Source: Chakrabartia godavariana (lineage in GTDB: Bacteria > Pseudomonadota > Alphaproteobacteria > Sphingomonadales > Sphingomonadaceae). Taken from it: a stretch of DNA of 64,000 nt. The DNA lies in contig RKSN01000002.1 in assembly GCA_005518185.1 (NCBI GenBank), forward strand, positions 186,001 to 250,000. Direction: 5' to 3'. This document shows positions 1-64,000 of this stretch, piece by piece (within the stretch, counting starts at the first letter, position 1; every line of letters starts with the position of its first letter). The notes under the pieces are model-generated. The model made no database searches. It was not told the origin of the DNA and saw nothing but the letters and a program-made list of their open reading frames with translations. Made by a program: the position numbers and the translations under genes.

Positions 1-111
1 GGCCAGCCCGATGACATTGCCGCCGCCGTGACCTTCCTCGCCTCTGAAGACGGCGCGTGGGTCAACGGTCAGGTCTGGCACGTCAATGGCGGCGCGCAGA
101 TGCGCGACTGA
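1..111 (+). CDS. Short-chain dehydrogenase/reductase, C-terminal end only
   Basis: The reading frame is open from the first base and ends at TGA 109-111, giving 36 residues. They contain the typical SDR C-terminus: DDIAAAVTFLASEDGAWVNG followed by a VNGG segment, which is the usual 'LaSd.a.fvtGq.i.vdGG' tail of classical SDRs. The catalytic domain lies upstream of the window, so substrate and cofactor cannot be judged. It is followed almost directly by the MFS gene and is probably co-transcribed with it. Confidence 0.85.
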   Translation, partial: GQPDDIAAAVTFLASEDGAWVNGQVWHVNGGAQMRD

Positions 112-121
112 GGCCAGTCGG

Positions 122-1396
122 TTGACGACGCGCACCACCGACGCCGCACCCCGGCTGACCAACAAATGGGTGGTGCTCGTCATCCTGCTCGGGGTGGCGC
201 TGGTCAACTATGGCGACCGCTATCTGCTGGCGGGGCTGGTTGAGCCCATCAAGGCGGAGTTCGGTGTCTCCGACGGGTTCATGGGCCTGTTGATGGGGCC
301 CGCCTTTGCGCTCCTCTATTCGCTGCTGGCCATCCCCATTGCCCGCTACGCCGACCGCGCATCGCGCATCGCGATCCTGTGCACCGGCTGCGTGGTCTGG
401 AGCGTGTTCACGATCCTGTCGGGGCTGGCGACCGACCCTTGGATGCTGGCTCTCGCCCGCGTCGGCGTAGGCATTGGCGAAGCCTCGTTTCAGGCCCCTG
501 CCTATTCGATCCTCGCCGCCTATTTCGCTGCCGAACAGCGCGGCCGCGCCTTTGCGGTCATGACGCTCGCGGTCTATTTCGGCCAATATCTGGGCTATCG
601 CGCCGGCCCGGAGATCGCCGCGGCATCCAGCTGGCGCACCGCGTTCGAGGTTATGGGCTTCGTCGGGATCGGCCTTGCAGCCATTGCCTTCCTCGTCGTG
701 CGCGAACCGCCACGTCTCGATGCGCCCGGCGGACCGCCGCCCAGGCTCGCCCCGCTCTTCGGCCTGCTCTGGCAGGCGCGCAGCTTCCGCTGGATGGCGC
801 TCGGCATGGCCATGGGGACGTTGTCAGGCCTGACCTTCGGCATGTGGGGGCCCGCCCTGTTCGCGCGGGCCTATGGCCTGCCGATCACCGACGCGAACGC
901 TATTTTCGGGCTGGCCTTCGGGTTGCCGGGCCTCATCGGCACCATGCTGTTCGGCGTGCTGGCCGACCGGATGGCAAAGCGCGGGCCGCACTGGCTGCTA
1001 TACCTTGCCGCCGCCGCTGCCTGCGCCGCCACACTCATGATCCTCGCCGTGACATGGGCACCGACGATTTTCGTGGCCCAGCTGCTTGCCATTCCGTCGG
1101 GCCTGCTTGGCGGCGGATGGGCGGTCGGCATCATGTCGGCGCTGCAATATGTGCTGCCCGACCGCATCCGCGCGACCGGAACGGCGCTGGCGCTGCTGCT
1201 CATCAACCTGATCGGCTATGTGCTCGGGCCGCTGATCGCCGGCAATGTCAGCGATCTCGTCTCCGGCGATCCGGCATTCAGCCTGCGCGTCGGCCTCAGC
1301 GTCATCATCCCGACCGGGTTTCTGGGCGCGTACCTGATGTGGCGCGGCGCACGGTCGCTGGCCGGGGACAAGGTCAGGCTCGCCGAGGCGGCCTGA
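122..1396 (+). CDS. MFS transporter, Spinster-like
   Basis: This is an inner-membrane carrier of 424 residues with about 12 hydrophobic segments. The first helix carries NYGDRYLLAG and the loop after helix 2 has ARYADRASR, both typical of Spinster-type major facilitator proteins that are common in sphingomonad catabolic clusters. TTG 122 is chosen as start because GAGG at 110-113 lies 8 bases upstream. An in-frame ATG at 86 would overlap the preceding SDR by 26 bases and adds a non-conserved N-terminus. The likely role is uptake or export of a pathway substrate; the substrate is unknown. Confidence 0.85.
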   Translation: MTTRTTDAAPRLTNKWVVLVILLGVALVNYGDRYLLAGLVEPIKAEFGVSDGFMGLLMGPAFALLYSLLAIPIARYADRASRIAILCTGCVVWSVFTILSGLATDPWMLALARVGVGIGEASFQAPAYSILAAYFAAEQRGRAFAVMTLAVYFGQYLGYRAGPEIAAASSWRTAFEVMGFVGIGLAAIAFLVVREPPRLDAPGGPPPRLAPLFGLLWQARSFRWMALGMAMGTLSGLTFGMWGPALFARAYGLPITDANAIFGLAFGLPGLIGTMLFGVLADRMAKRGPHWLLYLAAAAACAATLMILAVTWAPTIFVAQLLAIPSGLLGGGWAVGIMSALQYVLPDRIRATGTALALLLINLIGYVLGPLIAGNVSDLVSGDPAFSLRVGLSVIIPTGFLGAYLMWRGARSLAGDKVRLAEAA

Positions 1397-1405
1397 CCCC
1401 TTTCC

Positions 1406-2194
1406 TTATGCGTGCGGATTGGTCGGCGCGCCCGGCATGGCCATGTAATAATGACCGGCGTTGAGGCCGCCATCGACCGACAATTCGGTGCCCATGCAAT
1501 ATTGCGCGTCATCCGATGCCAGATAGGCCGCAGCCGCACCAATGTCCGAAGGACTTCCCGAACGCTGGGCCGGATAGATCCAATAGCCCTTGTCATACTG
1601 CTCGCGCGGGATGTTGGTCGGGTTGGCAAGCGGCGTCAGGATGCCGCCCGGATGGATGGAGTTGACGCGGATCTTGCGCGGCCCAAGCTCCAGCGCCAGC
1701 GCCTTGGTGAAGCCACGCACCCCGAACTTGGACGCGCAGTAGACGGTGAGCGAGTTGGCGCCCGAAATGCCGTCTGCCGAACTCATGTTGATAATGCTGC
1801 CGCCGCCTGCGCGTTCCAGCGCCGGGATCGCCGCCTGACAGCCAAACATGACACCCATCAGGTTGACCTCGATGATGCGGCGCATATCGGCCTCGGTCAG
1901 GTCATCGAGACGCTTGAAGGCAATGACACCGGCATTGTTCACCAGGCAGTCGAGCCGGCCGAACTTGGCCTCGACGGCGGCGATGGCGTCGCCCCAGCCC
2001 GACAGCGAGGTGACATCCTGATGCAGAAAGGCGGCGGCATCGCCCAGTTCGGCTGCCAAAGCCGCACCATCCGCATCGAGCACGTCGGAAATCATCACGC
2101 GGGCGCCTTCCTCGACGAAGCGGCGGACAATCCCTTCGCCAATGCCGCGCGCGCCACCGGTCACCAATGCGACCTTGCCGTCCAGTCTCTTCAT
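1406..2194 (-). CDS. Short-chain dehydrogenase/reductase (classical SDR)
   Basis: This 262-residue NAD(P)-dependent oxidoreductase has the Rossmann motif TGGARGIG near residue 12, the NNAG motif, a catalytic Ser in NMSSADG, and the YCASK catalytic Tyr/Lys. The C-terminus has the DGG tail. The start at 2194 follows an AGGAGAG ribosome site; longer upstream frames add a non-conserved leader. It converges on the MFS gene and diverges from the SDR at 2307, sharing a 112-base control region. It probably oxidises a hydroxyl or reduces a ketone on the pathway substrate; specificity is unknown. Confidence 0.9.
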   Translation of the reverse strand: MKRLDGKVALVTGGARGIGEGIVRRFVEEGARVMISDVLDADGAALAAELGDAAAFLHQDVTSLSGWGDAIAAVEAKFGRLDCLVNNAGVIAFKRLDDLTEADMRRIIEVNLMGVMFGCQAAIPALERAGGGSIINMSSADGISGANSLTVYCASKFGVRGFTKALALELGPRKIRVNSIHPGGILTPLANPTNIPREQYDKGYWIYPAQRSGSPSDIGAAAAYLASDDAQYCMGTELSVDGGLNAGHYYMAMPGAPTNPHA

Positions 2195-2238
2195 CGAATC
2201 TCTCCTGCCCTGTTGTTTCCCATTGAATAAGCGCTGGA

Positions 2239-2260
2239 TTTGCCCTTCACAATGCGCAAT
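2239..2260. promoter_or_regulatory. Candidate operator, TTTGC/GCGCAA dyad
   Basis: In the divergent region between two SDR genes, TTTGCCCTT and ATGCGCAAT face each other around CAC. This closely matches the perfect dyad at 7463-7485, where the arms are TTTGCGCAT and ATGCGCAAA around CACAA. The central CACA is shared. It is likely a binding site of a common regulator, perhaps the Lrp/AsnC pair at 5263-6230. Confidence 0.5.
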
Positions 2261-2284
2261 CATGAAATGAACAGGCGCGATCAT
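2254..2284. promoter_or_regulatory. Tandem direct repeat GCGCRATCAT
   Basis: GCGCAATCAT (2254-2263) and GCGCGATCAT (2275-2284) are 21 bases apart, which is two helical turns. They lie just upstream of the SDR start at 2307 and overlap the dyad at 2239-2260. Such phasing is what regulators binding one DNA face need; no regulator is assigned. Confidence 0.35.
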
Positions 2285-2306
2285 TATGAAACGCGAAGGA
2301 GAGAGG

Positions 2307-3074
2307 ATGTCTGACAACGCACTTTTCCCGAAAGGGGCGGCCCTTGTGCTCGGCGCGAGCGGCGGCATTGGCGGAAAGGTCGCACAGGTCCTCTCGGGCG
2401 ACGGGGCCGATGTGGCGCTGGTCTACAACAGAAAGGCGGATGCAGCGGAGGCTGTGGCGAAAGCCTGCACCAGCCGCGCGACAACACACTGCTGCGACAT
2501 CACCGATGCCGCAAGCGTCGCCGCGCTGATCGAGGACGTGGTGCAGGCGCATGGCCGCATCCACACGCTCGTCTGGGCGGCCGGGCCGCTTGTCGAACAG
2601 CATCTGCTGTCGGAAACGCCGATGGAGGCCTGGCGCCGCGCGTTCGAGGTGGAGGTGCACGGTCTGTTCGGGCTTGTCTCCGCCCTCCTCCCCCATATGC
2701 GGGCGCAGGGTGGCGGCTCCATCGTTCACCTCGGCTCAGCCGGGCATCTGCGCTGGCCGGACCGCGACGGGCTTTCCGTGGCGCCCAAGGCCGCCAATGA
2801 AAGCTGGCTGAAGGGTATTGCGCGCGAAGAGGGCCGCCATTGCATCCGCGCCAACTCCGTTCTCGTCGGCGTCATCGATGCGGGCATGTTCCACGAACTT
2901 TCGGCCAAGGGCGCCTTCCCGCCGGGCTGGGTCGAAGAGACGCAGAAGATGCTGTCCGTCAAACGCTGGGGACAGCCCGAAGAAATCGGCTATGCCGTCA
3001 GCTGGCTCGCCTCCGCGCGCGCCGCCTATGTGACCGGGCAGCAGATCAATGTGTCCGGCGGCTTCGGCATCTGA
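2307..3074 (+). CDS. SDR-family protein lacking the catalytic tyrosine
   Basis: This is a 255-residue protein with an SDR fold: LGASGGIG nucleotide loop at residues 15-22, a WAAG in place of NNAG, and a C-terminal VSGG tail. In the YxxxK catalytic motif the tyrosine is replaced: the sequence reads S157-V-A-P-K161, with the lysine kept. The Ser of HLGSAG is present. The enzyme is therefore either inactive as a classical reductase or uses another chemistry. The start at 2307 is set by AAGGAGAGAGG directly upstream. It heads the operon running to about 6230. Confidence 0.8.
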   Translation: MSDNALFPKGAALVLGASGGIGGKVAQVLSGDGADVALVYNRKADAAEAVAKACTSRATTHCCDITDAASVAALIEDVVQAHGRIHTLVWAAGPLVEQHLLSETPMEAWRRAFEVEVHGLFGLVSALLPHMRAQGGGSIVHLGSAGHLRWPDRDGLSVAPKAANESWLKGIAREEGRHCIRANSVLVGVIDAGMFHELSAKGAFPPGWVEETQKMLSVKRWGQPEEIGYAVSWLASARAAYVTGQQINVSGGFGI

Positions 3075-3093
3075 TTTCAGGAGAGAGAACGAC

Positions 3094-4026
3094 ATGACCA
3101 TCAACCCCGCCCTCGCCCCTATTCTTGAGGCCTTTGCCGAATTCGCGAAGACCGACTGGAGCCAGATGCCCGTCGATGTGGCACGCGCGATGATGGACAA
3201 CCCGCTGTCCGCCGGTGATCCGCTGCCCATGGCGCGTGTCGAGGACCTGTCGCTCGACCTGCCGGGCCGGACCATCAAGGCGCGCCTTTACGTTCCGACC
3301 GACGCCGGGGCGACGCCGCCCGTGGTCATGTATTTCCACGGCGGCGGCTGGGTGCTCGGCAATCTGGAAACGCATGACGGCACCTGCCGCGAGATCGCCC
3401 GGGCGAGCAGCGCGGCCGTGATCTCGGTCGATTACCGCCTCGCCCCCGAAGCGCGTTATCCGGCGGCGGCCGAGGACTGCTATGACGCCTGCATCTGGGC
3501 GGGGGCGCATGCCGGAGACCTGGGCATCGATGCGACGCGGATGGCGGTGGCCGGGGACAGCGCGGGCGGCAATCTCGCCGCCGCCGTCTCGCTGATGGCG
3601 CGCGATAGGGGCGGCCCTGCCCTGCGTCACCAGCTCCTTATCTACCCCGTCACCGACGCTGACTTTGAAACCGTGTCCTATGGCGACAATGGCGGTGGCG
3701 AATATTTCCTGTCGACGGGCGCCATGAAGTGGTTCTGGTCGCATTATCTGGGCGAGACCAACCCGGTTGATGCCGCGCTGGCGCGCGTGCTCCACACCGA
3801 GAACCTGTCGGGCCTGCCCGCAGCCACGGTCGTGACCGCACAATATGACCCACTGAAGGATGAAGGCGATGCCTATGCCAAAAGGCTGGCACAGGCCGGA
3901 GTCCCGACCGACCATCAGGTCGCCGACGGCATGATCCATGGCTTTTTCGGCATGACGCCGGCCGTGCCCGACGCGCTCAAATGGGTCGACCATGCGGGCG
4001 CGAACCTCAAAAAGGCACTCGCCTGA
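3094..4026 (+). CDS. Alpha/beta hydrolase, HSL-type esterase (family IV)
   Basis: This 310-residue esterase has all hallmarks of the hormone-sensitive-lipase family: HGGGW oxyanion motif (about residues 84-88), GDSAGGN nucleophile elbow (about 153-159), an acidic residue in QYDPLKDEG and the catalytic His in MIHGFFGM. It would hydrolyse a carboxylic ester or lactone in the cytoplasm, as there is no signal peptide. The start at 3094 follows CAGGAGAGAG. The stop overlaps the next start (TGATG), so it is translationally coupled to the NTF2-like gene. Confidence 0.92.
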   Translation: MTINPALAPILEAFAEFAKTDWSQMPVDVARAMMDNPLSAGDPLPMARVEDLSLDLPGRTIKARLYVPTDAGATPPVVMYFHGGGWVLGNLETHDGTCREIARASSAAVISVDYRLAPEARYPAAAEDCYDACIWAGAHAGDLGIDATRMAVAGDSAGGNLAAAVSLMARDRGGPALRHQLLIYPVTDADFETVSYGDNGGGEYFLSTGAMKWFWSHYLGETNPVDAALARVLHTENLSGLPAATVVTAQYDPLKDEGDAYAKRLAQAGVPTDHQVADGMIHGFFGMTPAVPDALKWVDHAGANLKKALA

Positions 4027-4493
4027 TGCCCGCCTGGACCGCGCCGCAGGATGTCCATGATCTGGCCTTCCGCTATGCGCAGGCTGTGGACCGGCGCGAT
4101 GCGGGCAAGCTGCTGTCGGTCTTCACGGCGGACGGCGCGGTCATGGGCTATGGCGAAAACCCGATCAGCTTTCGCGGTGAAGCAGGCCTGCGCGACATGA
4201 CGGACAAGCTCTCTGCCTTCCGTATGACGATGCACAATGTCTTCAACCAGACCTTTGAGATGGATGCAGACGGAAAGCTGACCGGAGAGACTTACTGCAT
4301 CGCCAGCCACATCCTGCCCGGCGAGAGCTGGCGGGTCATGGACATGGCCATCCGCTACCACAATTCGTATCGGCAAGAGAACGGCGGCTGGCGCTTTTTT
4401 GAACGCAGGCTTGAGGTGCTCTGGGTTGAGACACGCGCAGTGTCGCCCTTTGTGCCGAGCATGATGAAAGAAGATCTGGGAGATTTCGTGTGA
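4026..4493 (+). CDS. SnoaL/NTF2-like protein
   Basis: This 155-residue protein has the small conical alpha+beta fold of the SnoaL/NTF2 superfamily, with an N-terminal 'AFRYAQAVDRRDAGKLLSVF' helix pair and an acidic 'TADGAV' strand typical of polyketide cyclase, dehydratase and isomerase relatives. The family includes steroid isomerase and bile-acid dehydratase types, but family membership alone does not fix the reaction. It sits between an esterase and an SDR with overlapping ends on both sides, so it probably acts on the same intermediate series. Confidence 0.75.
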   Translation: MPAWTAPQDVHDLAFRYAQAVDRRDAGKLLSVFTADGAVMGYGENPISFRGEAGLRDMTDKLSAFRMTMHNVFNQTFEMDADGKLTGETYCIASHILPGESWRVMDMAIRYHNSYRQENGGWRFFERRLEVLWVETRAVSPFVPSMMKEDLGDFV

Positions 4494-5233
4494 CGGGCAG
4501 GCTGGAAGACAAGGTCATCCTCATCACCGGGGCGGCGTCGGGCATCGGCAAGGCAACGGCGGAAGCGGTGCGCGCCGAAGGCGGTGTCGTGGCCGCGGCC
4601 GATATCGGCCCAGTCGAGGTCCTGGGCAATCGCGATACGAGCTACAGCCTCGACGTGACCGATGAGGCGGCGACCCGGCAGGTCGTCGAAGCCGTCGTCA
4701 AACATTATGGCCGGATCGATGGTCTCATGACCTGCGCCGGCATCTCGATCGCCGGAACGGTGACGCACTTCGACCTTGCGGAGTGGAACCGCGCGCTCGC
4801 CGTCAATCTGACGGGCACGATGCTTTCCATCCGCGCCGCCATGCCGCACATGACCGCCGCCGGGCGCGGGTCGATCGTCACGGTTTCCAGCATTTACGGG
4901 ATGACGGGATGTCAGGGGAACACGCCCTATAACGTCACCAAGGGCGCCGTGCTCCAGCTCACCCGCAGCCTCGCCGCCGATTATGGCGCAAGCGGCGTGC
5001 GCGTGAATGCGGTCAGCCCGGGCTTCATCGAAACGCCGATGACGGAGATGCTGCAGCATGAAAGCCCGGTCCGTTCGGCCTTCATCAACATGCATCTGCT
5101 GAAGCGGCCGGGCCGTCCGGAAGAGGTCGCCAAAGTGGCCGCGTTTCTCCTGTCAGATGAGGCGTCGTTCGTTACGGGAGCAAACATTCCTGTTGACGGG
5201 GGCTTTTCTGCCGCGCAGGTCATCCTGCCTTGA
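4490..5233 (+). CDS. Short-chain dehydrogenase/reductase
   Basis: A complete classical SDR of 247 residues: TGAASGIG at residues 12-19, a catalytic Ser in VSSIYG and an intact YNVTK motif, with the VDGG tail near the end. It starts with GTG at 4490, four bases inside the preceding gene (GTGA overlap), so translation is coupled. It is likely an NAD(P)-dependent alcohol or ketone oxidoreductase of the region 1 pathway. Confidence 0.92.
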   Translation: MTGRLEDKVILITGAASGIGKATAEAVRAEGGVVAAADIGPVEVLGNRDTSYSLDVTDEAATRQVVEAVVKHYGRIDGLMTCAGISIAGTVTHFDLAEWNRALAVNLTGTMLSIRAAMPHMTAAGRGSIVTVSSIYGMTGCQGNTPYNVTKGAVLQLTRSLAADYGASGVRVNAVSPGFIETPMTEMLQHESPVRSAFINMHLLKRPGRPEEVAKVAAFLLSDEASFVTGANIPVDGGFSAAQVILP

Positions 5234-5262
5234 ATGGCCTACAGGGAAGCCGGATCGGGACT

Positions 5263-5742
5263 ATGACGTCAGATTTCGTGGTCGATGATATCGACCGCAG
5301 CATTGTCGAACAGCTGCGCATGAACGGGCGCGCGACCAACCAGCAAATCGCGGATCGGCTGGGCCTGACGGCCACCACTGTCTCGTCGCGCATCCGCCGC
5401 ATGGAAGACGCGAACCAGCTGCGCGTCGTCGCCGTCTCCGACTTTTCGGCGCACGGCTATAACGTCCTGATGGAAGTCGCGATCGAGGTGGACGGGCGTG
5501 CCGCGTCCGACGTCGCCGCCGATCTCGCCAAATTCCCCGAAGTGTTCGCCGCCCATGTAGTGACCGGCCGCTATGACATCGACCTGCTCGTCGTCCTGCG
5601 CGATTTCGAAGAGCTGCCCGGCCTGCTGCTCGACAAGTTCAGCCAGGTTGCCGGTATCCGCTCGATGATGCCCACCATCGCCGTCGATGTGATCAAGTAC
5701 AAGTTCGACGTGGCACCGATTGAAGAACAGGGACCGCAATGA
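5263..5742 (+). CDS. Lrp/AsnC-family transcriptional regulator (first of a pair)
   Basis: This 159-residue protein has an N-terminal winged-helix DNA-binding domain (about residues 5-60, 'DRSIVEQLRMNGRATNQQIA' being the AsnC-type helix-turn-helix) and a C-terminal RAM ligand and oligomerisation domain. ATG 5263 is preferred; an in-frame TTG at 5230 would overlap the SDR. The gene overlaps a second Lrp/AsnC gene by four bases, suggesting the two products are made together and may form mixed oligomers. They probably control the surrounding operons through the TTTGCG/CGCAAA sites. Confidence 0.9.
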   Translation: MTSDFVVDDIDRSIVEQLRMNGRATNQQIADRLGLTATTVSSRIRRMEDANQLRVVAVSDFSAHGYNVLMEVAIEVDGRAASDVAADLAKFPEVFAAHVVTGRYDIDLLVVLRDFEELPGLLLDKFSQVAGIRSMMPTIAVDVIKYKFDVAPIEEQGPQ

Positions 5743-6230
5743 CCACGCCCCAGCTTGACGATCTCGACCGGCAACTGATCAACATCCTGTCGCAGGATGC
5801 CCGCGTCTCCAACCGGAAGATCGCGGCCGATCTCGGCGTGACCGAAGGCACCGTGCGCGGCCGCATCAAGCGCCTGCAGCAGGACGGCCTGATCGCGTTC
5901 ACTGCCATCACCGGCTTCAGCCTGAGCAACCACGCCAAGCTCGCCTTTATCGGCGTGCAGGCCGAAGTCGGCAGCGTGCGCGAGGTTGCCCGCCAGATCG
6001 CCGAAATCCCGCTCGTGACCGGCGTGATGATCACGATGGGTCAGTTCAACATTCTTGCCATCTGCGTCTTTGACGAGCTCGAAAATCTCGTGGAACAGGC
6101 ATCGGACCGTATCCTGTCGATCACCGGCGTGCATCACGTCGAAACGTCGATCGCGGTCAAGACGCTGAAGTACAATCCCCGTGTGGTGCGCATCACCGAG
6201 AAGGATCACGCCATCGAGAATGGCGACTGA
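5739..6230 (+). CDS. Lrp/AsnC-family transcriptional regulator (second of a pair)
   Basis: A 163-residue homologue of the preceding gene with the same layout: helix-turn-helix ('LDRQLINILSQDARVSNRKI' start), then the RAM domain ('VTGVMITMGQFNILAICVFD'). It begins with ATGA overlapping the upstream stop. The two proteins are clearly diverged from each other, so this is an old duplication with probably distinct ligands or sites rather than a recent copy. Its 3' side faces the control region of the Rieske gene at 6369. Confidence 0.9.
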   Translation: MTTPQLDDLDRQLINILSQDARVSNRKIAADLGVTEGTVRGRIKRLQQDGLIAFTAITGFSLSNHAKLAFIGVQAEVGSVREVARQIAEIPLVTGVMITMGQFNILAICVFDELENLVEQASDRILSITGVHHVETSIAVKTLKYNPRVVRITEKDHAIENGD

Positions 6231-6238
6231 CCCTTTTC

Positions 6239-6300
6239 GCGTAAATCGATGCGCATTTTTTTACGCAAAGATTGCCTTCATCCGACATTTTTAGCGCAAA
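6239..6300. promoter_or_regulatory. Candidate operator cluster upstream of the KshA-like Rieske gene
   Basis: The 138-base gap 6231-6368 holds GCGTAAA (6239-6245) facing TTTACGC (6260-6266), an ATGCGCA half-site between them (6249-6255), and a further GCGCAAA at 6294-6300. These half-sites match those at 2239, 7463 and 11212. A strong GAGGGAGA ribosome site precedes the start at 6369. Confidence 0.5.
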
Positions 6301-6368
6301 CACAAAAGAGGCATTGCACCAGACCTACGTTTTAGAGTATTTCCCCCTCAGCGAGATGAGGGAGAAGG

Positions 6369-7451
6369 ATGATGGCAAAGACCGCCGACTACAGCTTGGG
6401 TGAATTCACCTACCCGCGCGGCTGGTTCATGGTGGCAACCTCGGACGAAGTGACGACCACGCCCATCGGCGTGCGCTACTTCGGTGAGGAGCTCGTCCTC
6501 TATCGCGGCGGATCGGGCCGCGTCTTCCTGATCGAAGCCTTCTGCCCGCACATGGGTACGCATCTGGCCAAGAACACCTCTTCCTATGTCGTCGTCGACA
6601 AGGAACATGTCGAGGGCGACAATATCCGCTGCCCCTATCATGGCTGGCGCTTCGGCCCCGACGGCCGCTGCAACGACATTCCCTATTCGCCGGCCCCGAT
6701 CCCAAAGGCCGCCTGCCTGAAGAGCATGAAGGTGGTCGAACGCGCGGGCTGCATCTGGACCTGGTACGACGCCGAAGGTGGCGAGCCGGATTATGACCTG
6801 CCCGCGTTCGAACAGTGGGACCAGCCCAGCTGGGTGAACTGGTCGGTCGAACCGCTCGGCGAACTGGCCTGCCATCCGCAGGAAGTCGTCGACAACATGA
6901 CCGACAAGGGCCACCTCCAGCCGGTTCACGGCTCGATCGACATGGTCAAGTTCGAGAATGAGTTCAACAACCATGTCTGCCGCCAGATCCTGACCGCAGG
7001 GCACAAGACGCTCGCCGGCGACGGCGCCGAGCCGATGACCAACGACACCTGGTATACCGGCCCCGGCATCCTGCAGTCGGTGATGATCGGCGAATATCCG
7101 TCGCACATGCTGATCGCGCACACACCGGTCGACGATGGCGTGATCAAGGTTTGGTACGGCCTGTTCGTCAAGGTGAAGAACGACACCCCGACCGCCGCCG
7201 ACATCGAGCTGGCCAAGGGCTATGAAAAGGCCGGGGTCATGGCCTTTGCGCAGGATTTCGAAATCTGGGCGAACAAGCGGCCGTGCATCAATCCAATGAT
7301 GGTCAAGGGCGACGGCCCGTTCGACAAGCTGCGCATCTGGTACAAGCAGTTCTACAATCCCCGCGCCCGCGCAGGTGATTTCCAGGCGCGCGTCAACGGG
7401 CACTATGTCACCCGCGGAACGCAGGAAGCGCCGTGGGATCAGGTGGCCTGA
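6369..7451 (+). CDS. Rieske non-heme iron oxygenase, KshA-like alpha subunit
   Basis: This 360-residue protein has a Rieske [2Fe-2S] site with C59, H61, C88 and H91 (CPHMGTH and CPYHGW). The mononuclear iron site is in DNMTDKGHLQPVHG (H-x4-H) and the third carboxylate ligand is probably in QDFEIWANKR. Length, the RGW start and the QDFEIW segment resemble 3-ketosteroid 9-alpha-hydroxylase oxygenase (KshA) and related monocomponent terminal oxygenases. It would insert oxygen into a hydrophobic ring substrate and needs a separate reductase, which is not nearby. ATG 6372 is an equally possible start. Confidence 0.88.
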   Translation: MMAKTADYSLGEFTYPRGWFMVATSDEVTTTPIGVRYFGEELVLYRGGSGRVFLIEAFCPHMGTHLAKNTSSYVVVDKEHVEGDNIRCPYHGWRFGPDGRCNDIPYSPAPIPKAACLKSMKVVERAGCIWTWYDAEGGEPDYDLPAFEQWDQPSWVNWSVEPLGELACHPQEVVDNMTDKGHLQPVHGSIDMVKFENEFNNHVCRQILTAGHKTLAGDGAEPMTNDTWYTGPGILQSVMIGEYPSHMLIAHTPVDDGVIKVWYGLFVKVKNDTPTAADIELAKGYEKAGVMAFAQDFEIWANKRPCINPMMVKGDGPFDKLRIWYKQFYNPRARAGDFQARVNGHYVTRGTQEAPWDQVA

Positions 7452-7462
7452 AATCCGTGACA

Positions 7463-7485
7463 TTTGCGCATCACAAATGCGCAAA
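7463..7485. promoter_or_regulatory. Perfect inverted repeat, candidate operator of the TonB-receptor gene
   Basis: TTTGCGCAT (7463-7471) and ATGCGCAAA (7477-7485) are perfect 9-base arms around CACAA. It lies in the 177-base region between the Rieske and receptor genes. It is the best copy of the motif also seen at 2239, 6239 and 11212. Its size and symmetry fit a dimeric winged-helix regulator. Confidence 0.6.
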
Positions 7486-7515
7486 ACGCGCTTACATGAA
7501 CATCGCTTTTGATTG

Positions 7516-7546
7516 ATGCGTAATTTGGATTGACATTTTCTACGCC
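7516..7546 (+). promoter_or_regulatory. Second half-site pair and possible -35 box before the receptor gene
   Basis: ATGCGTAA (7516-7523) and TACGCCA (7541-7547) form a looser copy of the operator and flank TTGACA at 7530-7535, which matches a -35 hexamer. No convincing -10 hexamer is seen at 17 bases. If TTGACA is used, a protein on the half-sites would block polymerase, suggesting repression. Confidence 0.35.
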
Positions 7547-7628
7547 ATTTGAGATTTCCACCTCGGTATAGAGAATCTTGGCTGGATGGACGGAAACGCC
7601 GCCATCACCAATGAGGGGAGGACCGAAG

Positions 7629-10199
7629 GTGAAGAACTTCAATCGTATTTTTGGCGCAGCCTTGCTCGCAGGCGTCAGCACGCTCGGCGTGTCGACGCAG
7701 GCATTTGCACAGGGTGCAGAAGAAGCCAGCTCGGGCGGTCTCGACGAGATCATCGTGACGGCGCAGAAGCGCGGCGAAAATCTGCAGCAGACCCCGCTCG
7801 CCATCTCGGCCATCTCGGCCGCACAGCTTGATCTTCAGCAGATTGCCGAAGCCAAGGATCTGGGCGCCCTCGCCCCGAACGTCTCGGTTGTCGGCGCGAC
7901 GACCAACGCGACCGCCATGGTTCTCACCATTCGCGGCATCCCGACCGCAGCTGACGAAACCCAGGGCTATGACTCGCCGATCGGCATCTATGTCGATGGC
8001 GTCTACATGGCCCGTTCTTCGGCCTCGACCTTCGAAGTCGCGGACGTGGAGCGCGTCGAAGTCCTGCGCGGCCCGCAGGGCACGCTGTTCGGCCGCAACA
8101 CGACCGGTGGTGCCGTCAACTTCATCACCCGCCTGCCCGATGACGAAGCCAGCCTCGCAGTGCGCGTCGGCGGCGGCAATTACGGCCAGCTCTCGGCACG
8201 TGCGATCCTGAACTCGGGCGACCTCGGCGGCATCAAGATGTCGATCGGCGGCCTGTTCAAGAAGCGCAACGGCGTGGTCGACAACATCCTGGAGCCGCGC
8301 AACAGCCGCGATCCGGGCGCACAGGAAACGCGCAGCGTCCGCTTTGCCGCGACCGCTGACCTTGCCGACAACATCACGCTGACCAACATCTTCGACTGGT
8401 CGAAGATCAATGGTCTGGCTGGCTTTGAACAGCTCGCGGCAGTCGGCGACGGCACGGTTCTTCCGAACTATGTCATCGGCGGCAACACCTTTGCAGCGGT
8501 GCAGCCGGCCAATGTGCGCGGTTACCTGAACCTCGCCACCTCGACGCAGTCGGAATGCGGTACGCCGCTGTCGCAGATTTCGTCGGTCCGCCGCGATACG
8601 GTCTGCAACAACTCGGCGGGTCTTTCGACGGACAAGCTGTGGGGCAACATGACGCGCCTGACGGCGGAGTTCGACGGTGTCACCGTGCGTTCGACGACGG
8701 CGATCCGCCGCTGGACCAACCTGATCCGTGGCAACGACATTGACGGCCTCGGCACGATCAGCGGTCCGGCCTTCTCGCAGGCGACGACGCTCAACGGCAT
8801 GCCGCTCAGCACCCTGTCGCTGTTCCTGCCCGCTGGCACCGCTGGGTTCCTCGCATCGCAGGCCGTACCGCGGACGACGCAGGATCTGTTCAATTCGGCA
8901 AACGACCGCCGCCAGAAGCAGTTCAGCCAGGAAATCGAACTCATCTCCAACGGCGACGGTCCGTTCCAGTGGGTTGTCGGGGGCTTCTACTTCAAGGAAA
9001 GCGGCCACGAGCGGAACAACCAGAACTTCCTGTTCGTGCTCGACACCAATCAGGCCGTCTTCACTGCGGCGAACTTCGGTCCGCTCGCTGGCCTGCTTCA
9101 GGCAGGAAATCCGGCCCGGTACCGCGGTGTGGCTCAGGCGACAGTCCTCGACTACAACGCTTCGGGTGAATCCTATGCCGTCTACGGTCAGGGCACCTAC
9201 CGCTTTGGCCAGGAAGACCAGTTCGGCCTGACCTTCGGCATGCGTTACAGCTGGGACAGCAAGACGTTCCAGATCAACCAGAATGGCGCTGCACCCTTCA
9301 CCAACGCCACGCAGATTGCGATCAATGGCGGTGCGAAGAAGTTCAACGCGCCGACGGGCAACCTGACGCTCGACTATCGGGCGAACGACAACGTCAACCT
9401 CTATGCCCGCGTCGCACGCGGCTATCGTTCGGGCGGCTTCAACGCACGCCAGACGGTGCGCTTCGATCCGGCCAATTCGGCAAACAACATCCCGCTGACG
9501 CCGTTCAACGAGGAAAAGATCGACTCTTATGAAGTCGGCTTCAAGACCGAGTTCGACCGTCGCATCCGCCTGAACGGTGCGTTCTTCTACAACATCTACA
9601 AGGACCAGCTGGTCACGCTGCCGATCCCGATCACGGGCGGTGGCAGCTTCGGCAACGCCGTGTTCAATGCCGGTAAGACCAACTATTACGGGATGGAACT
9701 GGAAGGCCGCTTTGCCGTCACCGATCACTTCACCCTCGACGGTGCGTTCGGTTACGTGAAGTCCGATCCGAAGGACTTCCCGCAGGCAACGACGACCCCG
9801 GGCGTCAACGCCAACGCGGCGGACGTGTTCAAGACGGGCTATGCCCCCCGTTACACGGCCAATGTCGGCGCAACCTATGTGCAGGACATCGGCGCGTCGA
9901 AGCTGACGGCACGTGTCGGGTATAACTATACGTCGACCTTCTACATGTTCGGCAACCCGATCACGTCGCCCTTCTCCGAGCAGACCAAGGGCGATGCCCG
10001 CGGCCTTCTGGACGCGCAACTCCGCCTCGATAATGTTCTGGGCAGTGCCGCCGAAGGCCTCAGCCTGACGCTTTGGGGCAAGAACCTGACGAACAAGGAC
10101 TATGTCGTCCGCTCGGTTGACTTCGGCGCCCTCGGCTATGCGACCACCATCTACGGTGATCCGCGTACCTATGGCCTGACGCTCGACATGAAGTTCTGA
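7629..10199 (+). CDS. TonB-dependent outer-membrane receptor
   Basis: This 856-residue protein starts with a signal peptide (positively charged KNFNR, hydrophobic stretch, cleavage near AFAQ), then a TonB-box-like DEIIVTAQKR, a plug domain with GTLFGRNTTGGAVN (the typical plug end), and a large beta-barrel ending in the C-terminal signature LTLDMKF. It imports a substrate across the outer membrane using TonB energy. GTG 7629 is the start, with GGGGAG 8 bases upstream. The receptor stands alone with its own control region and strong terminator, next to catabolic genes, so it probably takes up the pathway substrate rather than iron. Confidence 0.93.
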   Translation: MKNFNRIFGAALLAGVSTLGVSTQAFAQGAEEASSGGLDEIIVTAQKRGENLQQTPLAISAISAAQLDLQQIAEAKDLGALAPNVSVVGATTNATAMVLTIRGIPTAADETQGYDSPIGIYVDGVYMARSSASTFEVADVERVEVLRGPQGTLFGRNTTGGAVNFITRLPDDEASLAVRVGGGNYGQLSARAILNSGDLGGIKMSIGGLFKKRNGVVDNILEPRNSRDPGAQETRSVRFAATADLADNITLTNIFDWSKINGLAGFEQLAAVGDGTVLPNYVIGGNTFAAVQPANVRGYLNLATSTQSECGTPLSQISSVRRDTVCNNSAGLSTDKLWGNMTRLTAEFDGVTVRSTTAIRRWTNLIRGNDIDGLGTISGPAFSQATTLNGMPLSTLSLFLPAGTAGFLASQAVPRTTQDLFNSANDRRQKQFSQEIELISNGDGPFQWVVGGFYFKESGHERNNQNFLFVLDTNQAVFTAANFGPLAGLLQAGNPARYRGVAQATVLDYNASGESYAVYGQGTYRFGQEDQFGLTFGMRYSWDSKTFQINQNGAAPFTNATQIAINGGAKKFNAPTGNLTLDYRANDNVNLYARVARGYRSGGFNARQTVRFDPANSANNIPLTPFNEEKIDSYEVGFKTEFDRRIRLNGAFFYNIYKDQLVTLPIPITGGGSFGNAVFNAGKTNYYGMELEGRFAVTDHFTLDGAFGYVKSDPKDFPQATTTPGVNANAADVFKTGYAPRYTANVGATYVQDIGASKLTARVGYNYTSTFYMFGNPITSPFSEQTKGDARGLLDAQLRLDNVLGSAAEGLSLTLWGKNLTNKDYVVRSVDFGALGYATTIYGDPRTYGLTLDMKF

Positions 10200-10226
10200 T
10201 CCCTTCGGGACAGCACCCAAAAAAGA

Positions 10227-10259
10227 GGGCCGGGAGGAAACTCCCGGCCCTTCTTGTTT
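10227..10259 (+). terminator. Rho-independent terminator of the receptor gene
   Basis: Perfect 10-base arms GGGCCGGGAG (10227-10236) and CTCCCGGCCC (10241-10250) enclose a GAAA tetraloop and are followed by TTCTTGTTT. It lies 28 bases after the receptor stop. Confidence 0.92.
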
Positions 10260-10302
10260 CACGCGTTAGATCAACAGCTCTACACACTTAAAACCGCTTG
10301 TG

Positions 10303-10374
10303 CTGAGCTTGTCGAAGCACGGTCCTTTCTGGACACCCAAGACCGAAATAAGAACAGCCCTTCGACAAGCTCAG
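10303..10374. repeat. Dispersed inverted repeat of the CTGAGCTTGTCGAAG type
   Basis: CTGAGCTTGTCGAAG (10303-10317) and its exact complement (10360-10374) enclose a 42-base spacer. The right half continues into GGGCGAACGG. Short palindromic elements with this core are known from many sphingomonad and related genomes. It sits in the 242-base gap between the receptor terminator and the convergent SDR stop, a usual place for such elements. No transposase is nearby. Confidence 0.75.
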
Positions 10375-10441
10375 GGCGAACGGTGCGGGAATGTGGTGCG
10401 CCGTTTGGAAGCAAACAGCGCATCACAACAATCCAGATAGA

Positions 10442-11194
10442 TCAGTCCGCCGTGGCACCGCCATCGACCACGAGCGGGTGGCCCGTTACAAAGCTCGCCT
10501 GATCCGAACAGAGCCACATGACGGCGGCGGCGATTTCCTCGGCCTTGCCCATGCGACCCATCGGCGTCATCCCGTCGAGGATCTTCTTCATGTCCGGGTT
10601 GGCGGTGAGCGGCGCCGTCATCGGCGTCTCGATCACGCCCGGGCACACGCAGTTGACGCGGATGCCCGCCTGCGCCCAGCGCAGCGCACCATGGCGCGTC
10701 AGGCCGACCACGCCATGCTTGGACGCGGTATAGCCCGGCTGCGCGCCATTGCCGACGAGACCATTGATAGACGCCGTGTTCACGATCGCACCCTTGCCTT
10801 GGGCCATCATGACTTCGGCTTCCTCACGCATGCACATCATGACGCCAGTCAGGTTGATGCCCATGCTGCGGGCCCAGACCTCATCCTCATATTCATTGGC
10901 GCCAAGGTTGTTGATTCCCGCATTGTTGAGGGCGAAATCCAGCCGTCCATATTCCGACACGGCCCGCGCGACGAGCGCCTTCACGTCGGCCCCGTTGGAG
11001 ACGTCACAGCGCTGGAAAACCGCCTTGCCGCCGGCTGCCGCGATCAGGTCAACCGTTTCCTGCCCGCCTGCCTCATTGACGTCGGACACGACGACCGATG
11101 CGCCCGATGCCGCAAAGGCGAGCGCACTGGCTCGACCAATCCCCCCGCTGGCGCCGGTGACCAGCGCGACTTTCCCCTCAAAACCGTAATTCAT
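10442..11194 (-). CDS. Short-chain dehydrogenase/reductase
   Basis: A 250-residue classical SDR with TGASGGIG at about residues 12-19, NNAG, a catalytic Ser in NTASINGL, and YTASK. It ends with the VDGG tail. ATG 11194 follows an AGGAAGG ribosome site; the longer frame upstream is discarded. It is divergent from the OYE-type reductase, and the shared 87-base region carries the region 1 operator motif. Likely a hydroxyl/ketone oxidoreductase of the same pathway. Confidence 0.92.
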   Translation of the reverse strand: MNYGFEGKVALVTGASGGIGRASALAFAASGASVVVSDVNEAGGQETVDLIAAAGGKAVFQRCDVSNGADVKALVARAVSEYGRLDFALNNAGINNLGANEYEDEVWARSMGINLTGVMMCMREEAEVMMAQGKGAIVNTASINGLVGNGAQPGYTASKHGVVGLTRHGALRWAQAGIRVNCVCPGVIETPMTAPLTANPDMKKILDGMTPMGRMGKAEEIAAAVMWLCSDQASFVTGHPLVVDGGATAD

Positions 11195-11211
11195 CGGACA
11201 TCCTTCCTTGC

Positions 11212-11245
11212 TTTGCGTAATCTGACGCATAAGATGTAACGCAAA
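11212..11245. promoter_or_regulatory. Candidate operator between divergent SDR and OYE genes
   Basis: TTTGCGT (11212-11218) faces ACGCATAA (11225-11232) and a further AACGCAAA (11238-11245). The half-sites match those upstream of the Rieske and receptor genes. It lies in the 87-base divergent region, so one site could control both transcripts. Confidence 0.5.
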
Positions 11246-11281
11246 TCATGGTCAATCACTGATTGGCGCGAGAGGATTCGA

Positions 11282-12358
11282 ATGAACGACCCCCTTTTCA
11301 CCCCCCTTACACTTGGCGCGCTCAACCTCGCCAACCGCATCGTCATGTCCCCCATGACGCGCGACCGTGCCGGTGACGGCGATGTGCCCAATGACATTAT
11401 GGTCGAATATTACCGGCAACGGGCAAGCGCTGGACTTATCGTGACCGAAGGCGTTCAGCCAAGCGCCGTCGGCAAGGGCTATTGGCGCACGCCGGGCATC
11501 TGGTCCGACGCGCAGATCGATGGCTGGGCCCGCGTTGCCGAAGCCGTTCACGCCGAAGGCGGACAGATCGTCATGCAGATCATGCATTGCGGCCGCGTCG
11601 TCGTGGCGGCCAATCGCGGCTATGAGGCCGATGTCATCGCGCCTTCGGCCCTGCCCTGCCCCGACAAGGTGCCGGGGCCGGATGGTGTGCCTGCCGAAAC
11701 GGCGATGCCGCGTGCACTGTCGGCGGACGAGCTGCCTGCTCTGGCCGCCGAATTCGCCACCGCCGCGCGCAATGCGCGGAAAGCTGGCATCGATGGCGTC
11801 GAACTCCACGCGTCGAGCGGCTATCTGATCAACCAGTTCCTCAATCCGGCTAGCAACCTGCGCACCGATGCGTTTGGCGGGTCGGCTGAAAACCGCATCC
11901 GCTTTCCCGTCATGGTGCTGCAGGCGATGGCCGACGCGATTGGTGCGGACCGCGTCGCGTTGCGCTTCTCGCCGGGCAATCCGTACAATGGCATGGACGT
12001 GGCCGATCCGGCCGCGACCTTCGTCCCGCTGATGCAGGCGGTGGCGCCAATGGGGCTTGCCTATCTCCATGTGCTCGACATGGGGCTGGCCGACCTCGAC
12101 ACGCTGGCGATGGTGCGCGACAATTGCCTGACGCCCATTGTCGTCAACAACATGCTGACGGCGGAGACGGGCCGCGCGCTGATCGAGGCGGGCCGCGCCG
12201 AAGCTGTCAGCTTTGGTCGCGCCTTCATCGCCAATCCCGATCTGGTGGCGCGCATCCGCTCTGGTGCCCCCCTCGCCAAGCCGGACTATACCAAGCTCTA
12301 CACCGGCGAAGCACAGGGCTATATCGACTACCCCCCCCTCGCCGCGCAGGCGGCATGA
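11282..12358 (+). CDS. Old yellow enzyme family alkene reductase
   Basis: This 358-residue FMN-dependent TIM-barrel protein matches the NemA/OYE group along its length: N-terminal 'NRIVMSPMTRDRA', the active-site segment at H176, and FLNPASNLRTDAFGGSAENR, which is the family signature. It would reduce an activated C=C bond with NAD(P)H. An oddity is the substrate-binding pair: H176 is present but the usual His/Asn three residues later is Ser179 (HASSGY), while the proton donor Tyr181 is kept. GAGAGGA precedes the start. It overlaps the carboxyltransferase gene by four bases. Confidence 0.9.
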   Translation: MNDPLFTPLTLGALNLANRIVMSPMTRDRAGDGDVPNDIMVEYYRQRASAGLIVTEGVQPSAVGKGYWRTPGIWSDAQIDGWARVAEAVHAEGGQIVMQIMHCGRVVVAANRGYEADVIAPSALPCPDKVPGPDGVPAETAMPRALSADELPALAAEFATAARNARKAGIDGVELHASSGYLINQFLNPASNLRTDAFGGSAENRIRFPVMVLQAMADAIGADRVALRFSPGNPYNGMDVADPAATFVPLMQAVAPMGLAYLHVLDMGLADLDTLAMVRDNCLTPIVVNNMLTAETGRALIEAGRAEAVSFGRAFIANPDLVARIRSGAPLAKPDYTKLYTGEAQGYIDYPPLAAQAA

Positions 12359-13821
12359 GCTGGCAGGACATCCTTGCCGAACTGGAGCGCAAGCGGGCGT
12401 TTTCCCGCGCCATGGGTGGCGCAGACCGGCTCGGGCGCGTGGCCAATGCGGGCAAGCTCAACGCCCGCCAGCGTGCAGAGGCGCTGTTTGACGAAGGCAC
12501 CTTCACGGAGATTGGCGGGCTTGCCGGAAATCTGAGCGAAGCGGGAACTGCCCCCGCGCCCGCCGATGGCCTTGTCGCGGGCTTCGGCCTTGTGGCGGGT
12601 CGCCCTGTCCTTGTCGGCGTCGAAGACGGCACGGTCCTTGGCGGCTCCATCGGCGATGCGGGCGCCACCAAGCGCCACCGCCTGACCCAGATCGCCGCGC
12701 AGGAACATGTGCCGCTCGTCTTCATGCTGGAAGGCGCCGGGCATCGGCTGACCAATGCCCATGCCAATCCCGCCCCCAATGATCTGCATGGGCTGGCGGC
12801 GCTGTCGGGTCAGGTGCCGATGGTCTGCCTCGTCCTCGGGCCGTCTGCCGGGCATGGTGCGCTCACAGCGCCACTCTCTGACTTTGTGGTGATGACCCCT
12901 GCCGCGTCGATGTTCGTGGCAGGGCCGCCCATCGTGAAGGCGGCGATCGGCGAGACCGTGACCAAGGAAGATCTTGGCGGGCCGCAGGTGCAATTGGCCT
13001 CGGGCGTGGCGCACAATCTTGCCGAGGATGATGCCGCGGCGATTGCGCTCGCCCGCCGCTATCTCGGCTATTTCGGCGGCGACGCCGAGGCCGAGGGACC
13101 AAGGCAGCTCGACACGATCCTGGACCTGATCCCCGTCGACCCGCGATTTCCCTTCGAGATCCGCCCGGTTCTGGAGCTGCTGGCCGACAAGGACAGCCTG
13201 CTGGAGATCCAGCCGGTCTATGGCGGTGCGCTGGTGACCGCGCTGGCCCGCCTCGGCGGTCGGAGCGTCGCCCTCATCGCCAACAACCCGGCCGTCAATG
13301 CAGGGGCTGTCGATGCCGCTGCTGCGCAAAAGGCCACGCGGTTCATCGACATGGCCGATGCCCATGGCCTTCCGCTTGTCTTTCTGACGGACAATCCCGG
13401 CGTCCAGCCCGGCACGGCATCCGAGCGCACGGGGATGCTGCGCCATGCCGCGCGGATGTTTGCCGCGCAGCACCGTGCGCGCGTGCCCAAGCTGCACGTG
13501 ACGCTGCGCAAGGCCTTTGGCTTTGGCTCCTCCATCATGGCGATGAACCCGTTTGACGGGCAGACGCTCTCGCTCGCTTTCCCCGCAATCAGCCTCGGCG
13601 CGATGCCAGCGGGGGCCGGCGCTGAGGCGGCGGGACTGTCTGAAGAGCAGCGCGAAAAGGCGATCCGCGATCAGACCGGCAGCGCATGGGCGCTGGCCGA
13701 CAAGATGGCCTATGACGATGTGATCGACCCGCGCGCATTGCGCAATGCCCTGCTGGCCGGCCTCAGCCTCACCGCCAACCGCCCCTTGAAAGACCGCGAC
13801 ACGAGAGGAATTCTGCCATGA
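12355..13821 (+). CDS. Acyl-CoA carboxylase carboxyltransferase-like protein
   Basis: This 488-residue protein has two crotonase-fold halves typical of the biotin-dependent carboxyltransferase beta subunits (PccB/MccB/AccD5 group). The first half has VFMLEGAGHR and an ASMFVAGPPIVK segment, the second has LVFLTDNPG and KAFGFGSSIMAMNP. It is somewhat shorter than the usual 510-540 residues. No biotin carboxylase or biotin carrier gene is near, so it either uses a partner encoded elsewhere or does something else with an acyl-CoA. ATGA overlaps with both neighbours indicate coupling to the OYE and NTF2-like genes. Confidence 0.85.
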   Translation: MSWQDILAELERKRAFSRAMGGADRLGRVANAGKLNARQRAEALFDEGTFTEIGGLAGNLSEAGTAPAPADGLVAGFGLVAGRPVLVGVEDGTVLGGSIGDAGATKRHRLTQIAAQEHVPLVFMLEGAGHRLTNAHANPAPNDLHGLAALSGQVPMVCLVLGPSAGHGALTAPLSDFVVMTPAASMFVAGPPIVKAAIGETVTKEDLGGPQVQLASGVAHNLAEDDAAAIALARRYLGYFGGDAEAEGPRQLDTILDLIPVDPRFPFEIRPVLELLADKDSLLEIQPVYGGALVTALARLGGRSVALIANNPAVNAGAVDAAAAQKATRFIDMADAHGLPLVFLTDNPGVQPGTASERTGMLRHAARMFAAQHRARVPKLHVTLRKAFGFGSSIMAMNPFDGQTLSLAFPAISLGAMPAGAGAEAAGLSEEQREKAIRDQTGSAWALADKMAYDDVIDPRALRNALLAGLSLTANRPLKDRDTRGILP

Positions 13822-14348
13822 GCTATACGCTGCAGCAACTGTCCGACATCGAGGAAATCCGCCAGCTGAAGCACCGCTATTTCCGCTGTATCGACACCGG
13901 CAATGAAACGGAACTGGCCCAGATCCTCGCCGAAGACGTGACGATCGACTATCGCGGCGGCGGCTACCGCGTGCAGGTCTCGGGCAAGGCCGACATGATC
14001 GATTTCATCGCCTCCAGCTTCAATTCGGACGTCATCGCCATGCACCATGGCCATTCGCCCGAAATCCGCTTTACCGGGCCCGACAGCGCCGAAGGCACAT
14101 GGTATCTGGAAGACCGCTTCATCAGCCTGGAGCGTATGGACGACACCGTCGGCTCCGCGCTCTATTATGACAAATATACGCGCACGCCCTCCGGCTGGAA
14201 GCTGCAGCACAGCGAATATGACCGCGTCTACGAAATCGTCCGGCCCATCGATCCCAAGGAAGAGATCCGGGCGCACATGCTGGCCAAGACCGGCCGCAAA
14301 CCCGAAGCGCGCGTCGACACGACGCAGTGGCTGGAATGGTTTGATTGA
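13818..14348 (+). CDS. SnoaL/NTF2-like protein, dehydratase-type
   Basis: This 176-residue protein begins with 'LSDIEEIRQLKHRYFRCIDT', the start seen in SnoaL_4-type proteins that include BaiE-like bile-acid dehydratases and scytalone-dehydratase relatives. His residues in MHHGHSPEI and a Tyr/Asp-rich N-terminal half could form an acid-base site. It is not closely similar to the NTF2-like protein at 4026. It ends the OYE operon and is followed by a hairpin terminator. A dehydratase or isomerase role is inferred from family and context only. Confidence 0.75.
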   Translation: MSYTLQQLSDIEEIRQLKHRYFRCIDTGNETELAQILAEDVTIDYRGGGYRVQVSGKADMIDFIASSFNSDVIAMHHGHSPEIRFTGPDSAEGTWYLEDRFISLERMDDTVGSALYYDKYTRTPSGWKLQHSEYDRVYEIVRPIDPKEEIRAHMLAKTGRKPEARVDTTQWLEWFD

Positions 14349-14396
14349 CGGACGTCTGAGGTCACAACGGCGACCCGATACGACCTGAAAATCTGA

Positions 14397-14431
14397 CCGG
14401 AGGGAGACCGCTTCCGCAGCTCCCTCCGGTT
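14397..14431. terminator. Bidirectional hairpin terminator between convergent genes
   Basis: ACCGGAGGGAG (14397-14407) pairs perfectly with CTCCCTCCGGT (14421-14431) around a 13-base loop. It lies between the convergent NTF2-like gene and isocitrate dehydrogenase. The minus-strand side continues into CAGATTTTC, a short U-rich tail; the plus-strand side has none. Confidence 0.75.
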
Positions 14432-14447
14432 CCAGGTGCGTCTCAGG

Positions 14448-15944
14448 TCACTGGCCCTGACCAAGCGAATATCCCGGCACCCCGTCAAAAGTGTAGAGGT
14501 GTTCCGTCTTCACGAAATCGACACCGAGGCGGGCGAGATTGCGGAGCAGGTCGGCAACCATGGGCTTGTTGAACTGGCGGCCCTCCTTCGCCATGAAACG
14601 GCAGCGCCAATGGTCGGTGCAGAATGTTTCCGGCAGGCCCGACGGCCAGACCTTGACGCCCCGATTGGTGATCATTTCAAGATCATAGCTGCCGCAAATG
14701 GCCTGCTTCAGAAGCGCAGCAAGCGCCTCCACCGGCTGGGTTGCATGGACGAACACATCGACGCCCACCATGGTCTTCACCGCAGGCTTGCGGGGGAATG
14801 CCGTCGGCACCGCGAAGGGCTCACCCGAGTCATCGTACCGCACGGGCTTGAGCTGCTGTGGCTCAAGCCCCAGCCGCGCAATGACCGCATCGGCAAAAGC
14901 CTGCGTCCCGACTTTCTCCCGCGACATATTGTCCGAGAAGATATCCTTCGTGTGGACCCCGTCCTCGATCGTCCGGAGCCAGGCATTGTGAACACGCTCG
15001 GCAACTTTGGGCTGGCCAATATGGACGAGCATCATGACGCCGGCGAGAAGGAGACCCGACGGGTTGGCACTGTCCTGTCCGGCGATACGCGGGGCGGAAC
15101 CATGGATCGCTTCGAACATCGCGCAATGCTCGCCGATATTGGCGGACGGGGCGAGGCCGACTGAGCCCGCGATTTGCGCGGCGACATCGCTCAGGATGTC
15201 ACCGTAGAGATTGGGCATGACGATCACGTCGAAGGCCTCCGGTGTATCGGCAAGCTTGGCCGCGCCAATGTCGACGATCCAGTGCTCCTTCTCGATGTCC
15301 GGATAGAGGCCGCCAACCTCATCAAAGACCTTGTGAAACAGACCGTCGGTCAGCTTCATGATATTGTCCTTGCTGAAGCATGTGACCTTTTTGCGGCCGA
15401 ACGCCTTGGCATATTCGAAGGCATAGAGGTTGATCTTCTCGCACCCGGGGCGGCTGATCAGCTTGAGGCACTGATAGACATCGTCAGTCTGGCGATGCTC
15501 GATCCCCGCATAAAGGTCCTCCTCATTCTCACGGACGATCACGAGGTCCATCTTCGGGTGCTTGGTCTCCACGAAGGGCGCGTAGGAAGAGCACGGCCGG
15601 ATGTTGGCGTAGAGGCCCAATGACTTGCGCACCGTCACGTTGAGGCTCTTGAAGCCGCCACCTTGCGGGGTGGTAATCGGGGCCTTGTAAAACACCTTGG
15701 TGCGACGCAGGCTTTCCCACGCGGAGGGCGCAATGCCGGCGCTGTTGCCGCCGATATAGACCGACTCGCCAATCTCAATCACTTCGGGGGCGAGCGCTGC
15801 GCCTGCGGCCTCCAGCACGCGAAGACTTGCGCGCATGATTTCCGGGCCAATGCCGTCCCCATAGGCAATGGTGATCGGCACCGGGCTCCCCGGAGTGATA
15901 TCGCTCTGTGTCGGCGGGGAAATGAGGGTGCTCAGATCGTTCAT
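14448..15944 (-). CDS. icd: NADP-type isocitrate dehydrogenase (Thermus-type, long form)
   Basis: This 498-residue protein matches the Thermus thermophilus isocitrate dehydrogenase type over its full length, including the C-terminal extension (VVGVDVF-like segment, SNRG, HYRCRF-like segment). The substrate Ser-x-Asn is present (SLNVTVRK), as is the APSANIG/FEAIHGSAP cofactor region. It converts isocitrate to 2-oxoglutarate and CO2 in the TCA cycle, forming NAD(P)H. ATG 15944 follows AGGAGGAC; the frame upstream is not conserved. It is divergent from a LysR gene that may regulate it. It is unusual to find this enzyme within an accessory catabolic region, so it may be an extra copy. Confidence 0.9.
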   Translation of the reverse strand: MNDLSTLISPPTQSDITPGSPVPITIAYGDGIGPEIMRASLRVLEAAGAALAPEVIEIGESVYIGGNSAGIAPSAWESLRRTKVFYKAPITTPQGGGFKSLNVTVRKSLGLYANIRPCSSYAPFVETKHPKMDLVIVRENEEDLYAGIEHRQTDDVYQCLKLISRPGCEKINLYAFEYAKAFGRKKVTCFSKDNIMKLTDGLFHKVFDEVGGLYPDIEKEHWIVDIGAAKLADTPEAFDVIVMPNLYGDILSDVAAQIAGSVGLAPSANIGEHCAMFEAIHGSAPRIAGQDSANPSGLLLAGVMMLVHIGQPKVAERVHNAWLRTIEDGVHTKDIFSDNMSREKVGTQAFADAVIARLGLEPQQLKPVRYDDSGEPFAVPTAFPRKPAVKTMVGVDVFVHATQPVEALAALLKQAICGSYDLEMITNRGVKVWPSGLPETFCTDHWRCRFMAKEGRQFNKPMVADLLRNLARLGVDFVKTEHLYTFDGVPGYSLGQGQ

Positions 15945-16010
15945 ATCGTCCTCCTGAAGATGATGCTCTTCAGATAGGACGCGCCATTGCATTGGAAAAA
16001 TGAATTGTTA

Positions 16011-16031
16011 AAATGTCAAACATCAACATTT
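16011..16031. promoter_or_regulatory. Dyad in the icd/LysR divergent region
   Basis: AAATGT (16011-16016) and ACATTT (16026-16031) are arms 9 bases apart in the 105-base AT-rich region between icd and the LysR gene. Position and size suit a LysR site controlling both genes. Confidence 0.4.
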
Positions 16032-16049
16032 GAAATGATTGACTGACCC

Positions 16050-16934
16050 ATGAGCACCCCTCGCACCCTTGATCTGGACCTGCTGCGCTGCTTCGTCACC
16101 ATCGCGGAGACAGAGAGCTTCACGCGCGCGGGCGATCGGCTCGGCCGGACACAATCGACCGTGAGCCTCCAGGTGAAGCGCCTCGAAGACCAGCTTGGTC
16201 GCACCGTATTCGAGCGCACGCCCCGCTCGCTCAAGTTGACGCCCTCCGGCGAGCGGCTGCTTGGCCCGGCGCGACAGCTTCTCCGGCTCAACGATGCGGT
16301 CATCGCGCAGCTGTTCGAGCCGGACATGACAGGCCGCGTCCGGATTGGCGTGCCCGAGGATTTTGCAACCGCGCATCTTCCGAGCGTGCTCTCGGCGTTT
16401 ACCGAAGCACATCCGCTCGTCGAGCTGGAACTGACATGTGACCTGACGCTCAACCTGCTCGACCGGTTTCATCACGGCGCGTTCGACCTTGTCCTCGTGA
16501 AGCGGGAGCCCTCGGCCCCGCTAGAAGGCGTGCGGGTCTGGCGCGAGCCGCTTGTCTGGGTCGCGCGGGACGAGTTAGCAGTCGCGGAGCTTGATACGGT
16601 GCCGCTCGTCGTTTCGCCCGAACCCTGCGTCTACCGCAAACGGGCGATCGACGCGCTGGATGCGGTCGGGCGGCGCTGGCGCGTCGCCTACACGTCGACC
16701 AGTCTCGCAGGCAGCCAGTCGGCCGTCAATGCGGGTCTCGGCGTCACGGTCCTCCCCCGCGCGATGGTGCCGCCCTATCTGACCGCGATCGGCGTCGAAT
16801 CCCACCTGCCTCCGCTTTACGACACGGAAATGGCGCTCATCGAAGCGGCAGGTCTGTCGGAGACCGCGCATCGATTGGCACAGCATATTGTGGCAGCGCT
16901 GGAACGTGGCAACACGACCGCCGCAGGAACCTAA
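16050..16934 (+). CDS. LysR-family transcriptional regulator
   Basis: This 294-residue protein has an N-terminal LysR winged helix (LDLLRCFVTIAETESFTRAG with TQSTVSLQVKRLEDQLG as recognition region, residues 8-65) and a C-terminal periplasmic-binding-protein-like effector domain. It is divergent from icd, the classical arrangement in which a LysR protein controls its neighbour and itself. Effector unknown. Confidence 0.9.
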   Translation: MSTPRTLDLDLLRCFVTIAETESFTRAGDRLGRTQSTVSLQVKRLEDQLGRTVFERTPRSLKLTPSGERLLGPARQLLRLNDAVIAQLFEPDMTGRVRIGVPEDFATAHLPSVLSAFTEAHPLVELELTCDLTLNLLDRFHHGAFDLVLVKREPSAPLEGVRVWREPLVWVARDELAVAELDTVPLVVSPEPCVYRKRAIDALDAVGRRWRVAYTSTSLAGSQSAVNAGLGVTVLPRAMVPPYLTAIGVESHLPPLYDTEMALIEAAGLSETAHRLAQHIVAALERGNTTAAGT

Positions 16935-16997
16935 GCCCCGATCATCCCCCGGCGCGGGGTCTAGGCCACCTTCCCGCCGACGAACGCGGCGCCGGTC

Positions 16998-17966
16998 TCA
17001 GCCAGCACGCAGCGCGCGGAACCGTTCGATGAGCCAGCTTCTGAAAACCGCCATGACAGGATCGGACAGATCATCGGCATGGAACTTCAGATAATAGCCA
17101 TAGCCGTCCTCGACGACGGTCTGGAACGGCATGACGAGGCGCCCTTGGGCGATATCGTCTGCAAACATGTCGACATCGCCCAGCATGATGCCGCTGGCGG
17201 CCATGGCATATTGCGCCGCGGCCACCGCCGTATCGAATGCGACACCGCCTGAGGTGTCGACCTTTGCGCCGACCAGATGCGCATATGAGGACCAGAGCAG
17301 GTCGCGCGGCTGACCGTCGAGCTTGATGTGCAGCAGTTCATGCGCCTGCAGGAAGGACGCGAGCGATTGCCCCTCGGCAGATTTGGCCGTTTCCGGCGAG
17401 CAGAGCGGCGCCACGCGGACCATCCACAACAGATCGGTCACCCGGTCATCCACATTCGGGCGGTCATAGACGATCGCCATATCCAAGGCAGCCGTCGGAA
17501 GGCCGATGCCATTGGAACTCGTGACGTCGACGCGAATATCCGGATATTCGGTGCGGAAGTCCCGCAGGATGGGGAGAAACTGTTTCTGCAAGAGCGAAGG
17601 CGGAATGTGGATACGCACGGTCCGCTGGGCGATGCGGTCATCGCGGATGGCATTCATCGTCTGTTCGATGCGGTCGAGGCTTTTCGTCACCACGGGCAGC
17701 AGTTCCGCACCGGCTGCGGTCAGGAAGAGGCCGGTGGCCTCCCGTTCAAACAACTGCTTGCCAAGGAGTTCCTCAAGCCCGCTGACATGCCGACTCATCG
17801 CGCTCTGTGAGACCGAGAGGGACGCCGCGCCCACGGTGAAGCTGTTGTGCTGCCCCACGGCCTCGAACGCGCGAAGGGCGTTGAGCGGGAGCCAGCGGCG
17901 GTTGATTGTGCCCTTGTTCTGAATGAGATGGCCCTTCGGAGGTGCAGTGGTTTCGGACACGATCAC
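16998..17966 (-). CDS. LysR-family regulator, GcvA-like
   Basis: This 322-residue protein carries the GcvA-type N-terminus (LPLNALRAFEAVGQHNSFTVGA, then SVSQSAMSRHVSGLEELLG) after a poorly conserved 25-residue leader, and an effector domain. It uses GTG 17966; no internal start fits the helix-turn-helix. It is divergent from the Rieske operon beginning at 18068, so it is the likely regulator of that N-demethylation module. GcvA itself responds to glycine, which fits pathways ending in glycine, but the effector here is unknown. Confidence 0.88.
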   Translation of the reverse strand: MIVSETTAPPKGHLIQNKGTINRRWLPLNALRAFEAVGQHNSFTVGAASLSVSQSAMSRHVSGLEELLGKQLFEREATGLFLTAAGAELLPVVTKSLDRIEQTMNAIRDDRIAQRTVRIHIPPSLLQKQFLPILRDFRTEYPDIRVDVTSSNGIGLPTAALDMAIVYDRPNVDDRVTDLLWMVRVAPLCSPETAKSAEGQSLASFLQAHELLHIKLDGQPRDLLWSSYAHLVGAKVDTSGGVAFDTAVAAAQYAMAASGIMLGDVDMFADDIAQGRLVMPFQTVVEDGYGYYLKFHADDLSDPVMAVFRSWLIERFRALRAG

Positions 17967-17972
17967 AAGACC

Positions 17973-18010
17973 GACATTTTAACATGGGGCTATGCGAAAA
18001 AGACATTTTA
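17973..18010. promoter_or_regulatory. Direct repeat GACATTTTA in the divergent LysR/Rieske region
   Basis: Two identical 9-base copies of GACATTTTA lie at 17973-17981 and 18002-18010, 29 bases apart, inside the 101-base region between the GcvA-like gene and the Rieske operon. They are candidates for tandem half-sites of that regulator or for promoter elements. Confidence 0.4.
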
Positions 18011-18067
18011 TCGCTTTGTCCCGTTCGTTCAAGCCGATGCGCAATCAATTTGGGGGAGTGCGCGGCC

Positions 18068-19276
18068 ATGGACATGAAGCATATCGATGCGCTGTTTCGC
18101 GAGCGGAAGACCGGACACACCCTCCCCCGGCAGCTTTATATCGGCCAGGACGCCTTCGATTTCGACCTGACCGCCATCTATGGCCAGAGCTGGCTGATGG
18201 CCGGGATGGAGTGCGAACTGCCCAAGTCCGGCAGCTATATCTCGATGATGGTCGGCAAATGGCCGGTCCTGATCGTGCGCGACAAGCAGGGCGACATCCG
18301 CGCGTTTCACAACAGCTGCCGCCACCGCGGCTCGATCATCTGCCCGGCGGGCCACGGGACGGCGCCGAAGCTGGTCTGCCCCTATCACCGCTGGACCTAT
18401 GACCTGGACGGCGCCCTGTTCGCCGCAGGGCGCATGGACGATGACTTTGACAAGAGCGCGCATGGTCTGAAGCCGATCGCGATCGAGTGCATCGCCGGCG
18501 CCATCTACATCTGCCTGTCGGACAATCCGCTGCCGATTGACGACTTCCGCGCAAAGTTTTCCGAATATGCCGGTCCGCTCAACTTCAAGGACATGAAGCT
18601 GGCGCATGAGAGCAAGTTGGTGGAATATGCCAACTGGAAGCTCGTGATGGAAAATGCGCGCGAGTGCTATCACTGCGCGACCGGTCACCCGGAGCTGGCC
18701 AAGACCTTCCCCGTCGGCATGTCCAAGCATTTCGATGCGCATGAAGATGCCCGCGCCGAAGCCTTTGCCGCTGCGATGGACGCAGCCGGCCTGCCCCACA
18801 CGCCGGTTGAAGGACATTGGTGGCAGGTCGCCCGCTTCGCACTCAACGAAGGCTGCACCTCGATTTCGATCGACGGGCAACCGCTGGTGAAGAAGCCGAT
18901 GATCACCGCCAATGGCGGCGATGTCGGTTCGATGCGCTGGGCGATTGACCCGCATCTCTTCTGTCATGCGACGGCGGACCATGTCTTCATGTTCAGCTGC
19001 ATGCCGGTGAGCCCGACCGAAACGCATGTGTACAGCAAATGGTTCGTCCACAAGGATGCTGTTGAAGGCGTCGATTATGATATCGACAGCCTGACCCATC
19101 TGTGGACCGTCACCAACGGCCAGGACAAGGAACTGGCCGAAAACAATCACGCCGGCATCAACAGCCCCGGCTACACGCCCGGCCCCTATTCGGGGGATGC
19201 CGAGATGCTGGCCCGTCGCTTTACCGACTGGTATTGTGATGTTTCGCGGGCCTATATCGACAACCATGGCAAATAA
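18068..19276 (+). CDS. Rieske oxygenase alpha subunit, GbcA/choline-monooxygenase-like (module A)
   Basis: This 402-residue terminal oxygenase has a Rieske site C84-x-H86 and C104-x2-H107 (SCRHRG and CPYHRW). Its mononuclear iron region, ENARECYHCATGHPE, is the form seen in glycine-betaine and stachydrine demethylases (H-x4-H), with the distal carboxylate in TNGQDKELAENN. Such enzymes hydroxylate an N-methyl group, which leaves as formaldehyde. ATG 18068 is chosen, with GGGGGAG about 12 bases upstream. It is first in an eight-gene operon and overlaps the PLP gene by 11 bases. The exact betaine is unknown; no reductase is encoded nearby. Confidence 0.88.
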   Translation: MDMKHIDALFRERKTGHTLPRQLYIGQDAFDFDLTAIYGQSWLMAGMECELPKSGSYISMMVGKWPVLIVRDKQGDIRAFHNSCRHRGSIICPAGHGTAPKLVCPYHRWTYDLDGALFAAGRMDDDFDKSAHGLKPIAIECIAGAIYICLSDNPLPIDDFRAKFSEYAGPLNFKDMKLAHESKLVEYANWKLVMENARECYHCATGHPELAKTFPVGMSKHFDAHEDARAEAFAAAMDAAGLPHTPVEGHWWQVARFALNEGCTSISIDGQPLVKKPMITANGGDVGSMRWAIDPHLFCHATADHVFMFSCMPVSPTETHVYSKWFVHKDAVEGVDYDIDSLTHLWTVTNGQDKELAENNHAGINSPGYTPGPYSGDAEMLARRFTDWYCDVSRAYIDNHGK

Positions 19277-20525
19277 GCGCCCCGGGGACTTCCGCCCCGA
19301 AACACTGGCAGTCGCCTACGGATACGATCCGCAAATGGGCATGGGGGCCGCAAAGCCGCCCATCTTCATGACCTCGACCTTCGTCTATCCTTCTGCCCAG
19401 CACGCCAAGGATGTGCATGAGGCCTATTTTGACGGCACCGGCCCCCTCGTCGGGGAGACGAACCACATCTATTCGCGGCTCGGCCATCCGGGGCTCGATT
19501 TCCTTGAGGCGCGTCTGGCGGCGATCGATGGCGCGGAAGATGCCGTCGCCTATTGCAGCGGCATGGCCGCACATTCGAGCATCGCGCTGGCGCATGTCCG
19601 CAGCGGCGACAGCGTGCTGCACGGGCGGCCCATCTATGGCGGCGTGGACTTTCTCTACAATGAGATGATGCCCCAGTTCGGCGCGCATCCGGCTGCCTAT
19701 CTCGACGGCACGGATGAGGATGACGTCCGCGCGGCCGCCGAACGTGCCATGGCAAAAGGTACGCTCAAGCTGATCATCGCGGAAACCCCCGCCAATCCGA
19801 CGGCCGCCATTGTCGATCTCGACCTGATGGTCCGCACGGCGGACTGGGTTGGCGAACGGCAGGGCCATCGCCCGCTTGTCGTCGTGGACAACACGCTGCT
19901 CGGTCCCTTTGCCCAGCGCCCGATCGCGCATGGCGTCGACCTGTGCATGACCTCGCTCACCAAATATTGCGGCGGGCACAGCGATCTTCTGGCAGGTGGA
20001 ATTTCGGGCCGTGCCGACCTCATCCGGACGCTCAAGCTGCAGCGGACGACCTGGGGCAACCATCTCGACCCCTTCACGTCCTGGCTCGTGCTCCGCTCGC
20101 TGGAGTCGGTCGCTGTCCGCACCGAACGCGCGATGAGCAACGCGCGGGGTGTGGCAGAATATCTGCGCGATCATCCCAAGGTGGCCGGCGTCACCTATCT
20201 CGGCTTCCTCCCCGAAGGCAGCCGGGGCCGCGCCGTCTATGACCGGCAGTGCAAGGCCGCCGGGTCCACATTCTCCTTCCACCTACATGGCGGCGAGGCC
20301 GAAGCCTTCCGGATGCTCGACCGGCTGCAGCTGATGAAGCTCGCGGTCAGCCTCGGCGGGTCCGAAACACTGATCTGCCATTCGGCAAGCACGACGCATT
20401 ACGCCGTCGCTCCGGCCCAGCGGCTGGCGGGCGGCATTACCGACGGGACCATCCGGCTTTCGGTCGGGCTCGAACATATTGACGACCTGATCGCCGATCT
20501 GGCGCAGGCATTAGAGGCGGTGTGA
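19266..20525 (+). CDS. Cys/Met-metabolism PLP-dependent enzyme
   Basis: This 419-residue fold-type I enzyme belongs to the cystathionine/methionine gamma-lyase family. The PLP lysine is K233 in SLTKYCGG; the phosphate/substrate segment YSRLGHPG and the loop Tyr124 (PIYGG) are present. The residue equivalent to the cysteine of true methionine gamma-lyase is Gly126, so classical methionine gamma-lysis is less likely. It would cleave a beta or gamma substituent from an amino acid, or catalyse a replacement. Its place directly after the Rieske gene, with overlap, suggests it acts on the demethylated product or on a side chain of the same compound. Confidence 0.85.
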   Translation: MANKRPGDFRPETLAVAYGYDPQMGMGAAKPPIFMTSTFVYPSAQHAKDVHEAYFDGTGPLVGETNHIYSRLGHPGLDFLEARLAAIDGAEDAVAYCSGMAAHSSIALAHVRSGDSVLHGRPIYGGVDFLYNEMMPQFGAHPAAYLDGTDEDDVRAAAERAMAKGTLKLIIAETPANPTAAIVDLDLMVRTADWVGERQGHRPLVVVDNTLLGPFAQRPIAHGVDLCMTSLTKYCGGHSDLLAGGISGRADLIRTLKLQRTTWGNHLDPFTSWLVLRSLESVAVRTERAMSNARGVAEYLRDHPKVAGVTYLGFLPEGSRGRAVYDRQCKAAGSTFSFHLHGGEAEAFRMLDRLQLMKLAVSLGGSETLICHSASTTHYAVAPAQRLAGGITDGTIRLSVGLEHIDDLIADLAQALEAV

Positions 20526-21988
20526 TGGAACTCAACTTTACTGGAACCGACATTTGCGCGGTCAATGGCACGCGCAGCGCCCCTGAAACACGCTATGACG
20601 TTGTCGTCGTGGGTGCCGGACCGAGCGGCATCGCCGCTGCCATCGACGCGGCAACGGCAGGCAAGTCCGTGCTGCTGGTCGACGAAAACCCGGTCTCTGG
20701 CGCGCTGATGGGCAATGACACGCCGCTCTATTTCGGGGGCCGGATGACGGCCGCGACGCAGAATGCCGACCGGATGCTCGAAGCGATCTTCATGAGCATG
20801 CCCGATCTTGAAAAGGCGATGGAGGCAGGCGCCGAACTGCTGCTCGGCACCACGGCCTGGGGCGTCTACCGCAACGGTCCGGGTGTTGCGAGCCTGCCGG
20901 AACAGGTGGTCGGCCTTGCCGACGCGGAACGGTCCTGGATGGTCGGCTTCGGCAAGATCGTGCTTGCAACCGGAGCGCGCGATCTGGCGCTGGCCTTCCC
21001 CGGCTGGAACCAGCCCGGCGTGATGGGGGCGGCCGCCCTCCAGATGCTGCTGACCCGCTATGACGCCTTTGCAGGCCGCCGGATGCTCGTGCTCGGATCG
21101 CATGATCTGGCGCTGGAAACGGCGCTCCTCGCCCACGGGCGCGGCGTGGAGGTCCTTGGCCTCATCGAGACGCGCGATGCGCCGCAGGGCGGCGATGATC
21201 TCGTCGCCGCCGTGAAGGCCGCGGGCATCCCGATCACCTGCGGGCAGACGATCGCATCGGCCAAGGGCGGCATCGATGGTGTCGAAGCCGCAACGCTCAC
21301 CAATGGCGAGACGATCGCCTGTGACACGATCTGCGTTGCCATCGGCCTCGTGCCGTCGATTGAACTCGTCGACGCAATGCACGGCCCGCGCTCGCTCAAC
21401 CCTGCACGCGGCGGCTATGTGCCCGCCGGCGAACCGTCGGTCGACGTGGTCGGCGATTGTGCGGGGCTGCCCGACACAGGGTTTGATCACGTCGCCTATC
21501 GCATGGACTGGATGCGGGCGCTGACCGCCGTCTCGGCCAACGACACGATCATCTGCCAGTGCGAGGAAGTGACGCGCGCTGACCTGATTGGCGTGCAGCC
21601 GCCCAACTATCTGCCGCGCCCCGCCGCGATGTGCGCGCGCTCGCTCGAGACGCTGCTGAAGGATGGCCCGGCCAATCAGGACCAGATCAAGCGCCTTACC
21701 CGCGCCGGGATGGGCGTGTGCCAGGGCCGCCGCTGCCGCGATCAGGTCGCGATGCTGCTCGCGCTGGAATCGGGCACGCCGTTCGGCACAATCCCGCTTG
21801 CCAGCCACCGTGCGCCGGTGCGCCCGCTGCCGCTCAAGATCCTGGCGGAATGGGACGAACCGGCCGAGATGGAAGCAGCCTGGGACGTGTGGTTCGGCAT
21901 CCCGACACAATGGGTTCCGGTCGAGGATGTCGGCACGCCTTATGAGGATGACCATCGCGAGATGCTCTATACGGGGATGTACAAATGA
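20525..21988 (+). CDS. FAD/NAD(P)-dependent oxidoreductase with BFD-like [2Fe-2S] domain (HcnB/OoxA-like)
   Basis: This 487-residue flavoprotein begins with a dinucleotide-binding VVVVGAGPSGIAAA (about residues 22-35), has a second ATGARD site, and ends with a BFD-like cluster domain: C344, C346, C399 and C404 (CQCEE ... CQGRRC). This is the architecture of the large subunit of hydrogen cyanide synthase, opine oxidase and D-hydroxyproline dehydrogenase. These enzymes dehydrogenate the C-N bond of an amino acid or secondary amine. Start ATG 20525 overlaps the upstream stop (TGATG; GTG 20522 is possible). Its partner is the next gene. The small ferredoxin-like HcnA subunit is not present next to it. 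Confidence 0.85.
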   Translation: MELNFTGTDICAVNGTRSAPETRYDVVVVGAGPSGIAAAIDAATAGKSVLLVDENPVSGALMGNDTPLYFGGRMTAATQNADRMLEAIFMSMPDLEKAMEAGAELLLGTTAWGVYRNGPGVASLPEQVVGLADAERSWMVGFGKIVLATGARDLALAFPGWNQPGVMGAAALQMLLTRYDAFAGRRMLVLGSHDLALETALLAHGRGVEVLGLIETRDAPQGGDDLVAAVKAAGIPITCGQTIASAKGGIDGVEAATLTNGETIACDTICVAIGLVPSIELVDAMHGPRSLNPARGGYVPAGEPSVDVVGDCAGLPDTGFDHVAYRMDWMRALTAVSANDTIICQCEEVTRADLIGVQPPNYLPRPAAMCARSLETLLKDGPANQDQIKRLTRAGMGVCQGRRCRDQVAMLLALESGTPFGTIPLASHRAPVRPLPLKILAEWDEPAEMEAAWDVWFGIPTQWVPVEDVGTPYEDDHREMLYTGMYK

Positions 21989-23121
21989 GCGGGTCTGAAG
22001 TCGTCATCGTCGGTGGGGGTGTCACCGGGCTCAGCGCAGGCTGGTGGCTTGCCCGGTCGGGCGTGAAGGTCACCGTGCTCGACAAGTTCATTGTCGGCTG
22101 GGAAGCCTCCGGCCGCAATGGCGGCGGTGCCTCGCACTATTCGAGCCCGCTCTTTGACGAGGAACAGCGCCTTTGGCCGCAGATGGACGAGCTGCTCGGC
22201 TATCCGACCGAGCACCAGAAGGGTCGCATCCTGATTGCGATGACCGAACGGCAGTGGGAGCAGTACCGCTTCATTGCCGAGCGTCACACGCGCCTCAACC
22301 ACCCGGTCGAGCTGCTCGACGTCAAGCAGGTTCAGGACGCAGTTCCGCTGGCCGGCGACAACTGCTTTGGCGGCGTCCACTACAAGTTCGGCGGCCACGC
22401 CAACCCCCAGCGCACGGTGCAGGCCTATGCCTGGGCGCTGCAGGATCTGGGCGGCAAGATCGTCCAGCACAGCCCCGTGACAGGCTTTGAAACGGCGGGC
22501 GGCAAGGTCACGGCGGTGAAGACCGCCAATGCGACTTATGGCTGCGATGCCGTGGTGGTCGCAGCTGGGCCACAAATCCCGCAGCTGATGGCGCAGCTGG
22601 GCGTGGACGTGCCGCTGGCGGCGGCGCGCGCGGAAATGATCATCACCGAGCCTGCGCCGATGATGCCGCTGGGCGGCGTCGACGGGCACAAAATCTATGG
22701 CCGCCAGACGCTGCGCGGGAACCTTGCTTATGGCGGCGGCCCGCATGAATGGCTTGATGTCGATGCGACCGGCCCCAAGGCGCGCCCCTCGACGCCGCTT
22801 GCCCGCAACCTTGCCAAGCGGCTGGCCGAGCTTCTGCCCAAAGCGGCGCATCTGAACGTCATCCGCAGCTGGGCAGGCGTGATCGAGAATTCGCCCGACG
22901 GCCGCCCGATCCTCGATCGGCTGTCGAGCCCGGACAATGTCACGGTCGCTTCCATGTCGAGTGTCGGCTTCGGCCTGTCGCCCGCATCGGGCCACGCGAT
23001 CCGCGATCTGGTCATCGACGGCACCTGCTCCTTCACCAACCTTGATCTGTTGAAGCTCTCGCGCTTTGACGGGCTGGAGAAGGACTGGCGCGAAAAGCGC
23101 GGGTGGATGCCGATTTCATGA
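21985..23121 (+). CDS. FAD-dependent amine/amino acid dehydrogenase (HcnC/OoxB-like, DAO family)
   Basis: This 378-residue D-amino-acid-oxidase-fold protein starts with VVIVGGGVTGLSAGWWLARSG for FAD binding, and has SGRNGGGASH, a typical flavin contact in sarcosine-oxidase-beta and HcnC relatives. It overlaps the HcnB-like gene by four bases (ATGA), so the two likely form one heteromeric dehydrogenase that takes the substrate C-N bond here and passes electrons to the iron-sulfur subunit. It is also coupled to soxB. Substrate is probably an N-alkyl or imino acid; this is inference from family. Confidence 0.88.
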   Translation: MSGSEVVIVGGGVTGLSAGWWLARSGVKVTVLDKFIVGWEASGRNGGGASHYSSPLFDEEQRLWPQMDELLGYPTEHQKGRILIAMTERQWEQYRFIAERHTRLNHPVELLDVKQVQDAVPLAGDNCFGGVHYKFGGHANPQRTVQAYAWALQDLGGKIVQHSPVTGFETAGGKVTAVKTANATYGCDAVVVAAGPQIPQLMAQLGVDVPLAAARAEMIITEPAPMMPLGGVDGHKIYGRQTLRGNLAYGGGPHEWLDVDATGPKARPSTPLARNLAKRLAELLPKAAHLNVIRSWAGVIENSPDGRPILDRLSSPDNVTVASMSSVGFGLSPASGHAIRDLVIDGTCSFTNLDLLKLSRFDGLEKDWREKRGWMPIS

Positions 23122-24374
23122 GCCGCTACTCCGCGCTCGGGCTGCTGCGTGGCGCCCTGACCGGGCACAAGCACTGGCAGCCTGCCTGGCGCGACCCGGA
23201 GCCCAAATCGCACTACGACATCCTCATCATCGGGGGTGGCGGGCATGGGCTGGCGACGGCCTATTACCTCGCCAAGGTGCATGGACTGCGCAATATCGCG
23301 GTGCTTGAAAAGGGCTGGATCGGCGGCGGCAATACCGGCCGCAACACGACCATCGTGCGCTCCAACTACCGGCTGGAGCCGCTGCACAATTTCTACGAGT
23401 TCGGCCTGAAGCTGTGGCACGGGCTGAGCGACGAACTGAACTACAACGTCATGTTCAGTCCGCGCGGCGCGATGTTCCTTGGCCATAGCGATGCGGACAT
23501 GGTGAAGCTCGCCGAACGCGGCGATGCGATGCGGTGCGACGGCATCGATGCCGATCTGCTGAGCCGCGATGAGGTCGCCAAGCTTGAGCCGCTGCTCGAC
23601 ATGTCGCGCGATGCACGCTTCCCGATCGAAGGTGGCCTGATCCAGCGCCGCGGCGGCACGGCGCGCCATGATGCGGTCGCCTGGGGCTATGCGCGTGGCG
23701 CCGACAGCCTGGGCGTCGACATCATCCAGAAATGCGAAGTCACCGGCTTTGTGCGCGATGGCGATGCCGTGGTCGGCGTGGAAACGACACGCGGGCGTAT
23801 CGGCGCGGGGCGCGTCGGCATCTGCGTCGCCGGACATAGCGGCCATGTCGCCGCGATGGCGGGGCTGAAGCTGCCAGTGGAATCGCAGACCTTGCAGGCG
23901 ATGGTGACCGAAGGCGTGAAGCCGATGATCAACACCGTGATCATGTCCCAGTCGCTGCACTGCTATATCAGCCAGTCCGACAAGGGCGGCATCGTCTTTG
24001 GCGGCGACCCCGACAATTGGCCAAGCTATGCACAGCGCGGCGATCCGTCGATCATGGAAGGCGCCGTGGCACAGGGCCTTGCGCTCGTCCCTGCCCTGTC
24101 GCGCCTGCGCATGGTGCGGACATGGAGCGGCGTGACCGATATGAGCTTTGACGGCACGCCGATCATTGGCGAAACGCCGGTGCCCAACCTCTATATCAAT
24201 GGCGGCTGGTGCTATGGCGGGTTCAAGGCGACGCCCGCATCGGGCTGGACCTACGCCCACACGCTGGCGACGGGCAAGCCCCACCCGCTCAACGCCCCCT
24301 TCGCGCTCGACCGCTTTGAACGCGGCGCCACCATCGACGAAACCGGGAGCGGCCCGATGCCGAACAGCCGCTAA
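23118..24374 (+). CDS. soxB: Sarcosine oxidase beta subunit (module A copy)
   Basis: This 418-residue subunit matches heterotetrameric sarcosine oxidase beta at full length: FAD motif IIGGGGHGLATAYYLA (about residues 37-52), [16 protein letters not shown], and GGTARHDAVAWGYA, which contains the histidine that carries covalent FMN in the family. The subunit holds the site where an N-methyl amino acid is oxidised. Start ATG 23118 overlaps the upstream stop. It forms a set with soxD, soxA and soxG downstream. Being in a Rieske/PLP operon, this copy may act on an N-methyl amino acid other than sarcosine. Confidence 0.92.
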   Translation: MSRYSALGLLRGALTGHKHWQPAWRDPEPKSHYDILIIGGGGHGLATAYYLAKVHGLRNIAVLEKGWIGGGNTGRNTTIVRSNYRLEPLHNFYEFGLKLWHGLSDELNYNVMFSPRGAMFLGHSDADMVKLAERGDAMRCDGIDADLLSRDEVAKLEPLLDMSRDARFPIEGGLIQRRGGTARHDAVAWGYARGADSLGVDIIQKCEVTGFVRDGDAVVGVETTRGRIGAGRVGICVAGHSGHVAAMAGLKLPVESQTLQAMVTEGVKPMINTVIMSQSLHCYISQSDKGGIVFGGDPDNWPSYAQRGDPSIMEGAVAQGLALVPALSRLRMVRTWSGVTDMSFDGTPIIGETPVPNLYINGGWCYGGFKATPASGWTYAHTLATGKPHPLNAPFALDRFERGATIDETGSGPMPNSR

Positions 24375-24637
24375 TGATGCAGATCACATGTCCCCATTGC
24401 GGCCCCCGGTCGCAGTCCGAATTTGTCTATGGGCGGACGGTCGATTCCGTCGTCGCGCTTGATGCACCCGCCGATCAGGCGATGACCGCCTTGTTCACCC
24501 GCACCAACCCGCGCGGGCCCGATGACGAAATCTGGCGCCATACCTATGGCTGCCGGGCGTGGATTGTCATCACGCGTCACCGCGTGACCAATGAGATCAC
24601 GGCCACACGTGCCGTCGGCTCGGAGGCGCTGCCATGA
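24374..24637 (+). CDS. soxD: Sarcosine oxidase delta subunit (module A copy)
   Basis: This 87-residue zinc-binding subunit has C6 and C9 (CPHCG) and the distal His/Cys pair in WRHTYGC, the ligands known in the delta subunit. It has a structural role in the tetramer. Start and stop overlap its neighbours (TAATG and ATGA), so it is translated in step with soxB and soxA. Confidence 0.9.
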   Translation: MMQITCPHCGPRSQSEFVYGRTVDSVVALDAPADQAMTALFTRTNPRGPDDEIWRHTYGCRAWIVITRHRVTNEITATRAVGSEALP

Positions 24638-27417
24638 CCGGCCCGTCCCGCAATGCCGCGGGCGCGACCCTGCGCTTCACCTTTGACGGCAAGACCTATT
24701 TTGCGCGGCCGGGCGACACGCTGGCAGCCGCCCTCCTTGCGAACGGCGTGGCGCTGGTCGGCCGCAGCTTCAAATATCACCGCCCGCGCGGGATCATGAC
24801 CGCCGGCATCGAAGAGCCGAATGCGCTCGTGACTGTCGGCGAAGGCGGTCGCCGTGAACCCAATACCCGCGCCACCGACCTGTTCGTCTATGACGGCCTT
24901 GTCGCGCGCAGCCAGAACCGCTGGCCCAACCTCAGCTTCGATCTGGGCGCGGTGTTCAGCCTCGCCGCCCCGATGCTGCCCGCCGGTTTTTACTACAAGA
25001 CCTTCTTCGGCTCAGCCAAACGGTGGATGTTCTACGAATATTTCATCCGCAAGGCCGCCGGGCTCGGCAATGCCCCGACAGAGGCTGATCCCGACCGGTT
25101 CAGCCACCGCGCGGCCTTCTGCGACGTGCTCGTCGTTGGCGCCGGACCTGCCGGGTTGCAGGCCGCCCTCGAACATGCCGAAGCCGGAAAGCGCGTCATC
25201 CTTGCCGAGCAGGACGCCGTGCTTGGCGCTTCCCTGATCCGCGACCCGCAGGAACTGGATTCAGCATGGGTGGAAGCGACCGCCACCCGCATCCGCGCGG
25301 CAGGCGGGCGCATCCTCACCCGGACGACCGCCTCGGGCTATTGGGAACATGACCTCGTCACGCTGACCGAACGGCTGGCCGAGCCCGGCGCCAAGCCCGC
25401 GCATGGGCTTGCGCAGCGGCTCTGGCATGTCCGTGCCGGGCAGGTGATCCTTGCAACCGGCAGCATTGAGCGGCCGATCGCCTTTGCGCATAATGACCGC
25501 CCCGGCGTCATGCTGTCGCAGGCGGCGCGCACCTATGTCCGCCGCTTTGGCGTGCTGCCGGGCAAACGCGTCGTTGTCGCCACCAACAATGATGACGCCT
25601 ATCTGACTGCCGCTGCGCTCAGGGACGCCGGTGCGGACATCGTGGCCATCCTCGATGCCCGTCCGGACCTTTCGGCGGCGGCCACTGCCGCGCAGGCGGC
25701 TGGTCACCCTGTCTTGACCAACGCCGTGCCGCTCTCGGTTGATGGCGCACGGCATTGCCTGACCAAGGTCACGGCAAAGGTCGACGGACAGACGCAGAGC
25801 TGGCCCGCCGATCTGATCGCCGTGTCGGGCGGATTCACCCCCGTCGTCCATCTGCATATGCAGGCGGGCGGCACGCTCGACTGGAACGAGGCTGCACAGG
25901 CGTTCGTCCCGAAAGCCGCGCGTCAGAACGTGACGACAATCGGCGGTGCCGCAAATCCGCAGCCCGTCCATCCGGTCGTGCCCGTTGGCAATCCGAAGAA
26001 GAGCTTCATCGATTTCCAGAACGATGTGTCGCTCGCCGATGTCGATCTCGCCTGGGCCGAAGGCTACCGGTCAGTCGAGCACTTGAAGCGCTACACAACG
26101 CTTGGCATGGCGACCGATCAGGGCAAGCTCAGCAACATGGCGGCGCTGGGCCGTCTTGCCGAAAAGCAGGGCGTTTCCATCCCGGAAGCCGGACTCACGA
26201 CGTTCCGCCCGCCCTACACGCCCGTCAGCATGGGCTTGATCGCGGGGGCTTCGGGCAAGAATGCCGGTGCCCATATGCGTCGCATCGCGCTGCATGACGT
26301 CCATACGCAGAAGAACCCGATCTGGCAGCCGCTGGGCTATTGGTTCCGCCCGCGCGCCTACCCGCAGGGGCAGGAGACACTGGCCCAAGCCGCGCTGCGC
26401 GAGGCCCGCGCCGTGCGCACGGGCGTCGGCATGACCGACGTCTCCACGCTTGCCAAGTTTGAGGTGAGCGGCCCCGATGCCGCTGCCTTCCTCGACATCA
26501 TCTGCGCCACGACCGTCAGCAAGCTCGCTGTCGGGCGCGGCCGCTACACCTTCATGCTGCGTGAAGACGGGATCGTGTTTGACGACGGCACGGTCTGGCG
26601 TCTGGCTGAGGATCGTTTCCTGCTGACCAGTTCGACCGGCGGCGCAGACCGGATGGCGACGCATATCTCCTATGTGCGGCAATATCTCTGCCCGCAGCTG
26701 CGCGTCTCGGCTGTGACGGTGCAGGAACATTATGCCGGGATCGCCATTGCCGGGCCCAAGGCCAAGGCCGCGATGGACGCGCTGATCGGTGCGGACGCCC
26801 CGCGCCACATGTCCACCCTGCCCGCGACCATCGCGGGTATTCCGGTCCTTGTGCTGGCGGCGAGCTACAGCGGCGAACGCGCCTTTGAAGTCTATGTCGA
26901 GGCCAGCCATGCCGCCCCCGTCTGGGCTGCGTGCGAGGCCGAGGTCACCGCACAGGGCGGCTGCCTCTACGGCCTTGAGGCGATGGAGTTCCTCCGCATT
27001 GAAAAGGGCCATGTGGTCGTCGGCGGCGAAGTCGACGGGCGGATGACCCCGGCCGATCTCGCGCTCGACAAGATGCTCAACAAGGCGGGCGGCTATATCG
27101 GTGCAACCGGCCTGTCGCGTCCTGCGCTCAGCGAACCCGGGCGTCGGCAGTTTGTCGGGCTGGAGGCCATTGAAGGCACGATCCCGGAAGGCGCCATGCT
27201 GGTGTCGGCGGAAGGACAGTCCCCGCAGGGCCATGTCAGCGCTGCGGCCTTCCGCATAATGGACGGCGGGTCGATTGCCCTCGCCCAGCTGACCGATGGC
27301 TTCAGCCGCTATGGCGAGGAACTGATCGCATCGTCGCCGACACGCGGCCAGAAAGCCCGCGTCCGCGTTGTCCATCCGCATTTCTATGACGCAGCAGGAG
27401 AGCGTTACCGTGACTGA
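24634..27417 (+). CDS. soxA: Sarcosine oxidase alpha subunit (module A copy)
   Basis: This 927-residue subunit has the N-terminal ferredoxin-like domain without cluster cysteines (FTFDGKTYFARPGDTLAAAL, residues 13-32, then SFKYHRPRG), an NAD-binding region with VVGAGPAGLQAAL (about 167), and a C-terminal GcvT-like tetrahydrofolate domain (from about 590) ending with the glycine-cleavage-T barrel. The folate domain captures the released one-carbon unit as methylene-tetrahydrofolate. Its N-terminus is shorter than in the module B copy (lacking the LPxGGRVxR lead), and KTFFGSAKRWMF replaces the common KTFMWP form, so it is a distinct subtype. Confidence 0.92.
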   Translation: MTGPSRNAAGATLRFTFDGKTYFARPGDTLAAALLANGVALVGRSFKYHRPRGIMTAGIEEPNALVTVGEGGRREPNTRATDLFVYDGLVARSQNRWPNLSFDLGAVFSLAAPMLPAGFYYKTFFGSAKRWMFYEYFIRKAAGLGNAPTEADPDRFSHRAAFCDVLVVGAGPAGLQAALEHAEAGKRVILAEQDAVLGASLIRDPQELDSAWVEATATRIRAAGGRILTRTTASGYWEHDLVTLTERLAEPGAKPAHGLAQRLWHVRAGQVILATGSIERPIAFAHNDRPGVMLSQAARTYVRRFGVLPGKRVVVATNNDDAYLTAAALRDAGADIVAILDARPDLSAAATAAQAAGHPVLTNAVPLSVDGARHCLTKVTAKVDGQTQSWPADLIAVSGGFTPVVHLHMQAGGTLDWNEAAQAFVPKAARQNVTTIGGAANPQPVHPVVPVGNPKKSFIDFQNDVSLADVDLAWAEGYRSVEHLKRYTTLGMATDQGKLSNMAALGRLAEKQGVSIPEAGLTTFRPPYTPVSMGLIAGASGKNAGAHMRRIALHDVHTQKNPIWQPLGYWFRPRAYPQGQETLAQAALREARAVRTGVGMTDVSTLAKFEVSGPDAAAFLDIICATTVSKLAVGRGRYTFMLREDGIVFDDGTVWRLAEDRFLLTSSTGGADRMATHISYVRQYLCPQLRVSAVTVQEHYAGIAIAGPKAKAAMDALIGADAPRHMSTLPATIAGIPVLVLAASYSGERAFEVYVEASHAAPVWAACEAEVTAQGGCLYGLEAMEFLRIEKGHVVVGGEVDGRMTPADLALDKMLNKAGGYIGATGLSRPALSEPGRRQFVGLEAIEGTIPEGAMLVSAEGQSPQGHVSAAAFRIMDGGSIALAQLTDGFSRYGEELIASSPTRGQKARVRVVHPHFYDAAGERYRD

Positions 27418-27910
27418 CGTGACCATCACGCCCCTGCCAGCCGCGCCGCTGCATGTCTTTGAAATCTGGAGCAATCCGTCTGCGGTGGCCAAGAGGTTCA
27501 GCGCCGCCATGGGTTATGACCTGCCTGCAACGGGGCGGTCCGGCGGCACCGAGGCACTGCGCCTGATCCGCTTCGAACCGACCGTCTGGCTGGTGGAGGG
27601 GGACGTAGCGCCCCTGCCCGCCATTCTGGGCGACGACGGCGCGATCACCGCGATTGGCGGCGGGATCGTGCGCGTGCGCCTCTCCGGCGCGGACTGGCGC
27701 AGCCTGCTGATGGAAAGCGGCGTGTTCAACGCCGAAGACCCGGCCTTTGCCGCCGGGTGCAGCGCCTCCACCGTGATCGACCATGTCAATGTGCGCTTGC
27801 ACGTCGTCAGCGACGATGTCTGCGATGCCTATGTGCCGCTGAGCTATGCCACCGCGCTGCTGCACTTCTGGGAAGAGGCTTCGCACGGACTGGTGCCGAC
27901 CCACCGCTGA
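27410..27910 (+). CDS. soxG: Sarcosine oxidase gamma subunit-like protein (divergent)
   Basis: This 166-residue protein occupies the soxG position after soxA. It shows the FEPTVWLVEGD element like the 'pdewLL' strand and a CSASTVIDHVNVRL segment, but it lacks the RSFA motif near the C-terminus that is present in the module B copy. GTG 27410 is preferred, with AGGAG 9 bases upstream and an 8-base overlap with soxA; ATG 27386 is an alternative. The divergence suggests a changed tetramer interface or substrate access. The name rests largely on gene order. Confidence 0.65.
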   Translation: MTDVTITPLPAAPLHVFEIWSNPSAVAKRFSAAMGYDLPATGRSGGTEALRLIRFEPTVWLVEGDVAPLPAILGDDGAITAIGGGIVRVRLSGADWRSLLMESGVFNAEDPAFAAGCSASTVIDHVNVRLHVVSDDVCDAYVPLSYATALLHFWEEASHGLVPTHR

Positions 27911-27918
27911 GCGCTGGG

Positions 27919-29247
27919 CTATTTTTCGGTCGGAGAGACCTCTGCGGCCAGATGCTGCAGCCGGAGCCCGTTGGCATGGCGCCGCTGGAACCCCTTCCAT
28001 AAGGTCACACCCGGCCCGCCGGGGCTGACTGCGCCCCAAGGCGTGTCCGCAGGCGCATCCCATGAGCCTGAGGCGGCGTCCTCGACCGGCAAGTCGAGAT
28101 AGCCCGCCATGTCCGCCTCACCGCGCAGATGAAGCGCGAGGAAAGCGGTGATGAAGTGCAGGTTGATCGCGTTCACGCGGTCCTGCCGCCAGATCGGGTC
28201 CTCAAACCAGTCCAGATCCCAGACCGAACCGCGCATCTCCGCAGGCGCGGGATTGAGCGCGATGGCATGGCCCGCATGCTTGTAGGTGAGCAGGTACCGC
28301 GAACTGTTGACGGCTTGCGCAAAGAACGCCCTGGCCGCCTGTTCATAGCCGACGACGGGATCGCTATCCCCTGCGATCAGCAGCAGCGGCGCGGTTAAGG
28401 CAGCCAGCCCTTCCGGGCCCCAGACGGACTTCGGACCGCCGCCCGCGGGTGCAATCGCTACAATCGCCTTTACGCCAGGCACGATGGCAGAGTCGGCAGA
28501 GGCGCCGCCGCGGGCGATGGATTTGAGCCAACCGCCCGCCACGAGGCCCGCATAGGGATGGCTCGGATCAAGGCGCGCGCCTCCCGCCGTCAGCACGCCA
28601 TAGCCCCCTTGCGAATAGCCGATCAGCGCCACCTTTTCGGGGTCGATCTCATTCCCCAGGGTCGCGCGCAATTGCGCGGCGACAAAGCTGATATCGACCG
28701 GCCGGTTATAGTTCGGCGCAGCGCGAATGGCGGGCGCCACAACATAAGGATTGGGGTCGGCATGATGGATCGCCGCCACCACATAGCCCTTGGACGCCAG
28801 ATTTTCCGTCAGCCAAGTCATGACCGCAGGCACGTTGCTGTAACCGTGCGACAGGATGACCAGAGGATGGCGCTGCCCATCGTGCGGCGCATTGGGCGTC
28901 GCCAACCCTGCTTGGGTGAACGCAACGGGCGGGCGCGGTGGCTCCCCCCACAGTGTGCCACGATAGAGCGCCTTGGGCGCGCCCTTCCGGACCTGCGCGG
29001 GATACCAGATGTCCACCTGCAGGCGGCGGTCATGCAGACGGACGGCACCCGTTTTCGGGTCGGCATGTTCAAGGTCGGGCTGATCACGGTGCACGAAGGT
29101 GACCGAGCGGAAGCCGACGCCTGCAGGACCGAGCTTTGCCAGTTCCGGCGCATCAACGCCCGGCCGCGCGGGGCTTTGCGCAACTGCTGCCGCGCCGATC
29201 GGGAGCGACAGCGCGACCAGCAGGCCGAAAACGACCTTAGGCATCAT
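27919..29247 (-). CDS. Secreted alpha/beta hydrolase (chlorophyllase/PAF-acetylhydrolase-like)
   Basis: This 442-residue protein has a signal peptide (MMPKVVFGLLVALSLPIGAA, cut near AVAQ), so it is exported to the periplasm. The hydrolase core carries VILSHGYSN (oxyanion side) and the nucleophile elbow GYSQGG, with a C-terminal KHAGHAI histidine. It would hydrolyse an ester or amide. The start ATG 29247 lies within the 3' end of the LysR gene, so it is coupled to it. It converges on soxG of module A. Function in the N-methyl pathway is unclear; it might release a betaine from an ester. Confidence 0.82.
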   Translation of the reverse strand: MMPKVVFGLLVALSLPIGAAAVAQSPARPGVDAPELAKLGPAGVGFRSVTFVHRDQPDLEHADPKTGAVRLHDRRLQVDIWYPAQVRKGAPKALYRGTLWGEPPRPPVAFTQAGLATPNAPHDGQRHPLVILSHGYSNVPAVMTWLTENLASKGYVVAAIHHADPNPYVVAPAIRAAPNYNRPVDISFVAAQLRATLGNEIDPEKVALIGYSQGGYGVLTAGGARLDPSHPYAGLVAGGWLKSIARGGASADSAIVPGVKAIVAIAPAGGGPKSVWGPEGLAALTAPLLLIAGDSDPVVGYEQAARAFFAQAVNSSRYLLTYKHAGHAIALNPAPAEMRGSVWDLDWFEDPIWRQDRVNAINLHFITAFLALHLRGEADMAGYLDLPVEDAASGSWDAPADTPWGAVSPGGPGVTLWKGFQRRHANGLRLQHLAAEVSPTEK

Positions 29248-30220
29248 CTGATCCCGCCGTGGCACTTGGCCATTTCAGATACTCCTCGATCCAGGGATAT
29301 TCGGACGACACCCGCGAAAAGGTCGTCTCGCGCAGCACCCGCTGGCACACCGCCGCCGTCAGCCGCGGAATATTGCCCAGCTCCCCGGCGCGCGCGACCA
29401 CCTGCACCTGTCGCGCGAAACGGCCACGCGTCATCGGCAAGGGCCGCAGACGGGGCAGAAGTTCCGGCACGGCAGCGAGGCACACCGGCGTCGTGATCGT
29501 CCAGCCAAGCCCTGCCGCAACCAGACCGAGCTGCTGGTGCGAGGATTCGACCTCAATCGTGGCCGGCAGCTTCAACTTCATGCGCACGATCTGGCGTTCG
29601 ATCTGCTGGCCCGTCCCCGTCAGCCGCGAAAAGCGGATCAGGGGCAAGGGGATCGTGTCCGACACGATATCCGTTGGGCCCTGATAGAAGGCGGGAAAAA
29701 CGAGGATGAAGCCTTCCTCGATCACCGGATGCAGTTCCAGCGCGCCGCGATGTTCGAGGTTGAAGCTGCCCGTAACAAGCAGGTCGATGTCACGCGCCAG
29801 AAACTCGGCCTGATGCTCCATCGAAATGCCCGACCGGATGTTCCACCGGTCCGCGCGGCCGCTCAGCTCGCTCAGGATCGGCGTCGTCAGTTCGTTGGCA
29901 AGGCTGTACGACATGGCGACGGTGATGCTGGAAATCGGCAGGTTCGCGCCTTCGCGCACCTCGTCATAGGTGGAGCGTGCCTGCGTGATCAGCGTCTGGC
30001 CACGGGCGAAGAGCGCCTTTCCGCTGGCCGTGAGCCCCATGGGCCGCATCGTCCGGTCAAACAAGGGCGCACCGATGCCCGTTTCCAACTTTGCGATGGT
30101 CTGCGACACGGCGGACTGGGTCACCTGCAGGTGGGTCGCGCATTGCGACATGCCACCCAGCTCCACGGTCATGACGAACACCTCAAGCGCGTGGAGATCA
30201 AATTCCTGAGGCAATTTCAT
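29237..30220 (-). CDS. LysR-family transcriptional regulator
   Basis: This 327-residue regulator has an N-terminal helix-turn-helix (LHALEVFVMTVELGGMSQCA, then TQSAVSQTIAKLETGIG) and a LysR effector domain. It is downstream of the BCCT gene on the same strand but has its own 125-base leader with a perfect 7-base palindrome, so it is probably self-regulated. It overlaps the hydrolase gene and may control that gene and module B. Confidence 0.9.
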   Translation of the reverse strand: MKLPQEFDLHALEVFVMTVELGGMSQCATHLQVTQSAVSQTIAKLETGIGAPLFDRTMRPMGLTASGKALFARGQTLITQARSTYDEVREGANLPISSITVAMSYSLANELTTPILSELSGRADRWNIRSGISMEHQAEFLARDIDLLVTGSFNLEHRGALELHPVIEEGFILVFPAFYQGPTDIVSDTIPLPLIRFSRLTGTGQQIERQIVRMKLKLPATIEVESSHQQLGLVAAGLGWTITTPVCLAAVPELLPRLRPLPMTRGRFARQVQVVARAGELGNIPRLTAAVCQRVLRETTFSRVSSEYPWIEEYLKWPSATAGSDDA

Positions 30221-30245
30221 GCGCGCGGTCCCAGCCCATATAACA

Positions 30246-30266
30246 ACTATTACGCGCGCTAATAGT
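30246..30266 (-). promoter_or_regulatory. LysR-box palindrome upstream of the LysR gene
   Basis: ACTATTA (30246-30252) and TAATAGT (30260-30266) are perfect arms around CGCGCGC. The centre fits the T-N11-A rule of LysR sites. It lies 26 bases upstream of the LysR start at 30220, pointing to autoregulation. Confidence 0.6.
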
Positions 30267-30345
30267 AACCCAGGTCACGCCGGGTCGACCCATGCCTTTT
30301 CGATATTGCCTCTTTCAAAAAAGGAGGCCGCTTGCCCGCGCCCCG

Positions 30346-31911
30346 CTAGCCGCGCCGGTGCAGCGCCATCAGGCCGCGGAATGTGCCTGCCACCATAAAC
30401 AGGAGAACGGCAGCAAGGGGCAGGCCAGCCGCGATCGATCCGGCCTGGAGCGAGCTCAGCCCGCCGCTCAGGAGCAGGACCACGCCAATGCCGCCGACCG
30501 CCAGCAGCCAGATGACCTTCTGCCGCAACGGCGTATCGGTCCGCCCCCCGGCCGCCATGGTGTCAATCACCAGCGTCCCCGAATCCCAGCCCGTCACGAA
30601 GAAGATCATGATGAGGAGAACCGAGACGAACGACGTCACCTGCGCCCAGGGCAGCGTGCCGAGGAGGACGAACAGCTGCTGTTCGAGCGTCGCCTTGGCA
30701 AGTCCGCCTGCGTCGCCGGACAGGATATGCGCAATGCTCGCATCACCAAAGATGGTGAGCCAGATGATGCCGAGCAGCGTCGGCGCGATCAGGGCCCCGG
30801 CGATGAACTCCCGCACTGTCCGTCCGAGCGAGATGCGCGCCATGAACATGCCGACAAAGGGTGACCAGCTGATCCACCACGCCCAGTAATAGACCGTCCA
30901 GTCGTGGTAGAAACCGGCGTCGTTGCGCCCAACCGGGTTGGAGAGCGCGGGAAGATATTTGAGGTAGGCAAGGATGTTCGCCCCGATATCGCTCATCAGC
31001 GCGACCGTGGTGCCCGTCGCCAGGATGAAGAGAAGCAGCGCAAAGGCGACCCACATGTTGAGTTCGCTCAGGATGCGAATGCCCCGGTCAATGCCGCCGC
31101 GCACCGACAGATAGGTCACGCCCGCCATCAGGGCGATCAGGGCGACGATGGAGCCGACCGAGCTTGGAATGCCATAGAGATAGGTGATGCCCGCCATAGC
31201 CTGCTGCGCGCCCAGCCCAAGCGAGGTCGCTAGCCCGAAGATCGTTGCGAGCACCGCGAGCACCTCGATCATGTCACCGGCACGACCCCAGACCGATTTG
31301 CCGAGCAGCGGATAAAAGGCGGACCGCATCGACAAGGGCAGGTCGAAATCATAGGCAAAGACGGCCAGCGCCAGCCCGACCATGGCGTAGATGCCCCAGG
31401 GGTGGAGCGACCAGTCAAAGATCGTCGCCGCCATCGCCAGCGACCGCGCCTCGGCGGCATTGCCCGCCGCGCCGCCCAGAGGCGCTGCCGGGCCGCCTGC
31501 CATGGATGACAGGAAATGGGTCACAGGCTCCCCCACGCCGTAAAAGACGAGGCCAATGCCCATGCCGGCGCCGAACAGCATCGAGAACCAGGACATGCGG
31601 GAATAGTCGGGTTTGGCCCCTTTCCCGCCCAAGCGGATGTTGCCGAGCGGTGAGAGGGCGACAGCGATGCAGAACAGCAGCACGATGTTGCCCACCGACA
31701 TGAAGAACCAGTCGAAATGCGTCACCGCGCCGATGCGCAAGCTGGAAAACAGATCCGCCGACGCCTGCGGCGCAATCAGGCTGAACAGAATGACGGCGAG
31801 AGAGAGCAGCGCCGTGGGGAAGAAGACGGCCGGGTTGACAATCATGCCCCCGAAATTGCGATTGGACGCGCCGTAACGGCCGCGGTCAATGTCGCTCGTC
31901 CAATCTTTCAA
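30346..31911 (-). CDS. BCCT-family betaine/carnitine/choline transporter
   Basis: This 521-residue membrane protein has 12 hydrophobic segments. The GMGIG motif at residues 116-120 is the BetP-type form found in betaine carriers. The Trp-rich WAWWISWSPFVGMF segment is the family signature and lines the trimethylammonium site. It would import glycine betaine or a related quaternary amine by ion symport. TTG 31911 is the start, with AGAGGG upstream. It follows soxG of module B by 21 bases and is the last gene of that operon, matching transport with catabolism. Confidence 0.93.
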   Translation of the reverse strand: MKDWTSDIDRGRYGASNRNFGGMIVNPAVFFPTALLSLAVILFSLIAPQASADLFSSLRIGAVTHFDWFFMSVGNIVLLFCIAVALSPLGNIRLGGKGAKPDYSRMSWFSMLFGAGMGIGLVFYGVGEPVTHFLSSMAGGPAAPLGGAAGNAAEARSLAMAATIFDWSLHPWGIYAMVGLALAVFAYDFDLPLSMRSAFYPLLGKSVWGRAGDMIEVLAVLATIFGLATSLGLGAQQAMAGITYLYGIPSSVGSIVALIALMAGVTYLSVRGGIDRGIRILSELNMWVAFALLLFILATGTTVALMSDIGANILAYLKYLPALSNPVGRNDAGFYHDWTVYYWAWWISWSPFVGMFMARISLGRTVREFIAGALIAPTLLGIIWLTIFGDASIAHILSGDAGGLAKATLEQQLFVLLGTLPWAQVTSFVSVLLIMIFFVTGWDSGTLVIDTMAAGGRTDTPLRQKVIWLLAVGGIGVVLLLSGGLSSLQAGSIAAGLPLAAVLLFMVAGTFRGLMALHRRG

Positions 31912-31932
31912 TACCCTCTCCCCTCGTTCGTT

Positions 31933-32439
31933 TTATTCGGAGGCCACCGTTGCAAAGGCCGTCCACAACCATGGCGCAAAGCTGCGCCAGACCTCCACAT
32001 GAAAACGATCCGCAGCGGCCCGCTGGATGATGACTTCCACCGTCTCAAAGATCGTCCGCGTCGCGCGGCCAACGTTGAACCTGTCAAAATCCAGCGGGCA
32101 CCCGGCGGCAAGAACCTCGGACGCACGCGGTCCTTCAACGATGATGCCGATATTGCGGTCGCTCACTTCCGTGACGGCGACAGCGGCGCCTTCGCCAGCC
32201 GACAGGGCCGTGCCTGCGGGGGCGAGCAGCAGCCACTCATCCGGCCCAAGGCAGAGGACGCCCTGATCGGTGTCGCCGATCTTGTGCGGCACGGGGCGGC
32301 CAAGCAGCTTTTCCACATCGGAGGCCTGCCGCGCGCGAAGCGCGTAGCGCGCCATCGGTGCGGCGGCCCGCACGATGACATCACGGCCCGAAACGGGTTC
32401 CGCCGGAACAGGCTCACGGCGTGTCAGACCCTCAGACAT
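31933..32439 (-). CDS. soxG: Sarcosine oxidase gamma subunit (module B copy)
   Basis: This 168-residue subunit has the family features GPDEWLLLAPAG, a GCPLDFD segment, RTIFETVEVI and a C-terminal WRSFAPW. It overlaps the soxA stop by 8 bases. ATG 32439 is the start; the upstream in-frame stretch belongs to soxA. With soxB, soxD and soxA it forms heterotetrameric sarcosine oxidase. Confidence 0.9.
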   Translation of the reverse strand: MSEGLTRREPVPAEPVSGRDVIVRAAAPMARYALRARQASDVEKLLGRPVPHKIGDTDQGVLCLGPDEWLLLAPAGTALSAGEGAAVAVTEVSDRNIGIIVEGPRASEVLAAGCPLDFDRFNVGRATRTIFETVEVIIQRAAADRFHVEVWRSFAPWLWTAFATVASE

Positions 32440-35293
32440 TGAGCCGCGCCCCTTCTGCATCATAGAAAACCATCGAACTGACCTTGGCCACATGCGTCTG
32501 GCCCGGCATCGGGATGAACAGGCTCTGCCCCATCCGGTTCTGGCCATCGACCACCAGCGCCATCGCGATCGACCGGCCAAGAGCCTCGCTCCAATAGGAG
32601 GAGGTCACATGCCCGATCATCGTCATCGGCACGGGCTGGTTGGGATCGGCAACGATCTGCGCGCCTTCTTCGAGCACGACATTCGGATCTTCGGTCAGAA
32701 GCCCGACCAGATGCTTGCGTCCGGGCGCCACGATATCAGGACGCGCGAGCGACCGCTTGCCGACGAAATCGGGCTTCTTCTTGCCGATCGCCCAGTCGAG
32801 CCCGGCATCCTGCGGGGTGACGGTGCCATCGGTATCCTGCCCGACGATGATGAAGCCCTTTTCCGCACGCAGAACGTGCATCGCCTCGGTCCCATAGGGC
32901 GTGATGTCGAAACGCGCGCCTTCGGCCATAATCCGTTCCCACAGCGCGCGGCCATAAGCGGACGGCACGTTGATTTCGAAACCGAGTTCGCCCGTAAAGC
33001 TCACGCGGAACAGGCGGGTCGGAATGCCGCAGATCGTACCTTCGCGCACCGCCATATGCGGGAAGGCCTCGGCGGAAAGGTCGATGCCTTCCACCAGCGG
33101 CTCCAGCACCTTGCGTGCATTGGGGCCCTGCAGTGCGATCACCGCATATTGCTCGGTCGTGCTCGTCAGCCAGACATTGAGGTCAGGCCATTCCGTCTGG
33201 AGATAATCCTCCATCATGTTGAGCACGCGCGCGGCACCGCCCGTCGTCGTGGTCAGATGGAAGCGGTCCGCCGCCAGACGCGCTGACACGCCGTCATCGG
33301 TGATGAAGCCGTCTTCCTTCAGCAGCAGGCCATAGCGGCAGCGCCCCGGCTCCAGCGCCTTCCAGGGGTTGGTGTACATGCGGTTGAGGAACTCGGCCGC
33401 ATCGGGGCCAACAACCTCGATCTTGCCGAGCGTCGAGGCATCGAAAATGCCGACCGAAGACCGCACCATGCGGCATTCGCGGTTGACCGCCGCGTGCATG
33501 TCCTCCCCGGCCTTCGGGAAGTAGCGGGCCCGCCGCCACTGCGCGACCAGTTCGAACACCGCGCCATTTTCCTCGGCCCAGCTGTCGATATTGGTCTTGC
33601 GTGTCGGCTGGAACAGCGGTCCTTTGGCATGGCCCGCCAGCGCGCCAAAGGTCTGCGGCGTATAAGGCGGACGGAAGGTCGTGAGACCGATGTCAGCCAC
33701 GGGCCGGTTGAGCGCCGTGGATGCGATCTGCAGGCCGTTGAGGTTCGATGTCTTGCCCTGATCGGTCGCCATGCCGTTCGTCGTGTAGCGCTTGATGTGC
33801 TCGATCGACCGGAAGCCTTCGCGCACGGCAAGCTTGATGTCCTTGGCGGTCACGTCGTTCTGGAAATCGACGAACGCCTTGGCGCGCGTCGGGTCCTTGG
33901 GGGTCGGCAGGATGTCGATCACCGCGCCGTCGCCAAACGACCATGCCCCCGCGCACGCGCCGACACAGCGGACGTTCTCGTTGGGCTGATCAGGCACATA
34001 GGCGCCGAGATCGTCGCGCCAGGCTAGCGTGCCCTTGCTGTGCGACCAGAGGTGGACCGTGAGTGTCCAGCCACCGGCCATAAGCAACGCGTCACAGGCC
34101 AGATCCGCCACACCCGTGCCGCCATTGCGTGCAATCGAGATGGCCTTGACGCCCAGACGGCCGCGCACGCCGATGACGCTGTGTCCGAGATGCACCGGGA
34201 TGCCCAAGGCTTCCGCCTGCGCCAGAAGGTCTGGCGACACGGCGTCGCGCACATCGACGATCGCCGCGATGCCGACACCCGTTTTGGCGAGCGCGAAGAT
34301 ATCATGCCAGCCGCTGTCATGCGATGCCATCAGCGCGATCGACCGGCCGACCGCCACGCCGAAGCGCAGGGCGAAGACCCGCGCCGCCGAGGCCAGCATG
34401 ACGCCGGGCGTGTCATTGCCATCAAACACCAGCGGGCGCTCGATAGCGCCTTGGGCGAGGATGACCTCACCCGCGCGGATGCGCCACAGCTTCTCGCGCG
34501 GGCCGTGCGGCACGTCTGCCAGATGGTCGGTCAGTCGCTCGACGGCGCCGATGAAATTGTCATGAAAATAGCCGAACGCCGTTGTCCGCGTGAGCACGGT
34601 GACATTGGGCGACGCCGCGAGAGCCTTCACACTGCGGTCCAGCCAGGGCCACAGCGCCGGATCGGACAGGGCGCCGCCGCCCAGCTCGTCCTGCTCATCG
34701 ATCAGGATGACGCGCCCATTGCCCGACGCCGCCTCCAGCGCGGCATCGATCCCCGCCGGTCCGGCCCCGATGATCAGGACATCGCAATGCGCATAGGTGG
34801 CCGCATAATGGTCCGGATCTTCCTCGGTCGGCGGATGGCCCAGCCCCGCCATGCGGCGGATGGCCGGCTCATACAGCTTCTCCCAGAAGGAGCGCGGCCA
34901 CATGAAGGTCTTATTGTAGAATCCCGCCGGGAAGAACATGCCCAGCCGGTCGTTGATCGCGCCCAGATCAAACTTCAGCGACGGCCAGCGGTTCTGGCTG
35001 CTCGCCTCCAGCCCGTCATAAAGATCGATGCTGGTCGCACGCAGGTTTGGCGTAAAACGGCCCGGACCGCGCGTTACCGAAATCAGGGCATTGGGCTCTT
35101 CGCTGCCCGCCCCCAGCAAGCCGCGCGGGCGGTGATATTTGAACGATCGGCCGAAGAGCTGGACCCCGTTGGCCAGCAGTGCCGACGCCAGCGTGTCGCC
35201 TTCAAACCCGGCATAGGTCGCGCCGTCAAAGCGGAACGCAAGCTGCGTCTGGCGGTTGACGCGACCGCCCATTGGCAAACGATATCCCGTCAT
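32432..35293 (-). CDS. soxA: Sarcosine oxidase alpha subunit (module B copy)
   Basis: This 953-residue subunit is close to the classical type: LPMGGRVNR lead, ferredoxin-like domain without cluster cysteines, SFKYHRPRG, KTFMWPRSFWEKLYEPAIRR, an NAD-binding IIGAGPAGIDAAL (about residues 174-187), and a C-terminal GcvT-like folate domain. It completes oxidative demethylation of sarcosine to glycine with transfer of the methyl carbon to tetrahydrofolate. It begins with ATGA inside the soxD end. Confidence 0.95.
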   Translation of the reverse strand: MTGYRLPMGGRVNRQTQLAFRFDGATYAGFEGDTLASALLANGVQLFGRSFKYHRPRGLLGAGSEEPNALISVTRGPGRFTPNLRATSIDLYDGLEASSQNRWPSLKFDLGAINDRLGMFFPAGFYNKTFMWPRSFWEKLYEPAIRRMAGLGHPPTEEDPDHYAATYAHCDVLIIGAGPAGIDAALEAASGNGRVILIDEQDELGGGALSDPALWPWLDRSVKALAASPNVTVLTRTTAFGYFHDNFIGAVERLTDHLADVPHGPREKLWRIRAGEVILAQGAIERPLVFDGNDTPGVMLASAARVFALRFGVAVGRSIALMASHDSGWHDIFALAKTGVGIAAIVDVRDAVSPDLLAQAEALGIPVHLGHSVIGVRGRLGVKAISIARNGGTGVADLACDALLMAGGWTLTVHLWSHSKGTLAWRDDLGAYVPDQPNENVRCVGACAGAWSFGDGAVIDILPTPKDPTRAKAFVDFQNDVTAKDIKLAVREGFRSIEHIKRYTTNGMATDQGKTSNLNGLQIASTALNRPVADIGLTTFRPPYTPQTFGALAGHAKGPLFQPTRKTNIDSWAEENGAVFELVAQWRRARYFPKAGEDMHAAVNRECRMVRSSVGIFDASTLGKIEVVGPDAAEFLNRMYTNPWKALEPGRCRYGLLLKEDGFITDDGVSARLAADRFHLTTTTGGAARVLNMMEDYLQTEWPDLNVWLTSTTEQYAVIALQGPNARKVLEPLVEGIDLSAEAFPHMAVREGTICGIPTRLFRVSFTGELGFEINVPSAYGRALWERIMAEGARFDITPYGTEAMHVLRAEKGFIIVGQDTDGTVTPQDAGLDWAIGKKKPDFVGKRSLARPDIVAPGRKHLVGLLTEDPNVVLEEGAQIVADPNQPVPMTMIGHVTSSYWSEALGRSIAMALVVDGQNRMGQSLFIPMPGQTHVAKVSSMVFYDAEGARLNV

Positions 35294-35562
35294 TTGCGGG
35301 GTTCCCCTGCCTTGTACGTGGTTTCAAACTTGTCGGTGACGGTATCGCGCACCGCATTGAAGAAGCGGCCACAGCCGTGGATATGGCGCCAGCGCTCATG
35401 GTGACGGCCACGCGGATTGGCGCGGATGAAGAGATAGTGCTCCCACTCCTCATCGCTCAATGCGGAAGGGTCCGCCGGCCGCGCGATATGCGCCTGCCCG
35501 GCATAAGCGAACTCAAGTTCTGCGCGCTTTTCGTCGCAATAGGGACAATGGATCAGGATCAT
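35290..35562 (-). CDS. soxD: Sarcosine oxidase delta subunit (module B copy)
   Basis: This 90-residue subunit has zinc ligands C6 and C9 (CPYCDEKR) and the RWRHIHGCGRFFN segment with the His/Cys pair. ATG 35562 is the start, fitting the usual 90-residue size; it directly follows the soxB stop. Confidence 0.95.
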   Translation of the reverse strand: MILIHCPYCDEKRAELEFAYAGQAHIARPADPSALSDEEWEHYLFIRANPRGRHHERWRHIHGCGRFFNAVRDTVTDKFETTYKAGEPRK

Positions 35563-35563
35563 A

Positions 35564-36817
35564 TCAGTGTGCCACCGCCGCTGCTGCCGCTTCATCGATC
35601 AGACGGCCGTTGCGGAAGCGGTCCAGATTGAACGGCGCGTTGATCCGGTGTGGCTCGTCCTTGGCCATGGTGTAGGCGAGCAGATCTCCCGCGCCCGGCG
35701 TCGCCTTGAAGCCGCCCGTGCCCCAGCCGCAATTGACGTAGAGCCCCTGCACCGGGGTCTTGCCGAGGATCGGCGAGCGGTCGGGCGTGACGTCGACGAT
35801 GCCGCCCCAGGTGCGCAGCATCCGCATGCGGCGGAAGATCGGGAAAATCTCGCAGATCGCCGCCAGCGTATGCTCAACGATGTGCAGCGCGCCGCGTTGC
35901 GAATAGCTGACATATTGGTCGGTGCCCGCGCCGATGACGAGCTCGCCCTTGTCCGACTGGCTCATATAGGCGTGCACGGTGTTGGACATGACAACACACG
36001 GGAAGATTGGCTTGACCGGCTCCGACACCAAGGCCTGCAGCGGATAGCTTTCCAGCGGGAAATCAAGGCCCGCCATCTGCATGAGGACCGAGGTGTTGCC
36101 TGCCGCCGAAACGCCGATCCGTTTGCACGCAATTGATCCCCGCGTCGTCTCAACGCCGGTCACCGCGCCATCGGGGCCGCGATTGATGCCGGTGACGGCA
36201 CAATTCTGGATGATGTCCACGCCAAGGGCGGCTGCCGCGCGGGCATAGCCCCAAGCGACCGTATCATGCCGTGCTGTTCCGCCGCGCCGCTGGAGCGCGG
36301 CACCGAGCACGGGGTAGCGCGCGTCGGGCGAAATGTTGAGCGGCGGGCAATAGGCCTTGGCCTCTTCCGGGGTCAGCCATTCATTGTCGACCCCGTTGAG
36401 GCGGTTGGCATGGATATGCCGCTTGAAGCTCTGAATATCATGCACATTGTGCGCGAGCATCATCACGCCGCGCTTGGAATACATCGTGTTGTAGTTGAGT
36501 TCCTGGCTCAGCCCGTCCCACAGCTTGACGGCGTGGTCGTACAGATGCGCGCTTTCGTCATAGAGGTAGTTGGACCGGATGATCGTCGTGTTGCGGCCCG
36601 TATTGCCGCCGCCGATCCAGCCCTTTTCGAGCACAGCAACCTTGGTGATCCCGTACTTTTTGGCGAGATAATAGGCCGCCCCCAGACCATGTCCGCCGCC
36701 GCCCACGATGATCGCATCATAGGCTGGCTTGGGTGCCGCATCGGGCCATTGTTCCGGCCAGCCCTGATGCCCGCCAAGTGCCTTGGCGAACAGGCTCATC
36801 GCGCTGAACCGCGTCAT
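35564..36817 (-). CDS. soxB: Sarcosine oxidase beta subunit (module B copy)
   Basis: A 417-residue subunit with FAD motif [16 protein letters not shown] (about residues 38-53), [16 protein letters not shown], and [16 protein letters not shown] with the covalent-FMN histidine. It is the catalytic half of sarcosine oxidase. It overlaps the cupin gene by four bases. Sequence is clearly different from the soxB at 23118, so the two sets are old paralogues. Confidence 0.95.
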
Positions 36818-37131
36818 GGTCTTGCCTCAACGAAAGGCATGTAGGTGATCAGCATCGTACATCCGTTCCTGCTTCCTGCGCGATGCATCGCGCCGGGCAT
36901 CCGCACAACGACGTCTCCGGCCTGATAGCTTTCCTCATCGTCATAGAAATCGCCTTCAATGACATAAATTTGCTCAATTTTATCGTGGTCGTGCAATGTG
37001 CCCAAAGGGCCAGCCTCAACCCGCATCAGCAGCGTCTGATATCCCGCATCGTCGATCAGCGTCCGCGTTTCACCCGCAGCCAGAGGCGCCGCCGCAAGCT
37101 TCAGCGATCCGGATGCGGGCAGTACCGTCAT
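36814..37131 (-). CDS. Single-domain cupin protein
   Basis: This 105-residue protein keeps all metal ligands of the cupin fold: motif 1 [14 protein letters not shown] (H-x-H-x3-E-x6-G) and motif 2 PGAMHRAG. It therefore probably binds a divalent metal. It overlaps the Rieske gene upstream and soxB downstream by four bases each, so it is made in step with the demethylation enzymes. Possible roles are handling of a hydroxylated or aldehyde intermediate, or substrate sensing. No function is known for this position. Confidence 0.85.
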
Positions 37132-38378
37132 GCCCCAGCCTTTGCCAGGGCCGCCTTGGCACGATCCACGTAGAAGTCCTTGAAATCCTCGACCAGCTTC
37201 TCTTCCACGGCATAGTGGCCCGGTTTGTAGCCATCGGTCGAAATGCCCTGATGGTTGAGCATCGAGAAATGCCCATCCTGCGTGTTGGTCGTCCGCCAGA
37301 GCGCTGCGATATGGTCGGGATCATAGTCGACGCCTTCGACCGCATCCTCATGCACCAGCCAGCTCGTCCGCAGCAGCGTCTTGTCGGCAGCCACCGGCGT
37401 CAGCGAGAAGGTGACGACATGGTCGCAGCAGAAGTGATGCCAGCTGTTCGGCTGCGTCCAAACCGACAGGCTGGACGTTTCCGGCTCGGTGAACGGTCCG
37501 ATGAGCTTCTTGCAGGCCAGCTTTCCGTCGATCGACTGCGTGACCGCGCCATTGGCGAGCGGCAGGCGCGCCATGCGGTGCCACCAGCCGTCGGGAAACT
37601 CGATGAGATCGCGGAAAATGCCCATCGCCTTCCACTGGTCACGCTTGGCCTCCACCATCGCGTCAAAGGCCTTGTCGTCGACTACGTCAGCCTCGCCATC
37701 CTCGGGCAGACCCTTGCCGAAGCCATAGGTGCCCAGAACGCTGATGAGTTCGGGATGCCCTGCATCGCAGTGATAGCATTCGCGGTTGTTTTCCATCACC
37801 AACTTCCAGTTGGCGTCTTCGATGTAATTGTCCTGCACCGCGACCTTCATGCGCTCCAGATCATAGACGGCGATCTGGTCGACGATGTCGGCCTTGACCC
37901 GATCGATGGGCGGCGGCGTATCGGCCATGCAGATGAAGATCAGCCCGCCCACATTTTCGAGCGCGACGGGTGACAGGCCGTTCTCTTTCTTGTCGAAATC
38001 TTCCGCCATGCTGCGTGCCGCGATGAGTGCGCCGTCCAGCCCATAGGTCCACTGGTGGTAGGGGCACGTGAGGCGCGGCGCCCGGCCCCGCTGCTCCTGG
38101 CAGATCCGCGCGCCGCGATGGCGGCAGGAATTCCAGAAGGCACGCACTTCATTGTCGCGGCCGCGGATGATGATGATCGAATTGTTCGCGAGCTCGAACA
38201 GGAAGTAGTCGCCCGGATTTTTGACGTGCGCCACGGTGCAGGCATAGAGCCAGACCGACTTCAGCATCACCTGCGTATCGAACTGAAACGCCTCCTCGCT
38301 CACATAAAGCTCGCGCGGCAGGGTCAGGCCCTTGCGGTCCTTGTTCAGAAGATGGCCAATGGGGTCGAAGCGCGACAT
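37128..38378 (-). CDS. gbcA: Rieske oxygenase alpha subunit, glycine-betaine demethylase-like (module B)
   Basis: This 416-residue terminal oxygenase has Rieske ligands C85, H87, C105 and H108 (SCRHRG and CPYHQW), iron-site ENNRECYHCDAGHPE, and a distal TQDGHF carboxylate. With the neighbouring BCCT carrier, dimethylglycine-dehydrogenase-like protein and SoxBDAG, it most likely removes the first methyl of glycine betaine to give dimethylglycine and formaldehyde. The symbol is by pathway logic and family; the module A and C paralogues show that substrate can differ. The GbcB reductase partner is absent here. Confidence 0.85.
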   Translation of the reverse strand: MSRFDPIGHLLNKDRKGLTLPRELYVSEEAFQFDTQVMLKSVWLYACTVAHVKNPGDYFLFELANNSIIIIRGRDNEVRAFWNSCRHRGARICQEQRGRAPRLTCPYHQWTYGLDGALIAARSMAEDFDKKENGLSPVALENVGGLIFICMADTPPPIDRVKADIVDQIAVYDLERMKVAVQDNYIEDANWKLVMENNRECYHCDAGHPELISVLGTYGFGKGLPEDGEADVVDDKAFDAMVEAKRDQWKAMGIFRDLIEFPDGWWHRMARLPLANGAVTQSIDGKLACKKLIGPFTEPETSSLSVWTQPNSWHHFCCDHVVTFSLTPVAADKTLLRTSWLVHEDAVEGVDYDPDHIAALWRTTNTQDGHFSMLNHQGISTDGYKPGHYAVEEKLVEDFKDFYVDRAKAALAKAGA

Positions 38379-38381
38379 GCC

Positions 38382-40889
38382 TTAGCTCCTCAGGGCAAGA
38401 TTTTCCGGGTCAAAGGGCGAATCCGGGATCAAGGTCGCCTTGTGGCGCTTGCCCAGAATGGCAATTTCAAACTCGGCGCCGGGGACGGCAAGGTCCGGCC
38501 GGATCATCGCGAGCGCCAGGCTCTTGCCGACGCGCCAGCCATAGCCTCCCGACGTCGCGCGGCCGACAATCTCGTCGCCCTGATAGATCGCTTCGGATCC
38601 GCGCGCGTCAGCGTCGGTCACGCCGTGCACTTCCATTGTGACGAGCGTGTTGGCCAGCCCCTTTTCCTTCCACGCCAGCAGCGCGTCCTTGCCGAAGAAG
38701 CCCGGCTTCTTGAGGCTGATGAAACGGTCGAGCCCGCTTTCATAGGCCGCATATTCCACCGACAGTTCACGCGGGATGAGCTTGTAGCTCTTTTCCAGCG
38801 CCATCAGCGTCATCGCGCGAATGCCGAACGGCTTGATGTCAAACTCGGCACCGGCCTCCATCAGAAGGTCGAAGATGTAGTTCTGCATCTCGATCGGGTG
38901 ATGGATTTCCCAGCCAAGCTCCCCGATGAAGTTGACGCGGAGCGCATCAACCTGCGCGAGACCGATGCTGATCTTCTGGCCGGTCAGCCACGGGAACGCC
39001 TCGTTGGACAGGTTCGCATCGGTGACCTTCTTGAGCACGTCGCGCGCGCGCGGCCCCGCCAGCACGAGAACACCCATCGCCGTCGTCAGGCGTTCAAACG
39101 ACACCGAGCCGTCGCGCGGCATAGCCTTCTTCAGATAGTCATGGTCGTGGCGTTCATAGGCGCCGGCCGAGACCAGATAATAACGCTGCGGCCCCATCTT
39201 GTAGACGGTGAACTCGCTGCGCACGCCGCCCTTCGACGTCAGCAGGTAAGAGAGCGAGACCCGGCCCAGCTTCTTGGGCACGGCATTGGTCAGCAACTGG
39301 TCGAGCCAGGCTTCCGCGCCCGGGCCGGAGATTTCGCACTTGGCGAAAGCGCTCATGTCCTGAATGCCAACCTTTTCATGGACATGGCGACATTCATTGC
39401 CAACATGTTCGAAATAGTTGGACCGGCGGAACGACCATTTCTCGCGAATGGGTTCCCCTTGAACCACCGGGTGATTGTCGTTCAGCAGGACATCGGGCTT
39501 GTTGAGATCGGCCTCAGTGAGGGCATAGCCTTGCGGCGCGAACCAGTTGGGCCGCTCCCATCCATAGACCGAGCCGAATACGGCACCCAGCGCCTTCATC
39601 CGGTCATAACAGGGCGTCCGGCGCAGGGCGCGACCGGCCTCACGCTCTTCGTCGGGATAATGGACGGTGAAGACCTTGGCATAGGCTTCCTCATTCTTTT
39701 CAATGAGATATCCACGGCCCGCATAGTCGCCGAAGCGGCGGGGATCGACGCCCATCATGTCGATGGTCGGCTCGCCATCGACGATCCAGTGCGCAAGCTG
39801 CCAGCCTGCGCCGCCGGCTGCGGTCACGCCGAAGCTGTGGCCTTCGTTCAGCCAGAAGTTCTTGAGACCCCAGGCCGGGCCGACGATCGGCGAGCCATCG
39901 GGCGTATAGGCGATGGCGCCGTTATAGACCTTCTTGATGCCAACCTCGCCAAAGGCGGGGACGCGTTCCATGGCGGCCATGATGTAAGGCTCCAGCCGCT
40001 CCAGCGCGTCGGGGAACAGCTCATATTCGCTGTTGGCAGCAGGTCCATCGACATAGCAAGCCGGTGCGCCGACTTCATACGGCCCGAGCAGAAGGCCGCC
40101 GGCTTCCTCGCGCATGTAATAGCTGGCGTCGGATTCGCGCAGGACGCCCATTTCGGGCAGACCCTGCTTCTTGCGCTCCATGATCGCGGGATGCTGTTCG
40201 GTGACGATATACTGGTGCTCGACCGGGATGACCGGGATGTCGAGGCCGACCATCGCGCCCGTCTGCCGCGCGAAATTGCCCGAGCAGGAAATGACGTGCT
40301 CGCAGGTGATGTCGCCCTGATCGGTCGAAATCAGCCATTCGCCATTGGGCTGCTGCGTGATCGCGGTGACAGTCGTGTTGCGGTAGATGGTCGCGCCGCG
40401 CTGCCGCGCGCCCTTGGCCAGCGCCTGCGTCAGGTCGGCGGGCTGGATGTAGCCGTCCTCGGGATGCTGAATGGCGCCGACGACGCCCTCCGTGTTGCAC
40501 AGCGGCCAGATGTCCTTGACCTGATCGGGCGTGAGGAAGTTCACGTCCACACCGATGGTCCGGGCGACGCCTGCATAATAATGATATTCGTCCATCCGGT
40601 CCTGCGTGGTCGCCAGACGGATGTTGGTCACTTGCGAGAAGCCGACATTCAGCTCGGTCTCGGCCTCAAGGCTCGGATAAAGGCCAACCGAATATTGGTG
40701 CAGCTTGCCGACCGAATAGCTGAGGTTGAACAGTGGCAGCAGCCCGGCCGCGTGCCAGGTCGAACCCGACGTCAGCTCCTTGCGTTCAAGGAGGACGACA
40801 TCGGTCCAGCCGAGTTTTGCGAGATGATAGAGCGTGCTGACGCCCACCACGCCGCCGCCGATGACCACTGCCCGCGCTGTCGATTTCAT
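38382..40889 (-). CDS. Dimethylglycine/sarcosine dehydrogenase-like flavoprotein with GcvT domain (module B)
   Basis: This 835-residue protein has a DAO-fold FAD domain (VVIGGGVVGVSTLYHLA, residues 8-24; covalent FAD histidine H46 in WHAAG) and a C-terminal GcvT-like folate domain from about residue 430. It resembles dimethylglycine dehydrogenase: it oxidises an N-methyl group and hands the carbon to tetrahydrofolate. It is first in the operon, three bases before the Rieske gene, and would turn dimethylglycine into sarcosine for SoxBDAG. Start ATG 40889 follows an AAGCTT-preceded weak ribosome site. Confidence 0.9.
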   Translation of the reverse strand: MKSTARAVVIGGGVVGVSTLYHLAKLGWTDVVLLERKELTSGSTWHAAGLLPLFNLSYSVGKLHQYSVGLYPSLEAETELNVGFSQVTNIRLATTQDRMDEYHYYAGVARTIGVDVNFLTPDQVKDIWPLCNTEGVVGAIQHPEDGYIQPADLTQALAKGARQRGATIYRNTTVTAITQQPNGEWLISTDQGDITCEHVISCSGNFARQTGAMVGLDIPVIPVEHQYIVTEQHPAIMERKKQGLPEMGVLRESDASYYMREEAGGLLLGPYEVGAPACYVDGPAANSEYELFPDALERLEPYIMAAMERVPAFGEVGIKKVYNGAIAYTPDGSPIVGPAWGLKNFWLNEGHSFGVTAAGGAGWQLAHWIVDGEPTIDMMGVDPRRFGDYAGRGYLIEKNEEAYAKVFTVHYPDEEREAGRALRRTPCYDRMKALGAVFGSVYGWERPNWFAPQGYALTEADLNKPDVLLNDNHPVVQGEPIREKWSFRRSNYFEHVGNECRHVHEKVGIQDMSAFAKCEISGPGAEAWLDQLLTNAVPKKLGRVSLSYLLTSKGGVRSEFTVYKMGPQRYYLVSAGAYERHDHDYLKKAMPRDGSVSFERLTTAMGVLVLAGPRARDVLKKVTDANLSNEAFPWLTGQKISIGLAQVDALRVNFIGELGWEIHHPIEMQNYIFDLLMEAGAEFDIKPFGIRAMTLMALEKSYKLIPRELSVEYAAYESGLDRFISLKKPGFFGKDALLAWKEKGLANTLVTMEVHGVTDADARGSEAIYQGDEIVGRATSGGYGWRVGKSLALAMIRPDLAVPGAEFEIAILGKRHKATLIPDSPFDPENLALRS

Positions 40890-40990
40890 AAGCTTCGCCT
40901 GACCGTTCTGAACCCTGAGATAATCAGGGCGCTATGTCAGGCGAACGGCCCTCCCGACAACCGGGAGCAGACCGCAACGCCACAATATAA

Positions 40991-41011
40991 GATATTCTAA
41001 TGTATATTATC
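40991..41011. promoter_or_regulatory. AT-rich imperfect dyad upstream of module B
   Basis: In the 124-base region between the AceE-like gene and the module B operon, GATATTCTAA and TGTATATTATC form an imperfect palindrome with GATA and TATC outer arms. It is about 100 bases upstream of the operon start and is strikingly AT-rich against its surroundings. It may be promoter or operator DNA for module B. Confidence 0.35.
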
Positions 41012-41013
41012 AG

Positions 41014-43350
41014 TCAGAGAAACAGCTCTGCGGCGGCGTCAAAGATCGCTTCGGCGTCAAGGCGATAGCGGCTGTACAGGTCCGGAAGGTCGCCCGTCTG
41101 GCCGAAACTGTCAACGCCCAGCGGGCTGACCCGCATCCCGCGCACGCCGCCAAGCCAGGAGAGCGCGCCGGGCGCGCCGTCAATCACGGTCACCAGACCC
41201 GCGCCGGGCGCAAGCACCGAGAGCAGATCTTCAATATGGCTGCCCGCGCGCCCGTTGCGCGTCCAGCGAGCGGCATGGCGCGCCGACCAGTCACGGTGGA
41301 GCAGATCGGGCGACGTCACATTGAGCAGGCCGATCCCCGGCACATCATCGGCCAGCTGCTCCCACGCCTGCAGCACTTCGGGCGCGATGGCGCCGGTAAA
41401 GGCAATGGCGGCATCGGCGTTCGGGCCGGGCTGCTTCAGCCAATAGGCACCCTTCAGGGCATCGGCCTGCCAGTCGTCCGAGGTGCGCGGCATCTGGGGG
41501 ATGACCCGCGTGCTGAGCCGCAGATAGACCGAGCTGCCGTCCGGATCCTGCATATGGTCAAATGCCCAGCGCATCATCAGTGCGACTTCGTCGGCCCAGG
41601 CCGGTTCGAAATAAGCGAGATTGGGCTGCCCCATGCCGATCAGCGGCGTGTTGATCGACTGGTGCGCGCCGCCTTCCGGCCCGAGCGTCAGGCCCGACGG
41701 CGTGCCGACCAGCAGGAAACGCGCGTCCGAATAACAGCCATAGTTGAGCGCATCGAGCCCGCGGGCGATGAACGGATCATAGACCGTGCCGACCGGTATC
41801 AGCCGCGTGCCGAAATGCGGTCCCGCAAGGCCCAGCGAGGTCAGCGCGAGGAAGAAGTTGTTCTCCGCAATGCCAAGCTCAATGTGCTGGCCGGCGGCAT
41901 GTCCGTCCCACTTCTGGGCGGACGGGATCTTCGCGGCGCGGAACACGTCGACCATCTCCGCCCGGCGGAACAGGCCGCGCTGATTGACGAAAGCCCCGAG
42001 ATTGGTGGTCTGCGTCACGTCAGGGGCGGTCGTCACGATATGGTCGGCCAGGGGCGCGTCCGACTTTGCAAGGTCCAGCAGGATATTGCCAAAGGCCGCC
42101 TGCGTGGATTGCGCCTCCCCTGCCGGCGCGGCGAACGTGGCCGGGACCGGGATGCGCGGTGCGACGGCCTCTGCGGGCTTGGCCGCCAGCGGGCTGCGGC
42201 TGACGAAATCCCTGAGGCGCGCGGCCTGATTGTCGCCAAGGCCGCCATAGGGGGCCCATTCCTCGCCCGGCGGGATGGCCAGGCTTTCGCGCAGCATTTC
42301 GATCTGGCCGGGGTTCATCATCCCCGAATGATTATCCTTATGGCCCGCAAGTGGCAGACCGTGCCCCTTGACCGTATAGGCGATGAACAGCGTCGGCAGG
42401 TCATCCTGCGCGCTGTCAAACGCGTCGATCAGTGTTTCAACGCAGTGTCCGCCCAGATTGGTCATCAGAGTCGCCAGCCCGGCATCGTCGAACGAGTCGA
42501 GCAGCGCCTTGACGTTCCGTGCCGTCCCAATGTCGGCCATCAGCCGCTGGCGCCACGCCGCCCCGCCCTGATAGGTCAGCGCAGCAAATTCGGCGTTGGG
42601 GCAATTGTCGATCCAGTCGGAGATCGCCTGCCCGCCGGGACGCGCAAAGGTCTTGCGCTGCAGCTTGCCGTGCTTGAGCGTGATGACGCGCCAGCCGCAG
42701 GTCTCGAAGATGTCGTCAAAGCGGCGGAACATGCGGTCAGCGGTCGTGCTGTCCAGCGACTGCCGGTTATAATCGACCACCCACCAGCAGTTGCGGATGT
42801 CGTGCTTGTACCCTTCGATGAGGCATTCGTAGATGTTGCCTTCATCAAGCTCGGCATCGCCCATCAGCGCGATCATGCGGCCGGCATCCGCCTCGGCCAT
42901 CCGGCCATGGGCGATCAGGTAATCCTGCACCAGACTGGAAAAGGCCGTGATCGCGACACCCAGACCGACCGAGCCTGTCGAGAAATCCACGGGGATCTTG
43001 TCCTTGGTCCGCGACGGATAGCTCTGCGCGCCACCAAGCGCGCGGAAGCGCTGGAGCTGTTCGAGCGACTGATTGCCCAGGAGATAATGGATCGCCTGCA
43101 ACACCGGCCCCGCATGCGGCTTGACCGCGACCTTGTCCTGCGGGCGCAGCGCATGGAAATAGAGCGCGGACATGATCGCCGTCATGGAGGCGCAGCTGGC
43201 CTGATGCCCGCCGACCTTCAGGCCGTCACGCTTCTCACGGATGTGGTTGGCATTGTGCACCGTCCAGGACGACAGCCAGCGCAAGCGCGTGTCGAGCGCC
43301 TCCAGCGCCGACACAATGTCCTCACGGCTTTCAGCAACCAAAGTCGGCAT
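41014..43350 (-). CDS. AceE-like pyruvate dehydrogenase E1 / transketolase-family protein
   Basis: This 778-residue thiamine-diphosphate enzyme is related to the homodimeric E1 (AceE) type: GGHQASCASM and DFSTGSVGLG at the N-terminal half, and the cofactor motif GDAELDEGNIYE (164-175) leading to N195. The usual GDG is GDA here. It is shorter than AceE (about 890). AceE enzymes decarboxylate pyruvate for acetyl-CoA synthesis, but no E2 or E3 gene is nearby, so it may act on another 2-oxoacid or work with core subunits elsewhere. ATG 43350 follows GGAGG. It is divergent from an Lrp regulator. Confidence 0.82.
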   Translation of the reverse strand: MPTLVAESREDIVSALEALDTRLRWLSSWTVHNANHIREKRDGLKVGGHQASCASMTAIMSALYFHALRPQDKVAVKPHAGPVLQAIHYLLGNQSLEQLQRFRALGGAQSYPSRTKDKIPVDFSTGSVGLGVAITAFSSLVQDYLIAHGRMAEADAGRMIALMGDAELDEGNIYECLIEGYKHDIRNCWWVVDYNRQSLDSTTADRMFRRFDDIFETCGWRVITLKHGKLQRKTFARPGGQAISDWIDNCPNAEFAALTYQGGAAWRQRLMADIGTARNVKALLDSFDDAGLATLMTNLGGHCVETLIDAFDSAQDDLPTLFIAYTVKGHGLPLAGHKDNHSGMMNPGQIEMLRESLAIPPGEEWAPYGGLGDNQAARLRDFVSRSPLAAKPAEAVAPRIPVPATFAAPAGEAQSTQAAFGNILLDLAKSDAPLADHIVTTAPDVTQTTNLGAFVNQRGLFRRAEMVDVFRAAKIPSAQKWDGHAAGQHIELGIAENNFFLALTSLGLAGPHFGTRLIPVGTVYDPFIARGLDALNYGCYSDARFLLVGTPSGLTLGPEGGAHQSINTPLIGMGQPNLAYFEPAWADEVALMMRWAFDHMQDPDGSSVYLRLSTRVIPQMPRTSDDWQADALKGAYWLKQPGPNADAAIAFTGAIAPEVLQAWEQLADDVPGIGLLNVTSPDLLHRDWSARHAARWTRNGRAGSHIEDLLSVLAPGAGLVTVIDGAPGALSWLGGVRGMRVSPLGVDSFGQTGDLPDLYSRYRLDAEAIFDAAAELFL

Positions 43351-43435
43351 CGACGGACCTCCGCAGTTCAGCGCACAGGCATAGCGGGAAGCATCGCCAC
43401 AAGTCCTTGCAAAATCAGCTACAGATTGATCCAGA

Positions 43436-43469
43436 ATTGGCATATATGATCCAATTGAAAGAATATTGG
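43436..43469. promoter_or_regulatory. Alternating ATTGG/CCAAT repeats in the Lrp/AceE divergent region
   Basis: ATTGG (43436-43440), CCAAT (43451-43455) and ATTGG (43465-43469) are spaced 15 and 14 bases start to start, giving two overlapping inverted repeats just upstream of the Lrp gene start. AT-rich dyads of this kind suit Lrp/AsnC binding and self-control. Confidence 0.45.
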
Positions 43470-43477
43470 AGCAGGAT

Positions 43478-43954
43478 ATGCCAACTTTTCTCCCGGACCG
43501 GATCGACGCCCAAATTCTGGAGACGCTTCAGGAGAATGGACGGATCACCAATCAGGAACTGGCGGACCATGTTGGCCTGTCCCCCAGTCCCTGCCTGCGC
43601 CGGGTGCGTCAGCTCGAACGCGACGGCGTCATCACGCGCTATGTGGCCCTTGTCGCGCCTGAAGCGCTCGGGCTGAACGTCACCGCCTTTGTGCGCGTCC
43701 GGCTGGACCAGCAGGACGACCGCCACCTTCAGGCTTTTGAAGAAACCGTCGCCGGGTTTCCGGAAGTCATGGAATGCTATCTGATGACCGGTGAGTCGGA
43801 CTATCAGCTGCGCATTCTCGTCCGCTCGCTGACCCAGTTTGAGGACTTCCTGCGCAGCCGCCTAACGCGCGTGCCCGGTGTCGCCAATGTGACGACGAGC
43901 TTTGCGTTGCGCCCCGTCGTTTACAAGACCGCGCTGCCGACGCTAGACGCATGA
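43478..43954 (+). CDS. Lrp/AsnC-family transcriptional regulator
   Basis: This 158-residue regulator has an AsnC-type winged helix (IDAQILETLQENGRITNQEL, then SPSPCLRRVRQLERDGV) and a RAM domain with the family 'GESDYQLRILV' core. ATG 43478 follows GGAGCAGG. It is divergent from the AceE-like gene and 22 bases upstream of an amino-acid permease. It probably senses an amino acid such as the permease substrate and controls both directions. Confidence 0.92.
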   Translation: MPTFLPDRIDAQILETLQENGRITNQELADHVGLSPSPCLRRVRQLERDGVITRYVALVAPEALGLNVTAFVRVRLDQQDDRHLQAFEETVAGFPEVMECYLMTGESDYQLRILVRSLTQFEDFLRSRLTRVPGVANVTTSFALRPVVYKTALPTLDA

Positions 43955-43976
43955 AAGATAATATGAGGGAGGCGAC

Positions 43977-45362
43977 ATGACGGAGGCACAATTGGTCGGC
44001 ACGGCACCGCCCGCGCCCAAAAACGAACTCAGCCGGTCGCTGAAGTCCCGTCACGTCTCGATGATCACCTTTGGCGGAATCATCGGCGCCGGTCTCTTCG
44101 TCGGATCGTCGACCGCGATCAGCACGATCGGCCCGGCCGCCGTTCTCAGCTATGCGCTGGCCGGGTTACTCGTCCTTCTTGTCATGCGGATGATTTCCGA
44201 AATGGCGATGGCGATGCCGGGGGTGCAAACCTTTCCGGAATTCGCACGCGTCGGCGTCGGCGACTGGGCCGGTTTTCTGGTCGGCTGGCTCTATTGGTAT
44301 TTCTGGGTCGTCGTGATCGCGGTCGAGGCCATTGCCGGTGCCAAGATCATCAATGGCTGGTTCCCGCAGTTCGAGGTCTGGGAAATTGGCGTGGTGCTCA
44401 TGGCGCTGCTCACCGGCGTCAACCTGCTGTCGGCCAAATCCTATGGCGAGTTCGAATTCTGGTTCGCCTCGACCAAGGTCGTCGCGATCATTGTCTTCAT
44501 CCTGATCGCCGCCGCTTATGCGACCGGCCTCACCGCACCTGCCGGCAACGTCTTTTCAAACCTGACAGCACATGGCGGCTTTGCGCCCGCAGGCGTTGCC
44601 GCAATCTTTGCCGGGGTTGCCACCACCATCTTCTCGCTGTGCGGCGCCGAGATCGCCACGCTCGCCGCCGCCGAGTCCGATGCGGGGGCCAAGACGATCG
44701 CCCGCATGACGATCTCGGTGTCGGTCCGCATCCTCGTCTTCTTCGTGCTGTCGATCTTCCTCATCGTCTCGGTCGTTCCGTGGACGGACATCCAGCCCGG
44801 CGTCTCGCCCTTCGCGCAGGCCTTGCGCCAGATGGGCTATCCCGCCGCCGACCTGATCATGAACGGCATCGTCCTCGTGGCGGTCCTGTCCTGCCTCAAT
44901 TCGGGCATTTACATCACCTCGCGCGCCATGTTCGGCCTCGCCCAGAATGGCGATGCGCCGCAATCCTGCGTGAAGCTGAGCCGCAGCCGGGTCCCGGCAC
45001 GGGCGATCCTGATTGCCAGCCTGTTCAGCTATGGTGCGCTCGCCGCATCGGTCCTGTCGCCCGACCGCGTGTTCAACTTCCTCGTCAGTTCCTCGGGCGC
45101 GATCATGTTGCTGATCTACATGCTGATCGCCTTTGCGCAGCTGCGCCTGCGCGCACGGTTTGAGGCAGAAAACCCGGCGGCGCTTCAGGTCCGCATGTGG
45201 CTGTATCCCTATGGGACATGGGCGGCGATCGCCGGGATGGGCGGTGTGCTCGTGCTCATGGGGCTTTCGAGGAACTCGATGGAGCTCTGGGCGAGCCTGC
45301 TGGTCGCGGCCGCCTTCCTCGCCTCTTACTGGCTGAAGGCGCGCCTGCCCCGCGCTGCGTGA
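43977..45362 (+). CDS. APC-superfamily amino-acid permease (GabP/AnsP-like)
   Basis: This 461-residue membrane protein has about 12 hydrophobic segments. The first helix has ITFGGIIGAGLFVGSS, the APC family consensus, and the next carries LRMISEMAMAMP-like sequence typical of the AAT group. It would import an amino acid by proton symport. A GAGGGAGG ribosome site lies before ATG 43977. Its place between an Lrp regulator and an omega-aminotransferase suggests beta-alanine, GABA or alanine as substrate. Confidence 0.9.
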   Translation: MTEAQLVGTAPPAPKNELSRSLKSRHVSMITFGGIIGAGLFVGSSTAISTIGPAAVLSYALAGLLVLLVMRMISEMAMAMPGVQTFPEFARVGVGDWAGFLVGWLYWYFWVVVIAVEAIAGAKIINGWFPQFEVWEIGVVLMALLTGVNLLSAKSYGEFEFWFASTKVVAIIVFILIAAAYATGLTAPAGNVFSNLTAHGGFAPAGVAAIFAGVATTIFSLCGAEIATLAAAESDAGAKTIARMTISVSVRILVFFVLSIFLIVSVVPWTDIQPGVSPFAQALRQMGYPAADLIMNGIVLVAVLSCLNSGIYITSRAMFGLAQNGDAPQSCVKLSRSRVPARAILIASLFSYGALAASVLSPDRVFNFLVSSSGAIMLLIYMLIAFAQLRLRARFEAENPAALQVRMWLYPYGTWAAIAGMGGVLVLMGLSRNSMELWASLLVAAAFLASYWLKARLPRAA

Positions 45363-45390
45363 CACGCAAAAGGCGAATGGGAATTTTCCG

Positions 45391-45417
45391 ATCGCAACAT
45401 TCTTTTCAATCGCAACA
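45391..45417 (+). promoter_or_regulatory. Direct repeat ATCGCAACA upstream of the aminotransferase
   Basis: ATCGCAACA occurs at 45391-45399 and again at 45409-45417 in the 106-base gap between the permease and aminotransferase genes. The 18-base spacing is not an integral number of turns, so this is weak evidence for a regulator site. Confidence 0.25.
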
Positions 45418-45468
45418 CGCCCGGTGGCCGGTCATAACGCTGCACATCAAGAATTCTGGAGCCGCTGA

Positions 45469-46785
45469 ATGAAGCTTGAAAATGATCCGCTTGCCGCCCT
45501 GTGGATGCCCTTCACGGCCAACCGCGCGTTCAAGGCGACGCCCCGCCAGCTGAAGGCGGCAAAGGACATGCACTATACCAGCGATGACGGCCGCCAGATC
45601 TTGGACGGCACCGCTGGCCTTTGGGCGGTGAATGCAGGGCACTGCCGCCCCTCGATCGTTGAAGCCATCCAGAAGACGGCAGCCGAACTCGACTACGCGC
45701 CGCCCTTCCAGCTCGGCCATCCGCTGTCGTTCGAACTTGCTTCGCGCGTCGCGGCACTCATGCCCGAGGGGCTGGACCGCATCTTCTTCACCAATTCCGG
45801 ATCGGAATCGGTGGATACCGCGCTCAAGATCGCCCTCGCCTATCAGCGCGCGCGCGGTCAGGGTACGCGCACACGGCTCATCGGGCGCGAACGCGGCTAT
45901 AACGGGGTCGGCTTTGGCGGTATTTCGGTGGGCGGCATCGTCAACAACCGGCGCCAGTTCGGAACGCTGCTGACCGGTGTCGACCACCTGCCGCATACGC
46001 ACAATCTGGACCACAACGCCTTCACCAAGGGCCGTCCGGCCTGGGGCGGGCATCTGGCCGACACGCTGGAGTCGATCGTCGCGCTCCATGGGGCGGAGAC
46101 CATTGCCGCCGTCATCGTGGAGCCGATGGCGGGGTCCACCGGGGTGCTCGTGCCGCCCGTCGGCTATCTCGAAAAGCTGCGAGACATCACCAGCAAGCAC
46201 GGCATCCTGCTGATCTTCGATGAAGTCATCACCGCCTTTGGTCGCGTCGGCGGCGCGACGGCCGCCGGCACTTTGGGCGTCACGCCAGACCTGATCACCA
46301 TGGCCAAGGGCCTGACGAACGCGGCGGTCCCAATGGGCGCTGTCGCGGTCAGCCGTCACGTCCATGATGCGGTCGTCGAAGGCGCGCCTGACGGGATCGA
46401 GCTGTTCCACGGCTACACCTATTCGGGCCACCCGCTCGCCGCAGCCGCTGGGCTTGCAACGCTCGACCTGTACAAGTCCGAAGGCATCTTCGAACACGCC
46501 GCCTCGCTCCACAGCTATTGGGAAGAGGCGGTTCACAGCCTGAAGGGCAAGCGCCACATCATCGACATCCGCAACATGGGCATCGTCGCCGGCATCGAAC
46601 TGGAGCCCCGCCCCGGCGCACCGACCAAGCGTGCGATGGAACTGTTCCATAAATGCTTCGACAATGGCCTGCTCGTCCGCGCCACAGGCGACATCATCGC
46701 GCTGTCGCCGCCGCTGATCCTGCAGAAGGCGCACATCGATGAAATGATCGGCCGGATTGCCGACCTCGTCGAGACGATCGACTAA
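45469..46785 (+). CDS. Class III omega-aminotransferase, beta-alanine:pyruvate type
   Basis: This 438-residue PLP enzyme matches beta-alanine:pyruvate transaminases over its length: WMPFTANRAFKA N-terminus, GLWAVNAGHCRP, TNSGSESVDTALK, and FDEVITAFGRVG before the PLP lysine in MAKGLTNAAVPMG. It moves an omega-amino group to pyruvate, giving alanine and a semialdehyde (malonate semialdehyde from beta-alanine). Neighbouring permease and Lrp genes support an omega-amino-acid route. Confidence 0.92.
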   Translation: MKLENDPLAALWMPFTANRAFKATPRQLKAAKDMHYTSDDGRQILDGTAGLWAVNAGHCRPSIVEAIQKTAAELDYAPPFQLGHPLSFELASRVAALMPEGLDRIFFTNSGSESVDTALKIALAYQRARGQGTRTRLIGRERGYNGVGFGGISVGGIVNNRRQFGTLLTGVDHLPHTHNLDHNAFTKGRPAWGGHLADTLESIVALHGAETIAAVIVEPMAGSTGVLVPPVGYLEKLRDITSKHGILLIFDEVITAFGRVGGATAAGTLGVTPDLITMAKGLTNAAVPMGAVAVSRHVHDAVVEGAPDGIELFHGYTYSGHPLAAAAGLATLDLYKSEGIFEHAASLHSYWEEAVHSLKGKRHIIDIRNMGIVAGIELEPRPGAPTKRAMELFHKCFDNGLLVRATGDIIALSPPLILQKAHIDEMIGRIADLVETID

Positions 46786-47864
46786 GCGGCGTCCCCTCCG
46801 GTCAGCACGATCTTGCCGACATGGCGTTTCGTCAGGAACGCCTCCTGCGCCTCCACGATCTCAGCAAGGGGATAGGTCGCTGCAATGCAGGGCCTGATCT
46901 CGCCGCGCTCGATATAGCCGACGAGATTGGAGAAGACCTCCGGGTCGAGCACGGTGCAGCCGAACAGGCGCAGATCCTTGAGGTAGAGCGTCCGCAGATC
47001 GAGTTCGACCAGCGGCCCCGAGATCGCGCCCGCCACGCCATAGCGGCCGCCACGCTTCAGGGCATTGAGGATCGCACCGAACCCGGCCCCGCCGACGATA
47101 TCGACCGCCGCATCAAAATGGTCCGCGCCAAACTGCGCCTGAAGATCGACGTCACGCGGCACGACCAGATCAGCGCCCAGTGCGCGCACGGCCTCGGCCT
47201 TGTCGCCGCCGACCATGGCGACAACCTCCGCCCCGCGCCGCTTGGCCAGTTGCACGGCAGCAGACCCCACGCCGCCCGATGCCCCGGTGATCAGCACCCG
47301 TTCTCGGGCATTCAGGCCGATCCGGCCCAGAATGTTCTCGGCCGCCGAATAAGCGCAGGGAAAGCTCGCCAGCTCGACGTCGGTGAGCGCGCTCTCGACG
47401 CGGTGGGCGTGGATGGCTGGCACGCAGGCATAGTCGGCAAAGGCGCCATCGACCTCTGACCCGAAATAGCGGACGTCGAACCGGTCAGCCCCGCGAAACA
47501 CCGGCTCAACCAGAACGCGTTCTCCAAGGCGCGCCGGATCCACATCCGGCCCGACTGCCACGATCCGGCCGCAGGCGTCGGCCCCCTGAATGCGTGGAAA
47601 CTGAAAGGCGTCCCCCGACCAGCCATCGTCGCCTGCGCCGTCCATCCCGGTCGCCGCCCCGGCCTCGGTCGCGTCGGCCACAGCCTTGGAATACCAGCCG
47701 ATCCGAGTGTTGATGTCGGTGTTGTTGACGCCCGCCGCCGCGACCCGGATCAGGACTTCACCTGCACCCGGTTCCGGCACGGGGACATCGCCCCGCACGC
47801 TCAGGCGCTCATAGCCACCATGACCGGTCAGCACGACCGCGCGCATGGTTGCCGGAAGCGTCAT
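46782..47864 (-). CDS. MDR-superfamily reductase (quinone-oxidoreductase-like)
   Basis: This 360-residue protein has a GroES-like N-terminal domain (VRGDVPVPEPGAGEVLIRVAAAGVN) and a Rossmann domain with GASGGVGSAAVQLAKRRGA (about residues 188-206). The cysteine ligands of zinc alcohol dehydrogenases are absent: NNTDINTRIG replaces the C-x-D motif, so it is of the zinc-less NADPH:quinone or enoyl reductase type. It overlaps the Rieske gene upstream by four bases and converges with the aminotransferase, so it belongs to module C. Its role there is unknown; it might reduce an unsaturated or carbonyl intermediate. Confidence 0.88.
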   Translation of the reverse strand: MTLPATMRAVVLTGHGGYERLSVRGDVPVPEPGAGEVLIRVAAAGVNNTDINTRIGWYSKAVADATEAGAATGMDGAGDDGWSGDAFQFPRIQGADACGRIVAVGPDVDPARLGERVLVEPVFRGADRFDVRYFGSEVDGAFADYACVPAIHAHRVESALTDVELASFPCAYSAAENILGRIGLNARERVLITGASGGVGSAAVQLAKRRGAEVVAMVGGDKAEAVRALGADLVVPRDVDLQAQFGADHFDAAVDIVGGAGFGAILNALKRGGRYGVAGAISGPLVELDLRTLYLKDLRLFGCTVLDPEVFSNLVGYIERGEIRPCIAATYPLAEIVEAQEAFLTKRHVGKIVLTGGDAA

Positions 47865-49111
47865 TCCGCGCGCGCCAGCCCGAACTGGTTCAGATACCAT
47901 TTCTGGAATTTGAGCACGCTGCCTTCCTGATCCGAATAGCGGCCGGGGCGATAGCGGCTCGACATGATCCCGGCCTGATTGTTCTCGGTGATCACCTTGT
48001 CCTGCGTCGTTGTCGCATGATAGCCCCAGATCATCTTGGGGATGTCGACCTGATCTTCGGTCGCGCGCCCATCGACCAGCCAGATCATTTCCACATCTGT
48101 CTCCAGCGCCGACCTTGGCGTGAACTGGAACAGGATGACGAAGTGATCGTCCGCGACGATCTGGCTGAACGGGCTGAAGCTCAGATGCATCCGCCCGCCG
48201 TCGGCCTGCTTGCGCTTGCCCATCAGGGGCGATGGCGCGGTGCCATCCTGCGTTTCGGACGCGGCCCCTTCCTTGTTCATGCGCTGCATCATCAGGCGCA
48301 GATGGCTGCTCTCCGGCGCGTCGTCGATCGTGCCGATGGGACGGCCGGCTGCGGCGGCGCGCTCTTCCCATTCCTTCAGCTTGGGGGTGAAGTTGGCGAT
48401 GGCATCAACCGGGCCGGAGCTAGGCCCGGCACCGACGGCCACGAGTGTCTCCGGCGCATGCATCGAACAGAATTCGGGATGCGAGGGCACGCAGTGGTAG
48501 CATTCGAAGAAATTCTCGACGACGAGCTTCCAGTTGGCCGTCGTCGGATAGCTTCCGGCATGGGCAATGCGGGCATCCGCAATGCCGTGATAGTCGAGGA
48601 TCGGCCCCATATCGCCAAATGTCGCGTCGAAATCGACCGGCTCTTCTTCGCTCATATTGATGAAGATGAGGCCGTGGAAGACGCGGATATGACAGGCGAA
48701 AAGGCTGTTTTCCGCCTTGTCGAAGTCTTCGGGCATCAGGCGTGCCGCAATCAGGCGGCCGTCCAGCCCGAAGGTCCAGGCGTGATAGGGGCAAACGAGA
48801 CGCGGGGCATTGCCGCTTTCGGCCGAACAGATGGTCGATCCGCGGTGGCGGCAGACGTTGAAGAAGGCACGGACGCTGTCCTCATTCTCGCGAATGACGA
48901 TGATCTGTTCCGACCCGATCTTGAACAGGAAATAGTCGCCCTTGTTGGGGATGCGAGAGACATGGCCAGCCAGAATCCACTTCTGGCTGATCACATGCTC
49001 CATATCTGCCTTGAACACGGCATCGCTGACGTAGAATTCCTGATCAAAGCTGTAACCGACGCGGGTGGCAGCGGCGAGGCGGGCCATCAATTGGGCAGAA
49101 TTTTCAGACAT
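47861..49111 (-). CDS. Rieske oxygenase alpha subunit, GbcA-like (module C)
   Basis: This 416-residue oxygenase has Rieske ligands C87, H89, C107 and H110 (VCRHRG and CPYHAW). Its iron site is ENFFECYHCVPSHPEF, differing from the ENxRECYHC of the other two, with a distal TTTQDKVITENNQAG. The changed residues around the iron suggest a different methylated amine. It starts in a TGATG overlap with the dehydrogenase gene upstream. Formaldehyde release and an external reductase are expected from the family. Confidence 0.88.
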   Translation of the reverse strand: MSENSAQLMARLAAATRVGYSFDQEFYVSDAVFKADMEHVISQKWILAGHVSRIPNKGDYFLFKIGSEQIIVIRENEDSVRAFFNVCRHRGSTICSAESGNAPRLVCPYHAWTFGLDGRLIAARLMPEDFDKAENSLFACHIRVFHGLIFINMSEEEPVDFDATFGDMGPILDYHGIADARIAHAGSYPTTANWKLVVENFFECYHCVPSHPEFCSMHAPETLVAVGAGPSSGPVDAIANFTPKLKEWEERAAAAGRPIGTIDDAPESSHLRLMMQRMNKEGAASETQDGTAPSPLMGKRKQADGGRMHLSFSPFSQIVADDHFVILFQFTPRSALETDVEMIWLVDGRATEDQVDIPKMIWGYHATTTQDKVITENNQAGIMSSRYRPGRYSDQEGSVLKFQKWYLNQFGLARAE

Positions 49112-51555
49112 CAGATTTTGATCCGTGCGTTGGTGGGGTCATACATGGGCTTGAGCGAGGCTGTGGCGGGATACCGGACGCCCGCAATCTCGATTTCAAA
49201 GTCATCCGCGCCAATCGGGCCGACAACCCCGCCATCGGCTGCGGTGACATAGCCAAGGCCACAGGCACCGCCGAGCGTATGCGCGTACATGCCCGAGCGG
49301 ATGTACCCGGCGATGCGATCACCCTGCCAGATGGGTTCATTGTGATAGAGCATCGGCTCGGGCGCCTTCAGCAGGAACTGGACGAGCTTCTGCTTCAGTC
49401 CCTCTTCCTTCTGCCGCAACAGCGCCTCCCGGCCGATAAAGCCGCCGGGTTTGTCCATGCGTACCGCAAAGCCAAGGCCGGCCTCAAGCGGGGTGTCCTC
49501 ATCGGTGATGTCATGGCCCCAGTGGCGGTAGCCCTTTTCCATGCGCAGCGCGTTGAGCGCGTGATAGCCACAATGCTTGAGGCCAAAGGCCGCGCCCGCC
49601 GCCACGATCTCATCATAGACGCCCGTCATGAATTCGGTCGGGATATACAGTTCCCATCCCAGTTCGCCGACATAGGTGATGCGCGAGGCACGCACGATGG
49701 CGTAGCCCAGCTCGATCTCCTGGCTCGTCGCAAAGGGGAAAGCCTCATGCGAGAGGTCATTAGGACAGATCGACTGAAGCAGCGCACGCGCGTTCGGCCC
49801 CATGATCGAGATGACGCCCATCGCCGACGACACATTGGTCAGGATCGCATGGGCGTCTTCGGGGATGTGACGCTTAAGCCAGTTGAAATCCTTGACCTCA
49901 GTCTCGGCGCCGGTGACGATCAGATAGGCGGTCTGCGACAGCCGCGTCACGGTCAAGTCGGCTTCGATCCCGCCCTTCTCGTTCAGCCACTGGGTATAGA
50001 CCAGCTTGCCTGGTGCCACGTCCACGTCATTGGCGCAGACGCGGTTAAGCACCGCACAGGCATCGCGGCCCTCCAGCCGGAATTTGGCGAAGGAGCTCTG
50101 GTCGAACAGGCCAACCGCTTCGCGGACGGCCTTGCACTCGGCGGCATTGGCCTCAAACCAGTTCTGGCGGCCATAGCTATACTCGTACTTCGGCGTGCTG
50201 CCCGGCTCGGCATACCAGTTGGGCCGTTCCCAGCCAAACGCCTCACCATGGCAGGCCCCGGCCGCGACCAGACGGTCATGGATAGCCGATCGGCGCACGC
50301 CGCGCGCCGTCTCGTACTGCTTGAACGGATAATGCGTCGCATAGAGCAGGCCGAGGCTTTCGGTCACACGCTCGCGCAGGTATTTGCGGTTGATCTGGAA
50401 CGGCATGTTGCGCCGGATGTCGACCGTCCAGAGGTCGGCGGGCGGAATGCCGTCGCGGATCCAGTCGGCCATGACCTTCCCGACGCCACCTGCGGATTGC
50501 AGACCAATCGAGTTCAGGCCAGCCGCAACGAAACAGCCCTTCAGTTCGGCGCTCTCCCCCAGATGATAGCGGACATCGGGCGTGAAGCTTTCGGGGCCGC
50601 AGAAGAACTTCTGGATACCCGCTTTTTCCAGTGCGGGCACGCGGCGCATCGCATCCATCAGCAGCGGCTCGAAATGCTCGAAATTGCCATCAATCTCGTC
50701 GAAGCAGAAGTCTTCGGAGATGCCGTCCATGCCCCAGGGGCGGGCATTGGGCTCAAACGCACCGACGAGCAGCTTGCCCGCGTCATATTTGTAATAGCCG
50801 CAATAATCATAGTCGCGCAGCACCGGCAGGGTCGGATCAATGCCTTCGACCCCTTCAAACAGCACATAATAATGCTCGCAGGCATGGAGCGGTGCGGCAA
50901 CGCCAATGCTCGCAGCGAGATCGCGCGTCCACATGCCGCCGCAGATGACGACATAGTCGGCGTCAATCGATCCGTCGTCGGTATCGACGCCCGTCACGCG
51001 ATCCCCATTGTGGCGGATCCTGGTGACCTTGGTGTTCTCGAATATCCGCGCGCCGCCGGTCTTGGCGCCCTTGGCCAGCGCCTGCGTGATATCGACGGCA
51101 TTGGCGTAACCGTCGCTCGGGATGTGGATCCCGCCCACGACGTCATCGACGTTGACGATGTGCGCGAGATCCTTGATCTCCTGCGGCGTCACGACGTGCA
51201 CCGGCAAGTCGAACACCTTCGCCATCGAGGCGCTGCGCTTCAGCTCTTCAAAGCGTTCGGCATTGGTCGCCATCGAGATGGAGCCGCATTGCCGATATCC
51301 GGTTGCCTGCCCCGTCTCCGCCTCGAGCCCGCGGTATAGCTCGCCTGTATATTTGGCGAGCTTGGTCATGTTGATCGACGGACGCAGCTGTCCGACAAGG
51401 CCGGCCGCGTGCCATGTCGTCCCGCTTGTCAGCTGCTTGCGTTCCAGCAGGACGACATCGTCCCAGCCGATCTTGGTCAGGTGATAGGCAATCGAACAGC
51501 CGATCACACCACCACCGATAATGACGACCCGCGCCTTTTTGGGAAGTTCCGCCAC
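49111..51555 (-). CDS. Dimethylglycine dehydrogenase-like flavoprotein with GcvT domain (module C, second)
   Basis: This 814-residue protein has VVIIGGGVIGCSIAYHLTK (residues 10-28), the covalent-FAD histidine H49 in WHAAG, and a C-terminal GcvT-like folate domain from about residue 430 with LRMEKGYRHWGHD near the end. It would oxidise an N-methyl amino acid and pass the carbon to tetrahydrofolate. It lies three bases after the next dehydrogenase gene. The pair are clearly distinct proteins, so two successive demethylations or two substrates are possible. Confidence 0.9.
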   Translation of the reverse strand: MAELPKKARVVIIGGGVIGCSIAYHLTKIGWDDVVLLERKQLTSGTTWHAAGLVGQLRPSINMTKLAKYTGELYRGLEAETGQATGYRQCGSISMATNAERFEELKRSASMAKVFDLPVHVVTPQEIKDLAHIVNVDDVVGGIHIPSDGYANAVDITQALAKGAKTGGARIFENTKVTRIRHNGDRVTGVDTDDGSIDADYVVICGGMWTRDLAASIGVAAPLHACEHYYVLFEGVEGIDPTLPVLRDYDYCGYYKYDAGKLLVGAFEPNARPWGMDGISEDFCFDEIDGNFEHFEPLLMDAMRRVPALEKAGIQKFFCGPESFTPDVRYHLGESAELKGCFVAAGLNSIGLQSAGGVGKVMADWIRDGIPPADLWTVDIRRNMPFQINRKYLRERVTESLGLLYATHYPFKQYETARGVRRSAIHDRLVAAGACHGEAFGWERPNWYAEPGSTPKYEYSYGRQNWFEANAAECKAVREAVGLFDQSSFAKFRLEGRDACAVLNRVCANDVDVAPGKLVYTQWLNEKGGIEADLTVTRLSQTAYLIVTGAETEVKDFNWLKRHIPEDAHAILTNVSSAMGVISIMGPNARALLQSICPNDLSHEAFPFATSQEIELGYAIVRASRITYVGELGWELYIPTEFMTGVYDEIVAAGAAFGLKHCGYHALNALRMEKGYRHWGHDITDEDTPLEAGLGFAVRMDKPGGFIGREALLRQKEEGLKQKLVQFLLKAPEPMLYHNEPIWQGDRIAGYIRSGMYAHTLGGACGLGYVTAADGGVVGPIGADDFEIEIAGVRYPATASLKPMYDPTNARIKI

Positions 51556-51558
51556 CGA

Positions 51559-53976
51559 TTAAACCTTCATCTTTGAATTGTCAGGGTCATAGGCGGGGTC
51601 CGCCAATACGACGGCTGCGCGTCGTTCCCCTTGGAGATAGATATCGAACGTGGAGCCCGGCGCTGCGTTCTCGATGGGAACACAGGCAAAGAACAGGCTC
51701 TTGCCGACACGGTGGCCATAGCCGCCCGACGTCGTCAGCCCGATGCACGTGTCGCCGATGAGGCAAGGCTCAGCCCCGCGCACATCGACATTGGTGGCAG
51801 CCACCTCACCATAGACGATGCGGAAGCGATCCGGCGCGTCGAGCGTCGCCTGTTTGCCGACGAAATCGTCCTTCTTGAAATTGATGAAGCGCGGCATGTC
51901 GGCCTCGATCATCGTCAGCTCATTGGTGAGTTCTGACCCCCAGGCCTTATAGCCCTTTTCCATCCGCATCGTGTTGGCGGCGTAGAGGCCGTAATTGGCG
52001 ATACCGAAGGCCTGACCTGCATCCCACACGGCCTGATACAGCGCGGCAAGGTCTCCCATGGCGGGATGGAGTTCCCAGCCCAGTTCCCCGGCGTAAGAGA
52101 CACGCAGCGCGCGCAGCTTGATCCCCGCGACCAAGATCTCCTGCCCGCTCAACCAGCGGAAGCCTTCATTGCTGAGGTCCGCATCGGTCAGCTTTGCCAG
52201 AACATCGCGGGCGCGCGGACCATTGAGGACGAGCACGCCCAGATCCATGGTCAGGTTGCGGATCGTCACGTCTTCGTCGGGGCGCTTGCTCTGCATCAGC
52301 AGGTCCCAGTCGCGCTGCTCGGCCGCAGCCGCCGACAGGCAGTAGAAATGATCATCGGCGAAGCGCGTGACGGTCATTTCGCCATAGATGCGCCCTTGCG
52401 CCGACAGCGGGTGGACAAGCGCGATGCCGCCCTGCTTCTTGGGCATCCGGTTGGCGCAGATCCGGTTCAGGAACGCCTCGGCGTCGGGGCCGGTCACATC
52501 ATATTTGGCAAAACCCGACAGATCGAGCACGCCCACGCGCTCAGAGACCGCCGCCACCTCGTTCGCGACGACCTCAAAGGTATTGGTGCGGTGATAGCCG
52601 CCCTCTTCCTCGCGTCCGTCAAGTGAGAACCATTTCGGACGCTCCCAGCCATAGGTCTCCCCATAAACCGCGCCTGCGGCCTTTAGCGGCTCATAGAGCG
52701 GGCTCGTCTTTTGCGGGCGGCCATCGGGCTCCTCCTCACCGGGAAGCCGCGTCGTGAAGGTCATGCGGTAATCGAGGAACACCTTGTCGCGGCTGTAATC
52801 CTCATCGGCATAGGGCCCGTAGCGACGCGGATCGAACTCGGTCATGTTGATGTCGGCATCGCCGAACACCATCCACTGCGCCATATATTTGCCGGCGCCG
52901 CCGCCCTGCGCGATGCCAAAGCTGGTGCCGCAGCAATGCCAGAAATTGCGCAGGCCCACGGCCGGCCCAAGCAGGGGGCCGCCATCGGGCGTGTGCGGGA
53001 TAGCGCCATTGACGAAACGGCGTAGACCGACTTCACCAAAGACGGGCATGCGCTCAATGGCGCGCTCCAGCCACGGGTAAATTCGCTCCAGATCCTCGGG
53101 GAACAGCTCGCTCGTCGAATTCCATTCAGGATGGCCGCCACGCGGGGCCCACGCCTCCACAAGACCGGTGTTCTCATAGACGCCGATCAGGCCGCTCTTC
53201 TGTTCCTGCCGGAAATAGCCCGAGACATGGGGGCAGCGCATGACGGGAATTTCCTCATCGCGCTCCATGAATGCGGGAATCGGATCGGTGACGACATAAT
53301 GATGTTCCATGTTGGTCACCGGAATGTCGATGCCCGCCATCTGCGCCACCTGCCGCGCATAGCAGCCTGCCGCGTTGACGACGATTTCAGCGCGGACCGT
53401 GCCTTTTTCCGTCGCAACATCCCATTCGCCAGACGGCAGCTGGGTGAGGCCGGTGACGCGGTTCTTGCGCACAATCTTTGCGCCCATATTCTTGGCGCCG
53501 ATGGCCAGCGCGTTGCAGATCCCGGACGGATCGGCATGACCGTCTTCCGTGGTCCGCGCGCCTGCGATCACGCCGTCCAGCGTCATGAAGGGATTGTGGC
53601 GAAGGATTTCCTCGGGCGGAATGATCTCCATCTCAAAGCCGATGATCTTGGAGAAGCCCTGAATGTAGCGCATCCACGCCAGTTCGCGCTCATTCGTCGC
53701 GAGCCGGATGCCACCTGATTTGTGCCAACTGACATATTGCCCGGTGAGCCCTTCAAGCTGGGGATACAGCTCATTTGAATAGGCATGCATCTTGGCGAGA
53801 TTGAAGCTGCCGGTGATGTTGGGGCACTGGCCCGCCGCGTGCCAGGTCGAGCCGGAGGTCAGCTCATCCTTTTCGATCAGCAGACAGTCCGTCCAGCCGA
53901 GCTCGGCCAGGTGGTACAGGAGGGACGCCCCCATGATTCCGCCGCCGATGATCACAACCCGTGCCGATGTCTGCAT
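51559..53976 (-). CDS. Dimethylglycine dehydrogenase-like flavoprotein with GcvT domain (module C, first)
   Basis: This 805-residue paralogue has VVIIGGGIMGASLLYHLAE (residues 7-25), H46 in WHAAG, and a folate-binding GcvT-like half ending with LRMEKGYKAWGSELTNE. It is the first gene of module C, with a 164-base divergent region to the SDR at 54141. Together with the following dehydrogenase, Rieske and MDR genes it makes a compact four-gene operon. Start ATG 53976 fits the conserved N-terminus. Confidence 0.9.
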   Translation of the reverse strand: MQTSARVVIIGGGIMGASLLYHLAELGWTDCLLIEKDELTSGSTWHAAGQCPNITGSFNLAKMHAYSNELYPQLEGLTGQYVSWHKSGGIRLATNERELAWMRYIQGFSKIIGFEMEIIPPEEILRHNPFMTLDGVIAGARTTEDGHADPSGICNALAIGAKNMGAKIVRKNRVTGLTQLPSGEWDVATEKGTVRAEIVVNAAGCYARQVAQMAGIDIPVTNMEHHYVVTDPIPAFMERDEEIPVMRCPHVSGYFRQEQKSGLIGVYENTGLVEAWAPRGGHPEWNSTSELFPEDLERIYPWLERAIERMPVFGEVGLRRFVNGAIPHTPDGGPLLGPAVGLRNFWHCCGTSFGIAQGGGAGKYMAQWMVFGDADINMTEFDPRRYGPYADEDYSRDKVFLDYRMTFTTRLPGEEEPDGRPQKTSPLYEPLKAAGAVYGETYGWERPKWFSLDGREEEGGYHRTNTFEVVANEVAAVSERVGVLDLSGFAKYDVTGPDAEAFLNRICANRMPKKQGGIALVHPLSAQGRIYGEMTVTRFADDHFYCLSAAAAEQRDWDLLMQSKRPDEDVTIRNLTMDLGVLVLNGPRARDVLAKLTDADLSNEGFRWLSGQEILVAGIKLRALRVSYAGELGWELHPAMGDLAALYQAVWDAGQAFGIANYGLYAANTMRMEKGYKAWGSELTNELTMIEADMPRFINFKKDDFVGKQATLDAPDRFRIVYGEVAATNVDVRGAEPCLIGDTCIGLTTSGGYGHRVGKSLFFACVPIENAAPGSTFDIYLQGERRAAVVLADPAYDPDNSKMKV

Positions 53977-54140
53977 GGAAAGCCCGCTCCTCTTGGGATA
54001 TTTTGTGGCAGACCATAGGCGGCTCCATCCATCGGCGACAAATGGCCATTATCCACGCATTGGTTCAAAAAATTTTCGGGTTACTTTCTCCGCAGCTTTG
54101 ATAGGGACGGCCCGCAGAGAGATTTTGGGGGTCGCAATCC
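53977..54140. other. Divergent control region of module C and the SDR gene
   Basis: This 164-base region separates the module C operon (leftward) from an SDR gene (rightward). It holds an AT-rich stretch, CAAAAAATTTTC at 54066-54077, in otherwise GC-rich sequence, and presumably both promoters. No clear palindrome of the types seen elsewhere was found. Confidence 0.5.
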
Positions 54141-54905
54141 ATGAAAACAGCTGTCGTCACGGGCGCCGCACAGGGCGTTGGCCTCGCAACCGCCCAATTG
54201 CTGGCGCAAAACGGGCATCATGTCGTGATGACCGACGTGCAGGCGCTGGACCAGCAGGCAGCGGCGCTCCAGGCCGAAGGACTCAGCGTGTCGGCGATCA
54301 GCGGTGATGTGTCCTCCGAAGCCTTTGCAACGCAGCTCGCGGATCAGGTGCAGGCCGACCATGGTGGCGCCGATGTTCTGGTGAACAATGCCGGCATCAG
54401 CCTCATCTGCCCAGCCGAGGAGACGAGCCTCGATCAGTGGCAGCGGGTGATGTCGATCAACCTCGCCGGGCCGTTCCTCCTGTGCCGCGCGCTGGGCCAG
54501 CAGATGCTGCACAAGGGACAGGGCAGCATCATCAACGTGGCGTCGATTGCCGGCCTTCACGGCGTCATCCACCGCGCCGCCTATAACGCGTCCAAGCATG
54601 GCCTGATCGGCCTGACCCGGACGCTCGCGGCCGAATGGGGCGGGCGTGGCGTGCGCGTGAATGCGGTGTGCCCCGGCTGGATCAAGACCGAAATGGACAT
54701 CGCGGATCAGGGGTCAGGCGCCTATGGCGATGCCGACATCATGAACCGCGTTCCCATGGCCCGGTTCGCCTCCCCCGAGGACGTGGCACGCGCCATCGCC
54801 TTCCTCGCCCAGCCCGACAGCTTTGTGAACGGGGTCAGCCTGCCGGTCGATGGCGGCTGGACCGCCGATGCCAGCTGGGATGCCCTGCGGCTGAAGACGC
54901 GCTGA
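54141..54905 (+). CDS. Short-chain dehydrogenase/reductase
   Basis: A 254-residue classical SDR with TGAAQGVG at residues 7-14, NNAG, a catalytic Ser in NVASIAGLHG and an intact YNASK. It ends with VDGG. It is divergent from module C, and may oxidise a hydroxyl intermediate of that pathway (for example a hydroxylated betaine such as carnitine-type compounds), but this is only context. Confidence 0.9.
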   Translation: MKTAVVTGAAQGVGLATAQLLAQNGHHVVMTDVQALDQQAAALQAEGLSVSAISGDVSSEAFATQLADQVQADHGGADVLVNNAGISLICPAEETSLDQWQRVMSINLAGPFLLCRALGQQMLHKGQGSIINVASIAGLHGVIHRAAYNASKHGLIGLTRTLAAEWGGRGVRVNAVCPGWIKTEMDIADQGSGAYGDADIMNRVPMARFASPEDVARAIAFLAQPDSFVNGVSLPVDGGWTADASWDALRLKTR

Positions 54906-55017
54906 GAGCGGAAAAAATCAACAGCGATCTGCAGGAACTTCATGCCATGTCTTGGCAGCGTAACAATTGTCATGAAAGAGCCGGAATCAGTCTCCTCACT
55001 GTCGATCGGGCGGAAGC

Positions 55018-55800
55018 TTGACCATAATTTCTGTCGCCATCCCCAAAGCGGAACCGCAGGCCTATCTGCTTTGCGCCCTCCGTCTGTTCCTGATCGCCAT
55101 CCCGCTTGTGCTGTTGCTGCCGCTGCATCTGCTGTGGCAGCTGCTGAAGCTGCCGTCGCCCTGGGCGATGCTGTTCCTGCGGATCGTGTCGCGAATCCTT
55201 GGCATGCGCGTCAAAGTCTATGGGCAAAGGCTGCGCAAGGACGTGTTCTTCGTTGCGAACCATGTGTCCTGGCATGACATCCCGATTCTCGGCGGCATCA
55301 CCGGGACGGCCTTCGTGGCGCAGGATGGCGTGCGCAAATGGCCCGTGATCGGCTGGCTGGCGACCCAGAACCGAACCGTGTTCGTCAACCGCGCCGGCAA
55401 GCAGCAGGTGGCTGGACAAATCAACGTCCTGCGCGAAGCGATTGCCGAAAACTGGTCGATCACGCTTTTCCCCGAAGGCACCACGTCCGACGGCCACAGC
55501 CTGCTGCCGTTCAAGCAGTCGCTGTTTGAAACGCTGGCGCCTCCGCCTCGTCCGGTGATGATTCAGCCCGTTTTCCTCGACTTTGGCGATGTCGGCCCCG
55601 ACATTGCCTGGCTGGGCGAGGAAACTGGCTGGCAGAGCGCCTGGCGCGCCTTTACGCGCCCCGGCAGCTACAAGGTCGGCGTCCATTTCCTCGAACCGTT
55701 CGATCCCGGCGCTCTTGCCGACCGCAAGGAAGTCTGCGCCCGCGCCCGGAGCGGTATCGCAACCGCCTTGTCCGATCGCCTGGGATATGAGGTCCGCTGA
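55018..55800 (+). CDS. 1-acylglycerol-3-phosphate acyltransferase (PlsC-like)
   Basis: This 260-residue membrane-associated enzyme has an N-terminal hydrophobic region (about residues 18-45), the NHVSWHD acyltransferase motif (H-x4-D, about 81-87), and FPEGTTSDG. It adds the second acyl chain to lysophosphatidic acid in phospholipid synthesis. TTG 55018 is the start, with GGCGGAAG just upstream. It is not part of the amine pathways by function and may be a core or lipid-remodelling gene flanking the island. Confidence 0.88.
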   Translation: MTIISVAIPKAEPQAYLLCALRLFLIAIPLVLLLPLHLLWQLLKLPSPWAMLFLRIVSRILGMRVKVYGQRLRKDVFFVANHVSWHDIPILGGITGTAFVAQDGVRKWPVIGWLATQNRTVFVNRAGKQQVAGQINVLREAIAENWSITLFPEGTTSDGHSLLPFKQSLFETLAPPPRPVMIQPVFLDFGDVGPDIAWLGEETGWQSAWRAFTRPGSYKVGVHFLEPFDPGALADRKEVCARARSGIATALSDRLGYEVR

Positions 55801-56000
55801 CCATCCGTTGACGTCCGACACGCCCGTCGGGCGCCTCGGAAAAAAATTCACCCGTGCCCCCAAATTTTTCAATTGTGGCACCCTCGCTGCGGCGGCTTAA
55901 CCTCGGCTTCCTTTAATATCGGGCAATGTCCTTTCCGTGCGGCAGTCTTCGGATGCGGCACGTTGCTTTGCCCGCAATGGCTATGTCTGGGCGCGCAGTT
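55801..56000. other. Intergenic region with two weak hairpins
   Basis: This 200-base gap holds a small perfect hairpin, CGCCC (55821-55825) and GGGCG (55829-55833), and AT-rich arms AAAAATT and AATTTTT at about 55842-55848 and 55863-55869. Neither has a clear T-run, so they are at best weak terminators of plsC. The promoter of the gene at 56001 is presumably within the last 100 bases. Confidence 0.35.
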
Positions 56001-56954
56001 ATGAAAATCGGTTTCATTGGCCTTGGGAATGTCGGCGGGAAACTTGCAGGCAGTCTGATCCGCAACGGCCACGACGTGACGGTCCGGGATCTCGATCCGG
56101 CGCTCGTTGCAGAATATGTGTCGCGCGGCGCAAAGTCGGCGGCGTCGCCCAAGGAATTGGGCGAAGCGGTCGATCTCATCATCACCTGCCTGCCATCCCC
56201 CGCCGCAAGCGCCGCAGTGGCAGAAGGTCCTGACGGGTTCCTGCAGGTGATGCGCCCCGGACAGGTCTGGATGGAAATGAGCACGACGGACTATAGCGAG
56301 GTCATCCGCCTCGGCGCGCTGGTGGAAGCGCGCGGCGCCATGTTCATGGAATGCCCGGTTTCGGGCGGATGCCATCGCGCCGACACCGGCAATATCGCGA
56401 TCTTCGCGGGTGGCCCCCGGGCCGCGTTTGAATTCGTCCTGCCGGTGCTGACGACAATGGGCCGCCGCATCCTGCACACGGGGGAGCTTGGCACGGCATC
56501 GCAGCTGAAGGTCATGACGAACTATCTGTGCACGGTGCACCTCGTCGCGCTCGCCGAAGCGCTCACCACGTGCAAGGCCATCGGCCTCGACATGAACACG
56601 ACCTATGAGGCGATCAAGATCTCCTCGGGCAACAGCTTCGTCCATGAAACCGAAAGCCAGGTCATCCTGAACGGCAGCCGCGACATCAACTTCACGATGG
56701 ACCTGGTGTCGAAGGATATCGGCCTGTTTGACAAGATTGCGCAGGAAGCCGGCGTCCCCGTTGAGATGTCGCCGCTGATCGTCCGGCTCTTCAAGGAAGC
56801 GGAAGCGGCCTACGGCCCGCGCGAATTTTCGCCCAACATCATCCGCCGCTATGAGGAGCCGCTGGGCCTCAAGGTGCTCGGCACGGGCTTCCCCGACCAG
56901 ATGGTGGATGATGAACCCGAAGAGCCCGGCTATGAGGTGGTGCCGAAGCGTTAA
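56001..56954 (+). CDS. 3-hydroxyisobutyrate dehydrogenase-family oxidoreductase
   Basis: This 317-residue protein has the NAD(P) motif IGFIGLGNVGG at residues 3-13, the substrate segment CPVSGGCHRADTG, and a catalytic lysine in SQLKVMTNYL. It belongs to the beta-hydroxyacid dehydrogenase family (3-hydroxyisobutyrate, tartronate semialdehyde and related). It would interconvert a beta-hydroxyacid and its semialdehyde. ATG 56001 matches the conserved N-terminus; ATG 55983 is possible. The next gene is an aldehyde dehydrogenase that could use the semialdehyde. Confidence 0.88.
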   Translation: MKIGFIGLGNVGGKLAGSLIRNGHDVTVRDLDPALVAEYVSRGAKSAASPKELGEAVDLIITCLPSPAASAAVAEGPDGFLQVMRPGQVWMEMSTTDYSEVIRLGALVEARGAMFMECPVSGGCHRADTGNIAIFAGGPRAAFEFVLPVLTTMGRRILHTGELGTASQLKVMTNYLCTVHLVALAEALTTCKAIGLDMNTTYEAIKISSGNSFVHETESQVILNGSRDINFTMDLVSKDIGLFDKIAQEAGVPVEMSPLIVRLFKEAEAAYGPREFSPNIIRRYEEPLGLKVLGTGFPDQMVDDEPEEPGYEVVPKR

Positions 56955-56977
56955 GCCGGAAAGGGCAAGCAAAGCAT

Positions 56978-58480
56978 ATGGGCACGCCAACGGACCATGC
57001 CGGATGGGTGACGCGCGCCGCGTCGCTGAAGCTGGATGCCGACCTTTTCATCGACGGCAAGCCCTGCGCGGCGGCCAGTGGTGCCACGATCGAGGCCATC
57101 AATCCGGCGACGGGCGCGCTCCTCACCCATATGGCGTGCGGAGATGCGAGCGACATTGACCGTGCCGTCGCATCGGCCAAGCAGGCCTGGGACGACCGGC
57201 GCTGGCGCAACCTGACACCGCGCACGCGCATGGACATTTTCCGCCGCTGGGCCGACCTTGTTGAGCGCGACGCGGCGGATCTGGCGCTGATGGAAACGCT
57301 CAGCATGGGCAAGCCTGTCACCGACGCGCTGACCATCGACCTTCCCGAAGCGATCGTGACCATCCGCTATTTCGGTGAGGCGATCGACAAGGCGGCGGGT
57401 GCTGTCTCCAACAGCCCGAGCAATGCGGTGCACATGGTCTCGCGCGAACCGCTGGGCGTCATCGGGGCGATCTCGCCCTGGAACTATCCGTTGCTGATGG
57501 CGGCGTGGAAAGTGGCCCCGGCGCTGGCGGCGGGCAATTGCGTCGTCCTGAAGCCGTCGGAAAAGGCCGCCCTGTCCTGCATCCGCCTCGCGCATCTGTT
57601 CGTTGAGGCGGGTGGTCCGCCGGGCGTGTTCAACGTCGTCACAGGCTATGGACAGGATGCGGGCAAGCGGCTGGCGCTGCACCCTGATATTGCCAAGGTG
57701 AGCTTCACCGGATCGACGGCCGTCGGCAAGCAGCTGATGATCTATTCGGGCGAGTCCAACCTGAAGCGCGTGGCGCTGGAAACCGGCGGCAAGAGCCCGC
57801 AGATCTTCATGCCCGATCTGGCCGACCTGGACACGGCGGTGGACCGCGCCATCATGGGCATCTTCGACAATGCAGGGCAGGTCTGCAACGCCGGGTCGCG
57901 CCTGCTCGTCCATGCCGACATACACGACGCATTCGTCGCGCGCTTCGTGGCGCGGGCGGGCGAACTTTATGTGCCGGGCGACCCGCTTGATCCGACGACC
58001 AGCCTGGGCCCGGTGGTCAGCCACGGGCATCAGGCGGGCGTCTTGGCCTGCATTGATCAGGGCCGCAAGGAAGGCGCAGTCCTCGCGCTGGGCGGCGGCA
58101 CCGACCCTGCACGTCCCGACGGCGCCTATGTCCAGCCGACGCTGTTCACGGGGGTGACGCCTGACATGGCCATCGGGCGCGACGAGATTTTCGGGCCGGT
58201 TGCCGCGCTGTTCAAGGTGCACAGCGAGGAAGAGGCCATCGCGCTTGCCAATGACTCGATCTACGGCCTCGCCGCCAGTGTCTGGACATCCGACGTCACG
58301 CGCGCGCACCGCATGGTTCGCGCGCTGGAGGCCGGTGTCGTCTGGGTCAACTGCTTCGGCGATGGCGACATGACGCAGCCTTTTGGCGGGTACAAGCAGT
58401 CCGGCAACACGCGCGACAAGTCGATGGAGTGTCTGGCCGGCTACATGCAGTCCAAATCGGCCTGGTTCAACCTCGACTAG
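56978..58480 (+). CDS. NAD(P)-dependent aldehyde dehydrogenase
   Basis: This 500-residue enzyme has all the ALDH motifs: SPWNYP (cofactor), FTGSTAVGK, the general-base Glu in ALETGGKSPQ, the nucleophile Cys in GQVCNAGSR, and EIFGPVAALF. It oxidises an aldehyde to the acid, and is of the betaine-aldehyde/PuuC type by overall pattern. It lies 23 bases after the hydroxyacid dehydrogenase gene. The stop overlaps the convergent LysR gene by four bases. Confidence 0.92.
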   Translation: MGTPTDHAGWVTRAASLKLDADLFIDGKPCAAASGATIEAINPATGALLTHMACGDASDIDRAVASAKQAWDDRRWRNLTPRTRMDIFRRWADLVERDAADLALMETLSMGKPVTDALTIDLPEAIVTIRYFGEAIDKAAGAVSNSPSNAVHMVSREPLGVIGAISPWNYPLLMAAWKVAPALAAGNCVVLKPSEKAALSCIRLAHLFVEAGGPPGVFNVVTGYGQDAGKRLALHPDIAKVSFTGSTAVGKQLMIYSGESNLKRVALETGGKSPQIFMPDLADLDTAVDRAIMGIFDNAGQVCNAGSRLLVHADIHDAFVARFVARAGELYVPGDPLDPTTSLGPVVSHGHQAGVLACIDQGRKEGAVLALGGGTDPARPDGAYVQPTLFTGVTPDMAIGRDEIFGPVAALFKVHSEEEAIALANDSIYGLAASVWTSDVTRAHRMVRALEAGVVWVNCFGDGDMTQPFGGYKQSGNTRDKSMECLAGYMQSKSAWFNLD

Positions 58481-59394
58481 GCGGCGGACGCCGCCACATT
58501 GTTGACAATCCAGTCCATGAACGTGCGGACGCGCAGATTCTCGCGCATGTCATTCCGGCAGATCAGCCCCCAGGATCCGGGACAGACCGCCTTGTGCGCC
58601 ACCGGGCGGACGAGACGCCCCGCCTCGATATCCTGATCGACAAAGGGCCCGTTGACGAGGGCAATCCCCTCCCCGTTCAGGGCCATTTCGAGCGCGACCG
58701 CCAGCGTGTCCACCATCAGGAATGGCACGGCGGGCTCAAAACTTGCCCCTGCCGAGGTCGCCCACATCTCCCAGTTCTGCACCTCGGTGTAAATCGCGAC
58801 AAGAGGGTGGGTCATCAGCGACTCCACACTGACATCCTTGCCCATGCGCTCCAGAAAGGCGGGGCTGCACACCGGGAACAGCGCATATTCGAACAACGGT
58901 ACCCAATGATATTTCTTGGGGTTGGGCACCTCTGCGCAATAGACAAGCCCGACATCGGCATGGACATCGTCAAAGTCCCAATCGGCCGCACAGGTGCTCA
59001 GCGAGAGCTGCATCTCCGGATGGTCATGCAGAAACTGTGGCACGCGCTTGGCGACCCAGCGGATCGATGCCGTGACATAGGTCTGGAGCCGGAGCGGCTT
59101 GTTGAGCGCGTTACGGTGAACCGCCTCCACCCCTTCCAGCAGCGATTCAAACGCTGCACGGACATAGGGGTAAAGCACCCGCCCCTCGTCGGTCGACACG
59201 ATGTGGCGGCCTTCCTGCGCGAATAGGGTGACGCCGAGCGCCTCCTCAATCAGCTGCACCTGATGGCTGACGGCGGGGTGCGTCAGGCACAGCTCATCGG
59301 CCGCGTCGCGAATGCTCTGGTGGCGCGTCGCGGCTTCAAACCCGCGCAAAGCCTTTAAGGGGGGGAGCTTCTTGAGCTCGATCTTGTTCTGCAT
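58477..59394 (-). CDS. LysR-family regulator, GcvA-like
   Basis: This 305-residue regulator begins KLPPLKALRGFEAATRHQSI with a THPAVSHQVQLIEEALG recognition helix, the GcvA-like layout, followed by an effector domain. It converges on the aldehyde dehydrogenase gene and lies downstream, on the same strand, of the GMC gene with a 56-base gap. It probably controls the GMC-dehydratase-aldehyde dehydrogenase operon or the upstream hydroxyacid genes. Confidence 0.9.
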   Translation of the reverse strand: MQNKIELKKLPPLKALRGFEAATRHQSIRDAADELCLTHPAVSHQVQLIEEALGVTLFAQEGRHIVSTDEGRVLYPYVRAAFESLLEGVEAVHRNALNKPLRLQTYVTASIRWVAKRVPQFLHDHPEMQLSLSTCAADWDFDDVHADVGLVYCAEVPNPKKYHWVPLFEYALFPVCSPAFLERMGKDVSVESLMTHPLVAIYTEVQNWEMWATSAGASFEPAVPFLMVDTLAVALEMALNGEGIALVNGPFVDQDIEAGRLVRPVAHKAVCPGSWGLICRNDMRENLRVRTFMDWIVNNVAASAA

Positions 59395-59446
59395 TGTCGC
59401 CCTTCCCAGCCTGATTCCGGGAACTTAGCCGCGCGGCGTGGACCGG

Positions 59447-59458
59447 TAAATTAATTTA
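59447..59458. promoter_or_regulatory. Perfect AT-only palindrome TAAATTAATTTA
   Basis: A 12-base perfect palindrome lies 53 bases upstream of the LysR start and overlaps the stop of the GMC gene. AT-only sequence is rare in this window, so it may be a promoter or regulator site for the LysR gene. Confidence 0.3.
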
Positions 59459-61082
59459 AGGCGTCTGCCCGATCCTCAAGCACCATGGCCGCGCCCTTTT
59501 CGGCGACCATGACCGTCGGGGCGTTGATGTTGCCCGATGTGATCGTCGGGAACACCGAGGCATCGATCACGCGCAACCCGGCGACACCGTGAACGCGCAG
59601 GCGCGCATCCACCACGGACGTCGCTGGATCGTGGCCCATCATGCAGGTGGAGGTGGGGTGATAGACCGTGTCGGCGCGCCTGCGGAAATCCTCGAGCAGC
59701 GCCGCATCCCCCTGCACATGGGCGCCGGGGATGATCTCTTCGGTGATGACATCGCGCAGCGGCGCTGTCTGCGCCAGCGCACGCAACATCCGGCTGCCGG
59801 CAATCGCCTCATCAATGTCGAGCTGGGTCGACAGATAATTGGGCTGGATCAGCGGATAGTCGAACGGATCGGCGGAACGGATCTGCAGATGGCCCCGGCT
59901 GGTCGGCCGACAAGAGTTGAACGACAGCAGGAAGGCCGAGAACGGATCAGGATTGAGAAGCTTGCGGTCTGACAGCGGCGTCTGCGTGTAGCTGACGGGG
60001 CTGAAATAAAGCTGGAGATTGACGCGTGGTGCCTCCGGCGCGCTGCGGACAAAGCCCCCGCCCTGATTGACGCTCATCGACAGAGGCCCGCCCCGGTCCC
60101 ATGCATAACGCAGCGCGGCCTTGATCTTGCCCCATAAGGGCCGCAGCTCATCATTCAGGGTCGGCACGCGTGTTTTGTAGAAATAGCTGACCGCCAGATG
60201 GTCCTGCAGATTGCCACCGACGGCCTTGGCATCCACCACCATTTCGATGCCCAAAGGCTTCAGCAGCGCTGCATCCCCGATGCCCGACAGGCTGAGCAGC
60301 TGCGGGGAGTTGATGGCACCGCCCGAAAGGATGACCTCGCATCGGGCCCTCGCCTGAAGCGTTTTCCCGCCGCGCCGATATTCGATGCCGATCGCGCGCT
60401 TGCCCTCAAACAGGATGCGCGTGGCATGGGCCTTGGTGCGCAGCGTCACGCCGCCACGCCGGAGCGCCGGGCGCAGATACTCATTCGCGGTCGAGGCGCG
60501 TCGGCCGCGCCGCGTGTTGATCTGATAAATGCCGACGCCTTCGCCCTTCGGGCTGTTCAGATCGCCCGCGAAGGGCAGGCCGAGCGCCCTGCCCGTCTCG
60601 ATGAAGGTCTGGCTAAGCGGATGGGCGCGCGCGCTGATGTCGGTCACATGCTGCGGGCCGCCCGTGCCATGATAGCCGCTCTCGCCCAGATCATGGTCTT
60701 CGGCCTTGATGAAATAGGGCAGGACGTCGTCCCAGCCCCACCCCGGATTGCCAAGTGCTTCCCAATCATCAAAGTCGCCTGGCTGCCCGCGGACGTGCAC
60801 CATCGCGTTGATCGAGCCTGACCCGCCGATCACCTTTCCGCGCGGCCAATAGCTCTCCCGGCCGCCGAGCCCGGGCACGGGCTGGGTATCGTACATCCAG
60901 TTGATCTGCCGGTCGAAGAAGGTCCGGCCATAGCCGATGGGCAGCTGGATCCAGACGATCCGGTCCGACCCGCCTGCTTCAAGCAAGAGCACGCGCGTTT
61001 TGCCGTCCTCCGACAGGCGATTGGCGAGCACGCAGCCGGCGGTCCCCGCGCCGACGATCACATAGTCGAACTCTTCGGTCAT
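59451..61082 (-). CDS. GMC-family FAD oxidoreductase (choline/alcohol dehydrogenase-like)
   Basis: This 543-residue flavoprotein has the FAD motif VIVGAGTAGCVLANRLSE (residues 8-25), WPRGKVIGGSGSINAMVHVRG and SGGAINSPQLL, which are the two GMC signatures, and the active-site His region VYHPTSTCMMG. It oxidises a primary alcohol to an aldehyde; the group includes choline dehydrogenase and alkanol or polyethylene-glycol dehydrogenases. It is the last gene of the MFS, ALDH, enolase-superfamily operon, overlapping by four bases. Confidence 0.92.
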   Translation of the reverse strand: MTEEFDYVIVGAGTAGCVLANRLSEDGKTRVLLLEAGGSDRIVWIQLPIGYGRTFFDRQINWMYDTQPVPGLGGRESYWPRGKVIGGSGSINAMVHVRGQPGDFDDWEALGNPGWGWDDVLPYFIKAEDHDLGESGYHGTGGPQHVTDISARAHPLSQTFIETGRALGLPFAGDLNSPKGEGVGIYQINTRRGRRASTANEYLRPALRRGGVTLRTKAHATRILFEGKRAIGIEYRRGGKTLQARARCEVILSGGAINSPQLLSLSGIGDAALLKPLGIEMVVDAKAVGGNLQDHLAVSYFYKTRVPTLNDELRPLWGKIKAALRYAWDRGGPLSMSVNQGGGFVRSAPEAPRVNLQLYFSPVSYTQTPLSDRKLLNPDPFSAFLLSFNSCRPTSRGHLQIRSADPFDYPLIQPNYLSTQLDIDEAIAGSRMLRALAQTAPLRDVITEEIIPGAHVQGDAALLEDFRRRADTVYHPTSTCMMGHDPATSVVDARLRVHGVAGLRVIDASVFPTITSGNINAPTVMVAEKGAAMVLEDRADALN

Positions 61083-62266
61083 TGAACGGGATGCTGTGTC
61101 ATCTCGAGATGCAGCATTGTGCCGGTATAGGGGTTGGCACGGGCCACATCCTCATTCAGCTCCACGCCAAGCCCCGGTGCGGTCGGCGGAATGACATGGC
61201 CGTCCTCAAAGCGGATCGGCGCTTTCAGGATCTCGCTGTGGAAGCCGCCCCAGGTCTCGATGCTCTCCAGAATGAGGAAGTTGGGCGAGCAGGTCGCGAT
61301 CTGAATGTTGGCGGCCCCGACAATCGGCCCGCAATAGAGGTGCGGCGCGATCTGCGCGTGGTGGACTTCGGCCATGCCCGCGATCTTCTTGGCTTCCAGC
61401 AGCCCGCCAACGCGCCCCAGATTCATCTGGAGGATCGCCGCCGCCCCGGCGTTCAGGAGGCGGGCAAAATCATATTTCGTCGTCAGCCGTTCACCCGTCG
61501 CAATGGGGATGCTGGTCGCGCGCGCAACCTTGGCCATTTCCTCGGGCGCATCGGGCGGCACGGGTTCTTCCAGCCAGAGCGGATCGGCGGGCTCCAGCCG
61601 CTTTGCGAGCCGGATCGCCCCGGCTGCGGTCATCTGACCATGCGTGCCGAACAGGAGGTCCGCCTTCATGCCGACCGCCTCGCGCAACTGACGCGCAAAG
61701 CGTTCGCACAGGTCGAGCGCCTCCAGCGACAATTGCCGGCCGTCAAACGCCGAATAGGGGCCAGCCGGATCGAACTTGAGCGCCGTGAAGCCCTGGCCCA
61801 GATATTCCATCGCCCGTTCCGCTGCGAGATCGGGATCGTGATAGACATCGGTCTGATCGCCGGGGCGCGGGTAGATATAGGTGTAGGCCCGAAGGCGCTC
61901 ATGCACCTGCCCGCCCAAGAGCTTGTAGACCGGCTTGTTCGCTTCCTTGCCGACAATGTCCCAGCACGCCATTTCGAGCGCGGAGAGAACCCCCATCAGC
62001 GTCAGATCGGGATGCTGGGTAAAGCCGCTGGAATAGACGCGCCGCCACATGCTTTCGATATCGTGCGGGTCCTGCCCGGCCATATAGCGGGCGAACACAT
62101 CCTCGATCATCTTGGCGACGAGGTGCGGCTCAAAGGGGACACAGTAGGCCTCCCCCACGCCCGAGACGCCGCCATCGGTCGTCAGCTTGACGAACACGAA
62201 GTAGCGCCCGCCGAAATGCGGCGGCGGGTTGCCGACGACGAAGGTTTCAATATCGACGAGCTTCAT
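61079..62266 (-). CDS. Enolase-superfamily acid-sugar dehydratase-like protein (MR/MLE family)
   Basis: This 395-residue protein has the capping domain and TIM barrel of the mandelate racemase/muconate lactonising superfamily. Key residues seen are Lys in FTALKFDPAG, His in FGTHGQ, Glu in LWLEEP and ATGERL as metal ligands, and His in IAPHLYCGP as the likely base. The GTHGQ and HLYCGP pattern suits the acid-sugar dehydratase branch. It would dehydrate a sugar acid to a 2-keto-3-deoxy acid, although other 2-hydroxyacids are possible. It is coupled by overlaps to the GMC and aldehyde dehydrogenase genes. Confidence 0.85.
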   Translation of the reverse strand: MKLVDIETFVVGNPPPHFGGRYFVFVKLTTDGGVSGVGEAYCVPFEPHLVAKMIEDVFARYMAGQDPHDIESMWRRVYSSGFTQHPDLTLMGVLSALEMACWDIVGKEANKPVYKLLGGQVHERLRAYTYIYPRPGDQTDVYHDPDLAAERAMEYLGQGFTALKFDPAGPYSAFDGRQLSLEALDLCERFARQLREAVGMKADLLFGTHGQMTAAGAIRLAKRLEPADPLWLEEPVPPDAPEEMAKVARATSIPIATGERLTTKYDFARLLNAGAAAILQMNLGRVGGLLEAKKIAGMAEVHHAQIAPHLYCGPIVGAANIQIATCSPNFLILESIETWGGFHSEILKAPIRFEDGHVIPPTAPGLGVELNEDVARANPYTGTMLHLEMTQHPVQ

Positions 62267-63702
62267 TTGGGATGGAATCCGTTGATGACCTTGATTTCAA
62301 GGAAGTCGTGAAGGCCGAAAGCGCCCCATTCGCGGCCATTGCCCGACTGCTTGTACCCGCCAAAGGGGGAGCAATAATCCTGCCCGGCACCGTTCAGATA
62401 GATGCTGCCGGCCCGCAATTTGCGCGCCACGCGACGGGCACGCGCGAGATCACCCGACTGGATATAGCCGGCAAGGCCATAGGGCGTATCGTTGGCGATC
62501 CGGATGGCCTCGCCCTCATCTGTGAAGGGAATCATGACGAGCACCGGGCCGAAGATTTCCTCACGCGCGATGGTCATGTCATTGTGCACATCGGCAAAGA
62601 TCGTCGGCTTCACATAAAAGCCGCGTTCAAAACCGTCGGCGCGACCCACGCCGCCCGCGACCAGCCGAGCGCCTTCATCGATACCGATCTGGATCAGGCG
62701 CTGGATCTTGTCGAACTGCGCCTTGCTGACCACCGGGCCAAGATGCGGCCCCTTTTCCATCGGATCGCCGAGCGTGACCGATTGGGCGGTCTTTGCGGCA
62801 ATCGCGACAGCCTCCTCATAGACAGAGGATTCCACCAGCATCCGCGTCGGCGCATTGCAGGACTGGCCCGTATTGCCGAAGCAATGGAGCACGCCGCGCG
62901 TGACGGCGGCCTCCAGCCCTGAATCCGCAAACACGATATTGGCGGATTTGCCGCCCAGTTCCTGCGAGACCCGCTTCACCGTCTCAGCGGCCGATTTGGC
63001 GATCTGGATGCCCGCGCGCGTGGATCCGGTGAACGACACCATGTCGACTTCCGGGTGCCCCGTCAGGGCGTCGCCGATCATGGCGCCTGTGCCATGGATC
63101 ATGTTGAACACACCGGGCGGAAAGCCCGCTTCATCGACGAACTCGGCAAAAAGCTGCGCCGAGAGCGGGGACGCCTCGCTCGGCTTCAGGATCATCGTGC
63201 AACCGGCGAGGAGCGCAGGGCCAACCTTCGCCGCGATCTGGTTCATCGGCCAGTTCCACGGCGTGATGAGAACGCAGACGCCGACCGCTTCATAGGTCAG
63301 ATTGCCCGTCGTTCCGATCGGGCTGTCCCAATCCATGGCGTTGGCAGCCCGGATCGTTTCCTTGATGTGTCCGGGGCCGCATTCGGCCTGCGCATTGTAC
63401 GACAGGTCATAGGGTGCGCCCATCTCTGTCGAGATCGCGGCGACCATCTCGTCATAGCGCCGCTCAAAAACCGCAACCAGCTTTTCGGCAAGCGCGATCC
63501 GGTCTGCCAGCGGCGTTGCGGAATAGGCGTCAAAGGCGGCTCGGGCGGCGGCGACCGCCCGGTCAACGTCATCCGGGCCGCACAAGGCGAGCGTGGCGCA
63601 GACTTCCTCCGTCGCCGGATTGACCGCATCGAGCGTCGCCGTTGAGGTCAGCGGCGCAACCCACTGCCCGCCGATATAGGACTTGAGCGAACCCTCAAAC
63701 AT
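62263..63702 (-). CDS. NAD(P)-dependent aldehyde dehydrogenase
   Basis: This 479-residue enzyme has [17 protein letters not shown], the Glu in [10 protein letters not shown], the nucleophile Cys in GQSCNAPTR, and EIFGPVLVM. It would take the aldehyde made by the GMC enzyme to the acid that the dehydratase could then use. ATG 63702 matches the family N-terminus and overlaps the MFS stop by eight bases. It is a clearly different subtype from the aldehyde dehydrogenase at 56978. Confidence 0.92.
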
Positions 63703-64000
63703 AACCGACCGCACGCTTCTGATCCTCGATGATATATTTGCCCGCGCGCCAATAATGCCAGGCGCACCACAGGCCGCTGGGGGCGAGAATGAGCTGCGCG
63801 AGGCGCAGCGACTCCGCATCAGCGCCCTGCGGTCCGGCGAAATAGTCGCTGAGACCGCCGACAATCGCGGGCGCGATGATCAGGTTGAGCACATTGGCGA
63901 TCAGCAGCGAAATGGCGATCGCCATCCCCCGCATCCGCGGTGCCGCAAGGTTCTGGCAAAGCGCCATTGCCGGGCCGATGTAGAAATAGATGGCGGGGAT
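63695..64000 (-). CDS. MFS transporter, C-terminal part (cut by window end)
   Basis: The frame is open to the window edge and gives 101 residues. They contain IGPAMALCQNLAAPRMRGMAIA-like sequence followed by NVLNLIIAPAIVGGLSDY, which is the last helices of a Spinster-like major facilitator, similar in layout to the carrier at 122. It overlaps the aldehyde dehydrogenase start, so it is the first seen gene of that operon and probably imports its substrate. Confidence 0.85.
   Translation of the reverse strand: MPAIYFYIGPAMALCQNLAAPRMRGMAIAISLLIANVLNLIIAPAIVGGLSDYFAGPQGADAESLRLAQLILAPSGLWCAWHYWRAGKYIIEDQKRAVGYV

Follow-up and report, generated by a model that had tools for sequence, protein, structure and literature searches.

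A candidate alphaproteobacterial operon for mineralising the glyceryl-N,N,N-trimethylhomoserine headgroup of DGTS, a betaine lipid

From its gene context, we propose, with a probability of roughly 0.6, that an eight-gene operon of Chakrabartia godavariana mineralises glyceryl-N,N,N-trimethylhomoserine (GTS), the headgroup that remains when the betaine lipid DGTS is deacylated. This reading is based on the presence of three distinct N-demethylating systems and one PLP lyase in a single overlapping operon, and the genes linked to it in relatives (glpD/glpK, an AceE-type E1 and esterase/lipase-like hydrolases) point to a homoserine oxygen ether with glycerol, not to sulfur. A sequence-only reading of the window (the whole stretch of 64,000 nucleotides analysed) had suggested a sulfur- or otherwise heteroatom-substituted betaine, with removal of methyl groups and side-chain cleavage by the PLP enzyme; we retain the heteroatom, the demethylation and the cleavage but not the sulfur, as these neighbours suit an oxygen ether. 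That the operon stands for a dedicated, LysR-controlled pathway for the DGTS headgroup in several alphaproteobacterial families, with a new O-glycerylhomoserine gamma-lyase and a homoserine-ether-betaine subgroup of Rieske enzymes, appears to us slightly better than an even bet.

Results

Organisation of the operon

The operon (positions 18068-27910, plus strand) consists, in order, of genes for a Rieske oxygenase alpha subunit of the betaine-demethylase type (18068-19276), a PLP enzyme of the Cys/Met metabolism family, the proposed O-glycerylhomoserine gamma-lyase (19266-20525), an HcnB-like FAD/BFD subunit of an amine dehydrogenase (20525-21988), an HcnC-like FAD subunit of the DAO family (21985-23121), and the sarcosine oxidase-type subunits SoxB (beta-type; 23118-24374), SoxD (24374-24637), SoxA (24634-27417) and SoxG (27386-27910). 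With the refined starts given here, each of the seven junctions is an overlap, of 11, 1, 4, 4, 1, 4 and 32 nt in gene order, which bears out the earlier description of eight overlapping or nearly overlapping genes of these families in both coordinates and family assignments.

The Rieske protein carries the PF00355 and PF00848 domains, the 2Fe-2S motif CRHRG...CPYH and the bridging glutamate before the catalytic His (ENARECYHC), the latter placed by aligning the Rieske of a second gene cluster, module B, with 3vca and CntA; it scores 425 bits against the curated GbcA model (NF058607), whose cut-off is 670. Its closest solved chains are 3n0q (putative), 3vca and 4qup, the last two of which we take to be the stachydrine demethylase Stc2, which shares the bridging Glu and the Rieske motif. 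At the selectivity position, Asn in 3vca and 4qup (ENNRECYHC) and Tyr in CntA, the window Rieske has Ala, and all 61 module Rieskes read (the window and 60 named loci) have Ala or Gly. Group Vb quaternary-amine demethylases (GbcA, Stc2) are described in an excerpt of PMC7948474 as having an Asn two residues ahead of the bridging Glu, a residue that none of these 61 enzymes possesses; judged from sequence and that excerpt, the replacement may widen the pocket. The GbcB-type reductase candidate of the organism's own genome, at C4:103261-104313, is a weak one, because the GbcB model matches 11 of 14 control genomes; in L098 a reductase gene of this type lies inside the operon.

The PLP enzyme scores 315 bits with PF01053 (gathering score 27) and passes the cut-off of the PRK07049 cystathionine gamma-synthase family (NF005455) by a marginal 0.2 bits (504.2 versus 504). 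It is 43-49 % identical to the solved PRK07049 members 5ijg and 7swh (Z 50-53). In the tree, the module PLP enzymes form one clade, outside which the organism's own paralogue falls, and 18 positions switch between 71 module enzymes and 18 others. Structure models of the PLP enzyme (pLDDT 84) and of the hydrolase described below confirmed the folds and named no substrate.

The HcnB-like and HcnC-like labels reflect domain make-up only (Pyr_redox_2 and SO_alpha_A3/BFD for the former; DAO, 212 bits, for the latter), with no HcnB- or HcnC-named model among the matches listed. Against the heterotetrameric sarcosine oxidase models, SoxB lies above its cut-off (TIGR01373, 662 versus 529 bits), while SoxA (TIGR01372, 1020.7 versus 1164), SoxD (TIGR01374, 75 versus 116.5) and SoxG (TIGR01375, 41 versus 144) lie below theirs; SoxD matches PF04267, and SoxA contains a folate-binding GCV_T domain (194.6 bits).

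Conservation of the module

We defined the module as a Rieske gene, or HcnB and HcnC together, sharing a locus with the PLP gene. A search for the eight-gene order, as the earlier reading had suggested, showed that it recurs and is not a product of chance. The module as defined is found in 69 of the 80 named loci of PLP relatives. Within the genus, 10 of the 12 other genomes carry an orthologue of the PLP gene (79-92 %); Rieske, PLP and HcnB genes are adjacent in all ten, and seven have all eight genes plus a divergent LysR gene, the remaining three being cut by contig ends. In the most divergent of the ten (L021) the order is kept and the flanking genes are unlike those of the window.

A class-wide sample of 385 genomes yielded six matches at E<=1e-138, including the genome itself. 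One (L118) is probably UR115, its coordinates being those of L098; another (L124) is a new module locus, in which FrmA is present, SoxG/SoxA are inverted and no glpK was seen; the remaining three (53-54 % identity) are without the module. PLP relatives outside the module clade had no Rieske or HcnBC neighbours, as judged from 21 distinct control loci; L030 and L107, which are a single contig, count once among these, and one control, L097, belongs to the clade. This L097, with the PLP gene alone, and L057 and L075, where no Rieske gene adjoins the PLP gene despite long contigs, count against the GTS reading. Carriers of the module include Novosphingobium nitrogenifigens DSM 19370, Sphingorhabdus contaminans KCTC32445 and Sphingomonas pruni NBRC 15498.

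The conserved core is LysR-Rieske-PLP-HcnB-HcnC, the third demethylase being SoxBDAG or, in five loci, a monomeric amine oxidase. Of 70 module loci, 49 have SoxB and 5 have the monomeric oxidase, and no locus has the two together. The 16 of 70 loci with neither also count against the GTS reading; in two of them SoxA is seen at the locus end, and 7 of the 14 devoid of SoxB, monomeric oxidase and SoxA span at least 16 kb. A second gene block next to the module, present in 11 of 70 loci, is likewise counted against the GTS reading.

Regulators and linked genes

Divergent from the operon lies a LysR-type regulator gene (16998-17966, minus strand; best NCBIfam match GcvA, 183 bits, cut-off 288), found in 47 of the 70 module loci, a set that includes loci truncated by contig ends. 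Upstream of the Rieske gene, sequence symmetry marks a palindromic operator-like site, CATTTTnnCATnGnnCTATGnnAAAA (17975-18000, plus strand), which has a single place in the genome at <=2 mismatches (seen on both strands), zero expected occurrences in shuffles of the window, and exact matches in 10 of the 80 named loci.

Next to SoxG, on the minus strand, is a gene for an alpha/beta hydrolase resembling PETases and PAF-acetylhydrolases (27919-29247; PF12740, 46.7 bits), a candidate deacylase with a signal-peptide-like N-terminus (judged by eye); it adjoins a second gene of the LysR family (29237-30220, minus strand). Its GYSxG motif with Ser212, together with Asp296 and His327, is invariant in 16 aligned rows, and these residues presumably form a catalytic triad. 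The best Foldseek matches of its model (pLDDT 73) are a feruloyl esterase, PETases and PAF-AH/Lp-PLA2. Homologues occur in 18 of 70 module loci. We take the unit to comprise the operon with its divergent LysR and, in many loci, a hydrolase, SoxBDAG being an exchangeable part. Taken together, esterase/lipase-like hydrolases of four Pfam types are present in 25 of 70 module loci and in none of the 21 controls, with a patatin gene lying within the operon in L078; these hydrolases could act on other esters instead.

An AceE-type 2-oxoacid dehydrogenase E1 (41014-43350, minus strand; aceE model 159 bits, cut-off 860), separate from the housekeeping PdhA gene, lies about 13 kb from the operon. We take it to resemble MdeB of P. 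putida; a literature search for mdeB returned no paper on an mdeA-mdeB operon. Comparison of module with control loci gave 12/70 versus 0/21 for an E1 of this type within the locus and 18/70 versus 1/21 for formaldehyde/formate genes (p 0.062); taken singly, the differences for E1 (p 0.061), GlpK (p 0.57) and GlpD (p 1) are not significant, these p values overstating independence because the loci are related. PurU adjoins the module in some loci.

Glycerol-3-phosphate dehydrogenase and glycerol kinase genes occur together at 3 of 70 module loci, in two lineages: in L085, glpD, glpK and the E1 gene overlap one another and only the LysR gene separates them from the divergent operon, while in L078 and L079 glpD and glpK lie past the LysR gene with two genes and one gene between, respectively. 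A fourth GlpK match, a fragment at the edge of L042, 7 kb off, is probably incidental. A search of 29 module genomes found a single GlpK in 23 and two in 4; the sole candidate of the organism's own genome (574 bits, cut-off 590) is on another contig. The confinement of this linkage to three loci in two lineages, with the organism's own GlpK elsewhere, is counted against the GTS reading.

Discussion

The proposed pathway

On the GTS reading, a hydrolase would release GTS from the lipid, and MFS, BCCT or ABC betaine transporters would take it up, glycine-betaine-type ABC transporters being present at four module loci. By family chemistry, the first methyl group would then fall to the Rieske enzyme, the second to the HcnBC-like dehydrogenase and the third to SoxBDAG or the monomeric oxidase, yielding formaldehyde or methylene-folate, in keeping with the formaldehyde/formate genes at module loci. 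Acting on the resulting primary amine, O-glycerylhomoserine, the PLP enzyme would catalyse a gamma-elimination that yields 2-oxobutanoate, ammonia and glycerol, and gene linkage suggests that the AceE-type dehydrogenase and glpK/glpD would carry these products onward. The interchange of SoxB and the monomeric oxidase, the Ala/Gly of the module Rieskes and the 18 switching PLP positions also count in favour of this route. The sequence-only reading had placed the PLP step between demethylations; that order we abandon, since the PLP enzyme requires a primary amine and cleavage most likely comes last. GTS is a known metabolite: excerpts of PMC11711679 describe its formation from lyso-DGTS by ABHD1 of Chlamydomonas, which is an alpha/beta hydrolase too, but an algal enzyme of lipid droplets. 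As the earlier reading had supposed, no described pathway joining these families was found in the open-access literature, nor was a description of DGTS headgroup catabolism.

Alternative substrates

The main rival, rather unlikely in our view, is that free homoserine betaine, an osmolyte, is demethylated to homoserine, which the PLP enzyme deaminates to 2-oxobutanoate. Its three demethylations and 2-oxoacid are identical to those of the GTS route, cystathionine gamma-lyases do deaminate homoserine, and the glycine-betaine-type ABC transporters at four module loci (L100 by model, the others by similarity) fit it too; yet it leaves unexplained both the recurrent hydrolases and the joining of glpD-glpK to the module, and a hydroxyl is a poor leaving group. 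Moreover, the few module records naming a habitat refer, by eye, to pond, bog or bloom, and none to the sea.

That the substrate is a betaine substituted with sulfur or another heteroatom, such as methionine betaine, and is cleaved by a methionine gamma-lyase-like enzyme, is improbable. The PLP enzyme shares the fold of methionine gamma-lyase (33-37 % identity), whose models match it strongly, and the PLP lysine, the Tyr/Arg pair and the C-terminal Arg, with roles we presume from that enzyme, align. However, the clade-specific positions set it apart, its score with met_gam_lyase (TIGR01328) is 331 bits against a cut-off of 549.7, and Gly occupies the position of Cys115, presumably the active-site Cys of methionine gamma-lyase (alignment with 4mkk, whose chain has Ala there). 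By eye, sulfate-assimilation genes resembling cysD, cysN and cysQ lie about 1.6 kb from the E1 gene in L055, one of 26 module loci whose gene lists were read; the remaining 25 showed no recurrence of sulfur genes (by eye).

We regard as equally improbable that the PLP enzyme serves an unrelated step (for instance as an O-acylhomoserine sulfhydrylase or cystathionine synthase) beside a variant of glycine-betaine catabolism. As excerpts of PMC3691474 describe for GbcAB-DgcAB-SoxBDAG of Pseudomonas and Colwellia, a Rieske enzyme acts first, a second demethylase follows and SoxBDAG is third, a cascade that the operon resembles; the PurU gene beside some module loci is a further likeness. In contrast to that system, the operon has an HcnBC-like pair (by domains) in place of DgcAB, an added PLP lyase, Ala/Gly for the Rieske Asn, diverged Sox subunits, and neighbours that suit glycine less well than a C4 ether of homoserine; the module PLP enzymes, besides, are a clade of their own. 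About 4 kb downstream, the SoxA, SoxB and SoxD of module B (31933-38378) all exceed their family cut-offs and its Rieske retains the Asn found in known demethylases, and the canonical glycine betaine pathway was rejected for module A, the operon studied here, because module B fits it better. DGTA was rejected as a substrate, a beta-amino acid being ill-suited to gamma-lyase chemistry, as was recycling of self-made lipid only, the genome having no match to PF11899, which we take to be BtaA; 11 of 29 module genomes tested have one, and lipid recycling is possible in these.

Significance

Betaine lipids are known from algae and fungi, from some bacteria and from some mosses and ferns; when phosphate is short they can substitute for phospholipids (excerpts of PMC10685587 and PMC10132767). 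DGTS of Chlamydomonas shows very little turnover of its glycerol and homoserine-betaine parts (excerpt of PMC9892843), and their return to the carbon and nitrogen cycles should therefore depend on decomposers. If the GTS reading is true, a phosphorus-free betaine-lipid head would be stripped of its three methyl groups and split to give ammonia, glycerol and an organic acid that the cell can use. The operon would then provide marker genes for a betaine-lipid sink and a prediction open to direct test, and its PLP enzyme would have a new activity.

Architecture of module A

The sequence-only reading had described an operon of eight overlapping or nearly overlapping genes (module A; 18068-27910), encoding a Rieske oxygenase, a PLP enzyme, HcnB- and HcnC-like proteins, SoxB, SoxD, SoxA and SoxG. 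All eight genes were recovered in the window, on its forward strand, and once gene starts had been refined by homology, every one of the seven junctions proved to overlap (by 11, 1, 4, 4, 1, 4 and 32 nt, respectively). The genome carrying them is 3.17 Mb in size, and its nearest named relatives, among the matches listed, are Sphingorhabdus and other sphingomonads. A LysR gene (16998-17966) is oriented opposite to the operon, and the LysR-Rieske intergenic region contains the palindrome CATTTTnnCATnGnnCTATGnnAAAA (17975-18000). Allowing up to 2 mismatches, this palindrome occurs at one site in the whole genome (two rows, one per strand), from which we infer that LysR would be a single-target regulator; an exact copy was found in 10 of 80 named loci (best 80 of at least 452). 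No Rieske reductase gene lies within the operon. The GbcB-like candidate of the same genome, on contig C4, scores below the cut-off (233 bits versus 500), and two other loci (L098 and L102) carry a reductase gene between the Rieske and PLP genes. Upstream of module A, a KshA-type Rieske oxygenase gene is followed by one for a TonB-dependent receptor (6369-10199).

Conservation of the module and the PLP clade

A PLP orthologue with 79-92 % identity was found in 10 of the 12 other genomes of the genus. In the remaining two, the best match was a 46 % relative in one case, and there was none in the other. Rieske, PLP and HcnB genes lie side by side in all 10, and the eight-gene order, when sought there, was complete with LysR in 7, contig ends cutting the other 3. 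The sample was extended to 92 loci around PLP-gene relatives (L-numbers), comprising 80 from named genomes (best 80 of at least 452 confirmed in a single scan of these genomes) and 12 further ones. The module, scored as PLP plus Rieske or plus both HcnB and HcnC, was present in 70 (69 named and L124) and absent in 22, which represent 21 distinct controls, as L030 and L107 are one contig. It is carried by, among others, Sphingorhabdus, Novosphingobium, Sphingomonas, Caulobacteraceae, Rhizobium oryzicola, Methylobrevis, Ancylobacter and Hyphomicrobiales UR115. The complete four-gene core (Rieske, PLP, HcnB, HcnC) was found in 58 of the 70. Among the 12 incomplete loci, 9 are on contigs or loci ending near the PLP gene, no Rieske gene adjoins PLP in L057 and L075 (21 kb), and no HcnBC adjoins it in L095. 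L057 and L075, both on long Novosphingobium contigs, keep LysR-PLP-HcnBC-SoxBDAG.

For plus-strand pairs called adjacent by a simple gene caller in the named loci (best 80 of at least 452), gaps were at most 30 nt for Rieske-PLP in 56/63, PLP-HcnB in 67/67, HcnB-HcnC in 62/63, HcnC-SoxB in 44/48, SoxB-SoxD in 28/30, SoxD-SoxA in 29/30 and SoxA-SoxG in 37/40; the caller overlooked SoxD in 14 cases, giving an apparent SoxB-SoxA gap of about 260 nt.

In a quick LG+G4 tree of 90 PLP proteins, which carries a long-branch warning for the outsiders, 71 module proteins and the lone gene L097 were separated from 18 others, including the own-genome paralogue (45 %), by a branch supported at SH-aLRT 100. 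The two groups differ at 18 positions, each near-fixed for a different residue on either side.

Demethylation systems

At the Rieske selectivity position, carnitine oxygenase has Tyr and the demethylases have Asn (PMC7948474). By alignment this residue is Ala or Gly in all 61 module Rieskes read (the window and 60 named loci, best 80 of at least 452); modules B and C of the same window have Asn and Phe there, respectively. Among the module A Sox proteins only SoxB reaches its family cut-off, SoxA, SoxD and SoxG falling below, whereas SoxA, SoxB and SoxD of module B (31933-36817) all exceed theirs (SoxG, 108 bits versus 144); the module A set is thus judged, by these scores, to be diverged. Module B as a whole (30346-38378, SoxGADB with a BCCT transporter and the Asn-type Rieske) looks like ordinary glycine betaine catabolism. 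Module C (45469-53976) encodes an AptA-type omega-aminotransferase, a dehydrogenase, the Phe-type Rieske and two dimethylglycine-dehydrogenase-type DAO/GCV_T proteins, a putative third betaine-type pathway.

The putative third demethylase slot is exchangeable. A monomeric oxidase follows HcnC, with no SoxBDAG seen, in L098, L100, L102, L104 and L114 (that of L100 scores 174 bits with the N-methyl-L-tryptophan oxidase model, below the cut-off of 257), and the Sox genes are inverted in L094, L095 and L124. Of the 70 module loci, 49 show SoxB, 5 the monomeric oxidase and 16 neither, and none shows both; a PLP lyase combined with three systems for oxidative demethylation is thus the commonest theme, with exceptions. 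Two of these 16, L094 and L124, have SoxA where the locus ends, and 7 of the other 14 span at least 16 kb.

Neighbouring genes

In L085, glpD, glpK and an AceE-type E1 gene successively overlap by 4 nt, followed by LysR and the divergent operon Rieske-PLP-HcnB-HcnC-SoxBDAG-MFS-PurU; glpK and glpD also lie past LysR in L079 (one intervening gene) and L078 (two). In the window, the AceE-type E1 (41014-43350) is an extra enzyme, since PdhA, which scores above its cut-off, is encoded separately in this genome. A PETase/PAF-AH-like hydrolase gene (27919-29247) defines the window type, for which alone export was judged, by eye; other module loci carry DUF3089 proteins (which we take to be hydrolases), CocE/S15 or patatin (L078, between HcnC and SoxB).

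Among the 70 module loci versus the 21 distinct controls, E1 was found in 12 versus 0, GlpD in 3 versus 0, GlpK in 4 versus 0 (the L042 copy being a fragment 7 kb away, at the locus edge), formaldehyde/formate genes in 18 versus 1, the window-type hydrolase in 18 versus 0 and any of the four hydrolase types in 25 versus 0; a glycine-betaine ABC transporter occurred in 4/70 versus 0/22 (L030/L107 counted twice). Fisher P values, a guide only because several accessory queries were picked post hoc and the loci are related, were, for all loci and for those of at least 15 kb (52 module loci, 17 controls), respectively, 5.6e-4 and 8e-4 for any hydrolase, 0.018 and 0.03 for GlpK/GlpD/E1 combined, 0.061 and 0.1 for E1 by itself, 0.062 and 0.03 for formaldehyde/formate, 0.57 and 0.57 for GlpK by itself, and 1 and 0.57 for GlpD by itself. 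In 29 module genomes drawn from the 69 named module loci (best 80 of at least 452), GlpK was present in 27 (one copy in 23, two in 4). Its occurrence within about 21 kb of the site would be expected in roughly 0.15 of 29 genomes of 4 Mb (a rough estimate); 3 were observed, in two lineages. The single GlpK candidate of the window's genome is on another contig.

A second block in the window (46782-47864 and 56001-63702) encodes an MDR dehydrogenase, a HIBADH-like protein, two aldehyde dehydrogenases, LysR, a GMC oxidoreductase and an enolase-superfamily dehydratase, and may serve to oxidise the alcohol that is released. Two or more of its genes (at least 50 % identity) occur in 11/70 module loci versus 0/21 controls, namely in Novosphingobium and allied loci (e.g. 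L059, L067, L069), Caulobacteraceae (L089, L092) and L124; they also occur in L021, a locus of the genus. The enolase-family protein is 86-91 % identical wherever seen. A TPR-sulfotransferase protein adjoins the module in L069 (3438-5525, Pfam-checked there), with similar ones in eight other loci; in Novosphingobium its gene has a TonB receptor gene on one side and an MFS transporter gene on the other.

A proposed route for the betaine lipid headgroup

Rieske quaternary-amine demethylases, flavin amine dehydrogenases and sarcosine-oxidase-type enzymes each remove one N-methyl, and Cys/Met PLP enzymes eliminate a gamma-substituent from an amino acid bearing a free amine. This family chemistry, combined with the glycerol and 2-oxoacid enzymes, makes glyceryl-N,N,N-trimethylhomoserine (GTS), the deacylated headgroup of the betaine lipid DGTS, the fitting substrate: homoserine bearing three N-methyls and an ether-linked glycerol. 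Free homoserine betaine as the substrate of module A we regard as improbable. Gene order, conservation, the PLP clade, the residue switches and the linkages are direct observations; each reaction, the reaction order and the substrate are deduced, and from gene context we put the probability that module A degrades the DGTS headgroup at about 60%. No description of such a pathway was found in the open-licence literature searched. The window's own genome has no match to the BtaA-type PF11899, which is consistent with the use of a foreign lipid, but 11 of the 29 module genomes do have one. DGTS is assembled from diacylglyceryl-O-homoserine and three methyls (PMC10685587), so that the proposed pathway would be this synthesis in reverse, with the lyase as final step; an algal alpha/beta hydrolase converts lyso-DGTS to GTS (PMC11711679).
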